64,000 nucleotides of DNA from Planctomycetaceae bacterium (GTDB lineage: Bacteria > Planctomycetota > Planctomycetia > Pirellulales > Pirellulaceae), in contig JAIYDN010000010.1 in the NCBI GenBank assembly GCA_027487485.1, positions 122,439 through 186,438 on the forward strand, written 5' to 3'. The translations under genes were made by a program, and so were the position numbers. The notes under the pieces are model-generated. The model saw only the letters and a program-made list of their open reading frames with translations, ran no database searches and was not told the origin of the DNA. This document shows positions 1 to 64,000 of the stretch, piece by piece (positions within the stretch are counted from its first letter, which is position 1; every line of letters begins with the position of its first letter).

Positions 1-193
1 TAAAGCCTTGCTGGCATTCGTCTTGCGAAGGGGCTATTGCCAGCTAAACAAAGATTCGCTCACTCGGAAGAACGAGTCGGGAACGCGACCCAATTTTTCT
101 TTCGACCGGATCCATCGTTCAAGGTGCAGGAAATGGATCCGCGGCAAATGGGCATCGAGTTTTTGGTATGACACAAGGATTAAGGATCACAGG

Positions 194-925
194 ATGAACT
201 TTGACAACAACAACAGCGGCGACCAAGCAATGACTCCATGGGCAACCAGCGATGTAGCAACAGCTGCAGCAGCCAAGCCCGCTTCGACGCGTGCCAAGGA
301 AGAAGCCACGAAGGAAGCGGGAGAGAAGCTCGCAGCCGAAATGAAAATCTTCAACGAAGTTGCAGCCGAGCTACGTGCCAAGCGAAATTGCGACTTACCC
401 GCAGCGGATCGCCGAAAGCTGGTTGTTGAGACTGCAACGGAATTGTTTGGCGTCGCGCCGACCTGGACCGCTTTTTATCGCGAGACCGTTGGGGCCGCTG
501 GCGTTGCACGCGCTCTTTTCCCAGACATCGAAGAAGCCCATCAGTACGAATGCAGCGACGAACACTGCAAGGTAATGGAAATGCTGACCGTCTTGCGTTC
601 CCGCGACCTGCCTGAAAACGACCCTCACGAACCGCAACGTATGATTACGGTCCGCATCCCCAAGAGCCTCCATGATTCCATTTGCGCCGAAGCAAATGAT
701 CTAGCAGTAAGTGTCAACAAGCTTTGCATCACGCGAATGCTTCAGAAAATCGACACCAATTTGATTCCTAACTCGACCCAAAAGCGACGCGGCCGACGCC
801 CGGGATCGGCCGGCGCTGGTAAAAAGCAAATGGCAGGCAATCGATTGGATTCCATCTCCTTGGATACTGCTTCGATGGACAACATGGACAATGCCTCAAC
901 GCATACCTCCATGGACAATGCCTAA
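194..925 (+). CDS. Ribbon-helix-helix (HicB/Arc-like) DNA-binding protein
   Basis: A 243-residue protein whose last third contains a ribbon-helix-helix segment (MITVRIPKSLHDSICAEAN, then a second helix ending near LQKID), the fold used by Arc/MetJ and the C-terminal domain of HicB antitoxins. The N-terminal 100 residues are Ala/Lys/Glu-rich and probably helical. The tail is basic (KRRGRRPG), followed by a low-complexity Met-Asp-Asn stretch. The start was placed at 194 because AAGGA lies about 8 bases upstream; the frame stays open upstream to position 8, but that part reads like non-coding sequence. No toxin partner lies next to it, so a toxin-antitoxin role is not supported. A stand-alone transcriptional regulator is most likely; the target is unknown. 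Confidence 0.75.
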   Translation: MNFDNNNSGDQAMTPWATSDVATAAAAKPASTRAKEEATKEAGEKLAAEMKIFNEVAAELRAKRNCDLPAADRRKLVVETATELFGVAPTWTAFYRETVGAAGVARALFPDIEEAHQYECSDEHCKVMEMLTVLRSRDLPENDPHEPQRMITVRIPKSLHDSICAEANDLAVSVNKLCITRMLQKIDTNLIPNSTQKRRGRRPGSAGAGKKQMAGNRLDSISLDTASMDNMDNASTHTSMDNA

Positions 926-1005
926 CAATGCCTACTTGTGTGAACAAGCCCCAAGGCACCGTGGGAAACTTCGCTTTTCGCACTCGTGCTCGACCAGCGT
1001 GTTTC

Positions 1006-1047
1006 GAGTACGAGTACGAGTACCATTTCATTGAGTACGAGTACGAG
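1006..1047. repeat. GAGTAC short tandem arrays, two blocks
   Basis: Two blocks of GAGTACGAGTACGAG in the same orientation are separated by about 12 bases (ACCATTTCATT). The architecture (array, short spacer, array) matches the GAGCACGAGCAC elements at 26455-26495 and 26904-26956. The gap 926-1382 holds no convincing gene. Confidence 0.75.
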
Positions 1048-1153
1048 AAAAAGCCAATAGGCTTAAGTTCGAAATCAGCCTCGTCAAGGCCCCACTGAAT
1101 CAATATCGAATTTCGAACAAGGAATGTCGAAGTCCGAAGGAATTCACAAAACA

Positions 1154-1220
1154 CTTCGACATTCGACATTCGGTGTTCGACATTCGGTGTTCGGTGTTTG
1201 AAAGTCGGCGTTCGATGTTC
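1154..1220. repeat. TTCGACATTCGG degenerate tandem repeat
   Basis: Variants of TTCGACATTCGGTG repeat about five times in direct orientation, degenerating toward 1220. It lies upstream of the sigma-factor gene starting at 1383. A minus-strand open frame runs through it and the GAGTAC arrays, but the translation is repeat-driven and not accepted as a gene. Confidence 0.7.
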
Positions 1221-1382
1221 AAAAAGCTTGAAAGCAATTGCAAATGATAGCTAACGCAGGCCGAAAATCCTAAATTCTTTCGACTTGCTCTGAAAGGTTC
1301 CTTGGCGACGATGGTGTTAAGGTTGTTATCGCGGTCTCGCTTGTCGAACGCGTCACAACCGTTGCATTTCTAATGAGGCACC

Positions 1383-1982
1383 ATGAATTCCAACCCAGAT
1401 ACTCGAGAAAGCTTGATCCTGCGATTACCATCCTCGCAGGATGCTCTCGCATGGCGGGAATTCATCGCGATCTACGAACCGCTGATCATTCGCTTTGCCG
1501 GCCGAAGAGGTTTGCAAGAAGCTGACGCGAGGGAAATTGCTCAGAACGTTCTGATCGCCGTAGCCAAATCGGTCGACCGATGGCAACCCGATCGAGAACG
1601 CGGCCGTTTTCGCGCTTGGCTTTTTCGAATCGCTCGCAACCAATTGATCAATTGGATCTCCAAACAAGCCACCCAAGCCTCGTCCGCTCGGGCGGTTGAT
1701 GGCTCAGCCCTGGAGCAATTCCCCTCCGAAGACTACCGCGCCGCGGAAATCGAACTGGAATACCGTCGCGAAATGTTTCGAGTCGCTGCCGCTCAAGCCA
1801 GGGACTCCTTCAGCGCCAGCACATGGGATGCCTTCTGGAGAACGGCTGTGCTTGCCGAGTCGGTGGATTCGGTCGCCGCCAGCTTAGAACTCTCACCTGG
1901 AGCGGTTTACATCGCACGAAGCCGAGTCACCTCAAAAATTCGGGACATCATCGTGCAACTGGAGGATAACAATGCTATCTAA
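1383..1982 (+). CDS. ECF-type RNA polymerase sigma factor
   Basis: A 199-residue sigma-70 family protein. Region 2 is recognisable at residues about 15-90 (LAWREFIAIYEPLIIRFA, then the DAREIAQNVL and GRFRAWLFRIARNQ motifs). Region 4 is a helix-turn-helix near 150-190 (ESVDSVAASLELSPGAVYIARSR). This organisation is typical of planctomycete ECF factors encoded beside protein kinases. AGG lies 5 bases before the ATG. The 3' end overlaps the kinase gene by 11 bases, so the two are probably translationally coupled. The kinase carries a zinc-finger-like N-terminus and may act as its anti-sigma partner. The regulon cannot be read from the window. Confidence 0.9.
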   Translation: MNSNPDTRESLILRLPSSQDALAWREFIAIYEPLIIRFAGRRGLQEADAREIAQNVLIAVAKSVDRWQPDRERGRFRAWLFRIARNQLINWISKQATQASSARAVDGSALEQFPSEDYRAAEIELEYRREMFRVAAAQARDSFSASTWDAFWRTAVLAESVDSVAASLELSPGAVYIARSRVTSKIRDIIVQLEDNNAI

Positions 1983-3597
1983 CACGAACCAAGCCAAGGC
2001 CTCAGGGCGCGAATGCCGGTTTGCCCATTGGCACCACTTGCTGGATGGCACGGAAGGAGAACAAAGCTTTATCGAAGCCTTTCGGCATGTCGAAGGATGC
2101 ACCACCTGCCAACAACGTGTGGCGGATGCGGCCAACCAAAAGACCAACTGGTGGAACGAAGCCCGTAGTTCATGGCTTGAGCACGAATTGCCATCTAGCA
2201 CTTGCGACAACATCACCAGTTCCGTCGTGATTGAAGTCCAACCGGAAATTCCAGACGAAGCACGAGTGGAGTTTGAAGTCGTTCAGCTCCCGTTCTTGGA
2301 ATCACCTCGCCATCCGGAACTCCTCGGCCGGCTCGGCAGATACGACATTGAACGTGTCATTGGTACCGGCGGAATGGGCCTGGTGCTAAAGGCACATGAC
2401 ACCGAACTGCATCGCGTGGTTGCGATCAAGGTGCTAGCAGCTCATCTCGCCAACAATGCATCAGCACGAAAACGGTTCGCTCGCGAAGCACAAGCCGCAG
2501 CTGCCATCTTGCATCCGAATGTGATCCCGATTTACAACGTCGAAACAACTGGCAAGGTTCCCTATCTTGTCATGCAATGCGTCATGGGTGCTTCTTTGCA
2601 AGCAAAGGTGGATCATAACGGACCACTGTCGCTCGCAGAGTCACTTCGTATCGCAAAGCAAACCGCCTCTGGTTTGGCCGCCGCTCACGATCAAGGCATT
2701 GTCCATCGCGATGTCAAGCCGGCCAACATTCTCCTGGAAGACAATGTCGACCGAGTGCTGCTGAGCGACTTCGGATTAGCAAGAGCCGTGGACGACGCCT
2801 CGCTCACTCGCACCGGCGTCGTGGCTGGCACGCCACACTACATGTCCCCCGAACAAGCTCATGGCGACGCGCTCGATACGCGAAGCGACCAGTTTAGTCT
2901 CGGAAGCGTCTTGTACTTTATGCTCACCGGGCGACCTCCGTATCGCGCGAACAACGCCATGGGGGTCCTGCATCGTATCTGCACCGAGTCGCCGAGACCC
3001 ATCGATGAAATCAACCCGGATGTTCCCGTGGAAGTCATTGCCCTGGTCGCGCGGCTGATGAGCAAGAATGTGTCGGACCGATTTTACGACATGCATGCCG
3101 TCGAAGCAGAACTAGAACGCCTTTTGTTGACACTGCAATCCGGCGGGCTTTCGCTCCAACGTCGAAAACCCAAACCGAAAGCCTTTTTCCAATCCCTGAA
3201 AAATCGCTCGTGGATGACATGGGCAGCCATCACAAGTACGACAGCCATACTGAGCCTTGCGATTGTTCTGACGTGGTGGACAGGCTGGCAAGAATGGCTC
3301 GGACTTCAACGGAACTCATCCAACCGCGGTGCAAGAAACCTCAACGCCCAGGTTCAGCAACTTGTCACAGAACAGAATCAGCAGATCCAAGCAATAGCCC
3401 AATCCGATAGCGATCTCCGTCAAATCGAAAGCGAACTACGACAGATCGAATCCATGCCGATGGCATCCTGGCCATCCGAATACCAATCCACGAACGAAGC
3501 ACGTTTTTATCAAGACTTGCAAAACATCCAAATCGAATTGGATGCCTTGGAGTCACAACTGTTGAACTCGAAAGAAAGTGAAAAGGAATCCGAATGA
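1972..3597 (+). CDS. Membrane Ser/Thr protein kinase with zinc-finger-like N-terminus
   Basis: A 541-residue kinase. Residues 1-115 hold an anti-sigma-like His/Cys segment (HVEGCTTCQQ). A full Hanks-type kinase domain spans about 120-385: glycine loop (GTGGMGLV), catalytic lysine in VVAIKVLAA, HRDVKPAN near residue 244, SDFGLAR and the MSPEQ activation segment. A single membrane helix lies near 413-437, followed by a C-terminal coiled coil that would be extracytoplasmic. All catalytic residues are present, so it should be active. It overlaps the sigma gene upstream (11 bases) and the downstream gene by ATGA. The arrangement suggests a kinase that binds and perhaps phosphorylates the co-encoded sigma factor; that is inference. 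Confidence 0.9.
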   Translation: MLSNTNQAKASGRECRFAHWHHLLDGTEGEQSFIEAFRHVEGCTTCQQRVADAANQKTNWWNEARSSWLEHELPSSTCDNITSSVVIEVQPEIPDEARVEFEVVQLPFLESPRHPELLGRLGRYDIERVIGTGGMGLVLKAHDTELHRVVAIKVLAAHLANNASARKRFAREAQAAAAILHPNVIPIYNVETTGKVPYLVMQCVMGASLQAKVDHNGPLSLAESLRIAKQTASGLAAAHDQGIVHRDVKPANILLEDNVDRVLLSDFGLARAVDDASLTRTGVVAGTPHYMSPEQAHGDALDTRSDQFSLGSVLYFMLTGRPPYRANNAMGVLHRICTESPRPIDEINPDVPVEVIALVARLMSKNVSDRFYDMHAVEAELERLLLTLQSGGLSLQRRKPKPKAFFQSLKNRSWMTWAAITSTTAILSLAIVLTWWTGWQEWLGLQRNSSNRGARNLNAQVQQLVTEQNQQIQAIAQSDSDLRQIESELRQIESMPMASWPSEYQSTNEARFYQDLQNIQIELDALESQLLNSKESEKESE

Positions 3598-4559
3598 AAC
3601 GAACAAGTTTATACTTGGGGCTTGCCGCCTCTGCCATTGCAACCGTTGCGCTGGGTGGCATCCGTTTGATCGCTCAGCAAGAAGGATCAGGGCCTGGCCC
3701 ATCAAGTGGACAGCCATCATTTAACAACAACTCAAACCCAAACAACCGGGGGCAAAACGGGCCAAATCCTAACGGGCCCTACGATTCGGCTCGCAATAAC
3801 TACCCCCAGGGAAATCCAACTCTCACGCCCAACAGTTTCGGGCAGACATTCGGACCAAGCTCGCCTAATCAACCACCGATGAACGGCCCCCCGTCTTTCT
3901 TTCAGCAGGTACCGTCCTGGAACCACTCCTACACAGTACAAACTTACCCTGGGTACCCAGGACTTCCACCGGCCCCCGAAGGAAACTTCGAGCAGATGCA
4001 AGAACGGGCAAAAATGGAACAGAAGATCCGTCAATGGGTCGGGACCATTCGATCCGCCGAGTCCGCGGAAGATGAAAAGACCGAGGCAAAGAGCAAGCTG
4101 AAGGAAGCCATGCTGGAACGCTTTCAAAAAGAGCAAAAGCAGCGAAAAGAAAAAGTGGAACAACTGGAGGAGCAGCTCGCAAAACTTAAGAAGCAAATTG
4201 AAAAGCGAGAGGAATCATTTCCCAAGTTAGTCGACCTGCGAATCCAGTTGATCGAACAAGACTCGGAAGGAGATATGCCTGAGCTTTCGCTAACACCTCC
4301 GATGATACCATCACCATCATACCCAAACGGATTTCCACCTTCACCATTGACTCCAGGGGTTGGTGCGATCCCTCCCAACGGGAACTTCGGAATACAGCCA
4401 ATCCCTTTATTCACAACACCAGGAGCTCTCCCGCAAAATCCTCAACTCTACAGCCAACCCAACGGTTCCCCCTTGAATCCCCCTGTTCAGCCCAAGAAGC
4501 TAAAGCAAAAGCCGTCTGACCCGAATTCAAAGTCAACATCACCGGATGTCGTAGAGTAA
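3594..4559 (+). CDS. Exported Pro/Asn-rich protein with central coiled coil
   Basis: A 321-residue protein starting in an ATGA overlap with the kinase gene. Residues 1-25 look like a signal peptide (hydrophobic LAASAIATVALGGI followed by a Gln/Glu-rich start). The flanks are very rich in Pro, Asn, Gly and Ser. The middle, about residues 135-215, is a charged coiled coil (Lys/Glu/Gln heptads). No enzyme motif is visible. The tight coupling implies it works with the kinase, possibly as an extracytoplasmic partner of the kinase's own C-terminal coiled coil. Function unknown. Confidence 0.75.
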   Translation: MKRTSLYLGLAASAIATVALGGIRLIAQQEGSGPGPSSGQPSFNNNSNPNNRGQNGPNPNGPYDSARNNYPQGNPTLTPNSFGQTFGPSSPNQPPMNGPPSFFQQVPSWNHSYTVQTYPGYPGLPPAPEGNFEQMQERAKMEQKIRQWVGTIRSAESAEDEKTEAKSKLKEAMLERFQKEQKQRKEKVEQLEEQLAKLKKQIEKREESFPKLVDLRIQLIEQDSEGDMPELSLTPPMIPSPSYPNGFPPSPLTPGVGAIPPNGNFGIQPIPLFTTPGALPQNPQLYSQPNGSPLNPPVQPKKLKQKPSDPNSKSTSPDVVE

Positions 4560-4578
4560 AGATAACAACGAGCCCCTT

Positions 4579-5128
4579 GAGCCGCGGGCGTTAGCCGCGA
4601 ACCACGTTTTTTCAAATGCTTCTTATCGCGGCTTCAAGTAATCCTTAACGCGGCTAACGCCTTAGGATGATGCGATTTTTGCAAGGGCTGGAAGCCCGAC
4701 ACATCCAATGCCGGTGGCGCAAGCCCTCAAAATTACCCTCATTTTTTGATTTTGCTCCCCTCGCCCCTCTTAGGGGAGAGGGGCTGGGGGTGAGGGGTTT
4801 GATCTGTGTTTTGATTGGGATTTCAGATGCAGTCGGGACATGTTGCATTGCTGAAAAGAACTAAACAAGTCGCTGGACCGGAGGGTCGCATGTTTCGAAT
4901 CAACTCCTCACCCCCCGGCCCCTCTCCCCGAAGCGGGGCGAGGGGGAGAAAAATGCAGCAGCTTCGCGATCGCGGCAGGGAATTGGAATGCTCGGCAGGT
5001 CCAACTTGTGGGTAAAGATGAGGGCCCACGCCCACCGGCACTGGATGTGTCGGCCCTTCAGGCCTAATATTGACAACATCAAAACAAATGCTAGTAGGTC
5101 CTAGTCGCGGCTAGTGCCTGCGGCTCAG
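4579..5128. repeat. Nested imperfect palindrome made of three repeat families
   Basis: The gene-free stretch 4560-5178 is built from paired repeats in inverted order. Family A (GAGCCGCGGGCGTTAGCCGCG) is at 4579-4599, with its inverted degenerate copy at 5107-5128. Family B (GCCCGACACATCCAATGCCGG) is near 4693-4715, inverted at about 5036-5066. Family C (CCCCTCGCCCCTCTTAGGGG and flank) is at about 4755-4800, inverted at about 4905-4950. The order A-B-C...C'-B'-A' forms a palindrome of about 550 bp. Short open frames in it are repeat-derived. Confidence 0.75.
4587..4661. terminator. 13-bp perfect inverted repeat downstream of the kinase operon
   Basis: GGCGTTAGCCGCG at 4587-4599 pairs exactly with CGCGGCTAACGCC at 4649-4661 across a 49-base loop. 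It sits 28 bases past the stop of the secreted-protein gene. There is no U-tract, so it is either a structured 3' end or simply part of the repeat family. Confidence 0.4.
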
Positions 5129-5178
5129 TAAATCCATCCAGGCTTTGCGATTCTTACTCCAAGTCGCCAAGCCTCTGC

Positions 5179-6474
5179 CTACTGGCTCTCGCTCGACACA
5201 ACAACCCCGTCGATCACAACTCCGGTGCAATGAGTTGTATATTCAAACGGATCACCGTCGTAAATAGCCAAGTCTGCATCTTTCCCGACGGCAATCGAAC
5301 CAACTCTGTCTTGAATGCCAAGGATCTTGGCTGGCGACAGAGTAATCGATTCAACGGCAGCTTCGAAACTTAGCCCGTGAGCGGCCGCGACAGCCGCTTC
5401 GAACAACACCACCCGAACCTTGGGAACGTACGGCTCAAATCCACCTTGGATCGCAAACGGTATTCCCGCCTCGCGAAGCTTCGACGCTGTTTGGAAGGAA
5501 AGATTTTCTTTCTCGCCACTGGCCCGAGCCATCGAAGGATGCAACAGGACAGTCACCCCAGCAGCCTTCAATTGCGGAATCATCAAATGTGCATCCGAAG
5601 CACTATCCAACCATAATGGAATCTTGAATTCTTCGGCCAGTCGAATTGCAGACGCAATATCCTGAGCTCGATCAGCCGTTATTAATAACGCCTTCTTGCC
5701 CGATAGCACTTCCGACAAAACTTCTAGCTTGAGATTCCGAGCCATCGGCTCGTCCGCTTTGCTTTTCTCTTTGCCTTCCTTGTCCGGTTCACTAGGGGCG
5801 GGCTCTTTCACGGCTGCTTTCTTGGCAACCTTCGCGCTATATTCTCGAGCTTCAATCAACAACGACCGGAGCATTGCCATTTGCTTGCCACGAGTGCCCG
5901 GGCTGGCCTTTCCCGATTTCGTCGAAGCTTCCGCCAAGGTCACTGCGATTGCGCGACCATCGACCATCAAAGCGGACTCGACCGTATCGCCTACCGTTTT
6001 CACAATCATGGTCTGGCCTGAAATCAGCTCGCCCGGCGCATGACCCGTATGAACGGTCGTCACCCCATAATTGCGAATGTACGCGACCAATTCCTCACGC
6101 GGGTTGTAAGCGTCGATGGCTCGTAGTTCCGGCTGCAAGGGTGACGACGACTCCAGTTGGTCCGAATCATGTTCGAAGTTCAAGATCCCTGACAGACCAA
6201 CACAGGTTCGCACATCGACCAGTCCAGGAAGCACCACTTCGCCACGAATCACTTTGGCGTTAGCAGGCACTTTGAACTCGCCGGCTTGACCAACGGCTTG
6301 GATTTTGCCATCAACGCACAGGATCATGCCATCCAGAATCGTTTTTCCGGTGACGGTCACAATCTTTTTGGCATACACGACGACAGGTTCCGTTGCGGAC
6401 CCCCACGTCGATGGAAGAAAGCAGGTAAGCACAAAAAGCAGAGAAAAGCTGGATGTTTTAAGTTGGAATCTCAC
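5179..6474 (-). CDS. Exported amidohydrolase-like protein lacking metal ligands
   Basis: A 431-residue member of the imidazolonepropionase-like amidohydrolase superfamily and a paralogue of the gene just upstream. The start is a GTG at 6474: a strong AGGAGG lies 6 bases before it, it overlaps the upstream stop as GTGA, and it gives a clean signal peptide (about residues 1-27, ending near TWGSATEP). Fold landmarks survive, including VVLPGLVD and the C-terminal VGSIAVGKDADLAIYDGDPF. The HxH after strand 1 is DVRTCVG instead of a metal-binding THSH. The His-rich strand is ITADRAQD rather than HHHTHRHDD, and the late Asp region is also changed. It is therefore probably a catalytically dead or re-purposed partner, exported separately or bound to its active paralogue. 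Ligand unknown. Confidence 0.8.
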   Translation of the reverse strand: MRFQLKTSSFSLLFVLTCFLPSTWGSATEPVVVYAKKIVTVTGKTILDGMILCVDGKIQAVGQAGEFKVPANAKVIRGEVVLPGLVDVRTCVGLSGILNFEHDSDQLESSSPLQPELRAIDAYNPREELVAYIRNYGVTTVHTGHAPGELISGQTMIVKTVGDTVESALMVDGRAIAVTLAEASTKSGKASPGTRGKQMAMLRSLLIEAREYSAKVAKKAAVKEPAPSEPDKEGKEKSKADEPMARNLKLEVLSEVLSGKKALLITADRAQDIASAIRLAEEFKIPLWLDSASDAHLMIPQLKAAGVTVLLHPSMARASGEKENLSFQTASKLREAGIPFAIQGGFEPYVPKVRVVLFEAAVAAAHGLSFEAAVESITLSPAKILGIQDRVGSIAVGKDADLAIYDGDPFEYTTHCTGVVIDGVVVSSESQ

Positions 6475-7862
6475 TTGGCACCTCCTTGCCATGCAGGAGC
6501 ATAGCAACACAAGAACGGATCCAAATCGCTCCCTGCATTGACGCCCCCTTCCGCATAAAGCTGATCTTCTGGAATGCTGAGATCGAAGGCCTTTTTCCCC
6601 TCGACCCAGGTTTCTAAGACTCGCGTATAGACGCTCAACGGATCACCACTCAGGATTGCAAAATCGGCATCCTTACCCACAGTCAGCGAACCAATTCGAT
6701 CACCCAAACCCAGCATTTCCGCCCCGGCCAGCGTTAACCCGTCGATCGCTTTGGCGCGATTCATGCCTGCCCGTACAGCCAATGCAGCGGATCGCATAAA
6801 CAGCCTTGAATCAGTGATCCAATCGTCGGTATGGAATGCAACTCGTACACCTGCTTCGTCCAGCACTTTACCATTTTTGAACAAGAGATCTTTCGCTTCG
6901 AGCTTTCCACCCGGCGAGTCCAACACAATGATGGAGCAGGGAAGGTTTGCGGCTGCAATCTCTTTGGCAACCTTCCAACCATCGCTCACATGGTGCAGCA
7001 CTGTTTGAAACCCAAACTCTTGCGACAACCGAATCACAGTAATGATGTCATCATGACGGTGAGTGTGATGATGCACAATGCGTTTGCCTTGCATGGCTTC
7101 CACCAAACACTCCAAGTTCAAATCGCGAGGCGGCAGCTTGGACTCGTCCCCACCGGCAGCCACAACCTTGGCATGGTATTCGCGAGCCTTGATGTATTGT
7201 TCGCGTACCAAGTAAGCTGACTTGCCACGTGTTCCTGGAAAAGGCGCATCCCCCTGCGAATTGGTTCCGTTAGCCATCTTGAGGCCCCCCAATGACTTAC
7301 CATCCTTATCGCGAATCAAGATTTCATCCACCACGCTCGGTGAGGATCCATGGTACCGTAGCTTGCAGTAGACCGTTTGCCCACTGATCAAATGCCCCGA
7401 ACCAGGCATTACATTCAATGTCGTTAAACCACCAGCCAATGCGCGACGGAACCCAGCGTCCCGCACGTTCAATGAATCTAGAATGCGAACGCCAGGCTGA
7501 ATGGGACTACTGGAATCCGCGGCTCCGAAACCACCGATATGGCTATGGGTGCAAACCAAGCCTGGCATGATCCACTTGCCCTTGGCATCGACGACCGCCG
7601 CGCCAGCCGGAATCTTGACGTCGGCTTTGGTACCCACTGCGATAATCTTACCGCCAGAAGTGACCAACACTCCATCGCGCACCTGCGGTTGGTCGACAGG
7701 CAACAGTGTTGCGTTGACCCAAGCCTTTAGGGTTGGTTCAGCATGATCTGAATCGGGTTGAATGGGGCGACCATAAAGTTGGGGAGTGCTGTCGCCGCGA
7801 CAGAACCCAATTGCAAACGAAGCCGTCGCGGCCCCCTGCATGAATTTTCGTCGATTATTCAA
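6471..7862 (-). CDS. Tat-exported amidohydrolase (imidazolonepropionase-like)
   Basis: A 463-residue metal-dependent hydrolase. The N-terminus NNRRKFMQGAATASFAIGF is a Tat signal. The amidohydrolase barrel has an intact HxH (PGLVCTHSHIGG), a second His cluster (VHHHTHRHDDI), a His pair (TVLHHVSDGW) and a late Asp strand (VAFHTDDW). The C-terminal landmark DRIGSLTVGKDADFAILSGDP is typical of the family. The substrate cannot be predicted from sequence. It overlaps the degenerate paralogue by 4 bases, so the two are made together. It lies 136 bp downstream of the DUF1501 gene and may belong to the same transcript. Confidence 0.88.
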   Translation of the reverse strand: MNNRRKFMQGAATASFAIGFCRGDSTPQLYGRPIQPDSDHAEPTLKAWVNATLLPVDQPQVRDGVLVTSGGKIIAVGTKADVKIPAGAAVVDAKGKWIMPGLVCTHSHIGGFGAADSSSPIQPGVRILDSLNVRDAGFRRALAGGLTTLNVMPGSGHLISGQTVYCKLRYHGSSPSVVDEILIRDKDGKSLGGLKMANGTNSQGDAPFPGTRGKSAYLVREQYIKAREYHAKVVAAGGDESKLPPRDLNLECLVEAMQGKRIVHHHTHRHDDIITVIRLSQEFGFQTVLHHVSDGWKVAKEIAAANLPCSIIVLDSPGGKLEAKDLLFKNGKVLDEAGVRVAFHTDDWITDSRLFMRSAALAVRAGMNRAKAIDGLTLAGAEMLGLGDRIGSLTVGKDADFAILSGDPLSVYTRVLETWVEGKKAFDLSIPEDQLYAEGGVNAGSDLDPFLCCYAPAWQGGAK

Positions 7863-7998
7863 TGTGTCCTCATCATGATCAAGTTCGAAATGGCCAAACC
7901 AATCCTATCGATTGTAGCCGATCGGACCATTTGCTGCTAAGCCATGCAATGCACACTGAGCCAGCTAACAGAACTTTCTTGAAATACGACGATTTGAC

Positions 7999-9324
7999 TT
8001 ACGAAAAGAGCTGATTCACCACATCACCGTCGCGAACAAGCGTGATCGGACGGCCGGTTTCGGTATGGAATTCTTGTTTGTGATTGATGCCAAGATTGTG
8101 ATAAAACGAGGCCGCGACATCGTCCGGGCTGATCGAATCATTGGCCGGACCAGCGGCAGTTTCATCGCTTGCTCCGATCACTTGACCACCTTGCACACGC
8201 CCACCCGCCATCAACATGAACATGCAACGTGGATAATGGTCGCGTCCCCCGAGAGCGGCTCGCGTGTTGATCTTAGGAGTCCGCCCGAATTCGCCCGACA
8301 CCATCACCGCTGTCGAACTGAGCAAGCCCTTTTGCTGCAACCCAACGAACAGCGAAGAAAGCCCCCCATCCAATTTCGGCAAAAGCTTCTTACTCAGCGC
8401 ATTAAAGATATCCGTATGATTGTCCCAGCCACCTAACGACAACGAAACAAAGCGTACTCCCGATTCAATAAGCCGGACAGCTAAGAGGCAGCTTTGCTCA
8501 AATGGGTCTGGACCGAATTGAGCAGCGAACGTGGGTGACTCTTTCGAGATATCAAATGCGATTCGTGCGCGTTCGCTGGTCAACATCGAAAATGCCTTGT
8601 CACCAAACTTATCCAGCCCTGTTAGAAGCTGATCTCGACCTTCCAACGGAGAAAAGGTCGTATCCAAATCACGAAGCAAGCTTTGCCGTCGGTCCAATTG
8701 CTCTACAGTGATCCCCGTTCCCAACGAAATACCGCGAACGTTAAAAGGCTTCCCTTGTTTCGGTGTATCCGAAGTGTTCATTGGAGCATACTGAATGCCC
8801 AAGAATCCGGCGCGCTGTCCTCCGTTGGGGATAGCAACAAACGGTGGGATGTCACTATCAACAGGCCGCTCTTTGCAAACAACCGCACCGTAACCAGGGT
8901 ACTCTAGAGAAGCCAATGGGCGACTGCCCGTGTTGATGTACTCGCTTCCCAATCGGTGGGCTGCCAACGTGTGCGAAACGCCTCGAACGATAGCATACTT
9001 GTCAAAATGGGAGGCAAGCTTTGGCAAGTGCTCTGAAACGCGAACGCCAGGAACGCAAGTTTCAATCGTTTTGAAATCACCGCGAATCCCATCGGGGGCA
9101 TCAGGTTTCGGATCAAAAGTGTCCAAATGCGATGGCCCACCGCTAAGGTCGATAAAGATCCCCGAGGTTGCATACCCGTCCTGAACTTGCCCAGCCGCTG
9201 CTAATTGCAAATAGCTCGCAAGACTGAACCCGCTGCCCGAAAGCCCGCCGACGGCAACACCGCCAACACGCATGAAATCGCGACGTCGAATCCCATCACA
9301 GTATTGATTACGTTTCATATTCAT
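7999..9324 (-). CDS. DUF1501 family Tat-exported protein
   Basis: A 441-residue DUF1501 protein, a family with an alkaline-phosphatase/sulfatase-like fold that is greatly expanded in planctomycetes. Visible landmarks are an N-terminal twin-arginine signal (IRRRDFMRVGGVAVGGLSG), IFIDLSGGPSHLDTFDPKPD at about 55-75, and the C-terminal VMVSGEFGRTPKIN and GGRDHYPRCMFMLMAGG. The start at 9324 has GGAAAG just upstream; a second ATG lies two codons on. It follows the DUF1549/1553 gene by 31 bp, the standard pairing for these two families, which are thought to act together in the periplasm. Specific substrate unknown. Confidence 0.92.
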   Translation of the reverse strand: MNMKRNQYCDGIRRRDFMRVGGVAVGGLSGSGFSLASYLQLAAAGQVQDGYATSGIFIDLSGGPSHLDTFDPKPDAPDGIRGDFKTIETCVPGVRVSEHLPKLASHFDKYAIVRGVSHTLAAHRLGSEYINTGSRPLASLEYPGYGAVVCKERPVDSDIPPFVAIPNGGQRAGFLGIQYAPMNTSDTPKQGKPFNVRGISLGTGITVEQLDRRQSLLRDLDTTFSPLEGRDQLLTGLDKFGDKAFSMLTSERARIAFDISKESPTFAAQFGPDPFEQSCLLAVRLIESGVRFVSLSLGGWDNHTDIFNALSKKLLPKLDGGLSSLFVGLQQKGLLSSTAVMVSGEFGRTPKINTRAALGGRDHYPRCMFMLMAGGRVQGGQVIGASDETAAGPANDSISPDDVAASFYHNLGINHKQEFHTETGRPITLVRDGDVVNQLFS

Positions 9325-9355
9325 TTCTTTCCATGGATAGCATGGTGTTAGACGG

Positions 9356-12247
9356 CTAGTGATTCAGAATAAATTCTTTGGAGTTGATTAAGGCCCATAG
9401 AAGATCGCTCAAACCGCGAGTTGGATTCTCCGCTTGAGCGATGGCCATTTGCGATCTTGTCAATTCGAACTCAGAAGGCCTTCTTGAAAGCGATCTCAGG
9501 TACGCCTCTTCAATCAGCGAACGCATCGTTTCTTGTTCGGCCTGGACTAGGTTTGCATCAGATCCAGGATCAACCAGTGCCCCTTTTTGTTCATCTTCAA
9601 GTTCAGCAGACTTCGCGAGCTTCTCCATTTGGGCCGCAAGCTTCGTCTCACGATTGGCCAACTGCGACTTCAAATCCGCCAGCCGCTTTCCATCCGGGTC
9701 ATTTTTACTTTGACGATCAATCCTGACTTTTAATGAACGAATCTCGCGATCAAGGTCATCGGCTAACTTCTGATCGGGGTCAGCGGCGTTCGACATCATC
9801 GCTTTTGGATCCTGTTGTTTGTCGCGACGATTGGGCTCTGTTTGTAACGACGGCCATTGGTGTTCACGAGCCACCTGAGCCAGCCAACTGGTTTTGGGAT
9901 CGCTCATTGCCTTCAGAACATCCACGTCATTTCTCAAGAAAACAGTTTGCAGAAGACTTGGGTCGCTGGAGCGATCGCAGTCACAGTTACTCTCCCGAAC
10001 CGAGCGTCCGAAAACGGATAGCGCATACTGGTCACCTTTGCCACGATTCCTGACACTGGCGCCCGCCATCGTCATCGCTCGCTCTATTTCCAGATTGCAC
10101 ATGGATGTCGCTGTAACTTCGTTGGAGACCGCGATCTTGATTGCATCGTACGCAGTTTCCGCGGGAAGACGCCTCAAAAGAGCGTGCGAAAAGTTGCGAC
10201 GATCTTGATCGTTGGTCGCATTGGTTCGCCATGTCCGCTGGTAGGTATCTGTATTCACAATCGTTCGGTGGAGCCATTTGAGATCGAAACCACTTTCGAT
10301 AAATCCCTGCGCCAAAGCGTCCAGCAAAGCGGCATTGCTGGGAGCGTTCGCTAAGTTAAGATCGTCTGGCGGATTGACGATCCCAACCTGGAAGTAATGC
10401 GCCCATACTCGGTTCACCATCGCTTTTGCGAAATAGGGGTTGTCCTTTTGGCGAAGCCAAGCCATCAACGTTTCCCGAGGGTCGGAAACTGTCGCCAAAT
10501 CGACGAAATCACCACCAAGCAATCGTGCCGTTGGGGTTGGCTTCGCGGGCTGCTCTTTAGCCCCTTTGCCCTTGTTACCTTTTTTGCCTTCCGGCGGCTT
10601 GGGTTTCTTGGCCGCTACGTAGACTTCAGGAAAGGGAAGTGTTTGATCGTAGTTTCCTTTGAACTTATCTTGAATGGCTTTCGCAAGCTTATTGCCCGAA
10701 GCATCCTTTCCGAAACCGAGATCGTTCACGATCGTGTCGAAGTCGGATTTTGCATCGGGTGAAACCCTGTTTTGCTTGGCTTCGATTCCATCAAAGAGAC
10801 GCTCGAATTGATCGAAATCTTTCTTGGACCATTGATCGAATGGGTGTTTGTGGCATTGGGCGCATTGAATGCGAACGCCACAGAACGCGTAGGCAAAAGC
10901 AACGGCCCTGTCCTCCGCTTTTTGCTGGTTGTTTCGAGCCCAATAGTACATCATGTCGGAGCGCTCCGCGAAACGCTTGCCGGACTTGTCGTTCGCAATC
11001 GCGGTCATGGTCTCGCAGTACGATCGATAAGATTCATTGGGCTCCCGAGAAACCGCCGTTACGATCCCGTCTACAATCTGGTCGTAAGGAACATTTCTGG
11101 CAACTCGATCGTAGACCCACTGATACCAGTGCTGCGATTGGGAACCGCGGATGTAAGAAAAGTTATTGAGCTGCTCTTCATTGTTTCCCGTAATGTCGCA
11201 CAAAAACGTCGCCCAAAGAGCTGCGTAACCTGGCGAGTTCAACAGTTGCTCTACGGCTTTGCTTCGTTTGTTGGGATCACTGTCGGCAAGAAACTCTTTA
11301 ACCTTGGCCGATGTCGGAAGTGTTCCAGCAACGTCTAACGAAACCCGACGAAAGAACTCCTCGTCTGACGCTATATCAGAAGGTTGAACCCCAAGCTTAT
11401 CCAGCTTTGCCAGAACCAATCGGTCCACAAAATTGGATGCATTAGCAATTTGAGACTGCAGCATTCCAGGTGGCCCCGATGGACGGAGCACGTTCACGGG
11501 AACTACAGCATTGTCATACGATACGACTACATGCGTATCGCCCCTCTCGCCGCCAGTGATAACACCTTGTTCATCGACTTTAGCAATCTCGCTGTCGTTG
11601 CTAAAGAACCGGCATAGGTTGGTTACATCTTCTTGAGTACCATCGTTCCAAACGGCGATGGCGTTGATTTGTACCTGTTTTCCAGGTACGTCGAATACCA
11701 GTTCGGTAGGCGTTACCAGAAGTCGTTCCAAACGCAGATCTTTCGACTGTCCCTTGCTTGTTTTGGGTGCCCCCGCCTCAATCCATGCCTTCAGGACTTG
11801 ATACTCCCATCCGCCCTGTTCGAATCGCTTGCCACCTTCGTGTGTTTCGTCGCTAATCGGCTTGGTCAAAATCAAGCTGCTCAAAGGTGCATCTGGAGCA
11901 ACTCGTTTTTCGTCCATCAGAGCCTTATGATCGATATCAAAATCGTATCCAAACAAAGAGAGCATGAAGCCCCCTTGGCCTTGGAACGATCCATGACACG
12001 CTCGGCCGTTACAACCTAATCGGCCCAGCAATGGAGAAACATGCTTCTGGAAGTCTGGTACTTCTTTGCTTGTAGTTTCGCTCGTGGCATTCGAACGAAA
12101 GCGATCCTTCAAGGGCAAAAGAATTTCGTCGGCATGCAATGCACAAGGCGACGCGAAAACCAGGATGACTACTGCCCAGATCAAAAAAGAAAAACAGAAA
12201 GTAAAATTTGCTTGGAGTGATTTCATGTGGAGTTTCTGAGTTCTCAT
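9356..12247 (-). CDS. DUF1549/DUF1553 protein with cytochrome-like CX4CH motif
   Basis: A 963-residue exported protein with a hydrophobic signal near residues 15-38. Next comes a planctomycete cytochrome-type segment (LGRLGCNGRACHGS), then a Big-2-like domain (AIAVWNDGTQEDVTN to VVPVNVL), DUF1549 (about 265-480, with FFRRVSLDVAGTLP) and DUF1553 (about 590-900, with MVNRVWAHYFQVGIV and NPTRGLSDLLWALINSKEF). A CXXCH (RIQCAQCHKHPFDQW) lies between them and could bind heme. Near the C-terminus is a charged coiled coil. The start at 12247 overlaps the upstream stop (ATGA) and has GAAGGGG 7 bases upstream; an ATG 21 bases further in is possible. Redox or polymer-degradation roles have been proposed for the family; none is proven here. 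Confidence 0.92.
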   Translation of the reverse strand: MRTQKLHMKSLQANFTFCFSFLIWAVVILVFASPCALHADEILLPLKDRFRSNATSETTSKEVPDFQKHVSPLLGRLGCNGRACHGSFQGQGGFMLSLFGYDFDIDHKALMDEKRVAPDAPLSSLILTKPISDETHEGGKRFEQGGWEYQVLKAWIEAGAPKTSKGQSKDLRLERLLVTPTELVFDVPGKQVQINAIAVWNDGTQEDVTNLCRFFSNDSEIAKVDEQGVITGGERGDTHVVVSYDNAVVPVNVLRPSGPPGMLQSQIANASNFVDRLVLAKLDKLGVQPSDIASDEEFFRRVSLDVAGTLPTSAKVKEFLADSDPNKRSKAVEQLLNSPGYAALWATFLCDITGNNEEQLNNFSYIRGSQSQHWYQWVYDRVARNVPYDQIVDGIVTAVSREPNESYRSYCETMTAIANDKSGKRFAERSDMMYYWARNNQQKAEDRAVAFAYAFCGVRIQCAQCHKHPFDQWSKKDFDQFERLFDGIEAKQNRVSPDAKSDFDTIVNDLGFGKDASGNKLAKAIQDKFKGNYDQTLPFPEVYVAAKKPKPPEGKKGNKGKGAKEQPAKPTPTARLLGGDFVDLATVSDPRETLMAWLRQKDNPYFAKAMVNRVWAHYFQVGIVNPPDDLNLANAPSNAALLDALAQGFIESGFDLKWLHRTIVNTDTYQRTWRTNATNDQDRRNFSHALLRRLPAETAYDAIKIAVSNEVTATSMCNLEIERAMTMAGASVRNRGKGDQYALSVFGRSVRESNCDCDRSSDPSLLQTVFLRNDVDVLKAMSDPKTSWLAQVAREHQWPSLQTEPNRRDKQQDPKAMMSNAADPDQKLADDLDREIRSLKVRIDRQSKNDPDGKRLADLKSQLANRETKLAAQMEKLAKSAELEDEQKGALVDPGSDANLVQAEQETMRSLIEEAYLRSLSRRPSEFELTRSQMAIAQAENPTRGLSDLLWALINSKEFILNH

Positions 12248-12915
12248 TTGGATGCCCCTTCGACTTTGGTACTGTCGTTGTTTTTCTTCTTGGGTTTCTT
12301 CGAGTCGATTCTTTTTAGCATGCCTAACACTTGCTGATCCACTCGTTCCTTTTCATTCTCTTCTAGCCGAACGAGTGAATCCTGGAGTTGCTTTTTCCGA
12401 TCTTCAAGCTGCTCCAGTTCGATTTTCAGTCGCTTCACCTGAATGGTTCTTCGCTGGGCGACCAAGCTCCGAAGGGCAGACTCATCCAAACTGTGCTCCT
12501 TTGCGATCGCTCGAGCCATCATCAGATCGATACGCGACTGGGTCTTCCAAGCGTCAAGATCGACATCGTAAAGCGCTTTGTTCCTTTTTTCCAATTGCGA
12601 CAGTCGACGCAGTGACTTATTGATGTCTGCAATCGCGGATTCATACTCCTTTGGATTCGACAGTTTCAAGGCAGTAAGAACTGACAATAGTTGCGAGTGA
12701 TGCTGTTCGACGAATGGTAACACCGTTGCCTCTGACTCTTGCAACAGCCCATCAGCTACCTTTACTGGTTGCCTGGCATCATCAGCGGTCGACGCTTCCA
12801 GAATGACAGGGGGCGTTTCGGCAACGGGTGTGGTATCGCTTTGCGCAAAAAGCCCCGCTGAGACGATCGCCACAAGACCGAATGCAAGACCAAAACTGCG
12901 TTTCGAAATAGACAT
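12244..12915 (-). CDS. Exported coiled-coil protein
   Basis: A 223-residue protein with a signal peptide (residues 1-24, ending near GLFAQS), a short linker and a long helical region. The C-terminal half is a Lys/Glu/Leu coiled coil (LKIELEQLEDRKKQLQDSL), and the tail is lysine-rich. The frame stays open to 12975, but the signal peptide supports starting at 12915, just 3 bases after the upstream stop. It overlaps the DUF1549/1553 gene by 4 bases. The size, export and position between an anti-sigma-like protein and an effector resemble small periplasmic sensor proteins, but no family motif is visible. Confidence 0.75.
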   Translation of the reverse strand: MSISKRSFGLAFGLVAIVSAGLFAQSDTTPVAETPPVILEASTADDARQPVKVADGLLQESEATVLPFVEQHHSQLLSVLTALKLSNPKEYESAIADINKSLRRLSQLEKRNKALYDVDLDAWKTQSRIDLMMARAIAKEHSLDESALRSLVAQRRTIQVKRLKIELEQLEDRKKQLQDSLVRLEENEKERVDQQVLGMLKRIDSKKPKKKNNDSTKVEGASK

Positions 12916-12917
12916 GG

Positions 12918-13496
12918 TTACTTGATCGCCTCTGGATTTAGAGAATCGGTCCCGGTGACAGCAAGAAGCATCCATTCCGGCATGTCGTCGGTAACGGGAA
13001 GGTGCTTGGGCTCCGCTCCGGAACCGGCAATCACGTTATCGTTGTCGCCATCGCTCTCGAAAAATGACATACTTCCGTCGGTCAAGTCGGTGTTCGCCTC
13101 GCTCAAGTCAATCCAAGCGGCGGCAATCTCAGGCATCGATTCGGCAGAAGCGATCACCGTGTCACGCTGCCAACGAAAGAAGATTACGCAAAATGCTGCC
13201 GCAATTGACACTATGGCCACAAACCCTTTGGCCAGAAAGGGCATTTGCCTCGAACGCACAACGCTGCCCTCGAAAGGTTGCTTAGTGTTCATTGAAGCAT
13301 TGGAACTCACTGCCGCTTGCTTTAAGCCTTGCACTATTGCCACAGCTTCAGCAACCGCTTCGGCCAGCGACGGATCGTGTTCCAGTTTTGCTTCGAACGC
13401 ATAACGGTCTATCGATTCATCGCACAGCACGTACAACATGGCTTCAAGGCCTTTGTCGCTGTCACTCTTATTGGTCACGGCTATTTCCTTCGTCAT
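12918..13496 (-). CDS. Single-pass membrane anti-sigma-like protein
   Basis: A 192-residue protein. The cytoplasmic N-terminal 85 residues are acidic and Ala/Glu-rich, one transmembrane helix spans about 87-107 (FLAKGFVAIVSIAAAFCVIFF), and an acidic periplasmic tail follows. It overlaps the ECF sigma gene upstream by 29 bases, the classic layout of an anti-sigma factor. There is no HxxxCxxC zinc-binding motif, so it is not a standard ZAS-type anti-sigma. Its role is inferred from position and topology. Confidence 0.7.
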   Translation of the reverse strand: MTKEIAVTNKSDSDKGLEAMLYVLCDESIDRYAFEAKLEHDPSLAEAVAEAVAIVQGLKQAAVSSNASMNTKQPFEGSVVRSRQMPFLAKGFVAIVSIAAAFCVIFFRWQRDTVIASAESMPEIAAAWIDLSEANTDLTDGSMSFFESDGDNDNVIAGSGAEPKHLPVTDDMPEWMLLAVTGTDSLNPEAIK

Positions 13497-14001
13497 GGCG
13501 GGTTGCCTTTAATCGTTCAAGAGCCAATCGCATTCGCGATAAAGCTGTGCCAATGGGGATAGCCAATAAGTTGGCGATCTCGCTAAATGTTTTCTCTTCG
13601 ACAATTCTCATACTTACTATCATTTGTTGCTCAGACGGAAGCGTGGCAATCTTTCGTCGCAGCTCTTCGATTTCTTCCGTCTTCGCGATCTCCCCAAGTG
13701 GGTTCGCATGGTACGAAGTCGGCGACTCTTGAACCAACTGGTTCGTTACGTCTTGGCGGCGCATTTCTGCATTTCGTATTCGAATCGCCTCTCTGTGTAC
13801 TACTCGAAACATCCAAGCCTTTCGGGCGTCCGGCTCAACATCCCCTCCAAATCTTGTTAACGCCACAAAGGCATTTTGGACGGCATCCGCCGCAAATGCC
13901 CAATCGCGCAGAATGGCCCATGCGTAACGCTCAAGGATTACTTGCCATTGTCGATGGCAGTCCTCAACGATATCTGATTCCAAAGGTCGTTCGGTCGTCA
14001 T
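13468..14001 (-). CDS. ECF-type RNA polymerase sigma factor
   Basis: A 177-residue sigma factor. Region 2 spans about residues 15-80 (YAWAILRDWAFAADAVQNAFVAL, then WMFRVVHREAIR). Region 4 spans about 115-165 (ATLPSEQQMIVSMRIVEEKTFSEIA, then LLAIPIGTALSRMRLALERL). I chose the ATG at 14001 (MTTERP); the frame is open to 14049 and an earlier ATG there is also possible. It heads a minus-strand run of overlapping genes: anti-sigma-like, exported coiled coil, DUF1549/1553 and DUF1501. It therefore probably autoregulates an envelope-directed operon. Confidence 0.88.
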   Translation of the reverse strand: MTTERPLESDIVEDCHRQWQVILERYAWAILRDWAFAADAVQNAFVALTRFGGDVEPDARKAWMFRVVHREAIRIRNAEMRRQDVTNQLVQESPTSYHANPLGEIAKTEEIEELRRKIATLPSEQQMIVSMRIVEEKTFSEIANLLAIPIGTALSRMRLALERLKATRHDEGNSRDQ

Positions 14002-14438
14002 GCCCAAACTACCTGTTCCTTCCAGTTCACGTTTTTTGGGGCCCCTCATTCAGACCTGTCACGCACACCACACCTAATAGGAGGACGGAAAGCAGGAGAT
14101 TATTCACTGGCAGCTGATACAGATTGCCAATTTTTTGGAAATCTGTCTGATTCATGACGATTCTTCGCATTGTGCCGATGGAAACATGCGGTGCACAGGA
14201 AAAAATCGCGAAAGTCAAAATTTTGCTTCGAGTTTGAGGAATGTAGCGATTCGAAGCTCGAACGGATGCCCACGTTATCGCACAAATTTCCTTCGCGCGC
14301 GCTATCCAAGAGCTACCCTCCATCAGCACTTAATTCCAAACGCTGAATAAGCACTAACGAAAGTCGAAAGAGACCGTAGGGAATGGGGCGTCAAATTTAT
14401 CAATCTTGTTTCAGTGCCCCGAACGCGGGAAGCAGCAA
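14002..14438. other. Intergenic region between divergent genes
   Basis: About 440 bases separate the minus-strand sigma gene from the plus-strand diguanylate cyclase gene and should hold both promoters. I see no repeat, hairpin or convincing gene. A 100-residue minus-strand frame (14027-14329) has no recognisable domain and overlaps the sigma start. Confidence 0.5.
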
Positions 14439-16397
14439 ATGACTATTTCCGATCAAAACTCTAACAGCTCCGCAGGTTTCCTGTCGGCGGAATTACAGAG
14501 CTTGGAGATTCCAGTTCAAATTGACCAATCAATGAGCATTGTGTGCGATGCTGTGGACCATGCCGACAACCTGCTTTCGTCCATCGAGGACGAGAGTCCA
14601 AATGCGAATCTCTTGATCAACGCCATTTCGAACGGCGAAAGTTCAATAAAAAGCGAGTCTTCAAGTACGGCTCTGAAACTAAAGAAGGAACTTGATTACT
14701 ACAAGCATAAAGCGATCGAGCAGGATATCGAGATATTCGAAATGCGAGCTTTGCTTCAGTCTGGCAAGGGGCTCAGCAACATCCTGAATTTGAAGCAACT
14801 GCTAGAAACATTCATGGCAGTTGTTCGTGAAAAATACAGCGCTGTTAACACGGCAGTTTTGCTGAAAGACGATCTTGAAAACGATCAACATTGCTTCCGA
14901 GTCAAATCGCATTATGGACTAGACGAGAAGTTCACTCACCCGAGCGGTCTTCAAGAATCCATCTACATGTTCAAGTTCCCCAAGAACAATGGCCTCCTAT
15001 GGCAATTGATTCAGCAGGGTAATGTTTTCAGCGTCCGAGATATGCAGAAAGAACCTCGGTTTAAGCATGCATGGAAACAATGGAACATCGAAACGTTGAA
15101 GTCTGACGTCTGGTGTCCGCTGATCAAGAGCGGCGAAGTGCTGGGCATCCTTACCCTCGGTGAACGCGAGGATGGCTCTCAGATCCCTGAGAGCGATTAT
15201 GCATTTATCCAAGAATTAGCATCGATCGCCATCACCAATATCGATTCTACGCTGAAGTATGAAAAGAACGAGCGGATTCTTAAGAACATTCAGACACTGT
15301 ACGATATCAATCAGCAGATCGCGAATGTAAACGACTTCAAGAAATTGTGTATCGAAACGCTCAACAAGGCAGTGGATGTCTTGATGACCCAAAAAGGAAA
15401 CTTGATGATCTATAACAAGATCACACGCAAGTTGGAGATTCGGGTCGTCTGGGGAAATATTCCCGTCAATGTTCGCGATGAAATCAACAACGGTCTTGTT
15501 GAAACCAAGTCTTTCAACATCGGCGAAGGAGTTGCCGGGGCCTGTGCCCAAACCAAAAAGCCAATTCGAATCAATGACCGTACACAAATCCCGCAGGTTG
15601 GCCAACACGCCGTTTATTGTATGGCAAGCGCCCCCATCCTCTATGGGAACGAACTGGAAGGAGTCATCAACATGACCAATAAGGTTATTATCGACTCCGA
15701 AGGAAACAAGGTACTTGATCCGCTCGGACGATTCACCGAAGAAGATGTTGCTTTGCTGCTGGGATTAGCAGACCAAGCGGCGGTCAATTTGAACAAGACT
15801 CGTATCTATAGCCAGTCGATCACAGATCGAATGACCGGCCTTTACAACAGTCGATACTTCGAACAAGTTTTCTTCGATCAGTTAAACGACTCGAACACAA
15901 AGCAGGAACCACTTACGATCGCAATTTGCGACATCGACCATTTCAAGAAGTTCAATGACCAACACGGCCACGCTGCTGGTGACGAAGTCCTGAAACATGT
16001 TGCTAAGATTTTTGCGTCGTGCGTTCGATTGCAAACCGAAGACCTAGCGTTCCGTTATGGTGGCGAAGAGTTTTGTATGCTGATGCCGAACACTCGACCG
16101 AGTGACGCCATGCTTGTACTAGAGAAATTCCGTGAAAAAGTTGCGAGCTCACCATTAAAGCATGCCGAAAGCGAACTGGCAGTGACCGTTTCCGTTGGGC
16201 TTGCATCATCGCTGGTCGATGGCGTTGACGTTAAGGAGCTATTCGAACGGGCCGACCAGTCACTTTACTCTTGTAAGAACAATGGGCGAAATCAAGTAAG
16301 ACACTATGCTGCAGGATCGATGATCCCGTACCAAGAAGTTGGCCTTGCCGATCAAATTAAACAAGCGTACTTGGCAAAAAATGCAGAAGTCGAGTAG
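14439..16397 (+). CDS. GAF-GAF-GGDEF diguanylate cyclase
   Basis: A 652-residue cytoplasmic protein. After a disordered N-terminus and a short coiled coil come two GAF-like domains (about 110-275 and 290-440). A GGDEF domain follows with an intact active-site motif RYGGEEFCML near residue 540, and CDIDHFKKFNDQHGHAAGD upstream. The residues where the inhibitory RxxD site should be read QTED, so product inhibition at the I-site is probably absent. There is no transmembrane segment. The start at 14439 was chosen over an upstream in-frame ATG because GGAAG lies 7 bases before it. It should make cyclic di-GMP in response to a small ligand or redox cue; neither GAF shows an obvious phytochrome-type bilin signature. 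Confidence 0.88.
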   Translation: MTISDQNSNSSAGFLSAELQSLEIPVQIDQSMSIVCDAVDHADNLLSSIEDESPNANLLINAISNGESSIKSESSSTALKLKKELDYYKHKAIEQDIEIFEMRALLQSGKGLSNILNLKQLLETFMAVVREKYSAVNTAVLLKDDLENDQHCFRVKSHYGLDEKFTHPSGLQESIYMFKFPKNNGLLWQLIQQGNVFSVRDMQKEPRFKHAWKQWNIETLKSDVWCPLIKSGEVLGILTLGEREDGSQIPESDYAFIQELASIAITNIDSTLKYEKNERILKNIQTLYDINQQIANVNDFKKLCIETLNKAVDVLMTQKGNLMIYNKITRKLEIRVVWGNIPVNVRDEINNGLVETKSFNIGEGVAGACAQTKKPIRINDRTQIPQVGQHAVYCMASAPILYGNELEGVINMTNKVIIDSEGNKVLDPLGRFTEEDVALLLGLADQAAVNLNKTRIYSQSITDRMTGLYNSRYFEQVFFDQLNDSNTKQEPLTIAICDIDHFKKFNDQHGHAAGDEVLKHVAKIFASCVRLQTEDLAFRYGGEEFCMLMPNTRPSDAMLVLEKFREKVASSPLKHAESELAVTVSVGLASSLVDGVDVKELFERADQSLYSCKNNGRNQVRHYAAGSMIPYQEVGLADQIKQAYLAKNAEVE

Positions 16398-16407
16398 ATG
16401 AATCCAT

Positions 16408-17505
16408 CTAGTCGGTCGGAGAATTCGACGGACGTAGTTTTGCAACTCGACCTTGAGCCCCTGACGCCCAGACCGCCCCTTGTGCAGATACTGACAAGGC
16501 ATGAAAGCCAATATCTGAAAGGCTTTCCCACGTTTCTCCGTCGGTACTCCAGTCACATCCTGAAGGGCCGCAAGCAATCCAAACGGCCTGATAGCCCCAC
16601 CAAGTCAAACCGATCGGGGCTTTTGCGAAAACGATACTGGATCTGAATCCGCGTGGTCTATTCACATTCGGTTGTCGCCAATGAAGACCACCATCTTCGG
16701 TAATCGCTATGTTTGACGATGCATCGGAATCCAAGCGGTAATTACCGCCTACAGCAATACCGCGACGAACATCTTGGAATGCGATCGAAAAGATCCCTGA
16801 AGACTCGTTGCGAGCTATAGGCGGAACGGCATACACCGCCCAACTTCTCCCGCCATCTTGCGTCTGAAACACTCGACTTTCGCCACCATCGGTTCCCCCC
16901 AAACCAATCCAGGCATTCCCAGGGGAATAGAGAACGAGGCTTGAATTGCTCGCCGCAAATCCTGCTTCACCTTTTTCCATGGATGGCAAGCCTTGGCTAT
17001 CGATCGGGCTCCAAGAGCCACCACCATTGTCCGTTTTCAAGATCAACATTTTTCCATCTACAGGGTCACTAAATGCAAGGCCCCTTTGCTTATCCCAAAA
17101 CCTCATTCCATCCAGAAACGCTTGAGGCGAAGGATGTTCGTAGACACAAACCCAGTCAACGCCGCCATTGAGAGACCTCATAATACGAGCGGGTTGGCCA
17201 GCTGTCGCAACCAAGACCTCCTGCGAATCCCATGCATGAATCGAGCGGAATTCGATTACCTCAGTCCCCGTTTCCGAAAACCCAGTCACGTTATGCTTGG
17301 TCCACGTAGAACCGCCGTCGACGGTTCGGATCACGGTTCCCTTGCTTCCACAAGCCCAGGCAACCTGATCGTCGATCACAATCAGACCACGCAGGCTGGC
17401 GTCAGTACCGGTATCGACAACTTGCCATTCTTGAAACGCAAACAAATTCTCAGTCACGCCTAAAAACGAAATCAAGAAAACTAGAAAGTAATAGCGTGAC
17501 ACCAT
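16408..17505 (-). CDS. YCF48/BNR-repeat exported propeller protein
   Basis: A 365-residue protein with a signal peptide (VSRYYFLVFLISFLGVTENLFA) followed by repeated beta-propeller blades. The blades carry sialidase/YCF48-type Asp-box motifs such as TVDGGSTW, SLNGGVDW, TDNGGGSW, TQDGGRSW, TEDGGLHW and STDGETW. In plants and cyanobacteria YCF48 assists photosystem II assembly; outside phototrophs such proteins are generic secreted propellers, which is the safer call here. It converges on the diguanylate cyclase gene with only 10 bases between stops. The ATG at 17505 gives the signal peptide at the N-terminus. Confidence 0.8.
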   Translation of the reverse strand: MVSRYYFLVFLISFLGVTENLFAFQEWQVVDTGTDASLRGLIVIDDQVAWACGSKGTVIRTVDGGSTWTKHNVTGFSETGTEVIEFRSIHAWDSQEVLVATAGQPARIMRSLNGGVDWVCVYEHPSPQAFLDGMRFWDKQRGLAFSDPVDGKMLILKTDNGGGSWSPIDSQGLPSMEKGEAGFAASNSSLVLYSPGNAWIGLGGTDGGESRVFQTQDGGRSWAVYAVPPIARNESSGIFSIAFQDVRRGIAVGGNYRLDSDASSNIAITEDGGLHWRQPNVNRPRGFRSSIVFAKAPIGLTWWGYQAVWIACGPSGCDWSTDGETWESLSDIGFHALSVSAQGAVWASGAQGRVAKLRPSNSPTD

Positions 17506-17580
17506 GCCTAAACCGCGTCCTAAAAGAGATGTACTATTTTGATCGAGCCACCCTAGACACGCAATTCCATCCGCCCCCAA

Positions 17581-17943
17581 TGAACCGCGTGCATAACCAA
17601 ATCACAAGCAGATTGCTCTTAATAGTTCGTGACAGCCCGAAAACATTTCACGAAGAAAACAGCGCCAAGATATCCTACATTCGGCACAATCGTCAACGCT
17701 GCATTCGTTGGAATCATCTCATTGAAACGAATTGCGTTCGGTTCTGAATGTTGTTGAACAACGCTCGAGTGCAACCCAGGTCTCCAATAAAGCTGCCTAT
17801 TCTGTCGGTAACGCGCAAAGCCGGGTATTCCGTATAGAAGTGCATGGAAATGAGTTGGTCCGGACTTGGGCAGCTAAGCTCATGGGTGGCCACCGACAAT
17901 GTGGATAAAAGTAGCTCCCCTGGGAACTTGTTAACCGTGCCAA
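17581..17943. other. Intergenic region, no gene seen
   Basis: About 360 bases separate the propeller gene from the 3' end of the LuxR-type regulator. I see only short unsupported open frames and no repeat or strong hairpin. Confidence 0.5.
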
Positions 17944-18648
17944 TTAGGTGTAGCCATGCACTGATTTTACTTCACGAGTTTTCATGAATTTTGGAGGGCT
18001 CGGTCGCTGGTGTTGCTGGTGCCAGTCGAGGGTTCGTCCCGTTGACGTGCGAATCAGTTCGATCATTTCCGATCGATTTACGACCCCCAGTTTTTGAAAG
18101 ATCGATTTCTTGCGGTAATGGTAAGTGCGGATACTTACATCCAAAGCGACCCCGATTTCTTTAGCGGTCAAGCCGAGAGCGATAAGGTGCATGATTCTTG
18201 CTTCGTCTGCTTTCAGCAGATCCAAAATCGCGGCGGGTATCACTTCATTGATTTCCGAGGGTTTAGGCGTCTCCGTCGCAAGCGCCCTATGAATCATCTT
18301 ACGGAGTTCGCTGATTTGCCCCTGCAATTCGCATACATCTTCGGCACCCAATTTGATAGCTTTCACAGCGTCTGATACCGTCCACTGATCGCTGATGGCA
18401 ATGACCTGGGGGGCAGGATTTCGAGCTTGAAGCGAAGCGATCACGTCCAGCTCTTCCTCGGGGGTTCCAGAAATGGACACGAGAACGCATGCTGTTTCGA
18501 CTTCGTCCAAGACGTCGTGGTAGTTCAGCTCGTCGCTCAGATGAACCAGTTGAAAAGGCTCGGAGTAAAGAGCTTTTGATATCTTTTCGTGGGCGGCATC
18601 TGACCGAGCGATTACAAAGATTTTCGGGATCGTGTTTGGGGTAATCAT
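17944..18648 (-). CDS. LuxR-type regulator with degenerate receiver domain
   Basis: A 234-residue protein. Residues 8-125 have the size and strand pattern of a receiver (PKIFVIARSD, then CVLVSISGTPEEELDVIASL, then PQVIAISDQW). The phospho-acceptor Asp position is Ser in LVSISGTP, and the acidic N-terminal cluster is absent. A LuxR-type helix-turn-helix follows at about 145-205 (ARIMHLIALGLTAKEIGVAL, then SIRTYHYRKKSIFQKLGV). It should bind DNA, but control by phosphorylation is unlikely; dimerisation or ligand control is possible. The frame extends nine codons upstream, so the start is uncertain. It lies divergent from the REC-GGDEF-EAL gene. Confidence 0.8.
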   Translation of the reverse strand: MITPNTIPKIFVIARSDAAHEKISKALYSEPFQLVHLSDELNYHDVLDEVETACVLVSISGTPEEELDVIASLQARNPAPQVIAISDQWTVSDAVKAIKLGAEDVCELQGQISELRKMIHRALATETPKPSEINEVIPAAILDLLKADEARIMHLIALGLTAKEIGVALDVSIRTYHYRKKSIFQKLGVVNRSEMIELIRTSTGRTLDWHQQHQRPSPPKFMKTREVKSVHGYT

Positions 18649-19054
18649 GGTAATCACCAATCTGTCGGGGATCATCTCTGGCGAAACGTAACCAAAACGG
18701 GTTCCAAGATGCTATCGAATCGATTCAGTCGATGAGAACAGCATGTTCGCAGAATCCGATTCAAGAAAACGTAAGGAAAACCCGTGCATCGACACCGTAA
18801 ATTGGCTTGAAAGTCAGGGGAGTGAAGATGTGCTAGCTGGCTCTTTCGCGGGAATGAGTTGTTCCGACAAGGGGCCATGCAAAAGCTGCAAACTGAACGC
18901 GGGGGATGAAGCAAACCAGCTTGGTTTCAACCTATCAGCTATGATCCAGCACCCAGCGATCAAGATGGTTTTGCCCAAATTTCACAGTTTCTTGTCTGGC
19001 GTGCGTTGTGTTTCTGTGGCAATGGTTGCTTCTGGCTCAATACGAGTTTCTATC

Positions 19055-20890
19055 ATGTCAGATCAGACTTCTGCTCTCGAATCCGCCTTGCCCCCTAGCA
19101 TTTTAGTCATTGATGACTGCCAGGATATTCAAAAGCTAATCGGTGCAATCCTGTCTCCGATGAAGGTACGCCTGGAGTATGCATCTGGAGGGGAGGAGGG
19201 GTTGCGGATGGCCGAATCGTCTGTTCCTGCCTTGATTTTGCTCGATTACCAGATGCCAGACTGTGATGGGCTTGAGGTCTTGAGAAGGCTTCGTTTGAAT
19301 GGACGTACGGCACGGATCCCCGTGATGATGATCACGGCGGATAATGACCAAACTTTGATTGCAAGGGCCTTCGTGCTTGGTGTTTGCGATTACGTCAGCA
19401 AGCCATTTTTGCCTATTGAGCTTCGTGCTCGAGTACGTTCGGCGCTGGGTTCGAATGCATTGATTGAAGATTTGCGACACCAAGCTAGGTTTGATTCCTT
19501 GACTGGTTTACCCAACAAAAGCAATTTCGTTGATCGCATTCAGCGTTCTATTAACCAAAGCTTGAATCGCTTGCCTGGATTCGCAATCTTGTTTATCGAT
19601 CTGGATCGTTTCAAGTGGATTAACGACAGTCTTGGTCACAGTTGTGGTGACCAAGCTCTTCAAGAGGCTTCTCAGCGGCTTCGTGCTTGTGTCCAAAGTA
19701 CCGGTATCGTCGCTAAGTTCACTGCAGAAAACACGGTATCGAGATTCGGCGGGGACGAGTTCGTTGTGCTTCTTGAGTCGATTTCAGGCACGATTGATGC
19801 AGAGCTTGTTGCATCGAGGATACTGGAGGCGATGCGTCAGCCATTTCTCATCGCTGGTCGAACTCTTCATTTAAGCGCTAGTATTGGTGTCGTGAACAGC
19901 CACGGGCAATATGCTTCGCCAGAAGATGTCATTCGCGATGCGGATATCGCGATGTATGAAGCGAAAGAAGCAGGCCGTGGCTGTTATCGAATCTTTGACG
20001 CGTCCATGGGAAGTCGCGCGTTGAAACGTTGGCAGATCGATTCCGATTTACGAAAGGCCATTGAATGCCATCAGTTCGTTCTACAGTATCAGCCTATCAT
20101 CTGTCTTCAAACAGGTCTGGTCGAAAGTGTCGAAGCGCTCATTCGGTGGAATCACCCTGAAAATGGAACGGTTCCGCCAAACGATTTCATTCCCATGGCA
20201 GAAGAAACGGGGCTTATCGTTTCGATCGGAGAATGGGTTTTGCAGACCGCTTTGAAGCAGTTCGCTGTCTGGCAAAAATTGAGTCCTGATGCTACACCGA
20301 AAGAATTGAATATCAATCTTTCTAGACAGCAACTTGTTCAACCTGGATTTAGTTCTTTGGTTGGGGCATGCATGCGTGAAAATGGCGTTGAAGCTTCGAA
20401 GGTGCATTTTGAGATCACCGAAAGTGAAGTGATGAACGACCTTCAGGCCAGTATTCAGTCGATTCAGGAACTTCGCGCTATGGGTGCAAAAATCGACTTA
20501 GATGATTTCGGTACCGGGTACTCGTCGCTAGCTTGCCTTCATCAATTGCCAATCGATGTTCTGAAGTTGGACCGATCACTTATTTCCCAATTGGACCAGG
20601 GAGGGCAGTACGCCAAATTAGTAGATCTGGTACTCAAACTGCTTTCGGAAACAGAGGTCAAGGTGATTGCAGAGGGGATTGAAACTGAAGATCAGTTGCA
20701 TCAATTGCAACGGCTCCAATGCAAACTTGGGCAAGGATATCTTTTCTCTAAACCGATTGATGCTGACAAGGTCCAAGAATTCGTACGTAAACGGCAAAAC
20801 GAACGAGCAGGGTTTCTTCAACGTGGCATGGCCCAGTCCTCGGTTTTTATTCCAAAATTGATGTCCATCCCGATGATCAAGTCGATCTAA
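19055..20890 (+). CDS. REC-GGDEF-EAL bifunctional cyclic di-GMP enzyme
   Basis: A 611-residue protein. An intact receiver spans residues about 14-130 (ILVIDDCQD, phospho-acceptor Asp near 64 in LLDYQMPD, conserved Lys in YVSKPF). A GGDEF domain follows with RFGGDEFVVLL near 232, then an EAL domain with VEALIRW near 360, EITESEV, DDFGTGYSSLACLHQLP and LKLDRSL. Both catalytic signatures look intact, so it may make and degrade cyclic di-GMP under control of a kinase; the PAS hybrid kinase 230 bp downstream is the natural candidate. The frame is open back to 18743, where it would add a Cys-containing segment (CSDKGPCKSCK). I prefer the ATG at 19055 because the receiver starts shortly after it. 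Confidence 0.88.
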   Translation: MSDQTSALESALPPSILVIDDCQDIQKLIGAILSPMKVRLEYASGGEEGLRMAESSVPALILLDYQMPDCDGLEVLRRLRLNGRTARIPVMMITADNDQTLIARAFVLGVCDYVSKPFLPIELRARVRSALGSNALIEDLRHQARFDSLTGLPNKSNFVDRIQRSINQSLNRLPGFAILFIDLDRFKWINDSLGHSCGDQALQEASQRLRACVQSTGIVAKFTAENTVSRFGGDEFVVLLESISGTIDAELVASRILEAMRQPFLIAGRTLHLSASIGVVNSHGQYASPEDVIRDADIAMYEAKEAGRGCYRIFDASMGSRALKRWQIDSDLRKAIECHQFVLQYQPIICLQTGLVESVEALIRWNHPENGTVPPNDFIPMAEETGLIVSIGEWVLQTALKQFAVWQKLSPDATPKELNINLSRQQLVQPGFSSLVGACMRENGVEASKVHFEITESEVMNDLQASIQSIQELRAMGAKIDLDDFGTGYSSLACLHQLPIDVLKLDRSLISQLDQGGQYAKLVDLVLKLLSETEVKVIAEGIETEDQLHQLQRLQCKLGQGYLFSKPIDADKVQEFVRKRQNERAGFLQRGMAQSSVFIPKLMSIPMIKSI

Positions 20891-21121
20891 CTCGACCGAA
20901 TGCAACCCGCATCGGAAGCGGGGGCTACCCGATTACCAGGCTTTTTCGGACGACTTGTTCATCAAAAAGATGCAGATTGATGCAATGCCGATTGCCATCC
21001 TTGGTAGAAATCGTTGGGGTGAGCGATACTTGACCGAACAAATCTTGGTTGTGGAATGATTTGTTTTGCTTAAATCGAAATCGATTTTCTGTTTAAGCTC
21101 TCTCGCAATAGCACTGTATCC

Positions 21122-23902
21122 ATGGATGTGTCGTCGATGTTAACACCCCATTTTTGGAAGAGCGAACAGAGTCGTTCATTGAGTTCAGTGACATGGACTG
21201 CGGCCACTGCTTGCGTCCTGTTCGTGTTTTTCTTGCTACCTGGTATTGCCGAATCAGATCGAAGCCTTTTGGCCTTCGCAAGTTTTATTGGCGCTGGTTC
21301 TCTGGGGATTGCCAATCTGCTTGTATTACCAATCATTCGCTTTTCCATGCGCAAAAGCGAACTAAGAACCTCTGAAGCAACACGATTGAAGCAATTGGCC
21401 TTGATCTCAGAGAAGACCACCAACCTAGCCATATTTACCGATCCGTTAGGCCGCATTGTTTGGGTGAACGAAAGCTTCACGCGAGTTACCGGATACATAT
21501 TGCAGGAAGTTATCGGCAGAGTCCCTGGCCACTTCCTGCAATGCGAGGATACATGCCAAAAGACGGTGGAACGCATGCGATTGGCGGTGCAAAACAGGGA
21601 GGCCTTTTGCGGTGTGGTGTTGAATAAGGGGAAAGATGGCCGCAAGTATTGGTTGCAGATTGATTTTCAGCCAACTTACAACGAACTTGGCGAACATACT
21701 GGTTTCGTCGCAATTGAGATGGACGTTACGGAACAGCGAACCATTCAGCACGAACTGGAGGAGTCCACCCGTTTTCTGCAAGGAGCCATCGATTCGATTC
21801 CATCGCACATCGCGATCTTGGACGAAAAGGGAAAGCTACTTTTTGTGAATTCGCATTGGAAGCGTTTTGCCGAAGCGAACGGCTTCCAAGGAGAAAACTA
21901 TGGCATCGGCAGCAATTACTTGACCATTACCGAGTGTGCGTTGGGATCGGAATCGGGAATCAATGCGACAGAAGTTTCTCAAGGAATTCGACGCGTTATC
22001 AACGGCGAGTCAAAATCATTCGAATATGAATACCCCTGTGATAGTCCCTCGCAGTTGCGATGGTTCTTGATGACCGTATCGCGATTTGACTGCCATGAAC
22101 CTGTTCGGCTGGTCGTAGCGCACTTGAACATTACTGACCAAAAGAACTCTCAACAACGTCTACTGGAACTCAATCGGCAACTTACCGACGACTTGAATGC
22201 ACGCATCTTGGTGGAAGAGAATTTTCGTTCAGCGAATTCCTATTTGGACGTTTATCGCAAGATTGTCGATCATCATGCGATTGTGGCTGAAACAGATACC
22301 GCCGGAACAATTGTGTCCGTGAACGATGCGTTTTGCCGGATCAGTGGCTACAGTCGCGAAGAACTGATCGGCAAAAACCACAGGATCCTAAACTCGGGGC
22401 TACATTCCAAATCCATGTGGACCGAAATGTATAAGTCGGTTGCCAATGGAGGGTTCTGGCATGGCGAAATCTGTAATCGCAACAAAAAGGGTGAGCTCTA
22501 CTGGGTAGATACAACGATCGCGCCCCTGTTTAATGATGCCGGTAAAGTCCGAGGCTATTTCGCAATTCGAGCTGACATTACATCGCTCAAAGAAGCTCAA
22601 GCTCAGGCAGAGTCAGCGAGTCTAAGCAAGAGCGAGTTTCTTGCCAACATGAGCCATGAGATTCGAACGCCTATGACCGCGATTCTCGGTTATACAGATA
22701 TCCTCGCAGAACATGGACACAATGGTTTGTCTTCCGAAGAAGCAGTCGTGTGCCTAGATACCATCAAAAAGAACGGAGAGCACCTGCTGTCGATCATCAA
22801 CGACATCTTGGACATCTCTAAGATTGAAGCGGAGAAGATGACCGCTGAGAAGATTGAAGTTTCGCCAGTTCAGATTGTTCAGGACGTCGTCGAGTTAATG
22901 AAGGTTAAGTCCAAGGCAAAAGGTCTTCAGCTGGAATCTCGTTTTCTTGATAGCATACCGAAAACAATTTCGACCGACCCAACTCGGCTACGTCAGATTC
23001 TTGTCAATCTAGTTGGCAATGCAATCAAGTTTACGGAAGTTGGTGGGGTAACCATCTCGGTTCGAATGGATACTCAATCAAAAGAGCGCATTGTTTTCGA
23101 CATTATCGATACGGGAATCGGACTCACGGAAACGCAGGTAGAGCGATTGTTTCAGCCGTTCGAACAAGTTGATACCTCGATGACTCGTAAGTTTGGTGGA
23201 ACAGGCTTAGGGTTGCGAATCAGCAAACGGTTGGCGGAAATCTTAGGTGGCGATATCACCGTGGCATGTTCTACGGGAGGCGGTTGTATCTTTTCTGCAA
23301 GCATTGCGACAGGTAGTTTGGCAGGTGTAGACTCGATCGAAGCCAAACAATGTGGGCAGAGCAACACTGCGGTTGTAGGTTCCGGGAGCAGAGTTGCAGC
23401 TCAAGAACGGAATCGGCCTCAAACGCAGCCGCTGATGGGTTGCCGAATTTTGGTTGTGGAAGACGGGCCAGATAACCAGCGTTTAATTTCGTTTCATTTA
23501 AAAAAGGCTGGGGCTAGCATCGAGGTGGTTGAAAATGGGCGAATGGCGGTAGAGAGGCTCACGGAAGACGGAACTCTTGAGGGACCGCTTTCCGCTTCGC
23601 TCGATGTTGATGTTGTTCTGATGGATATGCAAATGCCTGAAATGGATGGTTACACGGCAACTCGAATTCTTCGCGAAAAGGGGTGTCGTTTACCTATTTT
23701 GGCTTTGACCGCTCACGCTATGGATATTGATGAGAAAAAGTGCCTTGAGGCGGGATGCGATCTTCGCCTTACAAAACCGATTTCGAAGGATGAATTGATT
23801 GATGCATGCCGTCGTGGGGCCAGACGCGTTTTGCCCCTACCCAATTTGGAAACGGCAATGAAGTCTTTAGCAGGTTTCCCGCAGGCCTCTTCCTCGTTGT
23901 GA
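21122..23902 (+). CDS. Membrane PAS-PAS-PAS hybrid histidine kinase
   Basis: A 926-residue kinase. Two N-terminal membrane helices (about 24-42 and 48-73) are followed by three PAS domains: about 98-205 (IVWVNESFTRVTGY), 215-345 (LLFVNSHWKRF) and 380-495 (IVSVNDAFCRISGYSREELIGKNH). HisKA follows with SEFLANMSHEIRTPMTAILG (His near 512), then an HATPase with DTGIGL, FGGTGLGLRISKRL. The C-terminal receiver spans about 775-900, with Asp near 835 in VLMDMQMPEMDGY. All phosphotransfer residues are present. It follows the REC-GGDEF-EAL gene in the same direction and may phosphorylate that receiver. The signal is unknown. Confidence 0.9.
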   Translation: MDVSSMLTPHFWKSEQSRSLSSVTWTAATACVLFVFFLLPGIAESDRSLLAFASFIGAGSLGIANLLVLPIIRFSMRKSELRTSEATRLKQLALISEKTTNLAIFTDPLGRIVWVNESFTRVTGYILQEVIGRVPGHFLQCEDTCQKTVERMRLAVQNREAFCGVVLNKGKDGRKYWLQIDFQPTYNELGEHTGFVAIEMDVTEQRTIQHELEESTRFLQGAIDSIPSHIAILDEKGKLLFVNSHWKRFAEANGFQGENYGIGSNYLTITECALGSESGINATEVSQGIRRVINGESKSFEYEYPCDSPSQLRWFLMTVSRFDCHEPVRLVVAHLNITDQKNSQQRLLELNRQLTDDLNARILVEENFRSANSYLDVYRKIVDHHAIVAETDTAGTIVSVNDAFCRISGYSREELIGKNHRILNSGLHSKSMWTEMYKSVANGGFWHGEICNRNKKGELYWVDTTIAPLFNDAGKVRGYFAIRADITSLKEAQAQAESASLSKSEFLANMSHEIRTPMTAILGYTDILAEHGHNGLSSEEAVVCLDTIKKNGEHLLSIINDILDISKIEAEKMTAEKIEVSPVQIVQDVVELMKVKSKAKGLQLESRFLDSIPKTISTDPTRLRQILVNLVGNAIKFTEVGGVTISVRMDTQSKERIVFDIIDTGIGLTETQVERLFQPFEQVDTSMTRKFGGTGLGLRISKRLAEILGGDITVACSTGGGCIFSASIATGSLAGVDSIEAKQCGQSNTAVVGSGSRVAAQERNRPQTQPLMGCRILVVEDGPDNQRLISFHLKKAGASIEVVENGRMAVERLTEDGTLEGPLSASLDVDVVLMDMQMPEMDGYTATRILREKGCRLPILALTAHAMDIDEKKCLEAGCDLRLTKPISKDELIDACRRGARRVLPLPNLETAMKSLAGFPQASSSL

Positions 23903-23932
23903 CGCGTGTCTATCGCCTTCAGGAGCCCCTAT

Positions 23933-26203
23933 CTAGCCGACCGAGATAGGGAGCGAAACAATGGTTAGCATCCCATTTGGAACGCTTGGCTCCATTATGA
24001 GCTTTCCATGGTGTTGTTCCATAATCGACCGGCTGATGCATAAGCCCATGCCTAGTCCATTGGCCTTGGTCGTGTGGTAGGGCTTAAAGATCTTAGCAAA
24101 ATCATCAGGGGACATAGAAGGTCCATTGTCTACGATTAAAATCTGAGCAACATCGCCATCCACTTTTGTGGATACCTTGATCCGTCGATCTCCTCGGTCG
24201 TTTTTGTCTAAGGCTTCTGCGGAGTTTTTCATCACATTGACCAAAACCTGCTGGATTCGGATCGGTTCTGCTTCAACATTAGGTAGCTTGGGATCCAGAT
24301 CTAGTTCTAGGGTTACACTTGCGTTTGAGAGCAGATTGCGCAATAGCTTAACGGTATCTTGAATGATCAAATTCAGATTGACCTTGCTCATGGCGAATGC
24401 AACAGGCGAAATAAACTTACGAAGTCGATTGACAATATCGCCCGCCTTTAAGGCCTCATCGCAAATTCTGTTAAGAGTATCACAGAGTTCTGTATTGTCC
24501 GAGTTCGCGGTCTTCAACTCGTAGCCCAAACCGCCCGAGTAATTGGCGATTGCCCCTAGCGGCTGGTTGATTTCGTGGGCCAGAACTGCCGCCATTTCCC
24601 CCATGGTTTCTGAACGTTGCAAGTGGTTGAGTTGACTTTCTTGATTGGAAATTCTCTTCTCGAGCTTTCGCTGTTCTGTAATGTCGCGAAAGCTGGCCAT
24701 GTGCGTGTTGGGAAGAATGTTGGTAATCGCAATGACTTCGGCAACAATGGCTGTCCTGTCTTTACCAACCAGCTCGATCTCGCTACGTAGCTTTCCGTGA
24801 GCTTGTAGTCTCTCGAGTCCTTTACGGAGCATAGGTTGCGAATCGGATGCGACAAGACTGTCGACGGGAAGTCCAAGAAATTCTTCTCTGGTATATCCAA
24901 GCAGCGCACATGCTTCCGTGTTCACGTCGGCGATTTTGGAATCGTCTGTTATGATCAAGATGGCATCGAGTGAATTTTCGAAGAGAGATTTCCAAAGTCT
25001 AGTCGCTCTGTCGCGACGTAAAACTCCGGCGAGAATTCTCGAGACGCTTTTGAGAAAAGTTAGGATTTCGACCGAAGCAATCATGGGCGTTTCGAATTCG
25101 CCTTCGATACATCCCAATAGTGTACCGCTTTCATAAAATGGCATTCGAAATCCAGCCATCGATTCTGCGACCTGAATATTCTCGACATCGGCTATTGGAA
25201 GACCTCTGGCTTTGGCTTTCGATTCATCACCAATGCTGACGATCAAGTCAAGTTCGTCATTGGATAGATTTCTCAGGGTCACATGCCCGAACGATAACGT
25301 AAGGACGTCTAGGATCTTGAGCACAACTTGCTGAAAAAGGTTCCGAGGGTCCTGACTCTCGGTTGCCTTTTGGCCTATATCCGAGTTGACCGCAAGAAGA
25401 CTAGAATGGAAGTTGAGTTTTTGTTCATTCGCTTTCGTGCTCGTTAAATCATGGTGCGAAATCACCGATCCCACTTGTACCCCTTCTAGATCGTACAACG
25501 CGACCACAACCAGTCTCAGTGGAATGAGAATGGGTTGCATTGTAGCTCGCAAAAATTGGCATTCGCATTCGACGCTAGTCCCAGTGACAATCGCGTTCTG
25601 GACCGCTGGCAAATCCTGAGGGGTCAACAGGAGCACATCGTGGACGCATCGGCCCAGTACTTCCGAAGCCTTGAGATGAGTTAACCGTTCGGAAAATCCA
25701 TTCCAATAGGTGATACGACCCATCCGATCCGTTGCAATGACCCCGTGTTCTACCACTTCCAAAAGCCGGAGCTGGAAGGCAATCGATCGGTTCGCTGCAT
25801 CCAGACGCTCACTCAGATAGGCGGACTCAGCTCGGCGACAGAAGTCGATTAGCTCGTTATCAAGCCTCCCTTTTTCAACATAGGCGAAGACACCAAGATT
25901 GAGCCCTTCCTTGACGGTTTTAAAGGAAACATCGAACGAATGTACAACTACCTTGGTCTTGCTGTTCAGTTTTGTCAGTTCGCGAACAAAATCAAATCCG
26001 CTCTGACCGCCAAGGTCAAGATCTAGCACCGCAACGGCAAAGTCATGCATTTGAACCAGTTGCAATCCTGCTTCGATATCGGCACAAGTGGAAACTTCGA
26101 AGGAGTTCAGTTCCAGCTTCTTCCGAACCAAAGCAGACTGCAAATGATCATCCTCAATCACCAACACGCGAGTCCTGAACCCGTCCTTTAGCTCCTCACT
26201 CAT
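23933..26203 (-). CDS. REC-PAS-GAF-PAS-HisKA sensor kinase, FixL/TodS-like
   Basis: A 756-residue cytoplasmic kinase. An N-terminal receiver (Asp61 in AVLDLDLGGQSGFDF) is followed by a PAS domain (about 145-260, GRITYWNGFSERL), a GAF-like region (about 275-395) and a second PAS (about 400-510, ADVNTEACALLGYTREEFLG). HisKA of the FixL/NtrB class has the motif LAHEINQPLGAIANYSGG, His near 543. The HATPase shows VNVMKNSAEAL, DNGPSM and GLGMGLCISRSIMEQHHG. It lies about 960 bp from a plus-strand FixJ-like regulator, which is the likely phosphate acceptor. The stimulus cannot be read; neither PAS has an obvious heme or flavin signature. Confidence 0.88.
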   Translation of the reverse strand: MSEELKDGFRTRVLVIEDDHLQSALVRKKLELNSFEVSTCADIEAGLQLVQMHDFAVAVLDLDLGGQSGFDFVRELTKLNSKTKVVVHSFDVSFKTVKEGLNLGVFAYVEKGRLDNELIDFCRRAESAYLSERLDAANRSIAFQLRLLEVVEHGVIATDRMGRITYWNGFSERLTHLKASEVLGRCVHDVLLLTPQDLPAVQNAIVTGTSVECECQFLRATMQPILIPLRLVVVALYDLEGVQVGSVISHHDLTSTKANEQKLNFHSSLLAVNSDIGQKATESQDPRNLFQQVVLKILDVLTLSFGHVTLRNLSNDELDLIVSIGDESKAKARGLPIADVENIQVAESMAGFRMPFYESGTLLGCIEGEFETPMIASVEILTFLKSVSRILAGVLRRDRATRLWKSLFENSLDAILIITDDSKIADVNTEACALLGYTREEFLGLPVDSLVASDSQPMLRKGLERLQAHGKLRSEIELVGKDRTAIVAEVIAITNILPNTHMASFRDITEQRKLEKRISNQESQLNHLQRSETMGEMAAVLAHEINQPLGAIANYSGGLGYELKTANSDNTELCDTLNRICDEALKAGDIVNRLRKFISPVAFAMSKVNLNLIIQDTVKLLRNLLSNASVTLELDLDPKLPNVEAEPIRIQQVLVNVMKNSAEALDKNDRGDRRIKVSTKVDGDVAQILIVDNGPSMSPDDFAKIFKPYHTTKANGLGMGLCISRSIMEQHHGKLIMEPSVPNGMLTIVSLPISVG

Positions 26204-26415
26204 GGGTTGTACCCAGTCCAGCGAAGATCCCTTGCGGCAAGCAGTTCAAACTCGGCAAGTTCCTCGCGTTGATTCACTAGATGATCAAGGGCACATGAGT
26301 TGGAAAACGAAAGCAATCAGAAATCCTTCCAGTGTAGATTGGCTTGTCCAAGCTGCCTACCGTCCAAGATTGCGATGGGATACACGCGAGCCGGGGAGCA
26401 AGACTCAACGCAAGT

Positions 26416-26455
26416 GAAAAAAGGCCGATCTAGCCATTTGTTCCGGCCTTTTTTC
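26416..26455. terminator. Bidirectional rho-independent terminator
   Basis: GAAAAAAGGCC (26416-26426) pairs perfectly with GGCCTTTTTTC (26445-26455) over an 18-base loop, with A and U tracts at both ends. It would end minus-strand transcripts from the four-helix-bundle gene. Confidence 0.7.
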
Positions 26456-26495
26456 GTGCTCGTGCTCAGTATCGCGGTGCTCGTGCTCGTAATCG
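26455..26495. repeat. GTGCTC array, left inverted copy
   Basis: CGTGCTCGTGCTC, a spacer (AGTATCGC), GGTGCTCGTGCTCG and AATCG. Read on the opposite strand, this nearly matches the array at 26904-26956, so the two bracket the broken four-helix-bundle gene as inverted repeats about 500 bp apart. Confidence 0.8.
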
Positions 26496-26903
26496 TGGTC
26501 ACGACCATACTCACACTGCATTTCCGAAACACCGTCGAATTTCATCGCCATCCGAGTAAGCATCGCGACAATTCGCACCAACTTGGATTTGAATTCGAAA
26601 CTTGTTTCTCGCTTTAGGCCACCAGAAACAACAAGCACGTCTTGGATAGCAGCACACTATAGTGCTGAACCGCGCGCGATATCCAGAAACCTCGCTCGAT
26701 CTTTCAAACTACGCTTACCATTACCTTCTGCAATGTTTAGCGGAATCGATTGTGCTGCACGCAACCATTGATCACGAGCGTGGCGATAAAGCCCCTCCAA
26801 CGATCGCGAAGAATCAAAAGCGTCCGCGAAGTATTCAATCGAAAGCCGATAAACGTCAAGTCGATCGTGGTCGAAAATGTATTCTGTCATGGTTGTCTCG
26901 ATT

Positions 26904-26956
26904 CGATTACGAGCACGAGCACGAGCACCGCGTCACTGAGCACGAGCACGAGCACG
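26904..26956. repeat. GAGCAC array, right inverted copy
   Basis: CGATTACGAGCACGAGCACG, then a CACCGCGTCACT spacer and GAGCACGAGCACGAGCACG. It is the inverted partner of 26455-26495. The rest of 26957-27163 shows no gene and should contain the promoter of the FixJ-like gene. Confidence 0.8.
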
Positions 26957-27163
26957 ACGCTTTAGATCTTATGCAATAACAACAAATCTATCAAGGTCCA
27001 AGCTGCCGTTACACCGTCATTTGTCTCTGTATTGGGGTTTTCCTTAGTTGCAGCATGAAAAAGGAATGGGTAGCCGGGTTGCTCTGGTAAACGTGGCGTG
27101 ATAAGCTTGCGGCTCGAAAAAAATGCTGCCCCATATCATTTTTCTCTCCATAGGATCAGTCTT

Positions 27164-27775
27164 ATGACGATCGGTACGGTAGACGTCTGGGTTGTTGACG
27201 ACGATGAAGGCATGCGGAACTCAACTTCGTTTGTGCTCGGCAAAGCCGGTGTGCATTGTAGTGAGTTTGCATCGGGTGCAGATGCTCTCGGAGAACAGGA
27301 TCTGGCCTGTCCGCAATGCCTTGTGGTCGATTTCAAGATGCCAGATTTAAATGGACTGGAGTTCATCTCTCAGTTTCAAAACGACCATGGCAAGGTGCCA
27401 TTCGTGCTGATAACCGGGCATGGTACCGTTGCATTGGCTGTAGAAGCCATGAAGTTGGGAGCGGTTACAGTAATCGAAAAGCCTTTCAAGTACGAAAAGT
27501 TGATCGATGCCGTGAAAACCGCGGTTGAAATGAATACGGAGCGATGTACTCGCGAAAATCAAAAGTCGCTCGTCAATAACCGTTTGGATTCTCTTACCCC
27601 ACGTGAACGGCAAATCGCTGACTTAGTGGCTGAAGGGAAATTGTCTAAGCAAATCGCAAAGCTTCTTTCGATTAGCCCCAAGACTGTTGAGGTGCATCGA
27701 AGCCGTATCACGAAGAAAATGGAAGTCGAATCCGTAGCGCAACTCGTGAAACTGATGCAGATTTCTCAAGAATAG
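27164..27775 (+). CDS. FixJ-like response regulator
   Basis: A 203-residue two-domain regulator. The receiver has the acidic pocket (VVDDDEG), phospho-acceptor Asp56 in LVVDFKMPDLNGLEF, Thr/Gly-rich strand 4 (FVLITGHGTV) and Lys in VIEKPFKYEKL. The C-terminal LuxR-type helix-turn-helix reads LTPRERQIADLVAEGKLSKQ followed by SPKTVEVHRSRITKKM. The start at 27164 has AGGAT upstream; the frame is open 22 codons earlier. The probable partner is the FixL/TodS-like kinase at 23933-26203. It converges with the end of the gas-vesicle cluster. Confidence 0.88.
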   Translation: MTIGTVDVWVVDDDEGMRNSTSFVLGKAGVHCSEFASGADALGEQDLACPQCLVVDFKMPDLNGLEFISQFQNDHGKVPFVLITGHGTVALAVEAMKLGAVTVIEKPFKYEKLIDAVKTAVEMNTERCTRENQKSLVNNRLDSLTPRERQIADLVAEGKLSKQIAKLLSISPKTVEVHRSRITKKMEVESVAQLVKLMQISQE

Positions 27776-27810
27776 GCAGCGTTGTACTTGGACCGACGTT
27801 GTCGCACTTC

Positions 27811-28155
27811 CTAAATACTTGCCTGTTCCGATTCCACAACCGCATTCCTGTTGCGCCGCGTGGCATAGCCTCGCAAGCGAATAACCATGTAAGGGATCGC
27901 TAGCCAAAGAAGGCCCTTGATGGTAAAGAACGCCACCGTGATCGAAGCTACGAAGATCGAATTGTTTGCGATTGCCGCCCAAGCTTGTTCTAGCATGTCG
28001 AGTCCATTCCCGGCTATAGTTCGCGTCGTACGGCTTTCGATAAGCCGATTTTGTAGTGAACGCGTTCGTTGGAGTTTCGGATCTGTGGCCAGATCCGCTA
28101 CCAGGGGTTCGGCCAAAATTGTGGCGAAGTTGGCTTTCTTTTGTCCCTCTTGCAC
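27811..28155 (-). CDS. Small hypothetical membrane protein
   Basis: A possible 114-residue protein starting at a GTG. It has one or two hydrophobic segments (about 66-93: IFVASITVAFFTIKGLLWLAIPYMVI) and a basic juxtamembrane stretch (RLRGYATRRNRN). The frame is open further upstream into the end of the coiled-coil gene, with Cys residues (LTCPIEDPCNC) before the chosen start, so the true start is uncertain and the ribosome-binding site is weak. It is the last possible gene of the gas-vesicle transcript. No family recognised; it could be spurious. Confidence 0.45.
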   Translation of the reverse strand: MQEGQKKANFATILAEPLVADLATDPKLQRTRSLQNRLIESRTTRTIAGNGLDMLEQAWAAIANNSIFVASITVAFFTIKGLLWLAIPYMVIRLRGYATRRNRNAVVESEQASI

Positions 28156-28226
28156 ACAATTGCATGGATCTTCTATCGGACAAGTTAGGACGACCGGATC
28201 AAGGCTGGTTGCGGAAATAATCCTGG

Positions 28227-31200
28227 CTAGTTGTTGTCGCTGAAAATTGAAGCCCAGGCATCAGGTCGCGTTTTCGAACTGGGTTGCAAAGTGCTCGATT
28301 TCCATGCGACGGTTATCGGCACATCAACCTGAGATTCCGATCCAACAGGAACTTCGTCAACGCGAACGCTCTGGCCAAGCTGCTTTAGTTCCTTCAGCGA
28401 ATTCCAAACGTCTTCTTCAATGGCGAGCGGCGGTGTCAAGCCTTGCTGAGCCTCGATCATCGGTTCCAATGGAGTTTCTACAATCGCATTCTCAACCATA
28501 CTTTCTGCCAAGCTTTCTACCTGGGTTTCCACCTGAATTTCAGCCTGAATTTCAGCCTGAATGTCGGGCTTTCGATCGGGTTGTGAGACCGCTTCCACCA
28601 TGGCCGCTTCGATTTCTAGTCGTTTGGCTTCCAGTTCCAAGCTGGCCAGCTGAAAATCCATTTCCAATTGATGCACCGACTGCATCCAGGTAACGGATTC
28701 TTGCTCTGATTGGTCAATCTGCAATCGTATCGCAGACAATTCCGATCTCTTCGATTCCAGCAACACATTGGCAAGCGTCGCTTCGATCGTCAATTGTGCC
28801 CGATCGTTCATGAGCGTTCGAATTTCTGATTCCATCGTAGAGATCGTCAGCACCATGTCTGCTCTGGCCGATTCTGCGTGCTTTACATCATGACGGCAAA
28901 CCTCAATGGCTTCTTGCAGTGAGTCGACTTGTTGCATCAATTCACCAATCGTTACTTCCGTCGACTTGCGAAAAGCAGCCAGCTTCCCAAGTTCCCGTCG
29001 CGATTGATCCAATTGATGCACTAGCTCATCCGATTCAAGGCTCTTCGTGGCGATACCTTCATCAAGGTCCTCCATCTGCAATTTCTTCCCTGCCAGAGAA
29101 TTCTGGACCTCGCTTAACTCAAGTCTCTTGGCATCGAACTCTTTGCAAATTTCTAGCAAAATGGCTTCTTTTGCTTTCTGATCCTCCATCATTTGCAATA
29201 GGCAACTGCGTAAGTCATTGCAATCGGTTTGCAATCGTACCAAATCTTCTTGGGTATTCTTCATCGAGGCGATTTCGGTATCGATTTCTTGCCGAACTTT
29301 CAGCTTGTCTTGGTATTCGTTCTGCAACGTCAGCAATGACGATTGCATGGATTCGCAAGCTTGCTCAAGCTCCACCAAATCAAGATTCTTGGATTCTAGA
29401 ACCTGGATTCCACTTTGCAATTGATGACACTTCGACTGCAGATCCGATAGCTCCGTATCAAGCTGCTCAACAGCTGATCGACGTTCGTTGTAGTCGGTTT
29501 CCACTTGCTGCAGATTGGCTTTCACCATTTCCAGTGATTCAATCTGCCTCTCCAGACGTTCACAGGCCTCCCGGCTTGTATCGTTCAAACGAGTCAAGGA
29601 ATCCGATTCGAATTTCAGAACATTCACTTCTTCGCTCAATCGAACCTGGTCGGCTTGCAACTCACCAATTATCGATTCCAAATCAGCTCGTTGGCTCTGG
29701 CCATCGATTAGTTTCGCTTGCTCCTGATCCCATTGCAGAACCGCACGGGCAAGCATTTGTTCCGATTCCGACCACTCGCCTTGAAGATCCTCGAGAACCT
29801 TCTGAGCCTCGCTTTGCTGAGCAAGCAACCTATCACGTTTTGAGATTGCCTCTTCGACTTCCTTCTGAATATTCTTCAACCGATGGTCTTCGTGTTCAAA
29901 TTGCTCTTGCGCTAGTTGACGATCCTTTTGAATTGCATCCAGGGATTCTTCCAAATCTTGGGTTCGTAAAAGTCCAGCCGCAATCTGCGACTGCAAAAGA
30001 TCTACTTCTTGCTCAAGCGAAGTTTTGCGATCGGAGCAAGCCTGCATTTCGGCTTGAAGGCTCGTTAGATATGTCTTCCATTGTTGCGAAACGGATTGCG
30101 CATCAGCGACTTCGTCTGAAATCAATTTTAAGCGATCCGCCGCAACCGCATTCTTCTCTTCGAGCATCTTCGAATCCTGCAACAACTCTTGAAGGCGACT
30201 TTCGTGTGTAGCCACTAACCGCTGATGCTCTTTCATGTCGATGGCAACAGCCTGTCCCTCAGTTCGAAGGGTCTCTAAACGCTGTTGAGCGTCCTCAATT
30301 TCAAACTCCAAATCTTGCAGGGCTTGCTTTCGGATGGTGAGTTCCTTAAGCTCCGACTCGATCTCCGCTAGTTGACCGCGACGCGAATGCACCGCATCAG
30401 AAAGATCATCCAGTTCTACGGCTTGTTGATTGCGTTGCTCCGTCAGCGTTTGTAATGCGATCCGTGCAGTGTCTATTTCTTCCTGGAGACTGGTAAGATC
30501 GTTATGCACATCGTTTTGCTCACTCTGGGTTCTAGAGGCCTTCTCTTCGAGCATCGCACATTGAAGCACAAGTTCGGTGTTGGTCGTTCTTAGCCCTTCC
30601 AACTCAAAACTGCTTGCGCTAATTTCACTGTATGCCTCATCTCTCTTCAGCTGCAATTCGGCAAGTTGATGATCGAGCTCACGGGCGGAGTTTACTTTGT
30701 CGCGATACTCTTGATCCAGACTCTCCATTTGCGATTGCAAACGGTTTAGGTCTGATTCATTCTGTTCGATCCTTGTTTGTAATGCGAGGAGTTCTTGTTC
30801 AGCAAGGTTTAGTTGTTGCTTGGCCGCTTCCAGTTCCCGCACTTCCGTCCGTGCGACAATCAGCTCCTGCTTGAGTCCATAAAGTTCAGCGGACCGTTCC
30901 TGAACCTGATCGGATAGTCCGTTCGCTTTCCGAACCAACATCTCCACCCTCTGTTCAGCATCATCAACTTGCTTCCCAGCATCTTCAGCGGCCTTTAAGG
31001 ATTCTTCCAGAGCTTGCTGGGCAACTGCTTGACGTAATTCCAAACCTTCAAGCGTGGCTTCGACGCACTTGCGATTCTCCGTGTCCAACTGATGTTGCAA
31101 GCAAGATGCACATGGTTCAGGGGTGCGTTCCACTTCGGATGGAGCAATCGCCTGAATTTCTGGAGTGTCGTTGGCCGCAACCGGAGTCATCTGCTCTGAA

Positions 31201-32744
31201 ACGCATTTTGCAACCGATAAGCATTCCAGCTCTCCAAGCTGCTGCATAAAATCTGCTACGCGGCGTTCAATCTGTGCTAATTCTTCTTGAACATCTTGAA
31301 CCTTTGCTTCTTTCGACTTCTGCATTTCTTCCATGGAATGCAAAGCGGCCTCGCGACAACTTAGTATTTCTTCGATGTTATGCAATGCAACTGCGCGATC
31401 GCTAAGCACTTCTTCAATGCTTTGCAACCGAGCCTCGTCGCTCCTCAACCGGTCTTCCATGCTACGCAACTGAGCCTCACCGCTCGCAAGCATCTCGACT
31501 TGATTGGCCGATTGCGATTCCAAGTGGACGGTGCGATTGATGAGTTCGATATTCTCCTGCTGCATCTTCTGGATTTGGATTTCCAGCGAATGGCTTTCGT
31601 CTTGTGCGACTTGAAGGCGTTGCTCTACCGACTGGAATTCCTTTTTCGCAGCCTCAATACTTGCAACAAGATCTTTCTTCTCAACTTCAAGCGTTTCATA
31701 CAAGGTCAATAGCTCAACGGATTTATCGCAGTTTGCTTGAACGGCAATCTCTTTTTCTTCAACTTCCTTGGTTAAGATCGCAATGGTTTGATTGAGTTGG
31801 AGTTGTTGAGCTTCGCTTTCGGTGACCTTATGGGTTGTTTCAGCAAGTCTTTCATTCATTCGCTCCGTCTCTTCGCCAACACTTTGTAGCTGAACCTTCA
31901 AATCATTCAGGTTCTTTAACTCTTCCGTATGTGCACTTTCTTGGGACTCGCGTTCTTGGGTCACGAATTCCAAAATACTTCTCGCGTCTTCCTTCAAGGA
32001 TTTCAGCTGCAAGATTTCTTGTTCAACTTGAGATTTATCGCGTTCCTTGGACTCGAGTTCCTGATTCGCAATCTGCAAATCCTCTGTCAGTTCTTTACTT
32101 CGGACTGCTAGCCTCGCATTGTCACGAGTTAGTTCAGCTTGCTCCCGTTCCAATCCTTCGAGAAACGTGGTTCTTTCAGTGACCTGTGCAATGGTAAAGT
32201 CAAGTTTATCCTGTTGGGTGCTGACTTCCAGCTTCGCCATTTGTAGTTTAATCTGCTCGTTTTCTAACAACCATTTCAATTCACTGACAGCATTGACCCA
32301 CTGCTGCCGGTCCTGCATCAGTTCCCTCAGATACTCCGAAACGGTTTGGATACGTTCTTGTATCTGTTCGCGTTTGTTTTGAAAGTGCGTTTTCCCCTTT
32401 GCAAGATCGGAAACCACGCACATGCTAACCAGCACATGGAGAACCGAGATGCCCACATTGGCGATGATCATCTGACCGAGAGTTGCATTGATAAAATACA
32501 AACCAAGATTCAGAGTCAAAGTAAGCAGAGCTACAACCCCAAACATCTGTTTGGTAAGAAGGCTTACGTTTGCTTTTCGTCTATGATCAGCAACGGACTC
32601 ATTGGAAAGAATCTCAGCGGCGTCTTTTGCGAAACTGGAAACTTTACGTGTGAGGTCACGGACGTCAGCTTGCATTTCCTCCAACGCCTTGTTCTCAGGG
32701 TTGGTGGCATATTGCTCAAAGATTGTTTCAGAGATTGTGCTCAT
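28227..32744 (-). CDS. Giant membrane-anchored coiled-coil protein of the gas-vesicle cluster
   Basis: A 1505-residue protein. Residues 1-60 are cytoplasmic. Two hydrophobic helices follow at about 67-86 (MFGVVALLTLTLNLGLYFI) and 92-113 (IIANVGISVLHVLVSMCVV), forming a hairpin. About 1,300 residues of almost unbroken heptad coiled coil (Glu/Gln/Leu/Lys) come next, then a short tandem repeat near 1405-1425 (QAEIQAEIQVETQVES) and a proline-containing tail. It starts 7 bases after the gvpJ stop with AGG in place, so it is co-transcribed with the gas-vesicle genes. The hairpin-plus-rod design suggests a tether or organiser that fixes or clusters vesicles at a membrane; that is inference. Generic resemblance to Smc/myosin is compositional only. 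Confidence 0.88.
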   Translation of the reverse strand: MSTISETIFEQYATNPENKALEEMQADVRDLTRKVSSFAKDAAEILSNESVADHRRKANVSLLTKQMFGVVALLTLTLNLGLYFINATLGQMIIANVGISVLHVLVSMCVVSDLAKGKTHFQNKREQIQERIQTVSEYLRELMQDRQQWVNAVSELKWLLENEQIKLQMAKLEVSTQQDKLDFTIAQVTERTTFLEGLEREQAELTRDNARLAVRSKELTEDLQIANQELESKERDKSQVEQEILQLKSLKEDARSILEFVTQERESQESAHTEELKNLNDLKVQLQSVGEETERMNERLAETTHKVTESEAQQLQLNQTIAILTKEVEEKEIAVQANCDKSVELLTLYETLEVEKKDLVASIEAAKKEFQSVEQRLQVAQDESHSLEIQIQKMQQENIELINRTVHLESQSANQVEMLASGEAQLRSMEDRLRSDEARLQSIEEVLSDRAVALHNIEEILSCREAALHSMEEMQKSKEAKVQDVQEELAQIERRVADFMQQLGELECLSVAKCVSEQMTPVAANDTPEIQAIAPSEVERTPEPCASCLQHQLDTENRKCVEATLEGLELRQAVAQQALEESLKAAEDAGKQVDDAEQRVEMLVRKANGLSDQVQERSAELYGLKQELIVARTEVRELEAAKQQLNLAEQELLALQTRIEQNESDLNRLQSQMESLDQEYRDKVNSARELDHQLAELQLKRDEAYSEISASSFELEGLRTTNTELVLQCAMLEEKASRTQSEQNDVHNDLTSLQEEIDTARIALQTLTEQRNQQAVELDDLSDAVHSRRGQLAEIESELKELTIRKQALQDLEFEIEDAQQRLETLRTEGQAVAIDMKEHQRLVATHESRLQELLQDSKMLEEKNAVAADRLKLISDEVADAQSVSQQWKTYLTSLQAEMQACSDRKTSLEQEVDLLQSQIAAGLLRTQDLEESLDAIQKDRQLAQEQFEHEDHRLKNIQKEVEEAISKRDRLLAQQSEAQKVLEDLQGEWSESEQMLARAVLQWDQEQAKLIDGQSQRADLESIIGELQADQVRLSEEVNVLKFESDSLTRLNDTSREACERLERQIESLEMVKANLQQVETDYNERRSAVEQLDTELSDLQSKCHQLQSGIQVLESKNLDLVELEQACESMQSSLLTLQNEYQDKLKVRQEIDTEIASMKNTQEDLVRLQTDCNDLRSCLLQMMEDQKAKEAILLEICKEFDAKRLELSEVQNSLAGKKLQMEDLDEGIATKSLESDELVHQLDQSRRELGKLAAFRKSTEVTIGELMQQVDSLQEAIEVCRHDVKHAESARADMVLTISTMESEIRTLMNDRAQLTIEATLANVLLESKRSELSAIRLQIDQSEQESVTWMQSVHQLEMDFQLASLELEAKRLEIEAAMVEAVSQPDRKPDIQAEIQAEIQVETQVESLAESMVENAIVETPLEPMIEAQQGLTPPLAIEEDVWNSLKELKQLGQSVRVDEVPVGSESQVDVPITVAWKSSTLQPSSKTRPDAWASIFSDNN

Positions 32745-32751
32745 GATCTAC

Positions 32752-33081
32752 CTATCTAGATTTTGCGCCAACGCGTTCCATATCTTTCATCCTTTGCTCC
32801 ATCGCCTCCAGGCGCATGGCGAGCTCACCGGCGTCGGTTGCGCCGATGCTCGATGTTGCGCCTTCTTTCTTGTCTAGAGCGACATTCCACCAATCCATTC
32901 CGATCTCGCGAGCCTTTTCGATGGAGCAAACGACCAGTCGAATTTGGATCGTCAAGAGTTCGATATCAACCAGTTTGATACGAATGTCACCTGCAATTAC
33001 CACTCCCATATCCAACACTCGCTCCAAGATATCCGCGATGGACGATGACGAGGTTGCGGTGGGTATTCTTGTTGTACTCAT
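32752..33081 (-). CDS. gvpJ: Gas vesicle protein GvpJ (GvpA family)
   Basis: A 109-residue GvpA-family protein. The core ADILERVLDMGVVIAGDIRI then LVDIELLTIQIRLVVCSIEK contains the helix-strand-strand-helix of the vesicle-shell family. The IGMDWW motif just after the core is characteristic of GvpJ rather than GvpA. A 45-residue hydrophilic C-terminal extension follows, ending in a short coiled coil (AMRLEAMEQRMKDMERV). GvpJ is a minor component needed for vesicle nucleation or assembly. GGAG lies 8 bases before the ATG. It follows gvpK by 71 bp. Confidence 0.88.
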   Translation of the reverse strand: MSTTRIPTATSSSSIADILERVLDMGVVIAGDIRIKLVDIELLTIQIRLVVCSIEKAREIGMDWWNVALDKKEGATSSIGATDAGELAMRLEAMEQRMKDMERVGAKSR

Positions 33082-33152
33082 ACTTTATACTCCGTTCAAA
33101 AACCGTGTTGATTGCTTCCGTAAGTGCATCAGCTTGTTTGGCTGGTGCCGTT

Positions 33153-33494
33153 TCAAATGAGTTTCCCTAGAGGGCCAAGATCTAGATTCAGGTCTTCGCG
33201 TCCGATACCAAACGCGATGCACAACGTGTCGATAGCCTCAGATTGCTTCATGAGACAGTCCCCCAGTCGTTCGATTTCTGGATCGGTCAGTGTTCCGTTC
33301 TCCATACGCCGGATGGCTTGCCGTTCTAGGAGTTCATGCAACAAGTTCACGAGGGTGACTGCGAGACGCCCTAGACCCGTTGCTGCGTTCTCCGCATTCA
33401 ATTCGACTCGTCGCGATGCGGCAGCGGAGGCCATCATGGCTTGGGCCAGTTCCGAATCATTTTGGCTAAACGTGCTTGCCTGGCATGAGCTCAT
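33153..33494 (-). CDS. gvpK: Gas vesicle protein GvpK
   Basis: A 113-residue GvpK. The family signature is clear: RVELNAENAATGLGRLAVTL, then LLHELLERQAIRRMENGTLT and EIERLGDCLMKQSEAIDTLC, ending in DLNLDLGPLG. The start at 33494 overlaps the gvpS stop (ATGA) and has GGGAAG upstream. A longer upstream reading of this frame is a shadow of gvpS. GvpK is required for vesicle formation, although its exact role is not settled. Confidence 0.92.
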   Translation of the reverse strand: MSSCQASTFSQNDSELAQAMMASAAASRRVELNAENAATGLGRLAVTLVNLLHELLERQAIRRMENGTLTDPEIERLGDCLMKQSEAIDTLCIAFGIGREDLNLDLGPLGKLI

Positions 33495-33724
33495 GATGCT
33501 TCCCTCAACAGCTGGGCGGAGCGATGGTGGTGGGACAGGCTTGGCGGAAGCTCGCCCAAAGCATCTACGGCACAAACAAGACCGCGAAGTCCGATGTATA
33601 GCAAATCGACGCCAGCGACTGAGATGGTGATATCCCCAGTGATAACGACCCCTTTGTTGAGAAGCCGATCGATTGCATCGCAAAGAGAAATGCTCTTTGC
33701 GAGATGTTCATTTTCGTTAAGCAC
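33491..33724 (-). CDS. gvpS: Gas vesicle protein of the GvpS/GvpM type (GvpA family)
   Basis: A 77-residue GvpA-family protein with the short core DAIDRLLNKGVVITGDITIS then VAGVDLLYIGLRGLVCAVDA. The pattern GDITISVAGVDL with LYIGLR fits the GvpS/M branch better than GvpA. The start is a GTG at 33724 with AAGGA 8 bases upstream. It overlaps gvpK by 4 bases. It is probably a minor shell or nucleation subunit. Confidence 0.82.
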   Translation of the reverse strand: MLNENEHLAKSISLCDAIDRLLNKGVVITGDITISVAGVDLLYIGLRGLVCAVDALGELPPSLSHHHRSAQLLREAS

Positions 33725-33755
33725 GATCCAAATCCTTTTGGTTCAGTGAAGAATC

Positions 33756-33977
33756 CTACTCCTCAGACTCCAGTAGGTCGAGAAGCTCCGCTTCGCGTTC
33801 ATCAAATTCATCTTCCGATATTTCGCCTGCCTCGAGTTGAGCATGCAGGGCTGACAACTGCGCCATGTTACTGGCTCGTTGGTTCTCTTTCTCCTGCTCT
33901 ACAGCCTTCGCGACTTCTTTGGCAATGAAGAGAAAACCTTTGAATGGCGACATGACCAAGTCATCTAAGTAAAACAT
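33756..33977 (-). CDS. gvpG: Gas vesicle protein GvpG
   Basis: A 73-residue protein with the GvpG hallmark start FYLDDLVMSPFKGFLFIAKE. A helical, acidic C-terminal half follows, with AGEISEDEFDEREAELLDLL, a motif also used by many short GvpG proteins. It starts 4 bases after the GvpF/L stop and is almost certainly translated from the same message. GvpG belongs to the accessory set needed for early vesicle assembly and usually interacts with GvpF/L. Confidence 0.88.
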   Translation of the reverse strand: MFYLDDLVMSPFKGFLFIAKEVAKAVEQEKENQRASNMAQLSALHAQLEAGEISEDEFDEREAELLDLLESEE

Positions 33978-33981
33978 GGGT

Positions 33982-34752
33982 TCATTCCATCGATAAGGCT
34001 AGCTTGACAAAGCTGTAAGGGGGCCACGGTCCGTTGAAGGTTATGGCAAAATCGTCGCTGAACGCTTCAGCCGCTCGATAAACAGCCGCACTGAATTCTG
34101 GTTCCATGTCACGGTTGATCAAACATGCAAGACGCATTACGTCTGAATCTTCCCGAGTCGGTTGGACTTCTAATTCCTTCGAGAACGGGGCAAGCGCATC
34201 AAGAAAGATCTGGGTGTTCGTTTCACGCTCTGCATTCAGCAATTTCTCAAAGATTCGTCCCATTTCAATTTGGTCGTCTCGCGATGCTTTTCCCTCAACG
34301 ATCAGCTCGCGTGCTTCTCTCAATTGAGGGTAACGATCGACGAAGTATTGAGGCACATTGGGCGCCGTCCATTTAAGCGAAACAGTCATTTCGACGTTCC
34401 CACCGACACGTTCAATCTGCTCGTTTAAGACGTCGCGATTGTTGTCTAAGATGTAGAAGACTTGGTCCAAATTGTCTGCGATCAGCCCGAAGGAAACGGG
34501 TAACATGCTCCAGTGCTTCGCAAGGTGCGTTACGATTTCTTGATGAGCGGCTAAGTACTTACGTTGTGGGCGGATTTTTCTGGCTACGATCGGGGATACC
34601 GCCACGGCCAAATCGCCGCGCTCGATGACGGTAACATCCGCCTCTTCAAGCCCCTTCAGCCTGGCTGCCTGAACGGCATCCTTATCCTTGGATCGCAGGA
34701 AGGAGTAAACATAAAAGCCGATAGCAACTTCCACTTCAATTTGACTGGACAT
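33982..34752 (-). CDS. gvpF/L: Gas vesicle protein GvpF/L (copy 1)
   Basis: A 256-residue GvpF/L protein. It begins with the ferredoxin-like N-terminal fold (IGFYVYSFLRS, then VTVIERGDLAVAVSPI), has LPVSFGLIADNLDQV in the middle, and ends with the family's C-terminal signature (FNGPWPPYSFVKL). AGGGA lies 8 bases before the ATG. GvpF/L proteins bind GvpA monomers and start vesicle growth. This copy is the most canonical of the three in the cluster and sits directly ahead of gvpG. Confidence 0.9.
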   Translation of the reverse strand: MSSQIEVEVAIGFYVYSFLRSKDKDAVQAARLKGLEEADVTVIERGDLAVAVSPIVARKIRPQRKYLAAHQEIVTHLAKHWSMLPVSFGLIADNLDQVFYILDNNRDVLNEQIERVGGNVEMTVSLKWTAPNVPQYFVDRYPQLREARELIVEGKASRDDQIEMGRIFEKLLNAERETNTQIFLDALAPFSKELEVQPTREDSDVMRLACLINRDMEPEFSAAVYRAAEAFSDDFAITFNGPWPPYSFVKLALSME

Positions 34753-34770
34753 GTTCGTATCCCTAAGAAG

Positions 34771-35076
34771 TTAGTAGGTGAAACCCACGTTACGATTTTG
34801 GTTTGCAGAGGGAGCCTGGGCTGCAAGCGGAGTTTGTTGCTGAGCCGCGATCCGTATCTGCAACGATTCTTGCTCCTGAACAATCGATTGAATTCGATTG
34901 GTTAGAATGTTGACTCGCTCCAGCAAGCTTTCTAACTCGATTGCGCGCCTGGATCTTTCGATCTCCAGCGAGGTAAGCTTTAAATAGAGTTCGGGAGTTT
35001 GCAGCGAAGCGACCGCTTTACGCGACGCTCTTGTTTGCATGTTATGCAAACCACGTCTAGGTATCGAATGTCTCAT
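34771..35076 (-). CDS. Small coiled-coil GvpV-like accessory protein
   Basis: A 101-residue basic protein. The N-terminus (RHSIPRRGLHNMQTRASRK) is followed by a helical stretch with conserved-looking LYLKLTSLEIERSRRAIE and a coiled coil (LLERVNILTNRIQSIVQEQE), then a low-complexity Gln/Ala tail. Position (between gvpN and gvpF/L), size and helical content resemble GvpV of cyanobacterial clusters, but the match is to overall layout rather than a diagnostic motif. An alternative start 12 codons in is possible. Confidence 0.6.
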   Translation of the reverse strand: MRHSIPRRGLHNMQTRASRKAVASLQTPELYLKLTSLEIERSRRAIELESLLERVNILTNRIQSIVQEQESLQIRIAAQQQTPLAAQAPSANQNRNVGFTY

Positions 35077-35123
35077 GAACGCATTCCGTTGTTGACAGAC
35101 AAAATTCGATTCGTGATGAATCG

Positions 35124-36485
35124 TTACTTGGAGGCTGCTGTCGCAATGGTCAGTCCAGTGGTTTCGAAGGCGGGTGGCCTAGGAAGCCGTCGGCTGTTGT
35201 TGTCGCGTGCAGTACCGTTTTCAATTACTTCATCGGTACAATCTATGGCATCGGCTTTCTTTTCCAAGACGGAACGGACTGCATCGCTTTTGGCGGCGAG
35301 TGCAACGACTGCAACATCTGCAATTGCTGTCGTGTTGGAAGCCACGGTTGTTTCAGCAACTTTGGCGGCATTCACAACATCCAGGCTGTTTGTTAGAAGA
35401 TCCAAGTTTGCATCAATGCGAAGGCTTGGTTCAGGTTCTTTGCGGACCTTTTCCCTTGTTGTTGGTGCAACGCTTCGTCCCTGCGGTGGCATTCGGGAGT
35501 CCAGCAATGTTCGACTCTGGCTGGTCGAAAGGGTCGAGCGGATCAGAGCCTCAAGGTCTTGGCTAGTAACCGTCTTGGAAGATTGTCGCATTAGATTGTA
35601 AAACAACACATCTTTGCAAGTTGCAACGAAGACGGGATCGTTCCACGACACGACCGCCTTGCGATGGTCAAGAATACGTGCGATTGCCAGGGCGGCCCGA
35701 ATGGTAGGCCCGTTTTTTCCACCAAATTTCTCGCGTACAGAACGAATGATATCCACCACCATCGCGACTTCTTCAGGTGGTCGATTGCTCTTGGCTTGAA
35801 CGATGGCGATTTCTGTTTCGCGATCTTGGTGCGAAACTTCCAGGGTGATCATACGGTCTAGAAGAGCGTCCTGGGACTTGTGGACACCTACATATTCCTC
35901 AGGGTTCGAGGTGAAGATTGCTCGGAATTCGGGATGAACGCGCACAAAGTTCTTGTCCTGTCCGGAAGATGGAATACTCAAGATTCCTTCTTCAAGAATG
36001 CTCAAAAAGGCATTGTTGGCTGCTGCGGGAGAACGAGTGAATTCGTCATAGATCACGGTGTGACCTTGTTCGCATGCAGTCGTCAATCGATTGTTGCTCC
36101 ACATTAATGATACGGTCTCTTCCGTTTTCAGGATGGAGCTTACGTAGTTGTCGCGCACGGATTGCCTTCGGTATCCTGCATCTTTGCCTAGAAGGTCGGA
36201 CCCTCGCAATTCGTCATCGCCGTGCAGCAATGTGCAACGACGTCCAATCTTGGATGCGATATGCAACGCAAGCGTTGTCTTGCCAGTACCCGCTGGCCCG
36301 GACAGGTGCACTGCGTAGCCAATCTCAATGTAAGCTAATGCGCGGTTGGTCAGTTCCTGAACTGCCGCCGTGGCAACGAAGTCAGCGCCAGGCTGCGGAA
36401 TAAAATCCGAAGTGGTCGCTTGAGCGGAAATTCCATTCAGGGGTTTAGGCGTTGCCCCGCCACGATGAAAAGGTGCCTCGTGCAT
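35124..36485 (-). CDS. gvpN: Gas vesicle AAA ATPase GvpN with C-terminal extension
   Basis: A 453-residue MoxR-type AAA ATPase. Walker A is GPAGTGKT at about 63-70. Walker B is VIYDEFTRS, sensor 1 is FRAIFTSNPEEYVGV, and an arginine-finger region follows (LLDRMITLEV). The family-specific HGDDELRGSDLLG is present. GvpN is the assembly ATPase that strongly increases vesicle number and growth. The catalytic part ends near residue 310. The remaining 140 residues are Ser/Thr/Ala-rich and helical and are not part of the usual protein of about 300-350 residues; this extension may recruit a local partner. Confidence 0.9.
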   Translation of the reverse strand: MHEAPFHRGGATPKPLNGISAQATTSDFIPQPGADFVATAAVQELTNRALAYIEIGYAVHLSGPAGTGKTTLALHIASKIGRRCTLLHGDDELRGSDLLGKDAGYRRQSVRDNYVSSILKTEETVSLMWSNNRLTTACEQGHTVIYDEFTRSPAAANNAFLSILEEGILSIPSSGQDKNFVRVHPEFRAIFTSNPEEYVGVHKSQDALLDRMITLEVSHQDRETEIAIVQAKSNRPPEEVAMVVDIIRSVREKFGGKNGPTIRAALAIARILDHRKAVVSWNDPVFVATCKDVLFYNLMRQSSKTVTSQDLEALIRSTLSTSQSRTLLDSRMPPQGRSVAPTTREKVRKEPEPSLRIDANLDLLTNSLDVVNAAKVAETTVASNTTAIADVAVVALAAKSDAVRSVLEKKADAIDCTDEVIENGTARDNNSRRLPRPPAFETTGLTIATAASK

Positions 36486-36550
36486 GATATTCGTATTCTT
36501 TACTAAGTGAGATTGAGCGTATCAGAATCAAGTTGCCAGCTGATCGGCAG

Positions 36551-37231
36551 TTATGAAACACTGTTTGGGATCAAACTTGGTGGCAGCGGGATCTCGGAAA
36601 CAATCGCGGTCGTCACCTTGGCGATCGCAGGTGATTGTGTAACCGTTGCAGCGTGGATTGGTAGCGATGCGGTTTGTGCATGGCTGGCGACTGGCCGTAC
36701 CGTGTCGCGTTGAGCGACGGCACCGTTCTGGAGACGCTGCCATATATTTCGGGCTTCGTTCCGATCTCGCGACCATGATCGCGTCATACGTTTTGTCGCC
36801 GTACGGATACGTTGCACTTGCGAACGAACGGATTGAATCATCATAGTGGACGAGCGAACTTGCTGACGAGCCACTCGCTTTCGGTCGGTATTGTTCTGTC
36901 GCAACATCCGAGCGATATCACGCCGATTCTTGGCGATTTCTTGTTGGATTGCGGTTCTCGACGCTTTTGCGTTTCGAGTGCGTTGAAGGCATGTGTCGCG
37001 AAGGGATCTTGCGACAGACTTCTGATTGTTGCGATTGAAGTCACTGAGCCTTTTGATTAGATCTGTTGACTGTTTTGCTAGTTCGCGTTTGGTTTGGGTT
37101 CGACGATCCGCCGATTCCTTGCGGCTTCTGGTGCATTCCTTTTGGTTCTTTTGAAGGAAGGCTTTTCGCTCATTTCGAGTTCTTACAATACTGTCTGCTA
37201 AACGTTGCATCTGCTCACGAAAACTTACCAT
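36551..37231 (-). CDS. Basic helical-repeat protein, GvpC-like
   Basis: A 226-residue protein placed between gvpA and gvpN, the position of gvpC in cyanobacteria. The N-terminus (MVSFREQMQRLADSIVRTRN) and the following roughly 33-residue helical periods rich in Arg, Gln, Lys and Ala resemble the GvpC repeat plan, which clamps the outside of the GvpA shell. Examples are RNERKAFLQKNQKECTRSRK, SDFNRNNQKSVARSLRDTC and AKNRRDIARMLRQNNTDRKR. It is far more basic than known GvpC. The start at 37231 follows a GGGG site; the frame opens 42 codons earlier, over the gvpA 3' end. GvpC identity is inferred from context and periodicity. Confidence 0.65.
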   Translation of the reverse strand: MVSFREQMQRLADSIVRTRNERKAFLQKNQKECTRSRKESADRRTQTKRELAKQSTDLIKRLSDFNRNNQKSVARSLRDTCLQRTRNAKASRTAIQQEIAKNRRDIARMLRQNNTDRKRVARQQVRSSTMMIQSVRSQVQRIRTATKRMTRSWSRDRNEARNIWQRLQNGAVAQRDTVRPVASHAQTASLPIHAATVTQSPAIAKVTTAIVSEIPLPPSLIPNSVS

Positions 37232-37356
37232 CTGCCCCGACCCTTGTTCAAGCAAAAAAAGAAAGTACCAACAAACGAGTCCGAGACCGGTCCCGTCGGG
37301 CGAATGGAAATCATTCGTTTCGAGAGACCAGTCTAGACTCGTGGCGTCTGCAAGCA

Positions 37357-37575
37357 CTACGCTGGCGCAGCTGCTGTTGCTGTCAAGCCGATCGCTTCTG
37401 CATACTTGAGGTAGGTTTCTACCGATGCAATTACGATCCGTGCTTCAACCGAAAGCAGTTCGATACCAACAAGTGATACCTTAGCCCAAACGTCAATCAC
37501 AACACCCTTATCCAGGATGCGATCAACGACTTCGGCCAAGCTCGACGAATCGGTAGTTTTTTGTACTGATGCCAT
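37357..37575 (-). CDS. gvpA: Major gas vesicle structural protein GvpA
   Basis: A 72-residue GvpA. The canonical core is [20 protein letters not shown] followed by [34 protein letters not shown] (key residues: Lys of DKG, Trp of DVW, Glu-Ala-Arg in the second strand). This protein forms the ribbed hollow wall of the vesicle. AGGAG lies about 9 bases before the ATG, the clearest ribosome-binding site in the cluster. It is the only gvpA-type gene with the VIDVW motif here. A structured leader precedes it (37625-37693). Confidence 0.95.
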
Positions 37576-37624
37576 TTAAAAATCTCCTAAGTTGTTTAAG
37601 AAACACAATTCAACTCTCTCTTTA

Positions 37625-37693
37625 CCCCCAACACACAACGAGTGCGAACTCACTGTCAGTGCGGAAGCTCGCCACAGCGACAGTAATTGGGGG
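37625..37693 (-). promoter_or_regulatory. Nested hairpin in the leader upstream of gvpA
   Basis: CCCCCAA at 37625-37631 pairs with TTGGGGG at 37687-37693, and inside it ACTGTC at 37652-37657 pairs with GACAGT at 37679-37684. The 199-bp gap between GvpF/L and gvpA contains no gene, and the structure ends about 50 bases before the gvpA start. It may stabilise or control the abundant gvpA message, or end upstream transcripts; it lacks a U-tract. Confidence 0.45.
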
Positions 37694-37774
37694 CGTTGAT
37701 CTTCATAGCTGCTTTCGTTATTTCGAAAGGCAGTTAATCTACGCAAACGATCTACACCTTATATTGCTCCAGGT

Positions 37775-38620
37775 TTAGCCAACCGCTTCCAATGGCAAGG
37801 GTTTTGCACATCTTTGCATTGCTAATGCTGTTGGTGTGCCAACTTCTTCTGATACAAGGAATGAAAACGGTGGCCAAGGGCCAGACGCAACTGTGGGCAT
37901 TTCTGAACGAACATGCAATAACGAAGCCGCTTTTAGTATTGGCTCGACCGATTCTCTGCGTACCAGTAAATCGACCTTCGCGATGGAATAGCCAATGTCT
38001 TCATCGCTCGTGTTCTTGACGCGAAGCTTGCGGACGCTGGAGATCGAATCGACACAATCGGCGGGAAAAAAGCTCGTCAGTTGTTTCGCGACGGCGTCAG
38101 CTTCCTTTTCCACTTGATACTGAAATTGTCTGGCTTCCATCTTGGCGGCCAAGTAGGCATAGCCCTTCGCTGGTTTTTTTTCCAAGCTGATGCCTGCTGT
38201 AGTCTTGGCACCATCCAATGGATCCGGAATCGCCCAACGCAGATTGATTTCAGAACAGCCTGCAATTCGATCCAACGATGTCTGGTAGAAAGCCTTTTTG
38301 CTCTCGATCGCTGTGGCCCATTCTTGTCGCGACATGATCATTCCAAAGCGAAACGGCAGAATGTCCCCAAAGCGATGAAGATGGTTAAGAACATCGCTAA
38401 AGTCACGCATCTTCTGCCCCAACAGCGATGTTGCTGCCATCTCCTCCTTGAAGGGCATGGCAGCAGCTAAAGTGCCGTGTTCTTCGATGACCGTGACGTC
38501 CTTGAACTTGCTCACTTCCGCCATCCATGCGTCCGCGCCACGACCGTTATCACTAAGAACGGCGCATATCAACCAACGTTCATAGATGGATGGCAATGCG
38601 TTTGAGATGGGGTCTTTCAT
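37775..38620 (-). CDS. gvpF/L: Gas vesicle protein GvpF/L (copy 2)
   Basis: A 281-residue divergent GvpF/L. Landmarks are VTVIEEHGTLAAAMPF, the central ILPFRFGMIMSRQEWATAIE and the C-terminal VASGPWPPFSFL. The start at 38620 overlaps the stop of the next GvpF/L gene (ATGA), so the two copies are coupled. Multiple GvpF/L paralogues in one cluster are common and may form a hetero-oligomer around nascent GvpA. The C-terminal tail after the family end is unique. Confidence 0.85.
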   Translation of the reverse strand: MKDPISNALPSIYERWLICAVLSDNGRGADAWMAEVSKFKDVTVIEEHGTLAAAMPFKEEMAATSLLGQKMRDFSDVLNHLHRFGDILPFRFGMIMSRQEWATAIESKKAFYQTSLDRIAGCSEINLRWAIPDPLDGAKTTAGISLEKKPAKGYAYLAAKMEARQFQYQVEKEADAVAKQLTSFFPADCVDSISSVRKLRVKNTSDEDIGYSIAKVDLLVRRESVEPILKAASLLHVRSEMPTVASGPWPPFSFLVSEEVGTPTALAMQRCAKPLPLEAVG

Positions 38621-39507
38621 GCTGCTCTCCGTGCATTCTCGTTTGCTGATTCGGTGGTCAGTGAAGGACAAAAGCTATAAGCTGGCCATGGTCCCGTCAG
38701 CTCCACTTGGATGCCTGACGATGTTGGATTGGTACTGTTCCATCGCTCGGCCCATAACACGATTTGGTCCGACTGATCATTTGATACGAGAACGGCGATG
38801 TTGCTAAGGAGTTCTCCTTGGGCAGCTTCCTGAGTCGTCGCATGAATGGGTCTGGTGATGAATTCGGTGAATTGTGACCCTAACGATTGGACTGCTCCCC
38901 GCAACGTCGCTGTAAAGAACTCGGACTTAGCCTTCGACGATTCCCTTTGCAATTGTTTCAGCTTTAAGTACTTTGCACCCCCTACAGGAACGCCTTGTTG
39001 AACGATCCCTTCGCGTTCTGCTAAGACCATGGCGGCTTGAGCGTGGTTCCCGAAGAATTTGAGTCCCCATTCTTTCTTCCCTTTAACCCTTTGAAAGAAA
39101 CTGAGCAGGCGATCCGAGAATTGTTCGACAAAGGCGTTCAATCGCGGTTCGTTTGAAAACAGCGTTCCAAATCGCGCGGGATAGAATGCCGATTGAAGAC
39201 TCAGTTGCTCCACCACTTTCTCGTGTGCGATCACTCGAGGTGTTAACCAATGAATATCGGCAAGATTCTTTTCACCTGCTGGACCTTCAAAGTCGGCGCG
39301 TTCAATGCGCTTGAACCATGCCCAGACTGGGCCTACTTCTAGCTTCTCAATACCGAATTGCTCGAGCAGCGTAAGGATGTTCGTGTCGATCACTTCCGCC
39401 ATTGGATCTTCCATAGGAAGGTTCAGGCCTTGCCGCCCTGTTCCATGGCTCGCATTGTGAAGATGCAGTTTGGGTGAGAAGCCAAGTAAATACAGTGCAT
39501 CATCCAT
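38617..39507 (-). CDS. gvpF/L: Gas vesicle protein GvpF/L (copy 3, divergent)
   Basis: A 296-residue GvpF/L. It keeps the N-terminal fold only weakly but has the family's middle (AHEKVVEQLSLQSAFYPARF then GTLFSNEPRLNAFV) and the C-terminal signature VELTGPWPAYSFCP. The start at 39507 overlaps the CDC48 stop by 8 bases. Near the N-terminus a Met/Asp-rich stretch suggests a different partner from copies 1 and 2. Confidence 0.82.
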   Translation of the reverse strand: MDDALYLLGFSPKLHLHNASHGTGRQGLNLPMEDPMAEVIDTNILTLLEQFGIEKLEVGPVWAWFKRIERADFEGPAGEKNLADIHWLTPRVIAHEKVVEQLSLQSAFYPARFGTLFSNEPRLNAFVEQFSDRLLSFFQRVKGKKEWGLKFFGNHAQAAMVLAEREGIVQQGVPVGGAKYLKLKQLQRESSKAKSEFFTATLRGAVQSLGSQFTEFITRPIHATTQEAAQGELLSNIAVLVSNDQSDQIVLWAERWNSTNPTSSGIQVELTGPWPAYSFCPSLTTESANENARRAA

Positions 39508-41668
39508 GTTTTTTTGCTCCGATATCACGCATTAATTGTTCCAGGCTATCCATAATGTCTTCTTTACGGATCAGAAGAACAGAATCGTTGGGGACATCAT
39601 CTCGAAGATCGGCAACCGCGCGGCGAATGCTCGAACGAGCTGCCATACTGCAGAAAGAAGCGATGTCGGCACCCGAGAATCCTTCGGTGCGTTCGGCAAG
39701 ATCGTCCAGATCTGGTTTCTCAGCAAGAGGACGATTCTTCAGATGAACGTGCAAGATGGCCTTGCGACTTGCTTTGTCCGGAAGACCCACTTCAATCGTT
39801 TGTTCAAATCGACCATAACGCCGCAAAGCGGGATCGACCATATCCGGTCGATTGGTTGCGGCCAGTACAAAGACACCATTGAGTTCCTCGATACCATCCA
39901 TTTCGGCAAGAAATTGGCTGAGAACGCGACCAGCGACGCCTGAGTCTTGCGAGCTGGATTGTCGCGTTGAACATAGTCCATCAATCTCATCGAAGAACAT
40001 CAGGCATGGGGCTGCTTGCCTAGCCTTGCTGAATATTTCGCGAATGGCGCGTTCAGATTCGCCCACGAACTTCGATAGAAGTTCAGGACCTTTGACGGAG
40101 ATAAAGTTGACTTGGCTTTCAGTGGCAGCCGCCTTGGCGATCATGGTTTTGCCAACGCCAGGAGGGCCTGCAAGCAACACACCTCGGGCGGGTCGCACGC
40201 GGGCTTGCGAGAAAAGCGACTCGTACTTTAGTGGCCAAGTAATCGCTTCGCGAAGTTGTTGCTTGATAGGTTCCAGCCCACCGACATCGTCCCATTGAAC
40301 GTTGGGAACCTCGACGAACACTTCGCGAATCGCCGATGGTTCGACCGCTTGGAAACCTTGTAGAAATTCCGACATGGAAACGCGAAGCGATGCAAGCTGA
40401 CCGTAGGTGATACGCTTCTGGCTCAAGTCGATTCGATCCAGAAGTTTCCGAAGGCATACCATCGCTGCCTCGCGACACAATGCTTCCAGATCGGCCCCGA
40501 CAAATCCGTGCGTGATTCCCGCCAGGTGCGTCAGATCGACATCATCTTCCAGAGGCATACCACGCGTATGGATCTCCAGAATGTGAAGACGCTCCGACCG
40601 GTCTGGAATGGTGATTTCAATTTCGCGATCGAATCGCCCGGGGCGACGCAAAGCGGGATCGATGGAATTGGGCAGATTGGTAGCAGCGATCACGATGACG
40701 TTCTCGCGTTGCTTCAGTCCGTCCATCAGCGTCAATAGTTGAGCGACCACGCGGCGCTCGACATCGCCTGCAGCATTTTCGCGTTTGGGAGCAATTGCAT
40801 CGATCTCGTCCAGAAAGATAATGCTGGGGCCTTGCTTGCTTGCCTGCTCAAAGATTTTTCGAAGGTGAGCTTCGCTTTCCCCGTAATGTTTGTGAATGAT
40901 TTCGGGGCCGCTGATCACGAAGAACTTTGCATCCGTTTCGTGCGCGATGGCGCGGGCGATTAAGGTCTTGCCACATCCCGGTGGTCCATATAGCAGAACC
41001 CCTCGCGGCGCGTTCACACCAAGACGTTCGAATACCTCTGGGAACTTGAGCGGTAATTCGATCATCTCGCGAATTCGCTGCATTTGAGCTTTAGCGCCCC
41101 CCACATCTTCGTAGGAAGGGCTACGCAAACCGGTTGCTTCCGCTGCGCATTGTTCGACGGTCAGCTTGGTATTCGGAGTGATAATGACTGGTCCGGCTGG
41201 GAACGTCTCTTGCACGTCGAAGTCGATCGACTCGTTCCCGAATAGAATGGCTCGAATGATGCTTCCCTTTTGCACAGGCAAGCCGTCAACGAGGGAGGCG
41301 ATGTATTCCAGATCGCGCTCGATGGGGCGAATCTTCCGAGGTCGAATGGTAATCCGCTCGGCATCGATGGATTCGGTCTTTTGAATCTCCACCAGATCGT
41401 CGATGCTGCAGCCAGCTGATTCACGTAGGACCCCATCCATCTGGACTCGCGATTGGCCGCGACTGTCTTTATGGGCGGGCATGACTTTGCCGACAGCGGT
41501 GCGAGCACCCATGATCAAGACAATATCACCGGACCGAACACCCATCGATTTCATGTCGACCGGATCGAGCCTTAGGAGACCGCGTCCCACGTCGCGGCTT
41601 GCAGCTTCGACGACACGCAGTTGTTTTTTGGAGGGGCCATCCATTGCAGGCATAAAGTTCGAATCCAT
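39500..41668 (-). CDS. CDC48/VAT-type double AAA ATPase in the gas-vesicle cluster
   Basis: A 722-residue protein with a CDC48 N-domain (double-psi barrel-like, about 20-95) and two AAA modules. D1 has GPPGCGKT, IIFLDEIDAIAP and RRPGRFDREIEI. D2 has GPPGVGKT, CLMFFDEIDGLC and the arginine-finger region RRYGRFEQTIEVGLP. Both Walker A and B motifs are intact, so it should be an active unfoldase or segregase. Planctomycetes do not normally need a CDC48 outside such loci, and the 3' overlap with a GvpF/L gene ties it to vesicle assembly or turnover. The start is uncertain: an in-frame upstream codon reaches 41695 and no clear ribosome site is seen. Confidence 0.88.
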   Translation of the reverse strand: MDSNFMPAMDGPSKKQLRVVEAASRDVGRGLLRLDPVDMKSMGVRSGDIVLIMGARTAVGKVMPAHKDSRGQSRVQMDGVLRESAGCSIDDLVEIQKTESIDAERITIRPRKIRPIERDLEYIASLVDGLPVQKGSIIRAILFGNESIDFDVQETFPAGPVIITPNTKLTVEQCAAEATGLRSPSYEDVGGAKAQMQRIREMIELPLKFPEVFERLGVNAPRGVLLYGPPGCGKTLIARAIAHETDAKFFVISGPEIIHKHYGESEAHLRKIFEQASKQGPSIIFLDEIDAIAPKRENAAGDVERRVVAQLLTLMDGLKQRENVIVIAATNLPNSIDPALRRPGRFDREIEITIPDRSERLHILEIHTRGMPLEDDVDLTHLAGITHGFVGADLEALCREAAMVCLRKLLDRIDLSQKRITYGQLASLRVSMSEFLQGFQAVEPSAIREVFVEVPNVQWDDVGGLEPIKQQLREAITWPLKYESLFSQARVRPARGVLLAGPPGVGKTMIAKAAATESQVNFISVKGPELLSKFVGESERAIREIFSKARQAAPCLMFFDEIDGLCSTRQSSSQDSGVAGRVLSQFLAEMDGIEELNGVFVLAATNRPDMVDPALRRYGRFEQTIEVGLPDKASRKAILHVHLKNRPLAEKPDLDDLAERTEGFSGADIASFCSMAARSSIRRAVADLRDDVPNDSVLLIRKEDIMDSLEQLMRDIGAKKHG

Positions 41669-41755
41669 TCGGGGGTACGTATGCCACCGACGCATCCGGC
41701 GTCAGCTTCTAATCCGTCACTCAGCAAGTCAATCTTGCTTGGCGGGCGTTGCGTT

Positions 41756-42307
41756 TTACTTGGTTGTCAGTCGAATCTCCACGACGCCGTTATTGGCCGT
41801 GATGGAAACTTGTTCGGGCCCAAAATCTCCGGGCAATGGAAGTTCTTTCTTGAACTCGGCGACTTTGCTGACACCATGGATGTGCAGGTTTCTGTCCAAG
41901 AAGGCTAAGTTCACGTCTTGGCTTGAAACGCCTGGCATCTCAGCGATCACTAGCACGTGGTCCCCTTCGTCAAAAATCTCGACGTGCGGTTCGCGGATGC
42001 GAGGAACACTGGGTGATGGCGAAGCGGTTGTGGCTTGGAAAGGCTTCGTCATGGGGCTGACGTTCAGATCATTTTTCTTATCTTTTCCGAGCCCGAATTG
42101 AACGTTAACACCGTAGGAGGAGGTGAATTGTTTTCCGGTGGATGTTTCGTTTTGATTGACGGCGGTTCGCAGGCTTTCGCCTTTTTCTGCGAGTTCGCCG
42201 AACTTGTTGATCAAATTGGAAACGCCTTCAAAGATACCTCCCAGTCCGAGCATACCGGACAAGTCGGGGACAGCATCTTTGGGTTGGGTTTCGTCTTTGT
42301 CGTTCAT
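41756..42307 (-). CDS. gvpH: Hsp20-like GvpH-type chaperone
   Basis: A 183-residue protein. The N-terminal 105 residues are acidic and Gly/Ser-rich, with MLGLGGIFEGVSNLINKFGE as in haloarchaeal GvpH-type proteins. A C-terminal alpha-crystallin/Hsp20 domain follows (PHVEIFDEGDHVLVIAEMPG, then KELPLPGDFGPEQVSITANN then GVVEIRL). GAGAGGATC lies before the ATG at 42307. It is the first gene of the minus-strand gas-vesicle run and probably a small chaperone keeping GvpA-family proteins soluble before assembly. Confidence 0.82.
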   Translation of the reverse strand: MNDKDETQPKDAVPDLSGMLGLGGIFEGVSNLINKFGELAEKGESLRTAVNQNETSTGKQFTSSYGVNVQFGLGKDKKNDLNVSPMTKPFQATTASPSPSVPRIREPHVEIFDEGDHVLVIAEMPGVSSQDVNLAFLDRNLHIHGVSKVAEFKKELPLPGDFGPEQVSITANNGVVEIRLTTK

Positions 42308-42538
42308 GATCCAAGATCCTCTCAATGAAGTTTCTGCAACCTACATAGAAGATGATTCGGTTCTTTTACAGACAATGGCTTGAACGAGTGCAATTCGAGC
42401 ATGATTTTGCACACTTCGGTGCGTGGGAAGGCAAGAGAATCGGTTTTCCGAGAAAAACTCGCATGCGTGATTTCCTTAGTGTCTAGCGATCCAAACCTCT
42501 TGCGACGTGTCGGGGCAAGCCCGACTGTCGCTAGTGCG

Positions 42539-42760
42539 GGTGCATGGCACCGAGCATTTGGCACCTAGCATACTTTGGGTAGCTGAAGTCGCCAGACTTC
42601 AGTTCGTCGGCGAAAAACCGAACTCTGGCGAGTCCGGCTACCATCGCTCGGGCAGGTGCATGGCACCGAGCATTTGGCACCTAGCACACTTTGGGTAGCT
42701 GAAGTCGCCAGACTTCAGTTCGTCGGCGAAAAACCGAACTCTGGCGAGTCCGGCTACCAT
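42539..42760. repeat. Tandem pair of a 106-bp palindromic repeat
   Basis: Two copies, 42539-42644 and 42655-42760, at a period of 116 bp, differ by one base (TAGCAT versus TAGCAC). Each contains the hairpin CTGAAGTCGCCAGACTTCAG and a longer inverted arm pairing GTAGC...GCTAC. The rest of 42308-42955 holds no gene. The pair sits upstream of both the gas-vesicle operon and the thioredoxin-domain gene. Confidence 0.85.
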
Positions 42761-42955
42761 TGCCAACCCCAAAGTTTTAATCTGGACAGTACTAGGTCTA
42801 ACCGTGGTTGGGTTGGCTCGTTGCGTCTATAATCCCACGATCGACGAATTATTTTAGAAAATTCAGCTGTGTCAGTTGCTTCATTCTGGCAGGGACGAAG
42901 TCGAATCATGCGTCGCTTACGACGAAAACTTTGTGACGTTACGGGGAGAATGACA

Positions 42956-44140
42956 ATGCGAAATTGGACGAGAGCGTTTGCTCTCTTGGTTTTCGGTAGC
43001 ATTCTCTGGACATCGGTCGATGGATGGAGTCTCGACCCTAGCGACGAACTGCGAACTTGGAGCGATTCGAGTGGCAAGTTCTCGGTCAAAGCAGCGTTCG
43101 TCGCAGTAGAAGATGGGCAGGTTATTCTCAAGACCGCACAAGGAAAAGAGATCAAGTTATCCGTCGACCGGCTTTCTCAAAAGGATAAGGATTACATCGA
43201 ACGAACATCCAATCCAGGCGGTCCTGGGATGCCTCCGGACGACAATTCCGCGGAAGGTTCGGACGACGATGAAGACTCCGCGACCAAAACGTCATCGAAA
43301 CGACGTACTGATAAATCGCAACCGCTTTCTGCAAGTGAAGCGACGAACCTTCGCGAGCTTGCAAATCGCTTTTACAGCGATCTTAGGAACAAAGAACGAA
43401 CCGATGCACAGTCACTCCTTACCGAACCGGCTAATGTCTTAGCCAAAGATAACAAGTCTGCCTTGTTGGTCTTGCCGATGCCAGACGATGCTAAAAACGC
43501 GATCAAAGTCGGAAAACCTAAGAAGCAAGGGCAGATGGTTGTTGTCCCTGTCATAGTTCGCATTGATGGAAAATCGCAAAGCACGATGCTTCATCTAAGA
43601 CAGATCGATGATCAATGGAGAGTGTTTGCGATAAGTGCCAAGCTTGGTGATTATGAGAATACCGTCAATTTTGAACTCCCTATCGGCGGCGATTCGAAGT
43701 CCAAAGGCTCTCTCGCCGACTTGGTCAACCAGCCTATCCAGGTCGCCGGTGTAACGCTGGATGGACGGAATGTGTCGTTAGTTGATTACCGAGGCAAGGT
43801 TGTTCTGATCGATTTTTGGGCTACTTGGTGTGGCCCATGCAAGGCGGAGATACCTAACATTTTCGCGAATTACCAAAAGTACCATTCTTCAGGTTTCGAA
43901 GTGATCGCGATCAGTCTCGACAGCGACCTGCAGGAACTTCAGGAGTTCGTGACCAAGGAAAACCCACCCTGGGTAACGCTTGCGGATCGGCATCCACTGA
44001 ATCGAATGTCCATGGCGGCGAAGTTCGGAATTAGCGGGATCCCAGCTTTTATTCTTGTTGGAGCCGACGGTAAAGTGATCGATACCAATTGCCGCGGTGA
44101 AAAGCTCGGACAAAGACTCGCTGCGGCTTTGGCGAAATAG
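42956..44140 (+). CDS. Exported SHD1 and TlpA-type thioredoxin protein
   Basis: A 394-residue protein. Signal peptide residues about 1-22. An SHD1-like domain follows (RTWSDSSGKFSVKAAFVAVE to LSQKDKDYIE), a feature typical of planctomycete exported proteins. After a linker and a small NTF2-like middle (ATNLRELANRFYSDLRNKER), a C-terminal TlpA/ResA-type thioredoxin fold carries LIDFWATWCGPCKAEIPN (active-site Cys pair near 291-294) and ISGIPAFILVGADG with the cis-proline. It should act as a thiol-disulfide oxidoreductase outside the cytoplasm. The start at 42956 was chosen for GGGGAG at 7 bases; the frame opens earlier at 42869. Confidence 0.85.
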   Translation: MRNWTRAFALLVFGSILWTSVDGWSLDPSDELRTWSDSSGKFSVKAAFVAVEDGQVILKTAQGKEIKLSVDRLSQKDKDYIERTSNPGGPGMPPDDNSAEGSDDDEDSATKTSSKRRTDKSQPLSASEATNLRELANRFYSDLRNKERTDAQSLLTEPANVLAKDNKSALLVLPMPDDAKNAIKVGKPKKQGQMVVVPVIVRIDGKSQSTMLHLRQIDDQWRVFAISAKLGDYENTVNFELPIGGDSKSKGSLADLVNQPIQVAGVTLDGRNVSLVDYRGKVVLIDFWATWCGPCKAEIPNIFANYQKYHSSGFEVIAISLDSDLQELQEFVTKENPPWVTLADRHPLNRMSMAAKFGISGIPAFILVGADGKVIDTNCRGEKLGQRLAAALAK

Positions 44141-44151
44141 ATGACTGTATG

Positions 44152-44358
44152 CTTCCGTCGAGTTCATCTCGGCGGAGCGCACAACTGGAAGCTACCATGC
44201 CCACCACTAGCGCACTTTCGCTTCTGTCGAGCTTGTCTCGGCGGAGCGCACAACTGAAAGCTACCATGCCCACCGCTGGCACGCTTTCGCTTCCGTCAAG
44301 CTTGTCTCGGCGGAGCGCACAATTGGAAGCTACTACACGACGCAGTCGCTGGCTCCGA
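44152..44358. repeat. 69-bp direct tandem repeat, three copies
   Basis: Copies begin at 44152, 44221 and 44290 with the pattern CTTCCGTCGAGCTTGTCTCGG then CGGAGCGCACAACTGGAAGC. The third copy is the left end of the 171-bp element at 44291, so the first two look like solo left ends. Translations (SLPSSLSRRSAQLEAT) are repeat artefacts, not genes. Confidence 0.85.
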
Positions 44359-44461
44359 CCGGGACGAGCCCGACGGAGGCCCAAAAAGGGATGAAATTTC
44401 TCTGGGTTTGCCCGCTTGTAGCTTCCAGTTGTTGCTCCCGATTGGGGTGAACCCAACGGAA
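44291..44461. mobile_element. MITE-like 171-bp element, copy 1
   Basis: About 43-bp imperfect terminal inverted repeats: left TTCCGTCAAGCTTGTCTCGG with GGAGCGCACAATTGGAAGCT, right GTAGCTTCCAGTTGTTGCTC with CCCAACGGAA. No coding capacity. A second copy of identical length is at 46170-46340. No target duplication was identified. Confidence 0.7.
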
Positions 44462-44524
44462 AGCTCTAGCAAGCGGAATGACTCAAAAGCAAACTGGGGG
44501 CGGCATTGCTTCTCGTGCTCGTGC

Positions 44525-45916
44525 TCAGCGCAGCGGTGCTCGTGCTCGATCACCCGTCTTCGAGTTGAAGTTGAAGCTCAAGTTGAACTGAGCAATACCA
44601 CCCACCGATTCTAGACCGTGGCGGAAGAGGGGGGGGTAGTCCTCTAGTTCGTTCTTGCTGGTTTGAGATTCTGTTCCGTTTTGCTTTTCCAAAGGAATTA
44701 GAATTCTCCGGACGCTTTGCGTATCGAAGGGCGTCAACACAACTACAACTTGAACATCTTGATCTTTGACTTCGGCGGATAGCACAGCTGCATTTTTGTA
44801 CTCTTGGCCAAGTTGTTGCAAATGAAAATCATGGAAGATGTTTCCCTTCCAGTCAACAATGCGGATCGTCGATCCCCAAGCCAATAGAAACATTCGTTCT
44901 TCTAATGAAAAGCAACGCACCGGGTTGAAGATTCCGCACGACTGATTATTCGAATACGTTGTATCCAGCTCTAGCTTTCCATCATTTGTACTCCATACAG
45001 AGAAACGAATAAGTGTGGGCAAAGTGATCGAAGTAGCTAATAACATTTTGTCATTAGAAACATCCATCGAGAATGAGTGATGGTATCCTTGGGAGGCATC
45101 CGGAGCCCCTGCCAATTCGGGTGGTTTTTCGACGGACAAAGGAACGAAACGGAACCCCTTTTCGGCCTGCCATTCTCCCGTTACAACTCCATGCCTATTG
45201 ATCAAGAACGGAAGATTGCGACTTGAAGTGTATCGTATGCCGGACATAGACTTGCAGAAGATGGTCGAGTTATTGCTTGGCTCCGAAATCTCGATCTTCG
45301 GCTCCTTTGCGTTTGTGGTGCAGTCGGCAATCTTCGCCAAACCGCTTACGTCGCAGTCACGACTGAATTCCTGATGGCTTGGCGCTGTGTACATCAGTGC
45401 CGAAGAGCTCAAAAAAAGCAAATCCTCAGCTCGTATCTTTAGCAAATGGAGGTCTTCAAACTTGCCGTTCTGAAGACGAAAGCTGTAATGCGCAATCCCA
45501 TCTAAATCATCTAGTCGATCGGTCGCGCTTTTGTCTTGCCTTGCATTAGCATCAAACACCGTTGCGACAAAGAGCTCCGAATCAGGCACCTGATGGATGG
45601 ACAAAACCCGTCCAGGCCACGGTGCCTTTAGATTTTCAGTTCGTGTCGCGATTGAACCTTTTTCGCCATCAAAGGTAAACCTGTGTAGAACTCGATTGGA
45701 GACAACCAACACACTTTCGTGACTGCGTGAGACGCAGTATGCAAATTCAGGGACGACGTCACGAACCTTGGTAGTTCTGGTTGGAGCGTCATGGTTGCAG
45801 CCAAAATATGCGAACAAAAGCGAAACAACCGAAACGATAAGTGTTGATTGGATCCGGCAACATATAACCCCTGCCATGCATCCTTTCTTCGGGGAATCTG
45901 TTGCTGTTTTTTCCAT
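44525..45916 (-). CDS. Hypothetical lipoprotein, possible beta-propeller
   Basis: A 463-residue protein with an N-terminal hydrophobic segment ending in a lipobox-like FAYFGC (about residues 35-40), which suggests a membrane-anchored exported lipoprotein. The remainder is beta-rich with repeated Trp/Asp/Gly turns (WSTNDGKLELD, WGSTIRIVDWKGN), consistent with a WD-like propeller, though no repeat is strict enough to name it. The last residues (NSKTGDRARAPLR) are encoded by the GTGCTC array, so the original C-terminus may have been replaced. It lies between the two 171-bp elements. Function unknown. Confidence 0.7.
   Translation of the reverse strand: MEKTATDSPKKGCMAGVICCRIQSTLIVSVVSLLFAYFGCNHDAPTRTTKVRDVVPEFAYCVSRSHESVLVVSNRVLHRFTFDGEKGSIATRTENLKAPWPGRVLSIHQVPDSELFVATVFDANARQDKSATDRLDDLDGIAHYSFRLQNGKFEDLHLLKIRAEDLLFLSSSALMYTAPSHQEFSRDCDVSGLAKIADCTTNAKEPKIEISEPSNNSTIFCKSMSGIRYTSSRNLPFLINRHGVVTGEWQAEKGFRFVPLSVEKPPELAGAPDASQGYHHSFSMDVSNDKMLLATSITLPTLIRFSVWSTNDGKLELDTTYSNNQSCGIFNPVRCFSLEERMFLLAWGSTIRIVDWKGNIFHDFHLQQLGQEYKNAAVLSAEVKDQDVQVVVVLTPFDTQSVRRILIPLEKQNGTESQTSKNELEDYPPLFRHGLESVGGIAQFNLSFNFNSKTGDRARAPLR
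44541..44572. repeat. 32-bp sequence shared with 46742-46773
   Basis: Begins CGTGCTCGATCACCCGTCTT and is identical at both sites. Here it forms the 3' end of the lipoprotein gene; at the second site it follows the stop of the gene at 46791-47435. Confidence 0.85.
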
Positions 45917-46169
45917 GTTCTCAACACCCCAAGTGTTTCGCCATTAGTTGCGTCTCAAATATCGCATCTGCACTGCAGCGTTGTTTGCGATAGCATACTC
46001 GAAATGGAAGCGTGAAACAAGCAATCTGCGAGGGTTTCGCTGGTGCATTGCTCGCAATTTAAAGTTGAGGAAAGAAGCAAGTGCCATAGCACCTAGCTTG
46101 CCATCTTGCTTGGTCTTCAACTGGTGTTGGCCGTGTCCCTGATGGACGATGAAACCCATCCGCTTTCGC

Positions 46170-46340
46170 TTCCGTCGAGCTTGTCTCGGCGGAGCGCACA
46201 ACTGGAAGCTACCGAAAGACGCAAACGCTGGCTCCGACCGAAACGAGCCCGACGGAGACCCAAAAAAGATAAGAGGTTTCAATCGGTGAGTTGTTTGTAG
46301 CATCCAGTTGTTGCTCCCGATTGGGGTGAACCCAATGGAA
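46170..46340. mobile_element. MITE-like 171-bp element, copy 2
   Basis: Same length and orientation as 44291-44461, with the terminal arms TTCCGTCGAGCTTGTCTCGG and CCCAATGGAA. The interior differs at scattered positions but keeps the palindromic GGCTCCGACC...GACGGAG core. The surrounding gene-free stretch 45944-46790 is all repeats. Confidence 0.72.
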
Positions 46341-46415
46341 AGCTGTGGGGAGCGGTAGGGCCTGATGGCGAGTAACAATCATTGCCTGGATCTTAGCTTG
46401 CCGTTCTTTGAGTTT

Positions 46416-46647
46416 TAAGCCCGAAGGGCTGGCACATCCTCTGCCGGTGGTGATAACCACCGGTTTTCGGACTAGTTGGGAGCTCGAAAGCCCGGAGGGC
46501 TGACACATGATGACGCATGATGGGAATCTCCTGATGACTGACTAAATGAGCCCCGATGTGTCGGCCCTCCAGGCTTTTCATTTTAAACTGGATTGAAACC
46601 GGGGCCTTCGACCCCGGCACTGGGTGTGTCAGCCCTATCGGGCTTAT
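46416..46647. repeat. Four copies of the GCCC-GGGCTG-CACAT repeat family
   Basis: Direct copies at 46416-46437 (TAAGCCCGAAGGGCTGGCAC) and 46488-46508, inverted copies at 46555-46576 (GATGTGTCGGCCCTCCAGGC) and 46623-46647. This is the same family as element B in the palindrome at 4579-5128. A short hairpin CCGGTGGTGATAACCACCGG lies between the first two copies. Confidence 0.8.
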
Positions 46648-46741
46648 GCAAGGTATTAGAAGCGGGGGGGAAGTGAAACCATCGCAATACTTTTTTTGAT
46701 TTGCAGTAAGTGCATGGCACCTAGCTGTTCTTTCCCATACT

Positions 46742-46773
46742 CGTGCTCGATCACCCGTCTTCGAGTTGAAGTT
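46742..46773. repeat. 32-bp sequence shared with 44541-44572
   Basis: Identical 32-base block that includes part of the GTGCTC array and GTCTTCGAGTTGAAGTT. It lies 18 bases past the end of the bilin cluster and suggests recombination or duplication between the two sites. Confidence 0.85.
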
Positions 46774-46790
46774 TCGATGTTGAATACTTT

Positions 46791-47435
46791 TCAGACCGCG
46801 TCTTGGAAAGATGCGGCCACGTGAACCTTCATCCTTCCAAAAGGATAGGAAACTTGGAAATCGGGTTGCAGATAATCCTGAACGCGATGCTGCATTCCGA
46901 TGAAAAGAATCCCTATTTGATGGGCATTCAGAGTCTCTGCAATACGACCTGCAATGAAACGATCTCGTTGGTTCAAAAGCGTCTCAACAACCTCGCCCGT
47001 GGATGCTGAATTCACAGGCTCATCGTAGCGATTGACGCCTTCCGCTAATGACTTGCGAACAAGGTCATACTCGCGAAGCAGCAGTTCCGTTGACTCGGTT
47101 CCCTCCAGGGTTGCGCCTTGGGAAACAAGCCATTGGACTAGCTTATGGTTGGCGCTTCCTTTGGTGGCTAGTTCGTCAACAATCCGATGTTCCAGGATTC
47201 GATCCGGATGGCCGGTGAACGGAAGTGCATCCTGAAAAATAAAGGCATTCGAATAATCAAGCCTCCACGATTCGATTCCATGCTGTAGCTCATTCCAAAA
47301 GAAATCCACAACCCGTTGGTTGGATTCCATCGAACTGGCGGAGGTGAATTGGCTTTTTGCATCGCGAATCGGTTGGTCTAGCGAACCAAAATCATGTCGC
47401 GAATGGATAATCGGAATGATGTAAAGTTGACGCAT
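46791..47435 (-). CDS. Hypothetical protein, last gene of the bilin cluster
   Basis: A 214-residue soluble protein. The N-terminus LYIIPIIHSRHDFGSL and the C-terminal RDRFIAGRIAETLNAHQIGI with LFIGMQHRVQDYL resemble, in layout only, the His-containing strands of TraB/Tiki-type proteins. The middle is helical. It follows the 800-residue gene by 80 bp in the same direction and probably belongs to the cluster. No family is assigned with confidence. Confidence 0.65.
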   Translation of the reverse strand: MRQLYIIPIIHSRHDFGSLDQPIRDAKSQFTSASSMESNQRVVDFFWNELQHGIESWRLDYSNAFIFQDALPFTGHPDRILEHRIVDELATKGSANHKLVQWLVSQGATLEGTESTELLLREYDLVRKSLAEGVNRYDEPVNSASTGEVVETLLNQRDRFIAGRIAETLNAHQIGILFIGMQHRVQDYLQPDFQVSYPFGRMKVHVAASFQDAV

Positions 47436-47515
47436 CGCATTAGGTACCGTTGGTCAGGCTGCCAGCCTTTTGGTTTCTAAATTTGAACAAGCTGGCGGCC
47501 TGTCCCAAAACAAGC

Positions 47516-49918
47516 CTACTTCATTGCCGCCACATCGGCAAATGAAACTGGCTGAATTGATGCGGCTAGGGCGGCAGTGGATACCAGTCGTTTGTTTGCT
47601 CCTGGCTTTCCGGCAGCGCCGCTAGAGGACATCGTCGTAAATATTTGTTTGAGATACATTTCGATGGTTTCCGCTTCGTCCCGATCCAACTGCCCGCGAA
47701 TGGCATTGATCAGCTCGTTAAAGTTTGCTTTCGCACAAGGGGCACTCGATTCGAAGTTCTCTGGCCTGGCCACAATGTTCTGGCCAATCCTTTTTCGCCA
47801 CCAAGTCTTAAAACCAGCGACATCCCCAGGCGACGACAGCAGGAAGCTTGCCAATCCCCGAAGCATCACGGAATTGTCTCGAATACATGCCTCCAATCCT
47901 CGTTCACCCAGTTGCTCTTTGTAGGCTGGCGACGAATTGATAGAGGCGGTCGAGATACGTTCGGCCATCGAATTGCTGTGCTCATTGATTCGGAAGGCAC
48001 CGGTATACGCCGGAGCGGCCGAGGCTAGGCCCATCAGCAGTTCTGCGATTTCTGGGTACTCTCGAAGTTGTTCCAAAAGCCCGCGCAGGAACTCTACCAC
48101 CACCGATCCCGACAACTTGCTCAAGCGAATTTGCTCCACTTGGAAATACTCGTGCAGTGCAATCTCAGCGGCAGTTCCGCCGATGATGGCGGTTTCGATT
48201 GTCTTTTGGATCAACAGCTTGCCGTCTCGGCGACCGGCTTTGATGCCATGGCGTTCCAAGGATTCGTGACGTGGGGCAGCTTGATAACCGCGTTCTACCG
48301 CCGATATGGCGAAGCGGTCCGCATGAGCCGCAACCGAAGCCAATTTCGCATGTCGATCAAAACATCCCATGGCATCATCTAGATAGCCTCGGGCCACTTT
48401 CGCATCTTCTGGATCGGCATGAGTTTCCAGGACTCGAATCACGCGATCGTACACTTGCTTCAAGATGCCCACGTTGAATGGCAAGTTCGGCAATAGGAAC
48501 TTGGTTAGATACGCACGAAACTCGTACCCATTGACTCCGGATGGTCCGCTGGGGATCAACGTTACAATTTTAGAAAGCACAAGCCGAATGTCGCGGAATG
48601 CGGCTCGCTTGTCGGCTGCGAATTGGCTGAAGGTTTCGATGGCCCAGTTAGCAGATTCTACGGAGATCTTATCCACGACTTCGGTCAGTCGAATCGCCGT
48701 TTCGCTTCGACGCGCCACTTCGACCAGTTGAAGAATCGCGTTGCGGAAGATTTTCGCTGTGTCATCTTTCCAACGGGAATCAACCACCTCCAGCAACACC
48801 TTCAGATTGGAGGCCAACAGGCCAGAATGCGTCGATGGCATCGTGGGCAAGACCACTCGGCACCACACATCTGCGAGCTGAGATGTTTGCATATCCATCG
48901 GGCCGCAAGCATGGATGATCGCTAGTTCCGTAATCAATTGCCGATTGGCCATCGCGACTGCAGTCTGAAATTCGTCAGTGCGCAAAAGCCCAAGCGATTC
49001 GCCGCGTTCCAACAGCTTCACAGCGGCGGCATCTGCAATTTCGCCAGCATGAGTCGTCAATCGGACCGCTTGCAGCAAATGCTGAGCGTTGTCGGCCATG
49101 GTCTCGAAAAGGTCGCTCACCGCCATCGCAGCTTCAGGGCCGCAGCATTCGACAACTCCTTCCCGCAAGGCTAAAAACGACCAATACCATACTTCTGGGT
49201 TGTATTCCACTTGGTTCATCAAGCGTTCGATCAGCCACCCCGCAAACTGCTTCTTCATTTCCATGGGCGAAGGAGTCTTCATGACTCTGGCAACTTCTTT
49301 GATCAGTAACTCGAAGTCCCGTTTGCATTTGGAAACACTGGACACACCATACTGGGCTTTCACGTCAGGCATAATAGCCATAACACGTTCGGCTGCAAAT
49401 TCAGCGATACGGCGGTGGGCTCGTTGGATGGTTCCGCTGTAAGAAGCTTGGCGAACGAATGCGATCATTTGTTCAAAGACGGTATCGACAAAGGGATGAG
49501 CATGCGTTGGAAGTTCGCGCTGAGCGCCTTGCTGAAGAAAGTGAAAAAAGATTTCCATGTGATGGCCGGTTACATTGGTTGCGTCCAAATGTCCGACAAG
49601 CCACGAAAGGACTTTCTCAAAGACGATCTCGCAGGAACCTTCGCGAACGGCTTGAGCGGCGTACCTTAGAATGATGCGTCCATCTTGATGGCCTTTCTTG
49701 CGACGCATCGAACCGCTGGGGCCTTCGAAGCTGGGAGCAACGTCGCAAAATGCATGAGTTGCATAATCCACGATTTCGAATTCAAACTGCTGCATCATTC
49801 GCGATACCAGCATGCGGTGCGGAAGTTCTAAGGAAGAACCAAGTGCTTGCTCGTTCTCCAGCGAGGTAAAATAGCGACCTTCGGCAGCGGACATGACTTT
49901 AGAGAATGCACTATTCAT
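47516..49918 (-). CDS. Large helical protein of unknown function in the bilin cluster
   Basis: An 800-residue protein with no signal peptide or membrane segment. The composition is strongly alpha-helical throughout (for example RRIAEFAAERVMAIMPDVKA and FLRGLLEQLREYPEIAELLM), like HEAT/ARM-type or scaffold proteins, but I see no diagnostic repeat. The first 60 residues include SAAEGRYFTSLENEQALGSS and FEFEIVDYATHAF; the C-terminal 20 residues are Ala/Ser/Val-rich. AAGGAAG sits well placed before the ATG. Its size and position between a V4R protein and a hypothetical protein suggest a structural or scaffolding partner of the phycobiliprotein-like globin, by analogy with phycobilisome linkers; that is inference. 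Confidence 0.82.
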   Translation of the reverse strand: MNSAFSKVMSAAEGRYFTSLENEQALGSSLELPHRMLVSRMMQQFEFEIVDYATHAFCDVAPSFEGPSGSMRRKKGHQDGRIILRYAAQAVREGSCEIVFEKVLSWLVGHLDATNVTGHHMEIFFHFLQQGAQRELPTHAHPFVDTVFEQMIAFVRQASYSGTIQRAHRRIAEFAAERVMAIMPDVKAQYGVSSVSKCKRDFELLIKEVARVMKTPSPMEMKKQFAGWLIERLMNQVEYNPEVWYWSFLALREGVVECCGPEAAMAVSDLFETMADNAQHLLQAVRLTTHAGEIADAAAVKLLERGESLGLLRTDEFQTAVAMANRQLITELAIIHACGPMDMQTSQLADVWCRVVLPTMPSTHSGLLASNLKVLLEVVDSRWKDDTAKIFRNAILQLVEVARRSETAIRLTEVVDKISVESANWAIETFSQFAADKRAAFRDIRLVLSKIVTLIPSGPSGVNGYEFRAYLTKFLLPNLPFNVGILKQVYDRVIRVLETHADPEDAKVARGYLDDAMGCFDRHAKLASVAAHADRFAISAVERGYQAAPRHESLERHGIKAGRRDGKLLIQKTIETAIIGGTAAEIALHEYFQVEQIRLSKLSGSVVVEFLRGLLEQLREYPEIAELLMGLASAAPAYTGAFRINEHSNSMAERISTASINSSPAYKEQLGERGLEACIRDNSVMLRGLASFLLSSPGDVAGFKTWWRKRIGQNIVARPENFESSAPCAKANFNELINAIRGQLDRDEAETIEMYLKQIFTTMSSSGAAGKPGANKRLVSTAALAASIQPVSFADVAAMK

Positions 49919-50022
49919 GGTTCTTCCTTTTTCACTTATGGATTACAGGTATGCTTTGCCAAACCAAGGAGGATCTGCTGAGATAGCTAATCTGGTTCTT
50001 TGGTGTTTCAAAGGAATACCGA

Positions 50023-50676
50023 TTACGATTGGAGGGTTAGTAAATGGTTCAGAATTTCTTGATGGGTTTTGGAGCTAGTTCGCCAAGTACTTAGCTCTTC
50101 GATTCGTTTGGGATCCGACAGCAAGAAGTGGCTGCTGCTGAAGCCTTTCATAGCACATTGCGATTGAAGACAATCCACATCACGTTGGATAAAGTGGGAG
50201 AACATTCCCGCAATGATTCCAGCTGTTAGCACGTCGGCAGGGTACTTCAATTCCGCTTCTGTGATATCCGCCATGATGGCCCCTTCTAGGTTCAGGTCGA
50301 TGATTCCCTTCGCGAAGTGGGTGTAATCCAAAGTGAGCATTCCCCAACCGTTGTGGCCAAATTCTTGGACGACTAGGCTTTGAAAGAAAGCAAGTGGAAA
50401 CTCCTGGAGAGGTTTCTGATAGAATTCGGACCACGCATTGTCCAAGCCTTTGCCAAAGTTGCGTCCCCATTTGCGACCGCAATGGTAGAGTACTTTTTCT
50501 ACGCGGTCGCCGCACTCTTTCTCGAGAGCTCGGTGCAAACCTAACAAAAAGTCATTGGTCAAGGCAATCATGCGGCGACCGGATCGATTCACCAGCACGC
50601 CAGTTTCGACATTTGCGGTCATGTATAACTTCTCGACATAGTAGTTTTTGAATTCGAGATCAGTGGTTGCGATCAT
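50023..50676 (-). CDS. V4R-domain protein 2
   Basis: A 217-residue protein. After an N-terminal 55 residues, a V4R (4-vinyl reductase-type) domain spans about 75-190: VEKVLYHCGRKWGRNFGKGL then WGMLTLDYTHFAKGIIDLNL, then VLTAGIIAGMFSHFIQRDVD with the terminal Cys/Gly strand CLQSQCAMKGFSSSHFLLSD. V4R domains bind small hydrophobic or tetrapyrrole-related ligands in BchJ-type and DmpR-type proteins. The usual DHC of the last strand reads SSSHF here. It lies between the phycobiliprotein-like globin and the 800-residue protein. Confidence 0.78.
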   Translation of the reverse strand: MIATTDLEFKNYYVEKLYMTANVETGVLVNRSGRRMIALTNDFLLGLHRALEKECGDRVEKVLYHCGRKWGRNFGKGLDNAWSEFYQKPLQEFPLAFFQSLVVQEFGHNGWGMLTLDYTHFAKGIIDLNLEGAIMADITEAELKYPADVLTAGIIAGMFSHFIQRDVDCLQSQCAMKGFSSSHFLLSDPKRIEELSTWRTSSKTHQEILNHLLTLQS

Positions 50677-50765
50677 CTGCGTATCCAGGGTTCGTTAAAT
50701 CGGGCGTTGTGGGTATGGATGGTTTTGTGATGAAAGGATACGGGGCGGGTGCCATTCGGTGGTTG

Positions 50766-51263
50766 CTAAACAGCAGGTGTTGCCGGAGCAGGAAAGTCCG
50801 ACATAATCTCGATCGTGCGATTCAAGAAGGGTTCGAATACTGCAAACGCGTCTGGTGGCAAGCTTTGGCGGAAGCCTTGCTTCAGATAGGTGTAGGTATC
50901 GCGGTTGAATTCAGGAGTGAAGTTCAGACCAGCCAGGATCGTTCGCAACCAAAATAGCAGTTTCTCTTCCAGGGTCGCCATTTCGTCGAGAAGCATGGCC
51001 TGTGCCATAAATCGCGTTGTGAGCTGCACGTCTCGAAAGGCTTTTGCCCAAGCGCTCGCATGATACTTGTCGAAATTGGGATAACGTTTCCGAGTGTTGT
51101 CGATACAAAAACGAACAGCAGCTTCTTCATTGGTTTCAATCAATCCCAAAATGCGGAACCGTTCTGGAAATCCGTTGGTATAGTCCAAGACTTCTTGACG
51201 CTCTTCTGGGGTCAAGTAACGGCTGTCGCTGCCTACTAAGATTTCGGAGATACGATTGTTCAT
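50766..51263 (-). CDS. Phycobiliprotein-like globin (bilin-biosynthesis-associated)
   Basis: A 165-residue protein with the phycobiliprotein helical plan. SRYLTPEERQEVLDYTNGFP matches the start of allophycocyanin (ARYLSPGELDRIK), followed by RFRILGLIETNEEAAVRFC, FRDVQLTTRFMAQAMLLDEM and LEEKLLFWLRTILAGLNFTP. In phycobiliproteins the chromophore Cys84 is followed by an Arg86-Asp87 pair that holds the bilin. Here Arg77-Asp78 are kept, but the Cys position is Ala75. The only Cys is Cys53. It may therefore bind bilin or heme non-covalently, or via Cys53. It lies in the same run as a heme oxygenase and a bilin reductase. Globin-type proteins beside bilin reductases have been described in heterotrophic bacteria (my recollection, not checked). 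Confidence 0.72.
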   Translation of the reverse strand: MNNRISEILVGSDSRYLTPEERQEVLDYTNGFPERFRILGLIETNEEAAVRFCIDNTRKRYPNFDKYHASAWAKAFRDVQLTTRFMAQAMLLDEMATLEEKLLFWLRTILAGLNFTPEFNRDTYTYLKQGFRQSLPPDAFAVFEPFLNRTIEIMSDFPAPATPAV

Positions 51264-51300
51264 AATGTCAGTGGGAAAGGTTCGAATGTTTCTTAGTGGA

Positions 51301-52425
51301 TTAACTTGCGTTCAGGGTGCGTTGCAATTTCTCTCGCAATGCTAAGTTCTCAAGATTTAAAGCGATGATCCGATTGGCCATCTGTTCAATGGGATCAACC
51401 GGTTTGGGCTCGCCGCGACTTCGGCCCAGTTCCATGTTTAATTCCAGCACCAGCCGTTCGAGTTGCAGGAGGTACTCGTCGCCGGAGGATTCATTGCGGG
51501 GCGAACGAAGGTTGGATGGAACAATGGGAACTATGTCGTTGAGATGCGAGGACAAAGGTTCAGAGCGGGCTCGTGTTGGCTGGTTTTCCGAGCTGCGATT
51601 GGATTCCGTTTGCGAAGCGGCGGAGGAACTTGTTTTGGGAGCGACGGCCGACTTGGTTTCTTTGGCGGCTGTTGTCACTTTCGGTGGATCTGGAATCGGC
51701 TCGGCCGCCGATTCCTTGGTGACGGTGGATTCGCTCAGGGGGCTCGGTGCCGGTGGTTCGATTGGTGCTGAATCTTCTGCCGCTTTGGTTTGTGCATTCT
51801 GTTTCGCAGCGGCTTCTCTGGCTGCATTTTCTATGGCCGCAGCTTCTCTAGCAGCTGCTTCTTTGGCAGCAGCTACTTTGGCTGCTGCCTCGAGGGCAGC
51901 TGCTTCTTTTGCTGCTGCGTCCCTAGCCGCAGCTTCCGCTGCTTGTGCAGCTGCTGCCACTTCTAGATCAGCGGCCGCCTTGGCCTTCGCTGCTGCTTTT
52001 TCTGCTTCCGCCAATTCCGAAGCGGCAGCCGCTTCTTTCGCAGCTGCTTCCGCTAATTCCTGTGCCTTGGCTGCTTGTAAGGCTGCGTCATTCGCCGATG
52101 AGTCTAACGTCGGTGCCGCAACCGCCACTTCGGGCGGAGCGACGGGCTGTGAAACCGATTCGGCAGCGATGATGTCGGTTGGTTTGGTGGGCTCAACGGG
52201 GGCAGATGCAGCCGGTGCTGATACGTTGCCGGGATCGGTTGCTGCCAATGGCAAATCGACCCATGGTTTGCAAGCCGGAATGGTATACGTTTGTTCATTT
52301 CGCCAGTTGACCAATTGGCCAAGTTGGCTCAGCGGCATGCTGCCCAAGTTCATCGCTTGAAGCGAGCCAGCGACTGGCTTCCATGCGACGGAAGATTGGT
52401 TTTCGATTGAATTTTCAGATGCCAT
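51301..52425 (-). CDS. Alanine-rich rod protein
   Basis: A 374-residue protein. The N-terminal 60 residues (MASENSIENQ and PACKPWVDLP) are followed by a Pro/Ala/Val linker, then a roughly 100-residue stretch of EAAAREAAAK-type repeats that would form a single rigid helix. A Pro/Ser-rich segment follows, and the end is helical with NLENLALREKLQRTLN. No signal peptide. Strong composition bias also makes a long antisense frame, which was rejected. It may be a spacer or linker joining sensor proteins in the bilin cluster; this is inferred from context. Confidence 0.75.
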   Translation of the reverse strand: MASENSIENQSSVAWKPVAGSLQAMNLGSMPLSQLGQLVNWRNEQTYTIPACKPWVDLPLAATDPGNVSAPAASAPVEPTKPTDIIAAESVSQPVAPPEVAVAAPTLDSSANDAALQAAKAQELAEAAAKEAAAASELAEAEKAAAKAKAAADLEVAAAAQAAEAAARDAAAKEAAALEAAAKVAAAKEAAAREAAAIENAAREAAAKQNAQTKAAEDSAPIEPPAPSPLSESTVTKESAAEPIPDPPKVTTAAKETKSAVAPKTSSSAASQTESNRSSENQPTRARSEPLSSHLNDIVPIVPSNLRSPRNESSGDEYLLQLERLVLELNMELGRSRGEPKPVDPIEQMANRIIALNLENLALREKLQRTLNAS

Positions 52426-52536
52426 GGTTTCGAGATGCCCTCTCACAGTGGCCGAACAAACGCTGTGAGTCTTTCATTCCTTCGCGGTTGGGATGGCCTA
52501 AGATTCCAGGCCGTTTGGTTGTACAAGTTTTTGCCT

Positions 52537-53313
52537 CTACACGGATTGAACTTTCTTCATAATGTCTTTTCCCGTTGCGCCTTGGCTTCGCCAGAACGCT
52601 GCCGCATCGACTCGTTCCGCATGCGAGATTAGGAACTTGCAATGGTCGGCCCCCATGGCGTAGCACTGGATTTCTACGCAACCGAAGTCCTTTTTGGCCA
52701 AAACGCTAAAGACCGCAGAAAAGAGCCCGGCATAGAAGTAACACACCACTGCACCGATGTCGCCAAGCGTCTTTGCGACGGCGGACTCGTACAGTTCCAC
52801 ATAAAGCATGTCCCGCTTTGCTTCGCGAAAATCAAACTGCCAAGTGCCCCAACCTTCAATCGTAAGCGGCCACCACCAAGTTTCCAGCATCATGCCCATA
52901 CCCATCTTGGTGAAGTCCACTTCGAACTCACCCTGGGATCGTTTTACGAAGTTGCGCATGTCCTCCATCCCCCAAGCGTATCCGGTTTCGTACATGACCA
53001 TCCCCGCTTTTTCGCCCACTTCGTCTTCCAGCCCACCCAAGACGCCCGTGATGAAATCTTCGGTGACTCGAAGAATACGTTGCCCGTAGACGTTAGTGAT
53101 AATCCCTCGATGGCGATCGTGCTGGTAAAATTGGTCTGCGGTGTAGTAGTTGTGCTTGAAGGGCTGTACACCGGGAGTCATACGGATCGCATCGCGAATT
53201 TTGTCGTCCGCCTTTTCGTTGCGAATGCGCACAAGCGATTTCGAGTCCGGGGTACCCGAAATGATCTCGACGAACTGCTTGCTTTTGTCTTCAGCGGTGA
53301 TGACTTGAGTCAT
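52537..53313 (-). CDS. V4R-domain protein 1
   Basis: A 258-residue protein with an intact V4R domain in the C-terminal half. The N-terminal 110 residues carry NEKADDKIRDAIRM and HDRHRGIITNVYGQRILRVT. The V4R core follows: AGMVMYETGYAWGMEDMRNF, WWWPLTIEGWGTWQFDF, then IGAVVCYFYAGLFSAVFSVL and the diagnostic final strand VEIQCYAMGADHCKFLISHA. In V4R proteins this Cys-rich strand is a signature. It precedes the alanine-rich gene and follows the heme oxygenase gene by 80 bp. ATG at 53313 has GAAG upstream. It may be a bilin or heme sensor, or take part in bilin chemistry. Confidence 0.85.
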   Translation of the reverse strand: MTQVITAEDKSKQFVEIISGTPDSKSLVRIRNEKADDKIRDAIRMTPGVQPFKHNYYTADQFYQHDRHRGIITNVYGQRILRVTEDFITGVLGGLEDEVGEKAGMVMYETGYAWGMEDMRNFVKRSQGEFEVDFTKMGMGMMLETWWWPLTIEGWGTWQFDFREAKRDMLYVELYESAVAKTLGDIGAVVCYFYAGLFSAVFSVLAKKDFGCVEIQCYAMGADHCKFLISHAERVDAAAFWRSQGATGKDIMKKVQSV

Positions 53314-53393
53314 ATAAACTTCAGGTTCTTTCGGATACAAAAAGTACGTTGCGAATCACCAACAGTCTTGAGGTATATTGCTCAGCGGAGGAG

Positions 53394-54044
53394 CTAAGCT
53401 GTCTTAAGCTGTTGAGCTTGCTTGGGGAAACTATCCATTGGCAGTGCTGCATAAAGCGTATTGAGCAGATCCATGAACCGGACTGCTCCTTGAATCAGTT
53501 CCGTTTCAGCCGCAGCTCCTAAGTTCGCTTGGTCGACATTCTCTTTGAAGCTACGAAGCCGCATCGGTGTGCCCGCAGCCCCCTCCGTGTGATACTCGAT
53601 CCCCGCGACATCCCCAGAAGCTAATCCCAATGTTTTCCCGAGCGGCTTCGCAATCATCAGAGAGCCCATTCGGGAACCTTCCAGAATGTAAATACAACCG
53701 AGAATTGCATATGGGCTTTCAAGAGCCCAGTCTTTCATCTGTTCGACAATAGCGATCGTTTCGATCATGGGGGCAAAGCTGCCAGTGTTGAAACCGAAAG
53801 CTTGAAGATCGCGTCGAATGGTTTCTGTTCGAATCATTTCCTGCGTGAAGAAATCGGTAACTTCCGAACAGGAAGTCGCACAGGATTCGAGCGTTCCATG
53901 AATGTGCCATAATTGAACTAGGCCGCGCGAATAGTTGGTGGCCGTCATAGAACCGTCCAACATACCCTTGGAAAAGGCAGTTTGTTCGATTTGAAAGTGC
54001 GATGCGGAGATCGCTGAACGAACTAGATTCATTACGCTCATCAT
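53394..54044 (-). CDS. Biliverdin-producing heme oxygenase
   Basis: A 216-residue heme oxygenase of the bacterial BphO/HmuO type. The proximal heme ligand is probably His16 in SAISASHFQIEQTAF. The distal-helix signature is recognisable in ILGCIYILEGSRMGSLMIAK (compare LYVLEGSTLGG). No signal peptide; it should work in the cytoplasm, opening heme to biliverdin, CO and iron. It starts immediately after the bilin-reductase stop (TAAATG), so the two enzymes are made from one message: this supplies the substrate of the reductase. Confidence 0.85.
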   Translation of the reverse strand: MMSVMNLVRSAISASHFQIEQTAFSKGMLDGSMTATNYSRGLVQLWHIHGTLESCATSCSEVTDFFTQEMIRTETIRRDLQAFGFNTGSFAPMIETIAIVEQMKDWALESPYAILGCIYILEGSRMGSLMIAKPLGKTLGLASGDVAGIEYHTEGAAGTPMRLRSFKENVDQANLGAAAETELIQGAVRFMDLLNTLYAALPMDSFPKQAQQLKTA

Positions 54045-54896
54045 TTACCCTTGTGGTTTCTCGAACAAAAATTCTCGCATAAAGGCAACGGTCCAATCTG
54101 CGCCAAACAATTTACTGAGAAACTTGTTCCCAGGACTGTGTTCCATATGATGATGCTGGTAGGCGTGAAGCGCGTTGATTGCATCTTCATCCCTTGTTTG
54201 CAGTAGTAGGCTCTTCCCTACATCATCGCACGCAAAATGATTTAGGTACGCATCCATGTAGGCCAAGTAGCACTCTTCGATAGTGGGTAGATCAACGGCC
54301 GGAACATTCCTTGCGTAAGTGAAGTTTCCTTGTGATTCTTGAACAGCCCAGAAAGGGGGGGCTTCATTGCACGGTAGACCTGCAAACCGTGGAGCCAGCA
54401 TGCCCGTCAACATGGACGTATCCTCGGCAACCGATCCCTCGAGAACTGGAGTTTGAATGTCGACAAAAGCAACTCGAATCGCATCCCCGACCGCGATTAG
54501 TTCGGCAGCATAAACTGGCATGTTCTTTGGACGATTTGGGAAGATCCAGGTGTTGATGATCTCGTTCTTGCCCCCGTGGATATAAACCATACGAAGGCTA
54601 GCGATCGGGCGATCCTGAATTTGCAGTGACCATTCCGTAGCCTCCAAAAGCATTTTCCCGTGAAGCGATTCGCGCTGCGTGTACTGTTTAGGAATCAAGT
54701 TGCAGCGACTCAGATGCGAGCGCATTCGGGTTTTGGTTTCTTGAACCAAGGGTGCAAAGGAAACAGCATCTGACTTCAGAATCCGTTGGCTCAGCATTCG
54801 CGATTGTCCAGCGAATGTGGGTACGGTGCTTTTTTCGGTAGAGGTCCTGGAATAATACTGCGTTGGGAAATAGTCGAAGGTGAAGTTCGGATACAT
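54045..54896 (-). CDS. Ferredoxin-dependent bilin reductase (PcyA/PebS family)
   Basis: A 283-residue FDBR. The family core is clear: FAPLVQETKTRMRSHLSRCN, then IINTWIFPNRPKNMPVYAAE with LIAVGDAIRVAFVDIQTP. Aligned by eye to PcyA, the catalytic Asp105 corresponds to Glu132 and His88 to Asn115. PcyA Glu76 falls on a non-acidic residue. The Asn is as in PebS-type reductases, while Glu in place of Asp is unusual. It would reduce biliverdin IXa to a phycobilin, needing reduced ferredoxin. I chose the ATG at 54896; the frame is open to a GTG at 54995, but that N-terminal part does not look like the family. Confidence 0.82.
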   Translation of the reverse strand: MYPNFTFDYFPTQYYSRTSTEKSTVPTFAGQSRMLSQRILKSDAVSFAPLVQETKTRMRSHLSRCNLIPKQYTQRESLHGKMLLEATEWSLQIQDRPIASLRMVYIHGGKNEIINTWIFPNRPKNMPVYAAELIAVGDAIRVAFVDIQTPVLEGSVAEDTSMLTGMLAPRFAGLPCNEAPPFWAVQESQGNFTYARNVPAVDLPTIEECYLAYMDAYLNHFACDDVGKSLLLQTRDEDAINALHAYQHHHMEHSPGNKFLSKLFGADWTVAFMREFLFEKPQG

Positions 54897-55333
54897 GCTT
54901 ATCTCTACCGCCCTTAGGTTGTTACGTCCGATCAGGATTCGACCTGTTCCATACCCAATGGAAGGATACTGGTTGTGGTGCATGCCGTTGGACACGGCAT
55001 CATTTTGGTGATCGACTTTTGAACGCGGTGAATCGCGTCATTTTTCCAATTGCTTTTCTAGCTAAGAAGCCCACCATGGAAAATCGTAGGCATTCTGAAA
55101 AGTCCTAAGTGATAACCTTAGCAACTTGCTTCCAAGGTGGTTCTTTGATCGCAATGGTACGGAATTGAACACGATACGATCGATTGTGCAATTACGTGCA
55201 ATCTCTCAGATCAGGCTGGTTTTTAGGAAACCATATTGCGAAGAATACGCAATGCTTTCGCATCGGAAGCGTACGCATTTGTTTCGGAATGTTGTCCAAA
55301 TCTACAAACACCCAAGCAGTAGACAAGCACCTT
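54897..55333. promoter_or_regulatory. Divergent intergenic region between the bilin and chemosensory operons
   Basis: About 440 bases separate the FDBR start from the CheA start and must hold both promoters, linking the two operons. I found no clear -10/-35 pair or strong repeat. The minus-strand frame upstream of the FDBR start and the plus-strand frame upstream of CheA both look non-coding. Confidence 0.5.
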
Positions 55334-58300
55334 ATGGATGACTTTCAAGATACGGAACTGCTGACAGAGTTTGTGGCTGAGAGTCTGCAAGGCCTAAGCA
55401 ATGTCGAGCAAGATCTCATGTCGCTTGAGTCCGATGGTGGCAACGACAAAGACCTTGTTAACCGTATTTTTCGCGCAGTGCATTCGATCAAGGGGACAGG
55501 TTCCTACATGGGCCTGGAAAACTTGGTTCGGCTGAGTCACCTTGCGGAAACCCTTCTCGATCAAATTCGAAGCGGCCAAAGGCAAGCCTCTTCCGAAGTC
55601 ACCGATGCGATTTTAGCTGCGGTCGATGATCTTGTCGGAATGCTGAATGCACCCGACATTGGGGTCAGTTTCGACAGCACGGAATCGGTGCAGAAACTAG
55701 ATCGCGTGTTAGGGGGAACCGGTGAGGTCTCTAACAGTCCAGCACCCAAGGCAACAGTTCCGGAATCGGCACCATCGAAACCGGTAGAAGTCCTCACGCA
55801 AAGTGCGACAACCAGCAACACAACATCGGAAGAGTATGACGAAAACCTACTGGCAGAGTTTGTGCAGGAAGGTCTCCAGGGGCTCACCGACATCGAGGCG
55901 GATTTACTGTCGCTGGAAACAGACGGGGGATCCGATCAAGAACTGGTCAATCGCATCTTTCGCGCCGTTCATACGATCAAGGGGAATGGGTCTTACCTGA
56001 AGCTTGAGAACTTGGTTGCGGTGGCGCATCGAGCCGAGTCTCTCTTGGATCGAGTCCGAAGTGGCACGGAGACAGCCAGCGCACAAGTCACCGATGCGGT
56101 CTTGGCAGCCGTGGACTCCTTGAAGCTAATGCTGCAAACCAATGACTTGGGTGCAACTTTCGACTGCCGCATCGCTTTGTCGAAGTTGGACGCAGCCCTC
56201 AATCCTACCACCGAAGCACCCGCGGCCGAATGCTTGTCCGAAAGCGACATCGCGAAGATCCAAAAAACCGTCGGTAGGAAGGGTGTGGTCTTCTGTCTCC
56301 ACTTGGACCTGGAGGCGATTCGCCAAGCGATCGATGTCAAAGAAGGGGTCGTGGTTGGACTTTCTAGTCTTGGGAAAATTCTTCATAGCTCGATCCCGCA
56401 GGACAGAATCGACACCTTGGCCAAAGGGGCATGTACGGTTTACCTGGAAACCGTGCTCTCGGCTGATATGCTGTGCGACCACTTCCATCTTAAGCCAGAG
56501 TGTGTCTACATCATTGATGTTGCCAAGCTGAAACCTTCGACGGGGGCTTCACCGTCGCCAGCGCCCGCCAAGTCGGCCGCTTCGGCGGTTGCTGTCGCGA
56601 AAGCGGAAAAGCCAGTCGCCCCGGTTCCATCCGAAAAACCGAGCACATCAGCGCCAGCCGCGGTGGCCGCAAACAACAGCGTGCCCGTTTCCAAAGAAGC
56701 AACTGCATCCAAGGGTGCCCCTAAGGCAGCAGCCGACAAGAACGCTGCAGATCAGTCGATGCGGGTACCAGTTCATATCTTGAATGAACTGCTGGAATGG
56801 ACCGGGACCATGGTCATGGCCAGAAACCAGTTGATGAACGAATTTGATTTTCGCGGCAACGCAGCCTTTCGTACTTTGTCGCAATCGATTACCGGTGTGC
56901 ATGAGACCGTCATCGAAACACGCATGCAAACCACCGGTTCGTTATTTGAACGTTACCGACGAATTGTTCGCGATCTATCGCGTCAGCTCAATAAAGAAGT
57001 AGCCCTTCACATTGAAGGTGGGGATCTGGAACTCGATCGAACGATCCTGGAAAGTTTCGCTGATCCGTTAACGCACTTGATTCGCAATTCACTGGACCAT
57101 GCGCTGGAGACGCCTGCGGAGAGAGAAGCAGCTGGCAAAAACCGTCAAGGGAACATCTACCTTCGGTCGTATGTGCACAGCGGCGAGATCATTCTTGCGG
57201 TTGAGGATGATGGGCGAGGGATTTGTGCCAAACGCGTATCCGAAAAGGCGGTAAGCAAAGGGGTTATCACTCAGGAGTATGCGAATCAGCTGTCAGAGCA
57301 TCAAAAAGTGATGCTCATCTTCCACGCTGGATTCTCGACCAAGGATCAAGCGACCGACGTCTCCGGCCGAGGGGTGGGGATGGACGTAGTGCGCAACAAC
57401 ATCGAAGCGGTTGGCGGATCCATTGATGTTGTTACCAAAGTAGGATCGGGAACAACCTTTTCCGCAATTTTGCCACTTGCGAAAGCCCTGGTCTCGTCCT
57501 CGCTTACCAAAGCGTTGATCGTCGATATCCAGCAAGAGCGTTTTGCGATTCCGGAAACCGCCATCAGCGAGATCATTCAGTACGATGAGAAGGCGATCGC
57601 CAACATTGTTCAGGTGGATGGAGAAAATGTATACCAGCTTCGCGATAAGCTGGTGGCATTGCTCGACCTGCGGGAAGCACTGGCAATGGACAAGAATTTC
57701 GAAAGAGACAAGCATAGTTGCTTGGTCATTCTTCAATACCGAAAGCATCAATTTGGGGCTATTGTTGACAAGGTACTTGGCATTCAAGAAATCATTGTGC
57801 GAGGAACGCCAAAGCTGCTTGCAAGTTGTGGTGTATTCTCAGGGCACACAGTGCTGGGAACTGGCCGAGTTTCCTTGATCCTGGATATCAACGGCCTAGT
57901 GAATAAACTGGCATTGAAATTCTTCGATCAGAAGAAGCTCAAGAGCAATCGACCTGCCAATCTAGATAACGCTGGGCCTTTGAAGACATCGAAGAATCTG
58001 CCCAAGCAAAAGATGGTGGTATTTAGTTTTGCGGACAATGAGCTATTTGCAATTCCGTTGGAATTGGTGGCGATCATCGAACGCATCTCGTTGAATTCGA
58101 TAAAGACGGTTGGTTCGAAAGAATACTGTCAGATCAAGAATGAAACGATCTCCGTCATGCGATTGGATTCTTTTCTTCCAATCTCACCCTTTGGTACTGA
58201 GAATAAAGACTGCTGTTTAATAAGACCTGCGGCTGTCTCGTATCCGATTGGAATCCTAACCGGCCCCAATGTGTCGGTTATTGATGTGGATGACGACTTT

Positions 58301-58828
58301 GAATCGCGGCTCGACGACAACAAAGGAATCGTAGGCACATTCTTACACAATGACAACTTGGTCATGTTGCTGGATGTATTCAGTGTTTTTGAGAAGCATG
58401 CGCCGGACAAGATCAAGAAGCAAGACACACAGACGCGTCAAGCAAAGATCTTGGTTGCAGAGGACAGTCTGTTCTTCCGTAAGCTGATCAAGCAATACAT
58501 GACTCGCGAAGAGTGGACTGTAGAAATTGTTGATGACGGTCTCGAAGCATGGGAAAAGCTGCTTGCGGAACCTCAGCGGTACGACCTTGTCATATCCGAC
58601 ATCAACATGCCTCGCATGGATGGCTTCCAGCTTGCCACGAAGATTCGAGAAGATCGACGATTCGACATGTTGCCTTTGGTCGCTTTGACGACCCTATCCG
58701 ATGACCATTTTCGGGAGAAGGGTCTGAGTCTCGGTTTTGATCGGTATGTGATCAAGATTGATAAGAATCACGTTCGTTCGACCGTCTCCGAGTGTCTTCA
58801 AATTCGCCGAACCCAGGAGAAGCGTTAG
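55334..58828 (+). CDS. cheA: CheA-type hybrid histidine kinase with two Hpt domains and a receiver
   Basis: A 1,164-residue kinase. Hpt 1 carries AVHSIKGTGSYMGLENLVRL (His50) and Hpt 2 AVHTIKGNGSYLKLENLVAV (His213); both histidines are present. A P2-like region and an Ala/Pro linker follow, then the dimerisation helices (VHILNELLEWTGTMVMARNQ), a CheA HATPase (DPLTHLIRNSLDHAL, VEDDGRGI, VSGRGVGMDVVRNN), a CheW-like regulatory domain, a second degenerate CheW-like segment (VVFSFADNELFAIPLELVAI), and a C-terminal receiver with Asp near 1089 in VISDINMPRMDGFQL. Planctomycete hybrid CheA proteins of this form are known. The frame is open upstream to 55184, so the start is a choice. Confidence 0.9.
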   Translation: MDDFQDTELLTEFVAESLQGLSNVEQDLMSLESDGGNDKDLVNRIFRAVHSIKGTGSYMGLENLVRLSHLAETLLDQIRSGQRQASSEVTDAILAAVDDLVGMLNAPDIGVSFDSTESVQKLDRVLGGTGEVSNSPAPKATVPESAPSKPVEVLTQSATTSNTTSEEYDENLLAEFVQEGLQGLTDIEADLLSLETDGGSDQELVNRIFRAVHTIKGNGSYLKLENLVAVAHRAESLLDRVRSGTETASAQVTDAVLAAVDSLKLMLQTNDLGATFDCRIALSKLDAALNPTTEAPAAECLSESDIAKIQKTVGRKGVVFCLHLDLEAIRQAIDVKEGVVVGLSSLGKILHSSIPQDRIDTLAKGACTVYLETVLSADMLCDHFHLKPECVYIIDVAKLKPSTGASPSPAPAKSAASAVAVAKAEKPVAPVPSEKPSTSAPAAVAANNSVPVSKEATASKGAPKAAADKNAADQSMRVPVHILNELLEWTGTMVMARNQLMNEFDFRGNAAFRTLSQSITGVHETVIETRMQTTGSLFERYRRIVRDLSRQLNKEVALHIEGGDLELDRTILESFADPLTHLIRNSLDHALETPAEREAAGKNRQGNIYLRSYVHSGEIILAVEDDGRGICAKRVSEKAVSKGVITQEYANQLSEHQKVMLIFHAGFSTKDQATDVSGRGVGMDVVRNNIEAVGGSIDVVTKVGSGTTFSAILPLAKALVSSSLTKALIVDIQQERFAIPETAISEIIQYDEKAIANIVQVDGENVYQLRDKLVALLDLREALAMDKNFERDKHSCLVILQYRKHQFGAIVDKVLGIQEIIVRGTPKLLASCGVFSGHTVLGTGRVSLILDINGLVNKLALKFFDQKKLKSNRPANLDNAGPLKTSKNLPKQKMVVFSFADNELFAIPLELVAIIERISLNSIKTVGSKEYCQIKNETISVMRLDSFLPISPFGTENKDCCLIRPAAVSYPIGILTGPNVSVIDVDDDFESRLDDNKGIVGTFLHNDNLVMLLDVFSVFEKHAPDKIKKQDTQTRQAKILVAEDSLFFRKLIKQYMTREEWTVEIVDDGLEAWEKLLAEPQRYDLVISDINMPRMDGFQLATKIREDRRFDMLPLVALTTLSDDHFREKGLSLGFDRYVIKIDKNHVRSTVSECLQIRRTQEKR

Positions 58829-58843
58829 GAAATGAGAGCAACC

Positions 58844-59323
58844 ATGCAGATCTCCACATTCTTGATTCGCGATGAAGCGTTTGCAATCCACTCCCTATTA
58901 GTTGAGGAGTACTTTCGCCCGTTGCCAATCACCAAAGTGCCAGGCTCCAATTCGCGTATCGATGGATTGGTGAACATTCGAGGCCGAACGGCCGTCGTGA
59001 TCAATATGCGTCGCTGCTTCGAGATCCCACAAAGAGAATCCTCCGCCCCGGGCGAGATGATCCTCTTGGAAACATCGTTGGGCTTGGTTGATGAGGCCCG
59101 CGAAATGGGCCTGGTTGCATTCGACGAGCCGATTGTGCTGAACGTTGATTCCGTCTCACAAATTCACCATCTCGTCGATGAAGAAATTCATCCCGCTCCA
59201 CCGCACGTGAATCAACCGTTCGTGGATGGAGTGATCCGAGTTCAAGACAAGTTTTTTACTTTGATTTCAATCCAACGACTGATTGAAACTGTCCTTCAAC
59301 CAGAAACGCAGGAAACCATATGA
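58844..59323 (+). CDS. cheW: CheW-like coupling protein
   Basis: A 159-residue CheW-like protein with MQISTFLIRDEAFAIHSLLV, IDGLVNIRGRTAVVINMRRC and LNVDSVSQIHHLV in the usual two-lobe order. An ATG 12 bases upstream is an alternative start, but the Shine-Dalgarno spacing favours 58844. It overlaps the next gene by ATGA and follows cheA by 15 bases, so it is part of the same operon. It should link a sensor to CheA. Confidence 0.85.
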   Translation: MQISTFLIRDEAFAIHSLLVEEYFRPLPITKVPGSNSRIDGLVNIRGRTAVVINMRRCFEIPQRESSAPGEMILLETSLGLVDEAREMGLVAFDEPIVLNVDSVSQIHHLVDEEIHPAPPHVNQPFVDGVIRVQDKFFTLISIQRLIETVLQPETQETI

Positions 59324-61728
59324 TCGTCGAACAGAAGGCAGAGAACAAGTTTAGTATTTTCAATTCATTGATCACGAATGACCATCGTGAGTTTTACGAA
59401 AAGATCATCAATGAGTTGATTGGTGTCTCTCCGATTTGCAATCAGGGAAAGTGCACCGCCGCCGCCATCAGCGAGACTGCTACGGAACAAGAGCAGATCA
59501 CCGAACTGATGGAACGTGTCGAGACATTTGCTGCCGAGCTGCATGATGGAACCAAGAACTTGTTCGATCAGTTCTATGCTGCCAAAGAGGATTTCTGTCG
59601 TTCGATCTACTGTACGACGGCCTATATCAAAATCAATTTGATCGATCGGACATTGCTGGAAAGAACATGCGATGTGATGTCCTGGGCGGTTGAGACCGCA
59701 TTTTCCGAAGCATTGGAACGCATCAACAAATCCAGCCGGTCGCTCGAAAAGCAGCTCTTTGAAATGGGGGAATACTTGGATGCAGCCAAAGCCGCGTTCG
59801 AGGTTCCGACACTCGAAACCAATTGGACCATGAAGGACATCAGTCAGTACGTAGATGATGTTCGAAGTTATCAACCTCGCAAGCTAGAGCTGATGTTCAA
59901 TCTAGCCGTCTACGAGCAGTTCAAGCAGAAAGTGGATACACTCGCTGAGCAACTTGGCAAAGGCAAGAGCCAGGAAGCCACGCTCAATATGCTGCAGAAG
60001 GTCATCAAAAACCTGGAAGATGTCCATCAGCATGTTGCCATCGCTTGCAGTCGCTTGGAGGACATAGGTAGTTCTTACACCCTTTATCGCGACTTGGTCA
60101 TTACCACCACCGACGGCATCATCATCGCGAACGCGAATTCAAAGCGTCGTGCTCACGTCCTGGGTCGATCGGTAGCCGATGAACCGTGGTTCAAAAGAGC
60201 CCAAGATACTGGCGATGCGAACGATTATGCGATCGAAAAGACCAGCCGATCGGTATTGGATTCTGGGGATTGCTTGGTATTCAGCACGTCAATCAAAGGT
60301 GCAAGCAAAGGCGACCAGATCGTAGGAACGATGGGTGCTTTCTTTGATCTTGCCGAAGAAGCGAGGATCATTCTTCAGGACTATATGCCAAGAATGGAAG
60401 ATGGCGACACCAAAGACGGGTGGTATTCTTTCTTTACCGACAGCGATGGTAAGATCGTGGGCTCAAGCGATCCTGATATCATCCCGGTAGGCCAGCATGC
60501 GCATTTGCCACGTGGCCACCGCAAGTTGACGCCGGGTGGATCGATCAGCAGTTATGCGAGTATTGAGGGGAACGATTCCGCCGTTTTCTCAGCTATGTCG
60601 GATGGGTATCTCGATTACGCAGGCCTAGGCTGGAGCTCGCACTTGATCGTTCCTAGCAATGAGATTTTTGCAAGTGAAGCGAACTGCCAAATGAATGGCA
60701 TCAGTCCAGATGAACTGATGCGATCCAGGCTTATCCCGGAGATCAACAAGGATACCTACGTCAAGGTTCAAGACGATAAGCAGTCCATCAAGCTGATCTC
60801 GTTGAATGGAATTGTATTCGCGTCCAAGCTGGGCAAGCGAGGCGTTGCACTTGGGCCCGTATTTGAGCGAATCACAGAGACGGGGGATTTTGCTACCGCC
60901 AAGATGGAAGAACTTCTTCGAGAGATGGCTTATGGCGAGCTGCGCTTGAATCTGCAGACGCTTGAGACCTTTTCCAAGCAAGCCATCGATTTGATCGACC
61001 GCAATCTATTTGAGCGTTCGGCAGCCATTCGCTGGTGGGCAACCGATAAGTACCTTTGGCAAGCATTGGTCGACCCGACGGAAGAGAATGTACAAGCAGC
61101 GAGTCGGCGATTGCGCGATGTGAATGGAAGCTATTCCATGTATCGCAATTTGGTTCTGTCCAATCGAATGGGACGTGTTGTTGCGGCTTCCAATCCTGAA
61201 CTGATACCGGACATGAAGGATGCTCGAGTTGCTGACCACCCTTGGTTTAACAAGTCGATGCGTTGCAAGACATTTGGGGAGTACGCTGTTCAAGATGTCG
61301 GAGAGTCGGATCTGGAGCGTGGAGGTCGACGCTCTCTTATTTACTCTGGGGCAGTTCGTGCTAATGGTGCTCGCGACGGAGAAGTAGTTGGCGTCCTTGG
61401 CAGCCTGTTTGATTGGGTCACCGAGTCAGGAAAGATTCTCAAAACCTGTTTGCCGAAGGATCGAAACGGTAAACGAATTCAAGGCTGCATTGCATTCTAC
61501 GCAAGCCGCAATTTCGAAGTCATTGAAACCTCTGATGCTCAGATTGTCCCGCTTGGCTCCACGCCCGAGCTTCCACCGGAGCACCGTGAATTGGCTGCGG
61601 GACAATCTGCATCGGGGGTGTTTCGACTGGGCGATCACGTTTACATCATGGGATCCTCGCGAAGTAAAGGGTATCGAGAATACCAAGGGCTAGGTTGGTC
61701 CGCACACATTCTCAGACCACTATTTTAG
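59320..61728 (+). CDS. Soluble tandem Cache-like sensor, no methyl-accepting domain
   Basis: An 802-residue protein. The N-terminal 240 residues are helical and Cys-containing (SPICNQGKCTAA, DFCRSIYCTTAY). Two homologous units follow: about 260-450 (SYTLYRDLVITTTDGIIIAN, VLGRSVADEPWFKRAQ, IVGTMGAFFDLAEEA) and about 600-800 (SYSMYRNLVLSNRMGRVVAA, ARVADHPWFNKSM, VVGVLGSLFDWVTES). Both resemble dCache ligand-binding folds, but no transmembrane segment or signal peptide is present, so the fold is cytoplasmic. The methyl-accepting signalling domain of an MCP is missing. By position it is the sensor of this CheA-CheW set; how it signals is unknown. Confidence 0.8.
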   Translation: MIVEQKAENKFSIFNSLITNDHREFYEKIINELIGVSPICNQGKCTAAAISETATEQEQITELMERVETFAAELHDGTKNLFDQFYAAKEDFCRSIYCTTAYIKINLIDRTLLERTCDVMSWAVETAFSEALERINKSSRSLEKQLFEMGEYLDAAKAAFEVPTLETNWTMKDISQYVDDVRSYQPRKLELMFNLAVYEQFKQKVDTLAEQLGKGKSQEATLNMLQKVIKNLEDVHQHVAIACSRLEDIGSSYTLYRDLVITTTDGIIIANANSKRRAHVLGRSVADEPWFKRAQDTGDANDYAIEKTSRSVLDSGDCLVFSTSIKGASKGDQIVGTMGAFFDLAEEARIILQDYMPRMEDGDTKDGWYSFFTDSDGKIVGSSDPDIIPVGQHAHLPRGHRKLTPGGSISSYASIEGNDSAVFSAMSDGYLDYAGLGWSSHLIVPSNEIFASEANCQMNGISPDELMRSRLIPEINKDTYVKVQDDKQSIKLISLNGIVFASKLGKRGVALGPVFERITETGDFATAKMEELLREMAYGELRLNLQTLETFSKQAIDLIDRNLFERSAAIRWWATDKYLWQALVDPTEENVQAASRRLRDVNGSYSMYRNLVLSNRMGRVVAASNPELIPDMKDARVADHPWFNKSMRCKTFGEYAVQDVGESDLERGGRRSLIYSGAVRANGARDGEVVGVLGSLFDWVTESGKILKTCLPKDRNGKRIQGCIAFYASRNFEVIETSDAQIVPLGSTPELPPEHRELAAGQSASGVFRLGDHVYIMGSSRSKGYREYQGLGWSAHILRPLF

Positions 61729-61839
61729 CCGCCAATCACATTCCTATACCGTGCCAATTCTATACCGTGCCAATACCGTTTCCTTGCCGCATCACTTTGA
61801 AAAAGCTTGCCTAGAGCAATCGACTGGAGAATAACAATT

Positions 61840-62076
61840 ATGGCCAATCCCTGTGACACGTGCCCAACCAAAATATGCTGTAACCCGAAAGGCCCCATCA
61901 TCATTGAGGGGGATGTTAACATCGTCGACAAGTATGGACGCCCACTTTGTCCTGATAAAAAGAAGAAGTCGCACGTTCTTTGCGGCTGTGGGCAATCGCT
62001 CAATAAACCCTTCTGCGATGGAAAGCACAACAAAGCAGGAAGCGACGACGACGATGACGACATCAGCGACGCGTAA
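61840..62076 (+). CDS. CDGSH iron-sulfur domain protein
   Basis: A 78-residue protein with LCGCGQSLNKPFCDGKH, the CDGSH [2Fe-2S] motif C-x-C-x2-S-x3-P-x-C-D-G-x-H; the usual Ser/Ala/Thr before the His is Lys here. A short Cys-rich N-terminus (CDTCPTKICC) is extra. The tail is a run of Asp. GGAG lies upstream of the ATG at 61840. It follows the Cache-like sensor by about 110 bp. An iron-sulfur protein next to a bilin reductase locus could be the electron donor the reductase needs; that is inference. Confidence 0.82.
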   Translation: MANPCDTCPTKICCNPKGPIIIEGDVNIVDKYGRPLCPDKKKKSHVLCGCGQSLNKPFCDGKHNKAGSDDDDDDISDA

Positions 62077-62139
62077 ATCACGTATCCCAACTTAATAAAC
62101 TACTAAACCAAAATCCGCAATTGAAGCTGAGATTTGTCT

Positions 62140-63720
62140 ATGAAAAAGGATTTGCAGAGCGACGCCATGACAAAACCCAATGTACCGCTTCGACATCATT
62201 CAAGAGAACTTGCCGCCACCATCCAGTCCATGGAAAAGAGTCTGGGGGGGATCGATATGACCGACCTTTCGGCGTTTCGCAAGCTTTCATTCGAGCCTAT
62301 CAAAACCGCTTCGGCCGAAGCGTCTTTTCTCGGCTTCCCGCAGACTGTTCAGCTATGCCGGACGTTGCTTACCGTGATGCAAAAGCAGCCCACAATGACG
62401 ACTAGCTTATCAGAAGCGCAAAGCACCATGCTGAAGCAAGGATTGGTGGCAATTCAGCAACTCGTTACCAACGGTCAGGTCGAGAATGCCACCAATCTAG
62501 GTGATATCAATCGAGAATTGAAAACAGCATTTTTATTGACGGAAGAAGAGCTTTCCGCTTTCATTCATCTCGAAATGTCAGCGCTTGCATCGGATTTGCA
62601 TTCAGGTCTTGAAGAGAAAGATACAGATACGGAGCATCGCGATTTGGATGTTTATCGTAGTTCTCGACTCGATTCCCTGGATCAATGCCTTGAAGAAGAA
62701 TCGTGGATTGTTTCGCAATTGGCGAGCCTTGCTGAAGATCTTGCCAGCGGGACCCATAGCGGCCATCCGGCGGCTCGATTGATGCACGTACTGAAGAACC
62801 ACAAGTTCTTCAATCAAGTGGACCGAGTTTGTTTGGTTGGACGAGTTGCAGGGGGCAATCAGTTGGTTGTCATTGATGCCAGCCTTAGCGATCGCTGCCC
62901 CGAGAATTCTCTCAAAAAAGGCTATTCCTGTTTTGTGAACCCGGATGGATCGCTATTCAAGATGCGTCCGGGAACGGTTCGGATTTTTGGCGATTGCGAA
63001 CGGGTTCTCGCCTCCTTTGCGGCGCAAGGCAAGCCAGCGCAACGTTCCATCGCTCTGATTTCAGATCAAGGACTGCGAAGCGGTTTATGTTTGGCCATCG
63101 GCCGTGGGACCGAGATTCAAGGGTTCTTGTTTCTGAATTCGGTTCAAGAAGATCTCTTTCGCGAGATTACGGTGAAGTCTGCCCCGCTTCTATCGCTTTT
63201 TGGTTTGATCGCAACCATTGGATTAGACACGAGTGGATTTCATCCGAGTATGAAAGGTAACTTACGGCGGAACGATACGATCCCTAAGTCCTCCACGCTT
63301 TTTACGCCCGAACATTTTAAGTCACTTGTGGAATCGGCGCTCTCCCATTGGCACCGACCTGGTGTCAAGCAGCCATTGACGATTGTTCCCAAGGGAGACA
63401 ACGTTCCGTTTTTGTATCTGCCAACGACGATCGTCTATACGACGGCAGAGCTGATCTATCGAATTCAAGATGCTGAGAAACCGGTCGCCATAGAGGTCGC
63501 TGTCAGTGGGGGAGTGTCGCAAGTTTCATTTTGTCATCTAGGGTCATCCGAAGACGGTGCGACATGGGAATGGCTGAATCGTATTGTGAAAACCGCAGAT
63601 TCGGAGTTTCTGAACAAGCCGGTAAGTGTCCGTTTGACCGACACGCATGTTGTTATTTCCTTCCCCTTTGAACCGTTATTGTCAGGGCACCAAGAATTGC
63701 TTTACAGCACCGTTTATTGA
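62140..63720 (+). CDS. Degenerate Hpt / GAF / kinase-like signalling protein
   Basis: A 526-residue protein. Residues about 20-110 have an Hpt-like helical pattern (FEPIKTASAEASFLGFPQTV), but the phospho-His is replaced (compare HSIKGNSAFLGL). The middle, about 185-360, resembles a GAF fold, with FVNPDGSLFKMRPGTVRIFG. The last 150 residues have a histidine-kinase ATPase-like layout (TTIVYTTAELIYRIQDAEKP) without the usual N/G boxes. It is therefore probably a non-phosphotransferring adaptor in the CheA pathway. ATG at 62140; an in-frame TTG is 6 bases upstream. Confidence 0.7.
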   Translation: MKKDLQSDAMTKPNVPLRHHSRELAATIQSMEKSLGGIDMTDLSAFRKLSFEPIKTASAEASFLGFPQTVQLCRTLLTVMQKQPTMTTSLSEAQSTMLKQGLVAIQQLVTNGQVENATNLGDINRELKTAFLLTEEELSAFIHLEMSALASDLHSGLEEKDTDTEHRDLDVYRSSRLDSLDQCLEEESWIVSQLASLAEDLASGTHSGHPAARLMHVLKNHKFFNQVDRVCLVGRVAGGNQLVVIDASLSDRCPENSLKKGYSCFVNPDGSLFKMRPGTVRIFGDCERVLASFAAQGKPAQRSIALISDQGLRSGLCLAIGRGTEIQGFLFLNSVQEDLFREITVKSAPLLSLFGLIATIGLDTSGFHPSMKGNLRRNDTIPKSSTLFTPEHFKSLVESALSHWHRPGVKQPLTIVPKGDNVPFLYLPTTIVYTTAELIYRIQDAEKPVAIEVAVSGGVSQVSFCHLGSSEDGATWEWLNRIVKTADSEFLNKPVSVRLTDTHVVISFPFEPLLSGHQELLYSTVY

Positions 63721-63793
63721 TACTCATTTCCGATTATTGAAACGAATACTGTGCCACCACCTGCAATATCCCATGGAATAGGATTGTTTTAAA

Positions 63794-64000
63794 ATGCCTC
63801 GATCTCCGATTCGAACCTTAGTCATTGACGACGACAAATCCATCACTCGCTTGATTTGCAAGATACTTTCAGACCGTTTTGCTGATCGGTTGGATATCAC
63901 CGAAACCGATGATGTGCAGATGGCTCTTGGGATGATCACGGCAAATCAGTTTGATTTGTGTATTACTGACTTGGATATGCCAAGCGTGAATGGTTTTAAG
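63794..64000 (+). CDS. Response regulator, cut by the window end
   Basis: The first 69 codons of a receiver domain: RTLVIDDDKSITRLICKIL, then LCITDLDMPSVNGFK, where the phospho-acceptor Asp is seen. It follows the degenerate kinase-like gene by 73 bases in the same operon. Its output domain is beyond the window. By context it may be the CheY-type or effector regulator of this CheA pathway. Confidence 0.75.
   Translation, partial: MPRSPIRTLVIDDDKSITRLICKILSDRFADRLDITETDDVQMALGMITANQFDLCITDLDMPSVNGFK

What the first reader, a model, noticed from the sequence alone, without database searches (positions are those of the whole stretch)
46791..54995. Bilin-biosynthesis and phycobiliprotein-like cluster in an apparently heterotrophic planctomycete
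One minus-strand run encodes heme oxygenase, ferredoxin-dependent bilin reductase, a phycobiliprotein-like globin, two V4R proteins, an Ala-rich rod and two unknowns, with no photosystem or phytochrome gene in view. Such a set would turn heme into a phycobilin and hold it in a small protein. This is the best candidate here for an undescribed system: a phycobilin-based sensor outside cyanobacteria. I recall reports of bilin reductases with associated globins in heterotrophs; this fuller set with V4R and rod proteins may be new.
Basis: partly seen in the sequence, partly recalled or inferred. Interest (0 to 1): 0.93.

Follow-up and report, generated by a model that had tools for sequence, protein, structure and literature searches.

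The report
Bilin light-sensor operon for gas vesicles
In apparently non-photosynthetic bacteria, several of them from lakes, genes predicted to make and hold a light-absorbing bile pigment lie in one array with the genes for gas-filled flotation vesicles, and the same repeated DNA site stands near both gene sets, so these cells likely use light to set how they float.

Summary
Heme oxygenase, a bilin reductase (FDBR), two V4R proteins and a phycobiliprotein-like globin (BBAG) are encoded at 46791-54995. That core set is not new: Rockwell et al. 2023 described pre-PcyA/BBAG clusters in heterotrophs, planctomycetes included. What is new lies in and around it. (1) One "unknown" (800 aa) is predicted to be six tandem phycobiliprotein/globin-fold domains in one chain; two keep a (nearly) invariant Cys at the CxRD chromophore position, which the small BBAG has mostly lost. 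(2) In Pirellulaceae the cluster is one conserved array with a gas-vesicle (gvp) cluster and a divergent CheA-CheW operon; in five of eight loci x214 abuts or overlaps the next, gas-vesicle-side gene (-16 to +53 bp). GvpF/L is present in 10 of 11 genomes with the six-domain gene. (3) A direct repeat, TTGCAC-N4-TTGCAC, lies between FDBR and CheA, upstream of gvpA, and, as a perfect copy, upstream of this genome's only phytochrome; 910 kb sampled elsewhere in the genome hold no perfect and two one-mismatch copies. Best reading: a bilin-dependent, likely light-responsive switch for gas vesicles. Bilin binding, light sensing and regulation are inferred, not shown.

The parts
54045..54896 (-).
   Evidence: PF05996 2.2e-14; start from relatives' length; PDB matches 6qwq (plastid bilin reductase), 2g18 (PcyA), 2x9o (15,16-dihydrobiliverdin reductase)
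53394..54044 (-). Heme oxygenase, the only PF01126 match in the genome
52537..53340 (-). V4R protein A (start may be the ATG at 53313)
   Evidence: PF02830 1.6e-17; 82-94% identical in the loci of the same family
51301..52446 (-). Tether/rod: conserved N-terminal motif ending in NW.N, variable low-complexity middle, conserved C-terminal coiled-coil-like stretch
50766..51263 (-). Small phycobiliprotein-like globin (BBAG); A-F-R-D at the CxRD site
   Evidence: PF00502 2.4e-12; site Cys in 3 of 95 aligned sequences, Cys53 in 87 of 95
50023..50676 (-). V4R protein B
   Evidence: PF02830 1e-4, below cut-off; matches protein A's relatives
47516..49918 (-). 800-aa protein, predicted six tandem phycobiliprotein-like domains (motif Asp at residues 79, 201, 315, 443, 565, 681)
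49325..49327 (-). Codon of Cys198, CxRD site of domain 2
   Evidence: Cys in 62 of 62 ungapped rows
47885..47887 (-). Codon of Cys678, CxRD site of domain 6
   Evidence: Cys in 60 of 61 ungapped rows
46791..47435 (-). x214, family unknown (2 of 9 members hint at TraB/PrgY); abuts the gvp side in relatives and may belong to it
55186..55201 (-). Direct repeat TTGCACGTAATTGCAC between FDBR and CheA (overlaps the 5' end of the longest CheA ORF)
37804..37819 (+). Same direct repeat (one mismatch) 244 bp upstream of gvpA, within the 3' end of the preceding gvpF/L ORF
28150..28165 (+). Same direct repeat (one mismatch) upstream of a small membrane-protein-like ORF
55184..58828 (+). CheA-type hybrid kinase (Hpt x2, HATPase, CheW, receiver), divergent from FDBR
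58832..59323 (+). CheW
59320..61728 (+). Double dCache protein; no MCP signalling domain listed, no clear membrane helix by hydropathy
62134..63720 (+). Conserved 528-aa protein of the che side, no Pfam family
32752..42325 (-). Gas-vesicle cluster: Hsp20/GvpH-like (below both cut-offs), Cdc48-like AAA, GvpF/L x3, GvpA, GvpN-like AAA, GvpG, GvpK, two further PF00741 proteins, accessory ORFs

Best explanation
This run is one end of a conserved array that joins a predicted bilin-making and bilin-holding gene set to a gas-vesicle gene cluster and a divergent CheA-CheW operon, and it likely acts as a light-responsive controller of buoyancy. Inferred steps: HO opens heme to biliverdin and the FDBR reduces it. 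The bilin binds the six-domain phycobiliprotein-like chain, probably covalently at Cys198 and Cys678, and perhaps non-covalently in the small BBAG. V4R proteins and the rod hold the complex together. Light-induced change is passed to the CheA/CheW phosphorelay, and a regulator binding the TTGCAC direct repeats sets transcription of the bilin, gvpA and phytochrome genes together. Shown: gene content, domain folds (as predicted models), synteny, co-occurrence and the recurring repeat. Not shown: bilin binding, light response, phosphotransfer, the DNA-binding protein, or buoyancy change.
Against: Nothing here shows light absorption or response. In PMC10151467 (passages; Results part 1) a BBAG-1 and two BBAG-2 proteins were photoinactive, BBAGs fluoresced weakly, and the one pre-1 FDBR tested was inefficient. 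G059 (99% complete) keeps the bilin genes without any GvpF/L hit; its cdc48 stops at an IS-like transposase. G007 and G139 have gas vesicles without FDBR, and G139 carries a one-mismatch repeat near gvpA, so the repeat is not tied to bilin genes alone. In 3 of the 7 gvpA cases (this window, G587, G594) the repeat lies inside the 3' end of the preceding gvpF/L ORF, so coding conservation could explain it there; in the other 4 no ORF of 120 aa or more covers it. Leaving out the discovery site and two copies inside gvpN, the window has two one-mismatch copies, P 0.009, or 0.09 at the upper bound of the background rate. 3 of 7 phytochrome genes have no such repeat near their start. Only 5 of 11 cluster genomes encode a PHY-domain phytochrome. 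This window's genome has a 4.4-kb insert between the two halves.
Confidence: 0.5

Rival explanations
1. Neighbours without shared function: bilin and gas-vesicle genes are two accessory sets useful to plankton that were inherited together as an island; the bilin set does whatever pre-1/BBAG clusters do elsewhere.
For: A bilin cluster occurs in another planctomycete family (G263, 84% complete) that is not among the gvp hits, and gvp occurs without FDBR in G007 and G139; all linked cases seen here lie in one family.
Against: Order and strand are kept down to 54% identity (L017); x214 abuts or overlaps Hsp20 in five loci; the same repeat stands near both gene sets.
Confidence: 0.2
2. The cluster senses oxygen, redox or heme status through its tetrapyrrole-binding proteins and adjusts flotation to that, not to light.
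For: HO needs O2 and heme (general knowledge); globin folds; V4R domains also occur in MsvR regulators (NCBIfam match 4.4e-11, below that model's cut-off); stratified lakes have strong O2 gradients (general knowledge).
Against: FDBR is kept in the cluster, which a heme or O2 sensor would not need (inference); the repeat precedes this genome's phytochrome.
Confidence: 0.15
3. HO and FDBR mainly supply a chromophore to the phytochrome; the phycobiliprotein-like proteins store or deliver bilin.
For: The cluster HO is the only PF01126 match; one phytochrome with PHY, GAF and PAS_2; the repeat lies before it.
Against: A phytochrome was found in only 5 of 11 cluster genomes (3 of 6 of the more complete); its N-terminus has the Cys-Asp-His context I recall as biliverdin-type, needing no FDBR (read by eye).
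Confidence: 0.1
4. The six-domain protein is a pigment shield or energy antenna rather than a sensor.
For: Six phycobiliprotein-like domains in one chain recall an antenna disc (inference).
Against: No Photo_RC match; clear CxRD Cys in only two or three domains.
Confidence: 0.05

Closest known systems
Pre-PcyA/BBAG clusters, pre-1 type (Rockwell, Martin, Lagarias 2023, PMC10151467)
   Same: HO, FDBR, two V4R proteins, phycobiliprotein-like globin; heterotrophs including Planctomycetes
   Different: No Fe-S gene in the cluster, small globin lacks the CxRD Cys, six-domain phycobiliprotein-like chain, physical union with gvp and che genes; the paper's main text has 0 occurrences of gas vesicle, buoyan, Gvp or chemotaxis; its figures and supplement were not seen
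Cyanobacterial slr0144-slr0149 cluster
   Same: V4R pair and BBAG (PMC10151467); proteins interact with each other (PMC9880817 passages)
   Different: No HO or FDBR in the cyanobacterial cluster; has an Fe-S protein; linked to photosystem assembly and repair
Photocobilins/photoglobins (PMC10979010, abstract and outline seen)
   Same: Bilin-binding proteins used for light sensing; two photocobilin structures are among the fold matches of domains 5-6
   Different: Use B12 plus biliverdin; no B12-binding domain was detected in this cluster by Pfam
Gas-vesicle gene clusters
   Same: GvpA, GvpF/L, GvpG, GvpK, GvpN-like, PF00741 paralogues
   Different: Preceded on the same strand by the bilin genes

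Membership tests
Pre-1 pre-PcyA/BBAG cluster | FDBR homologue in a non-cyanobacterium | tested here: met
   PF05996 54.1 bits, cut-off 31
Pre-1 pre-PcyA/BBAG cluster | PcyA His88 and Asp105 absent from the FDBR | tested here: met
   Alignment to PcyA 2g18, read by eye with PcyA numbering: His88 position is Asn115, Asp105 position is Glu132
Pre-1 pre-PcyA/BBAG cluster | PcyA Glu76 absent | tested here: inconclusive
   The alignment starts after that residue
Pre-1 pre-PcyA/BBAG cluster | Clustered heme oxygenase | tested here: met
Pre-1 pre-PcyA/BBAG cluster | Two V4R proteins | tested here: met
   the second is below the Pfam cut-off
Pre-1 pre-PcyA/BBAG cluster | Phycobiliprotein-like globin (BBAG) | tested here: met
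   PF00502 47.5 bits, cut-off 22.2
Pre-1 pre-PcyA/BBAG cluster | Fe-S protein in the cluster (typical) | tested here: not met
   Present in G263 (L023, Fer2 3.5e-10); of the 11 cluster genomes 8 have one weak match each on another contig, best 9e-8, and 3 have none
[quoted passage not shown]
   Cys at the site in 3 of 95 aligned sequences
Pre-1 pre-PcyA/BBAG cluster | Tree position in the pre-1 clade | not tested
   The published sequences were not at hand by name
Light-harvesting phycobiliproteins | Phycobiliprotein fold with CxRD Cys | tested here: met
   Six-domain protein: folds; Cys198, Cys678; by predicted model only
Light-harvesting phycobiliproteins | Photosynthetic reaction centre (Photo_RC) in the same cell | tested here: not met
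   No PF00124 match; photosystem I type not searched
Gas-vesicle cluster | GvpA plus GvpF/L, GvpG, GvpK, GvpN | tested here: met
   GvpN by AAA_5 domain and position

The most novel reading that the evidence does not exclude
A heterotrophic photo-buoyancy system: a single-chain, six-domain phycobiliprotein is the photoreceptor or antenna whose bilin state, relayed by a dedicated CheA, switches gas-vesicle production, with a phytochrome in the same regulon. It would be a use of phycobiliprotein-type chromoproteins to steer vertical position instead of feeding photosynthesis.
Probability: 0.3. Interest if true: 0.95.

Novelty: new variant of a known kind. Interest (0 to 1): 0.84.

Why it matters
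[quoted passage not shown] A conserved tie to gas vesicles, a CheA kinase and a recurring direct repeat gives a concrete, testable function: light-guided flotation. It also offers a protein architecture (six phycobiliprotein-like domains in one chain) that bears on how phycobiliproteins arose. Cultured Brakhagea strains carry at least one gene of the set each (SH449 FDBR; SH501 BBAG).

Tried and rejected

Literature limits: the library is open-access PMC only; ten searches used. I saw no bilin/gas-vesicle link in planctomycetes in their listings (capped lists in several); I cannot exclude reports elsewhere or in the supplement and figures of PMC10151467, which I did not see.

Full report
What is there. 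Eight minus-strand ORFs fill 46791-54995. Gaps between the ORFs are 0-104 bp. Of the 20 best relatives of the FDBR 15 are 283-284 aa, so the gene probably starts at 54896.

Known precedent. I read the abstract, part 1 of 4 of the Results, the whole gene-cluster section, part 1 of 2 of the Discussion and passages of PMC10151467. It describes pre-1 and pre-3 FDBR clusters with HO, an Fe-S protein, two V4R proteins and one or two phycobiliprotein-like globins, with Planctomycetes among pre-1 hosts, FDBR activity shown (weak for the one pre-1 enzyme), bilin binding by BBAGs shown, and function unknown. The core of this finding is therefore of a published kind, with differences: no Fe-S gene in the cluster, and Ala in place of the chromophore Cys in the small globin. 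An Fe-S gene does stand in the related cluster of another planctomycete family, G263/L023. In the FDBR the positions of PcyA His88 and Asp105 hold Asn and Glu (read by eye).

Union with gas vesicles. To the left, on the same strand, lies a gas-vesicle cluster; to the right, a divergent CheA-CheW-dCache operon. tblastn of 28 window proteins against relatives shows the same order and strand in MAGs down to 54% identity in the six-domain protein. Of 11 family genomes with that gene (of 241 searched), five contigs run through into gvp structural genes, four reach the Hsp20 or Cdc48 genes that lead the gvp side, and two end before. Hsp20 and Cdc48 also stand by the gvp genes of G007, which has no FDBR. 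From the six-domain gene to x214 the match edges are 7-200 bp apart in eight loci. The x214-Hsp20 distance, measured to the furthest upstream start codon, is -16, -4, 2, 11, 53, 239, 244 and 830 bp in eight loci, so the sets look coupled in several lineages; this window's genome carries a 4.4-kb insert there. An x214 homologue near the gvp genes of G007 means x214 may belong to the gas-vesicle side. GvpF/L is present in 10 of the 11. In the earlier draw of 199 family genomes FDBR occurs in 5, GvpF/L over its cut-off in 6, and both in 4 (p 1.2e-6; genomes are related, so this p is only a guide). A draw of 392 genomes of the phylum gave FDBR in 2 (G000 and G263) and GvpF/L in 26, with only G000 listed in both. 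Eight further window genes used as queries gave no consistent neighbour in the fetched flanks.

A recurring direct repeat. Inspection of the FDBR-CheA spacer showed TTGCAC-N4-TTGCAC, ten bases from repeat to repeat. It is there with at most one mismatch in 9 of 9 loci, the nearest copy about 220-309 bp upstream of the FDBR (the start used for G589 is approximate); this is the discovery set. As a test elsewhere, 7 of 7 cluster genomes with a fetched gvpA have a copy with one mismatch 147-248 bp upstream of gvpA; in 4 no ORF of 120 aa or more covers it, in 3 (this window, G587, G594) it lies in the 3' end of the preceding gvpF/L ORF. Of two gvp genomes without FDBR, one has such a copy and one has none within 400 bp. 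The genome's only phytochrome has a perfect copy at -92 and an overlapping one-mismatch copy at -82 of its open frame, outside ORFs of 120 aa or more. Over seven phytochrome frames from five genomes, 4 have a copy with at most two mismatches within 130 bp upstream and 3 have none in the 600 bases scanned; 0.48 expected, P 0.0015 by the window's shuffle rate (one search used 400 bases and gave 0.32). Another copy stands before a small membrane-protein-like ORF in three genomes. In 910,131 bases sampled elsewhere in the window's genome there are no perfect copies and two with one mismatch; the 64-kb window has five against 0.14 expected, but one is the discovery site and two are inside gvpN, and the remaining two alone give P 0.009, or 0.09 at the upper bound of the rate. 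With two mismatches allowed the window is not enriched (8 found, 7.35 expected). The sampled stretches were chosen by contig number, not at random.

Reading. Bilin synthesis, a multi-domain bilin-holder, a CheA relay, gas vesicles and, in this genome, a phytochrome look like one regulon. Light-guided buoyancy is the simplest function; oxygen or redox sensing and mere co-inheritance remain open. The cluster HO is the only one found by PF01126, so it probably also feeds the phytochrome, but only 5 of 11 cluster genomes have a PHY-domain match, so this is unlikely to be the cluster's main role.

Limits. All function is inferred from sequence, predicted models and neighbourhood. The named relatives are all MAGs; five of the ten bear lake or pond names, the rest do not tell. 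The family name Pirellulaceae is read from record titles. The Brakhagea paper (PMC13092639; abstract start and passages seen) holds no occurrence of gas vesicle, phycobili or bilin in its main text, and I confirmed only one gene of the set in each of two strains.

Noticed in passing
window 42326-46790: Insert between the gas-vesicle and bilin halves, not seen in the relatives' loci: a thioredoxin-domain protein, a 463-aa ORF and repetitive-looking ORF stretches.
   Followed up: partly
L095 3942-7060 (G059): cdc48 is cut at about residue 564 by an IS-like transposase ORF and no GvpF/L match was found in that genome; the gvp contig of G098 (same genus) ends at the same cdc48 residue.
   Followed up: partly
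window 51301-52446 and L023 2581-2949: The rod's N-terminal motif ending in NW resembles three repeats in the 122-aa protein of the G263 cluster: a possible docking motif (read by eye).
   Followed up: partly
window 54045-54896: The FDBR is among the least conserved cluster proteins (43-60% in loci of the family against 70-92% for BBAG), which might mean that bilin products differ between species.
   Followed up: no
window 27811-28165; L083 18725-18934; L090 8497-8706: Small membrane-protein-like ORF beyond the 1505-aa coiled-coil gene, with the direct repeat upstream.
   Followed up: partly
L129 (G589:C371): In the most divergent relative a phytochrome gene (frame 6537-9290) lies beside the che end of the array.
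   Followed up: partly
L088 3185-3865 and L099 16378-16974: Homologues of the window's LuxR-type regulator (17944-18675) stand just after the che genes in G587 and G591.
   Followed up: no
L093 908-1474 (G007): An x214 homologue (38% identity in A4) near a gas-vesicle cluster that has no FDBR: x214 may belong to the gas-vesicle side.
   Followed up: partly
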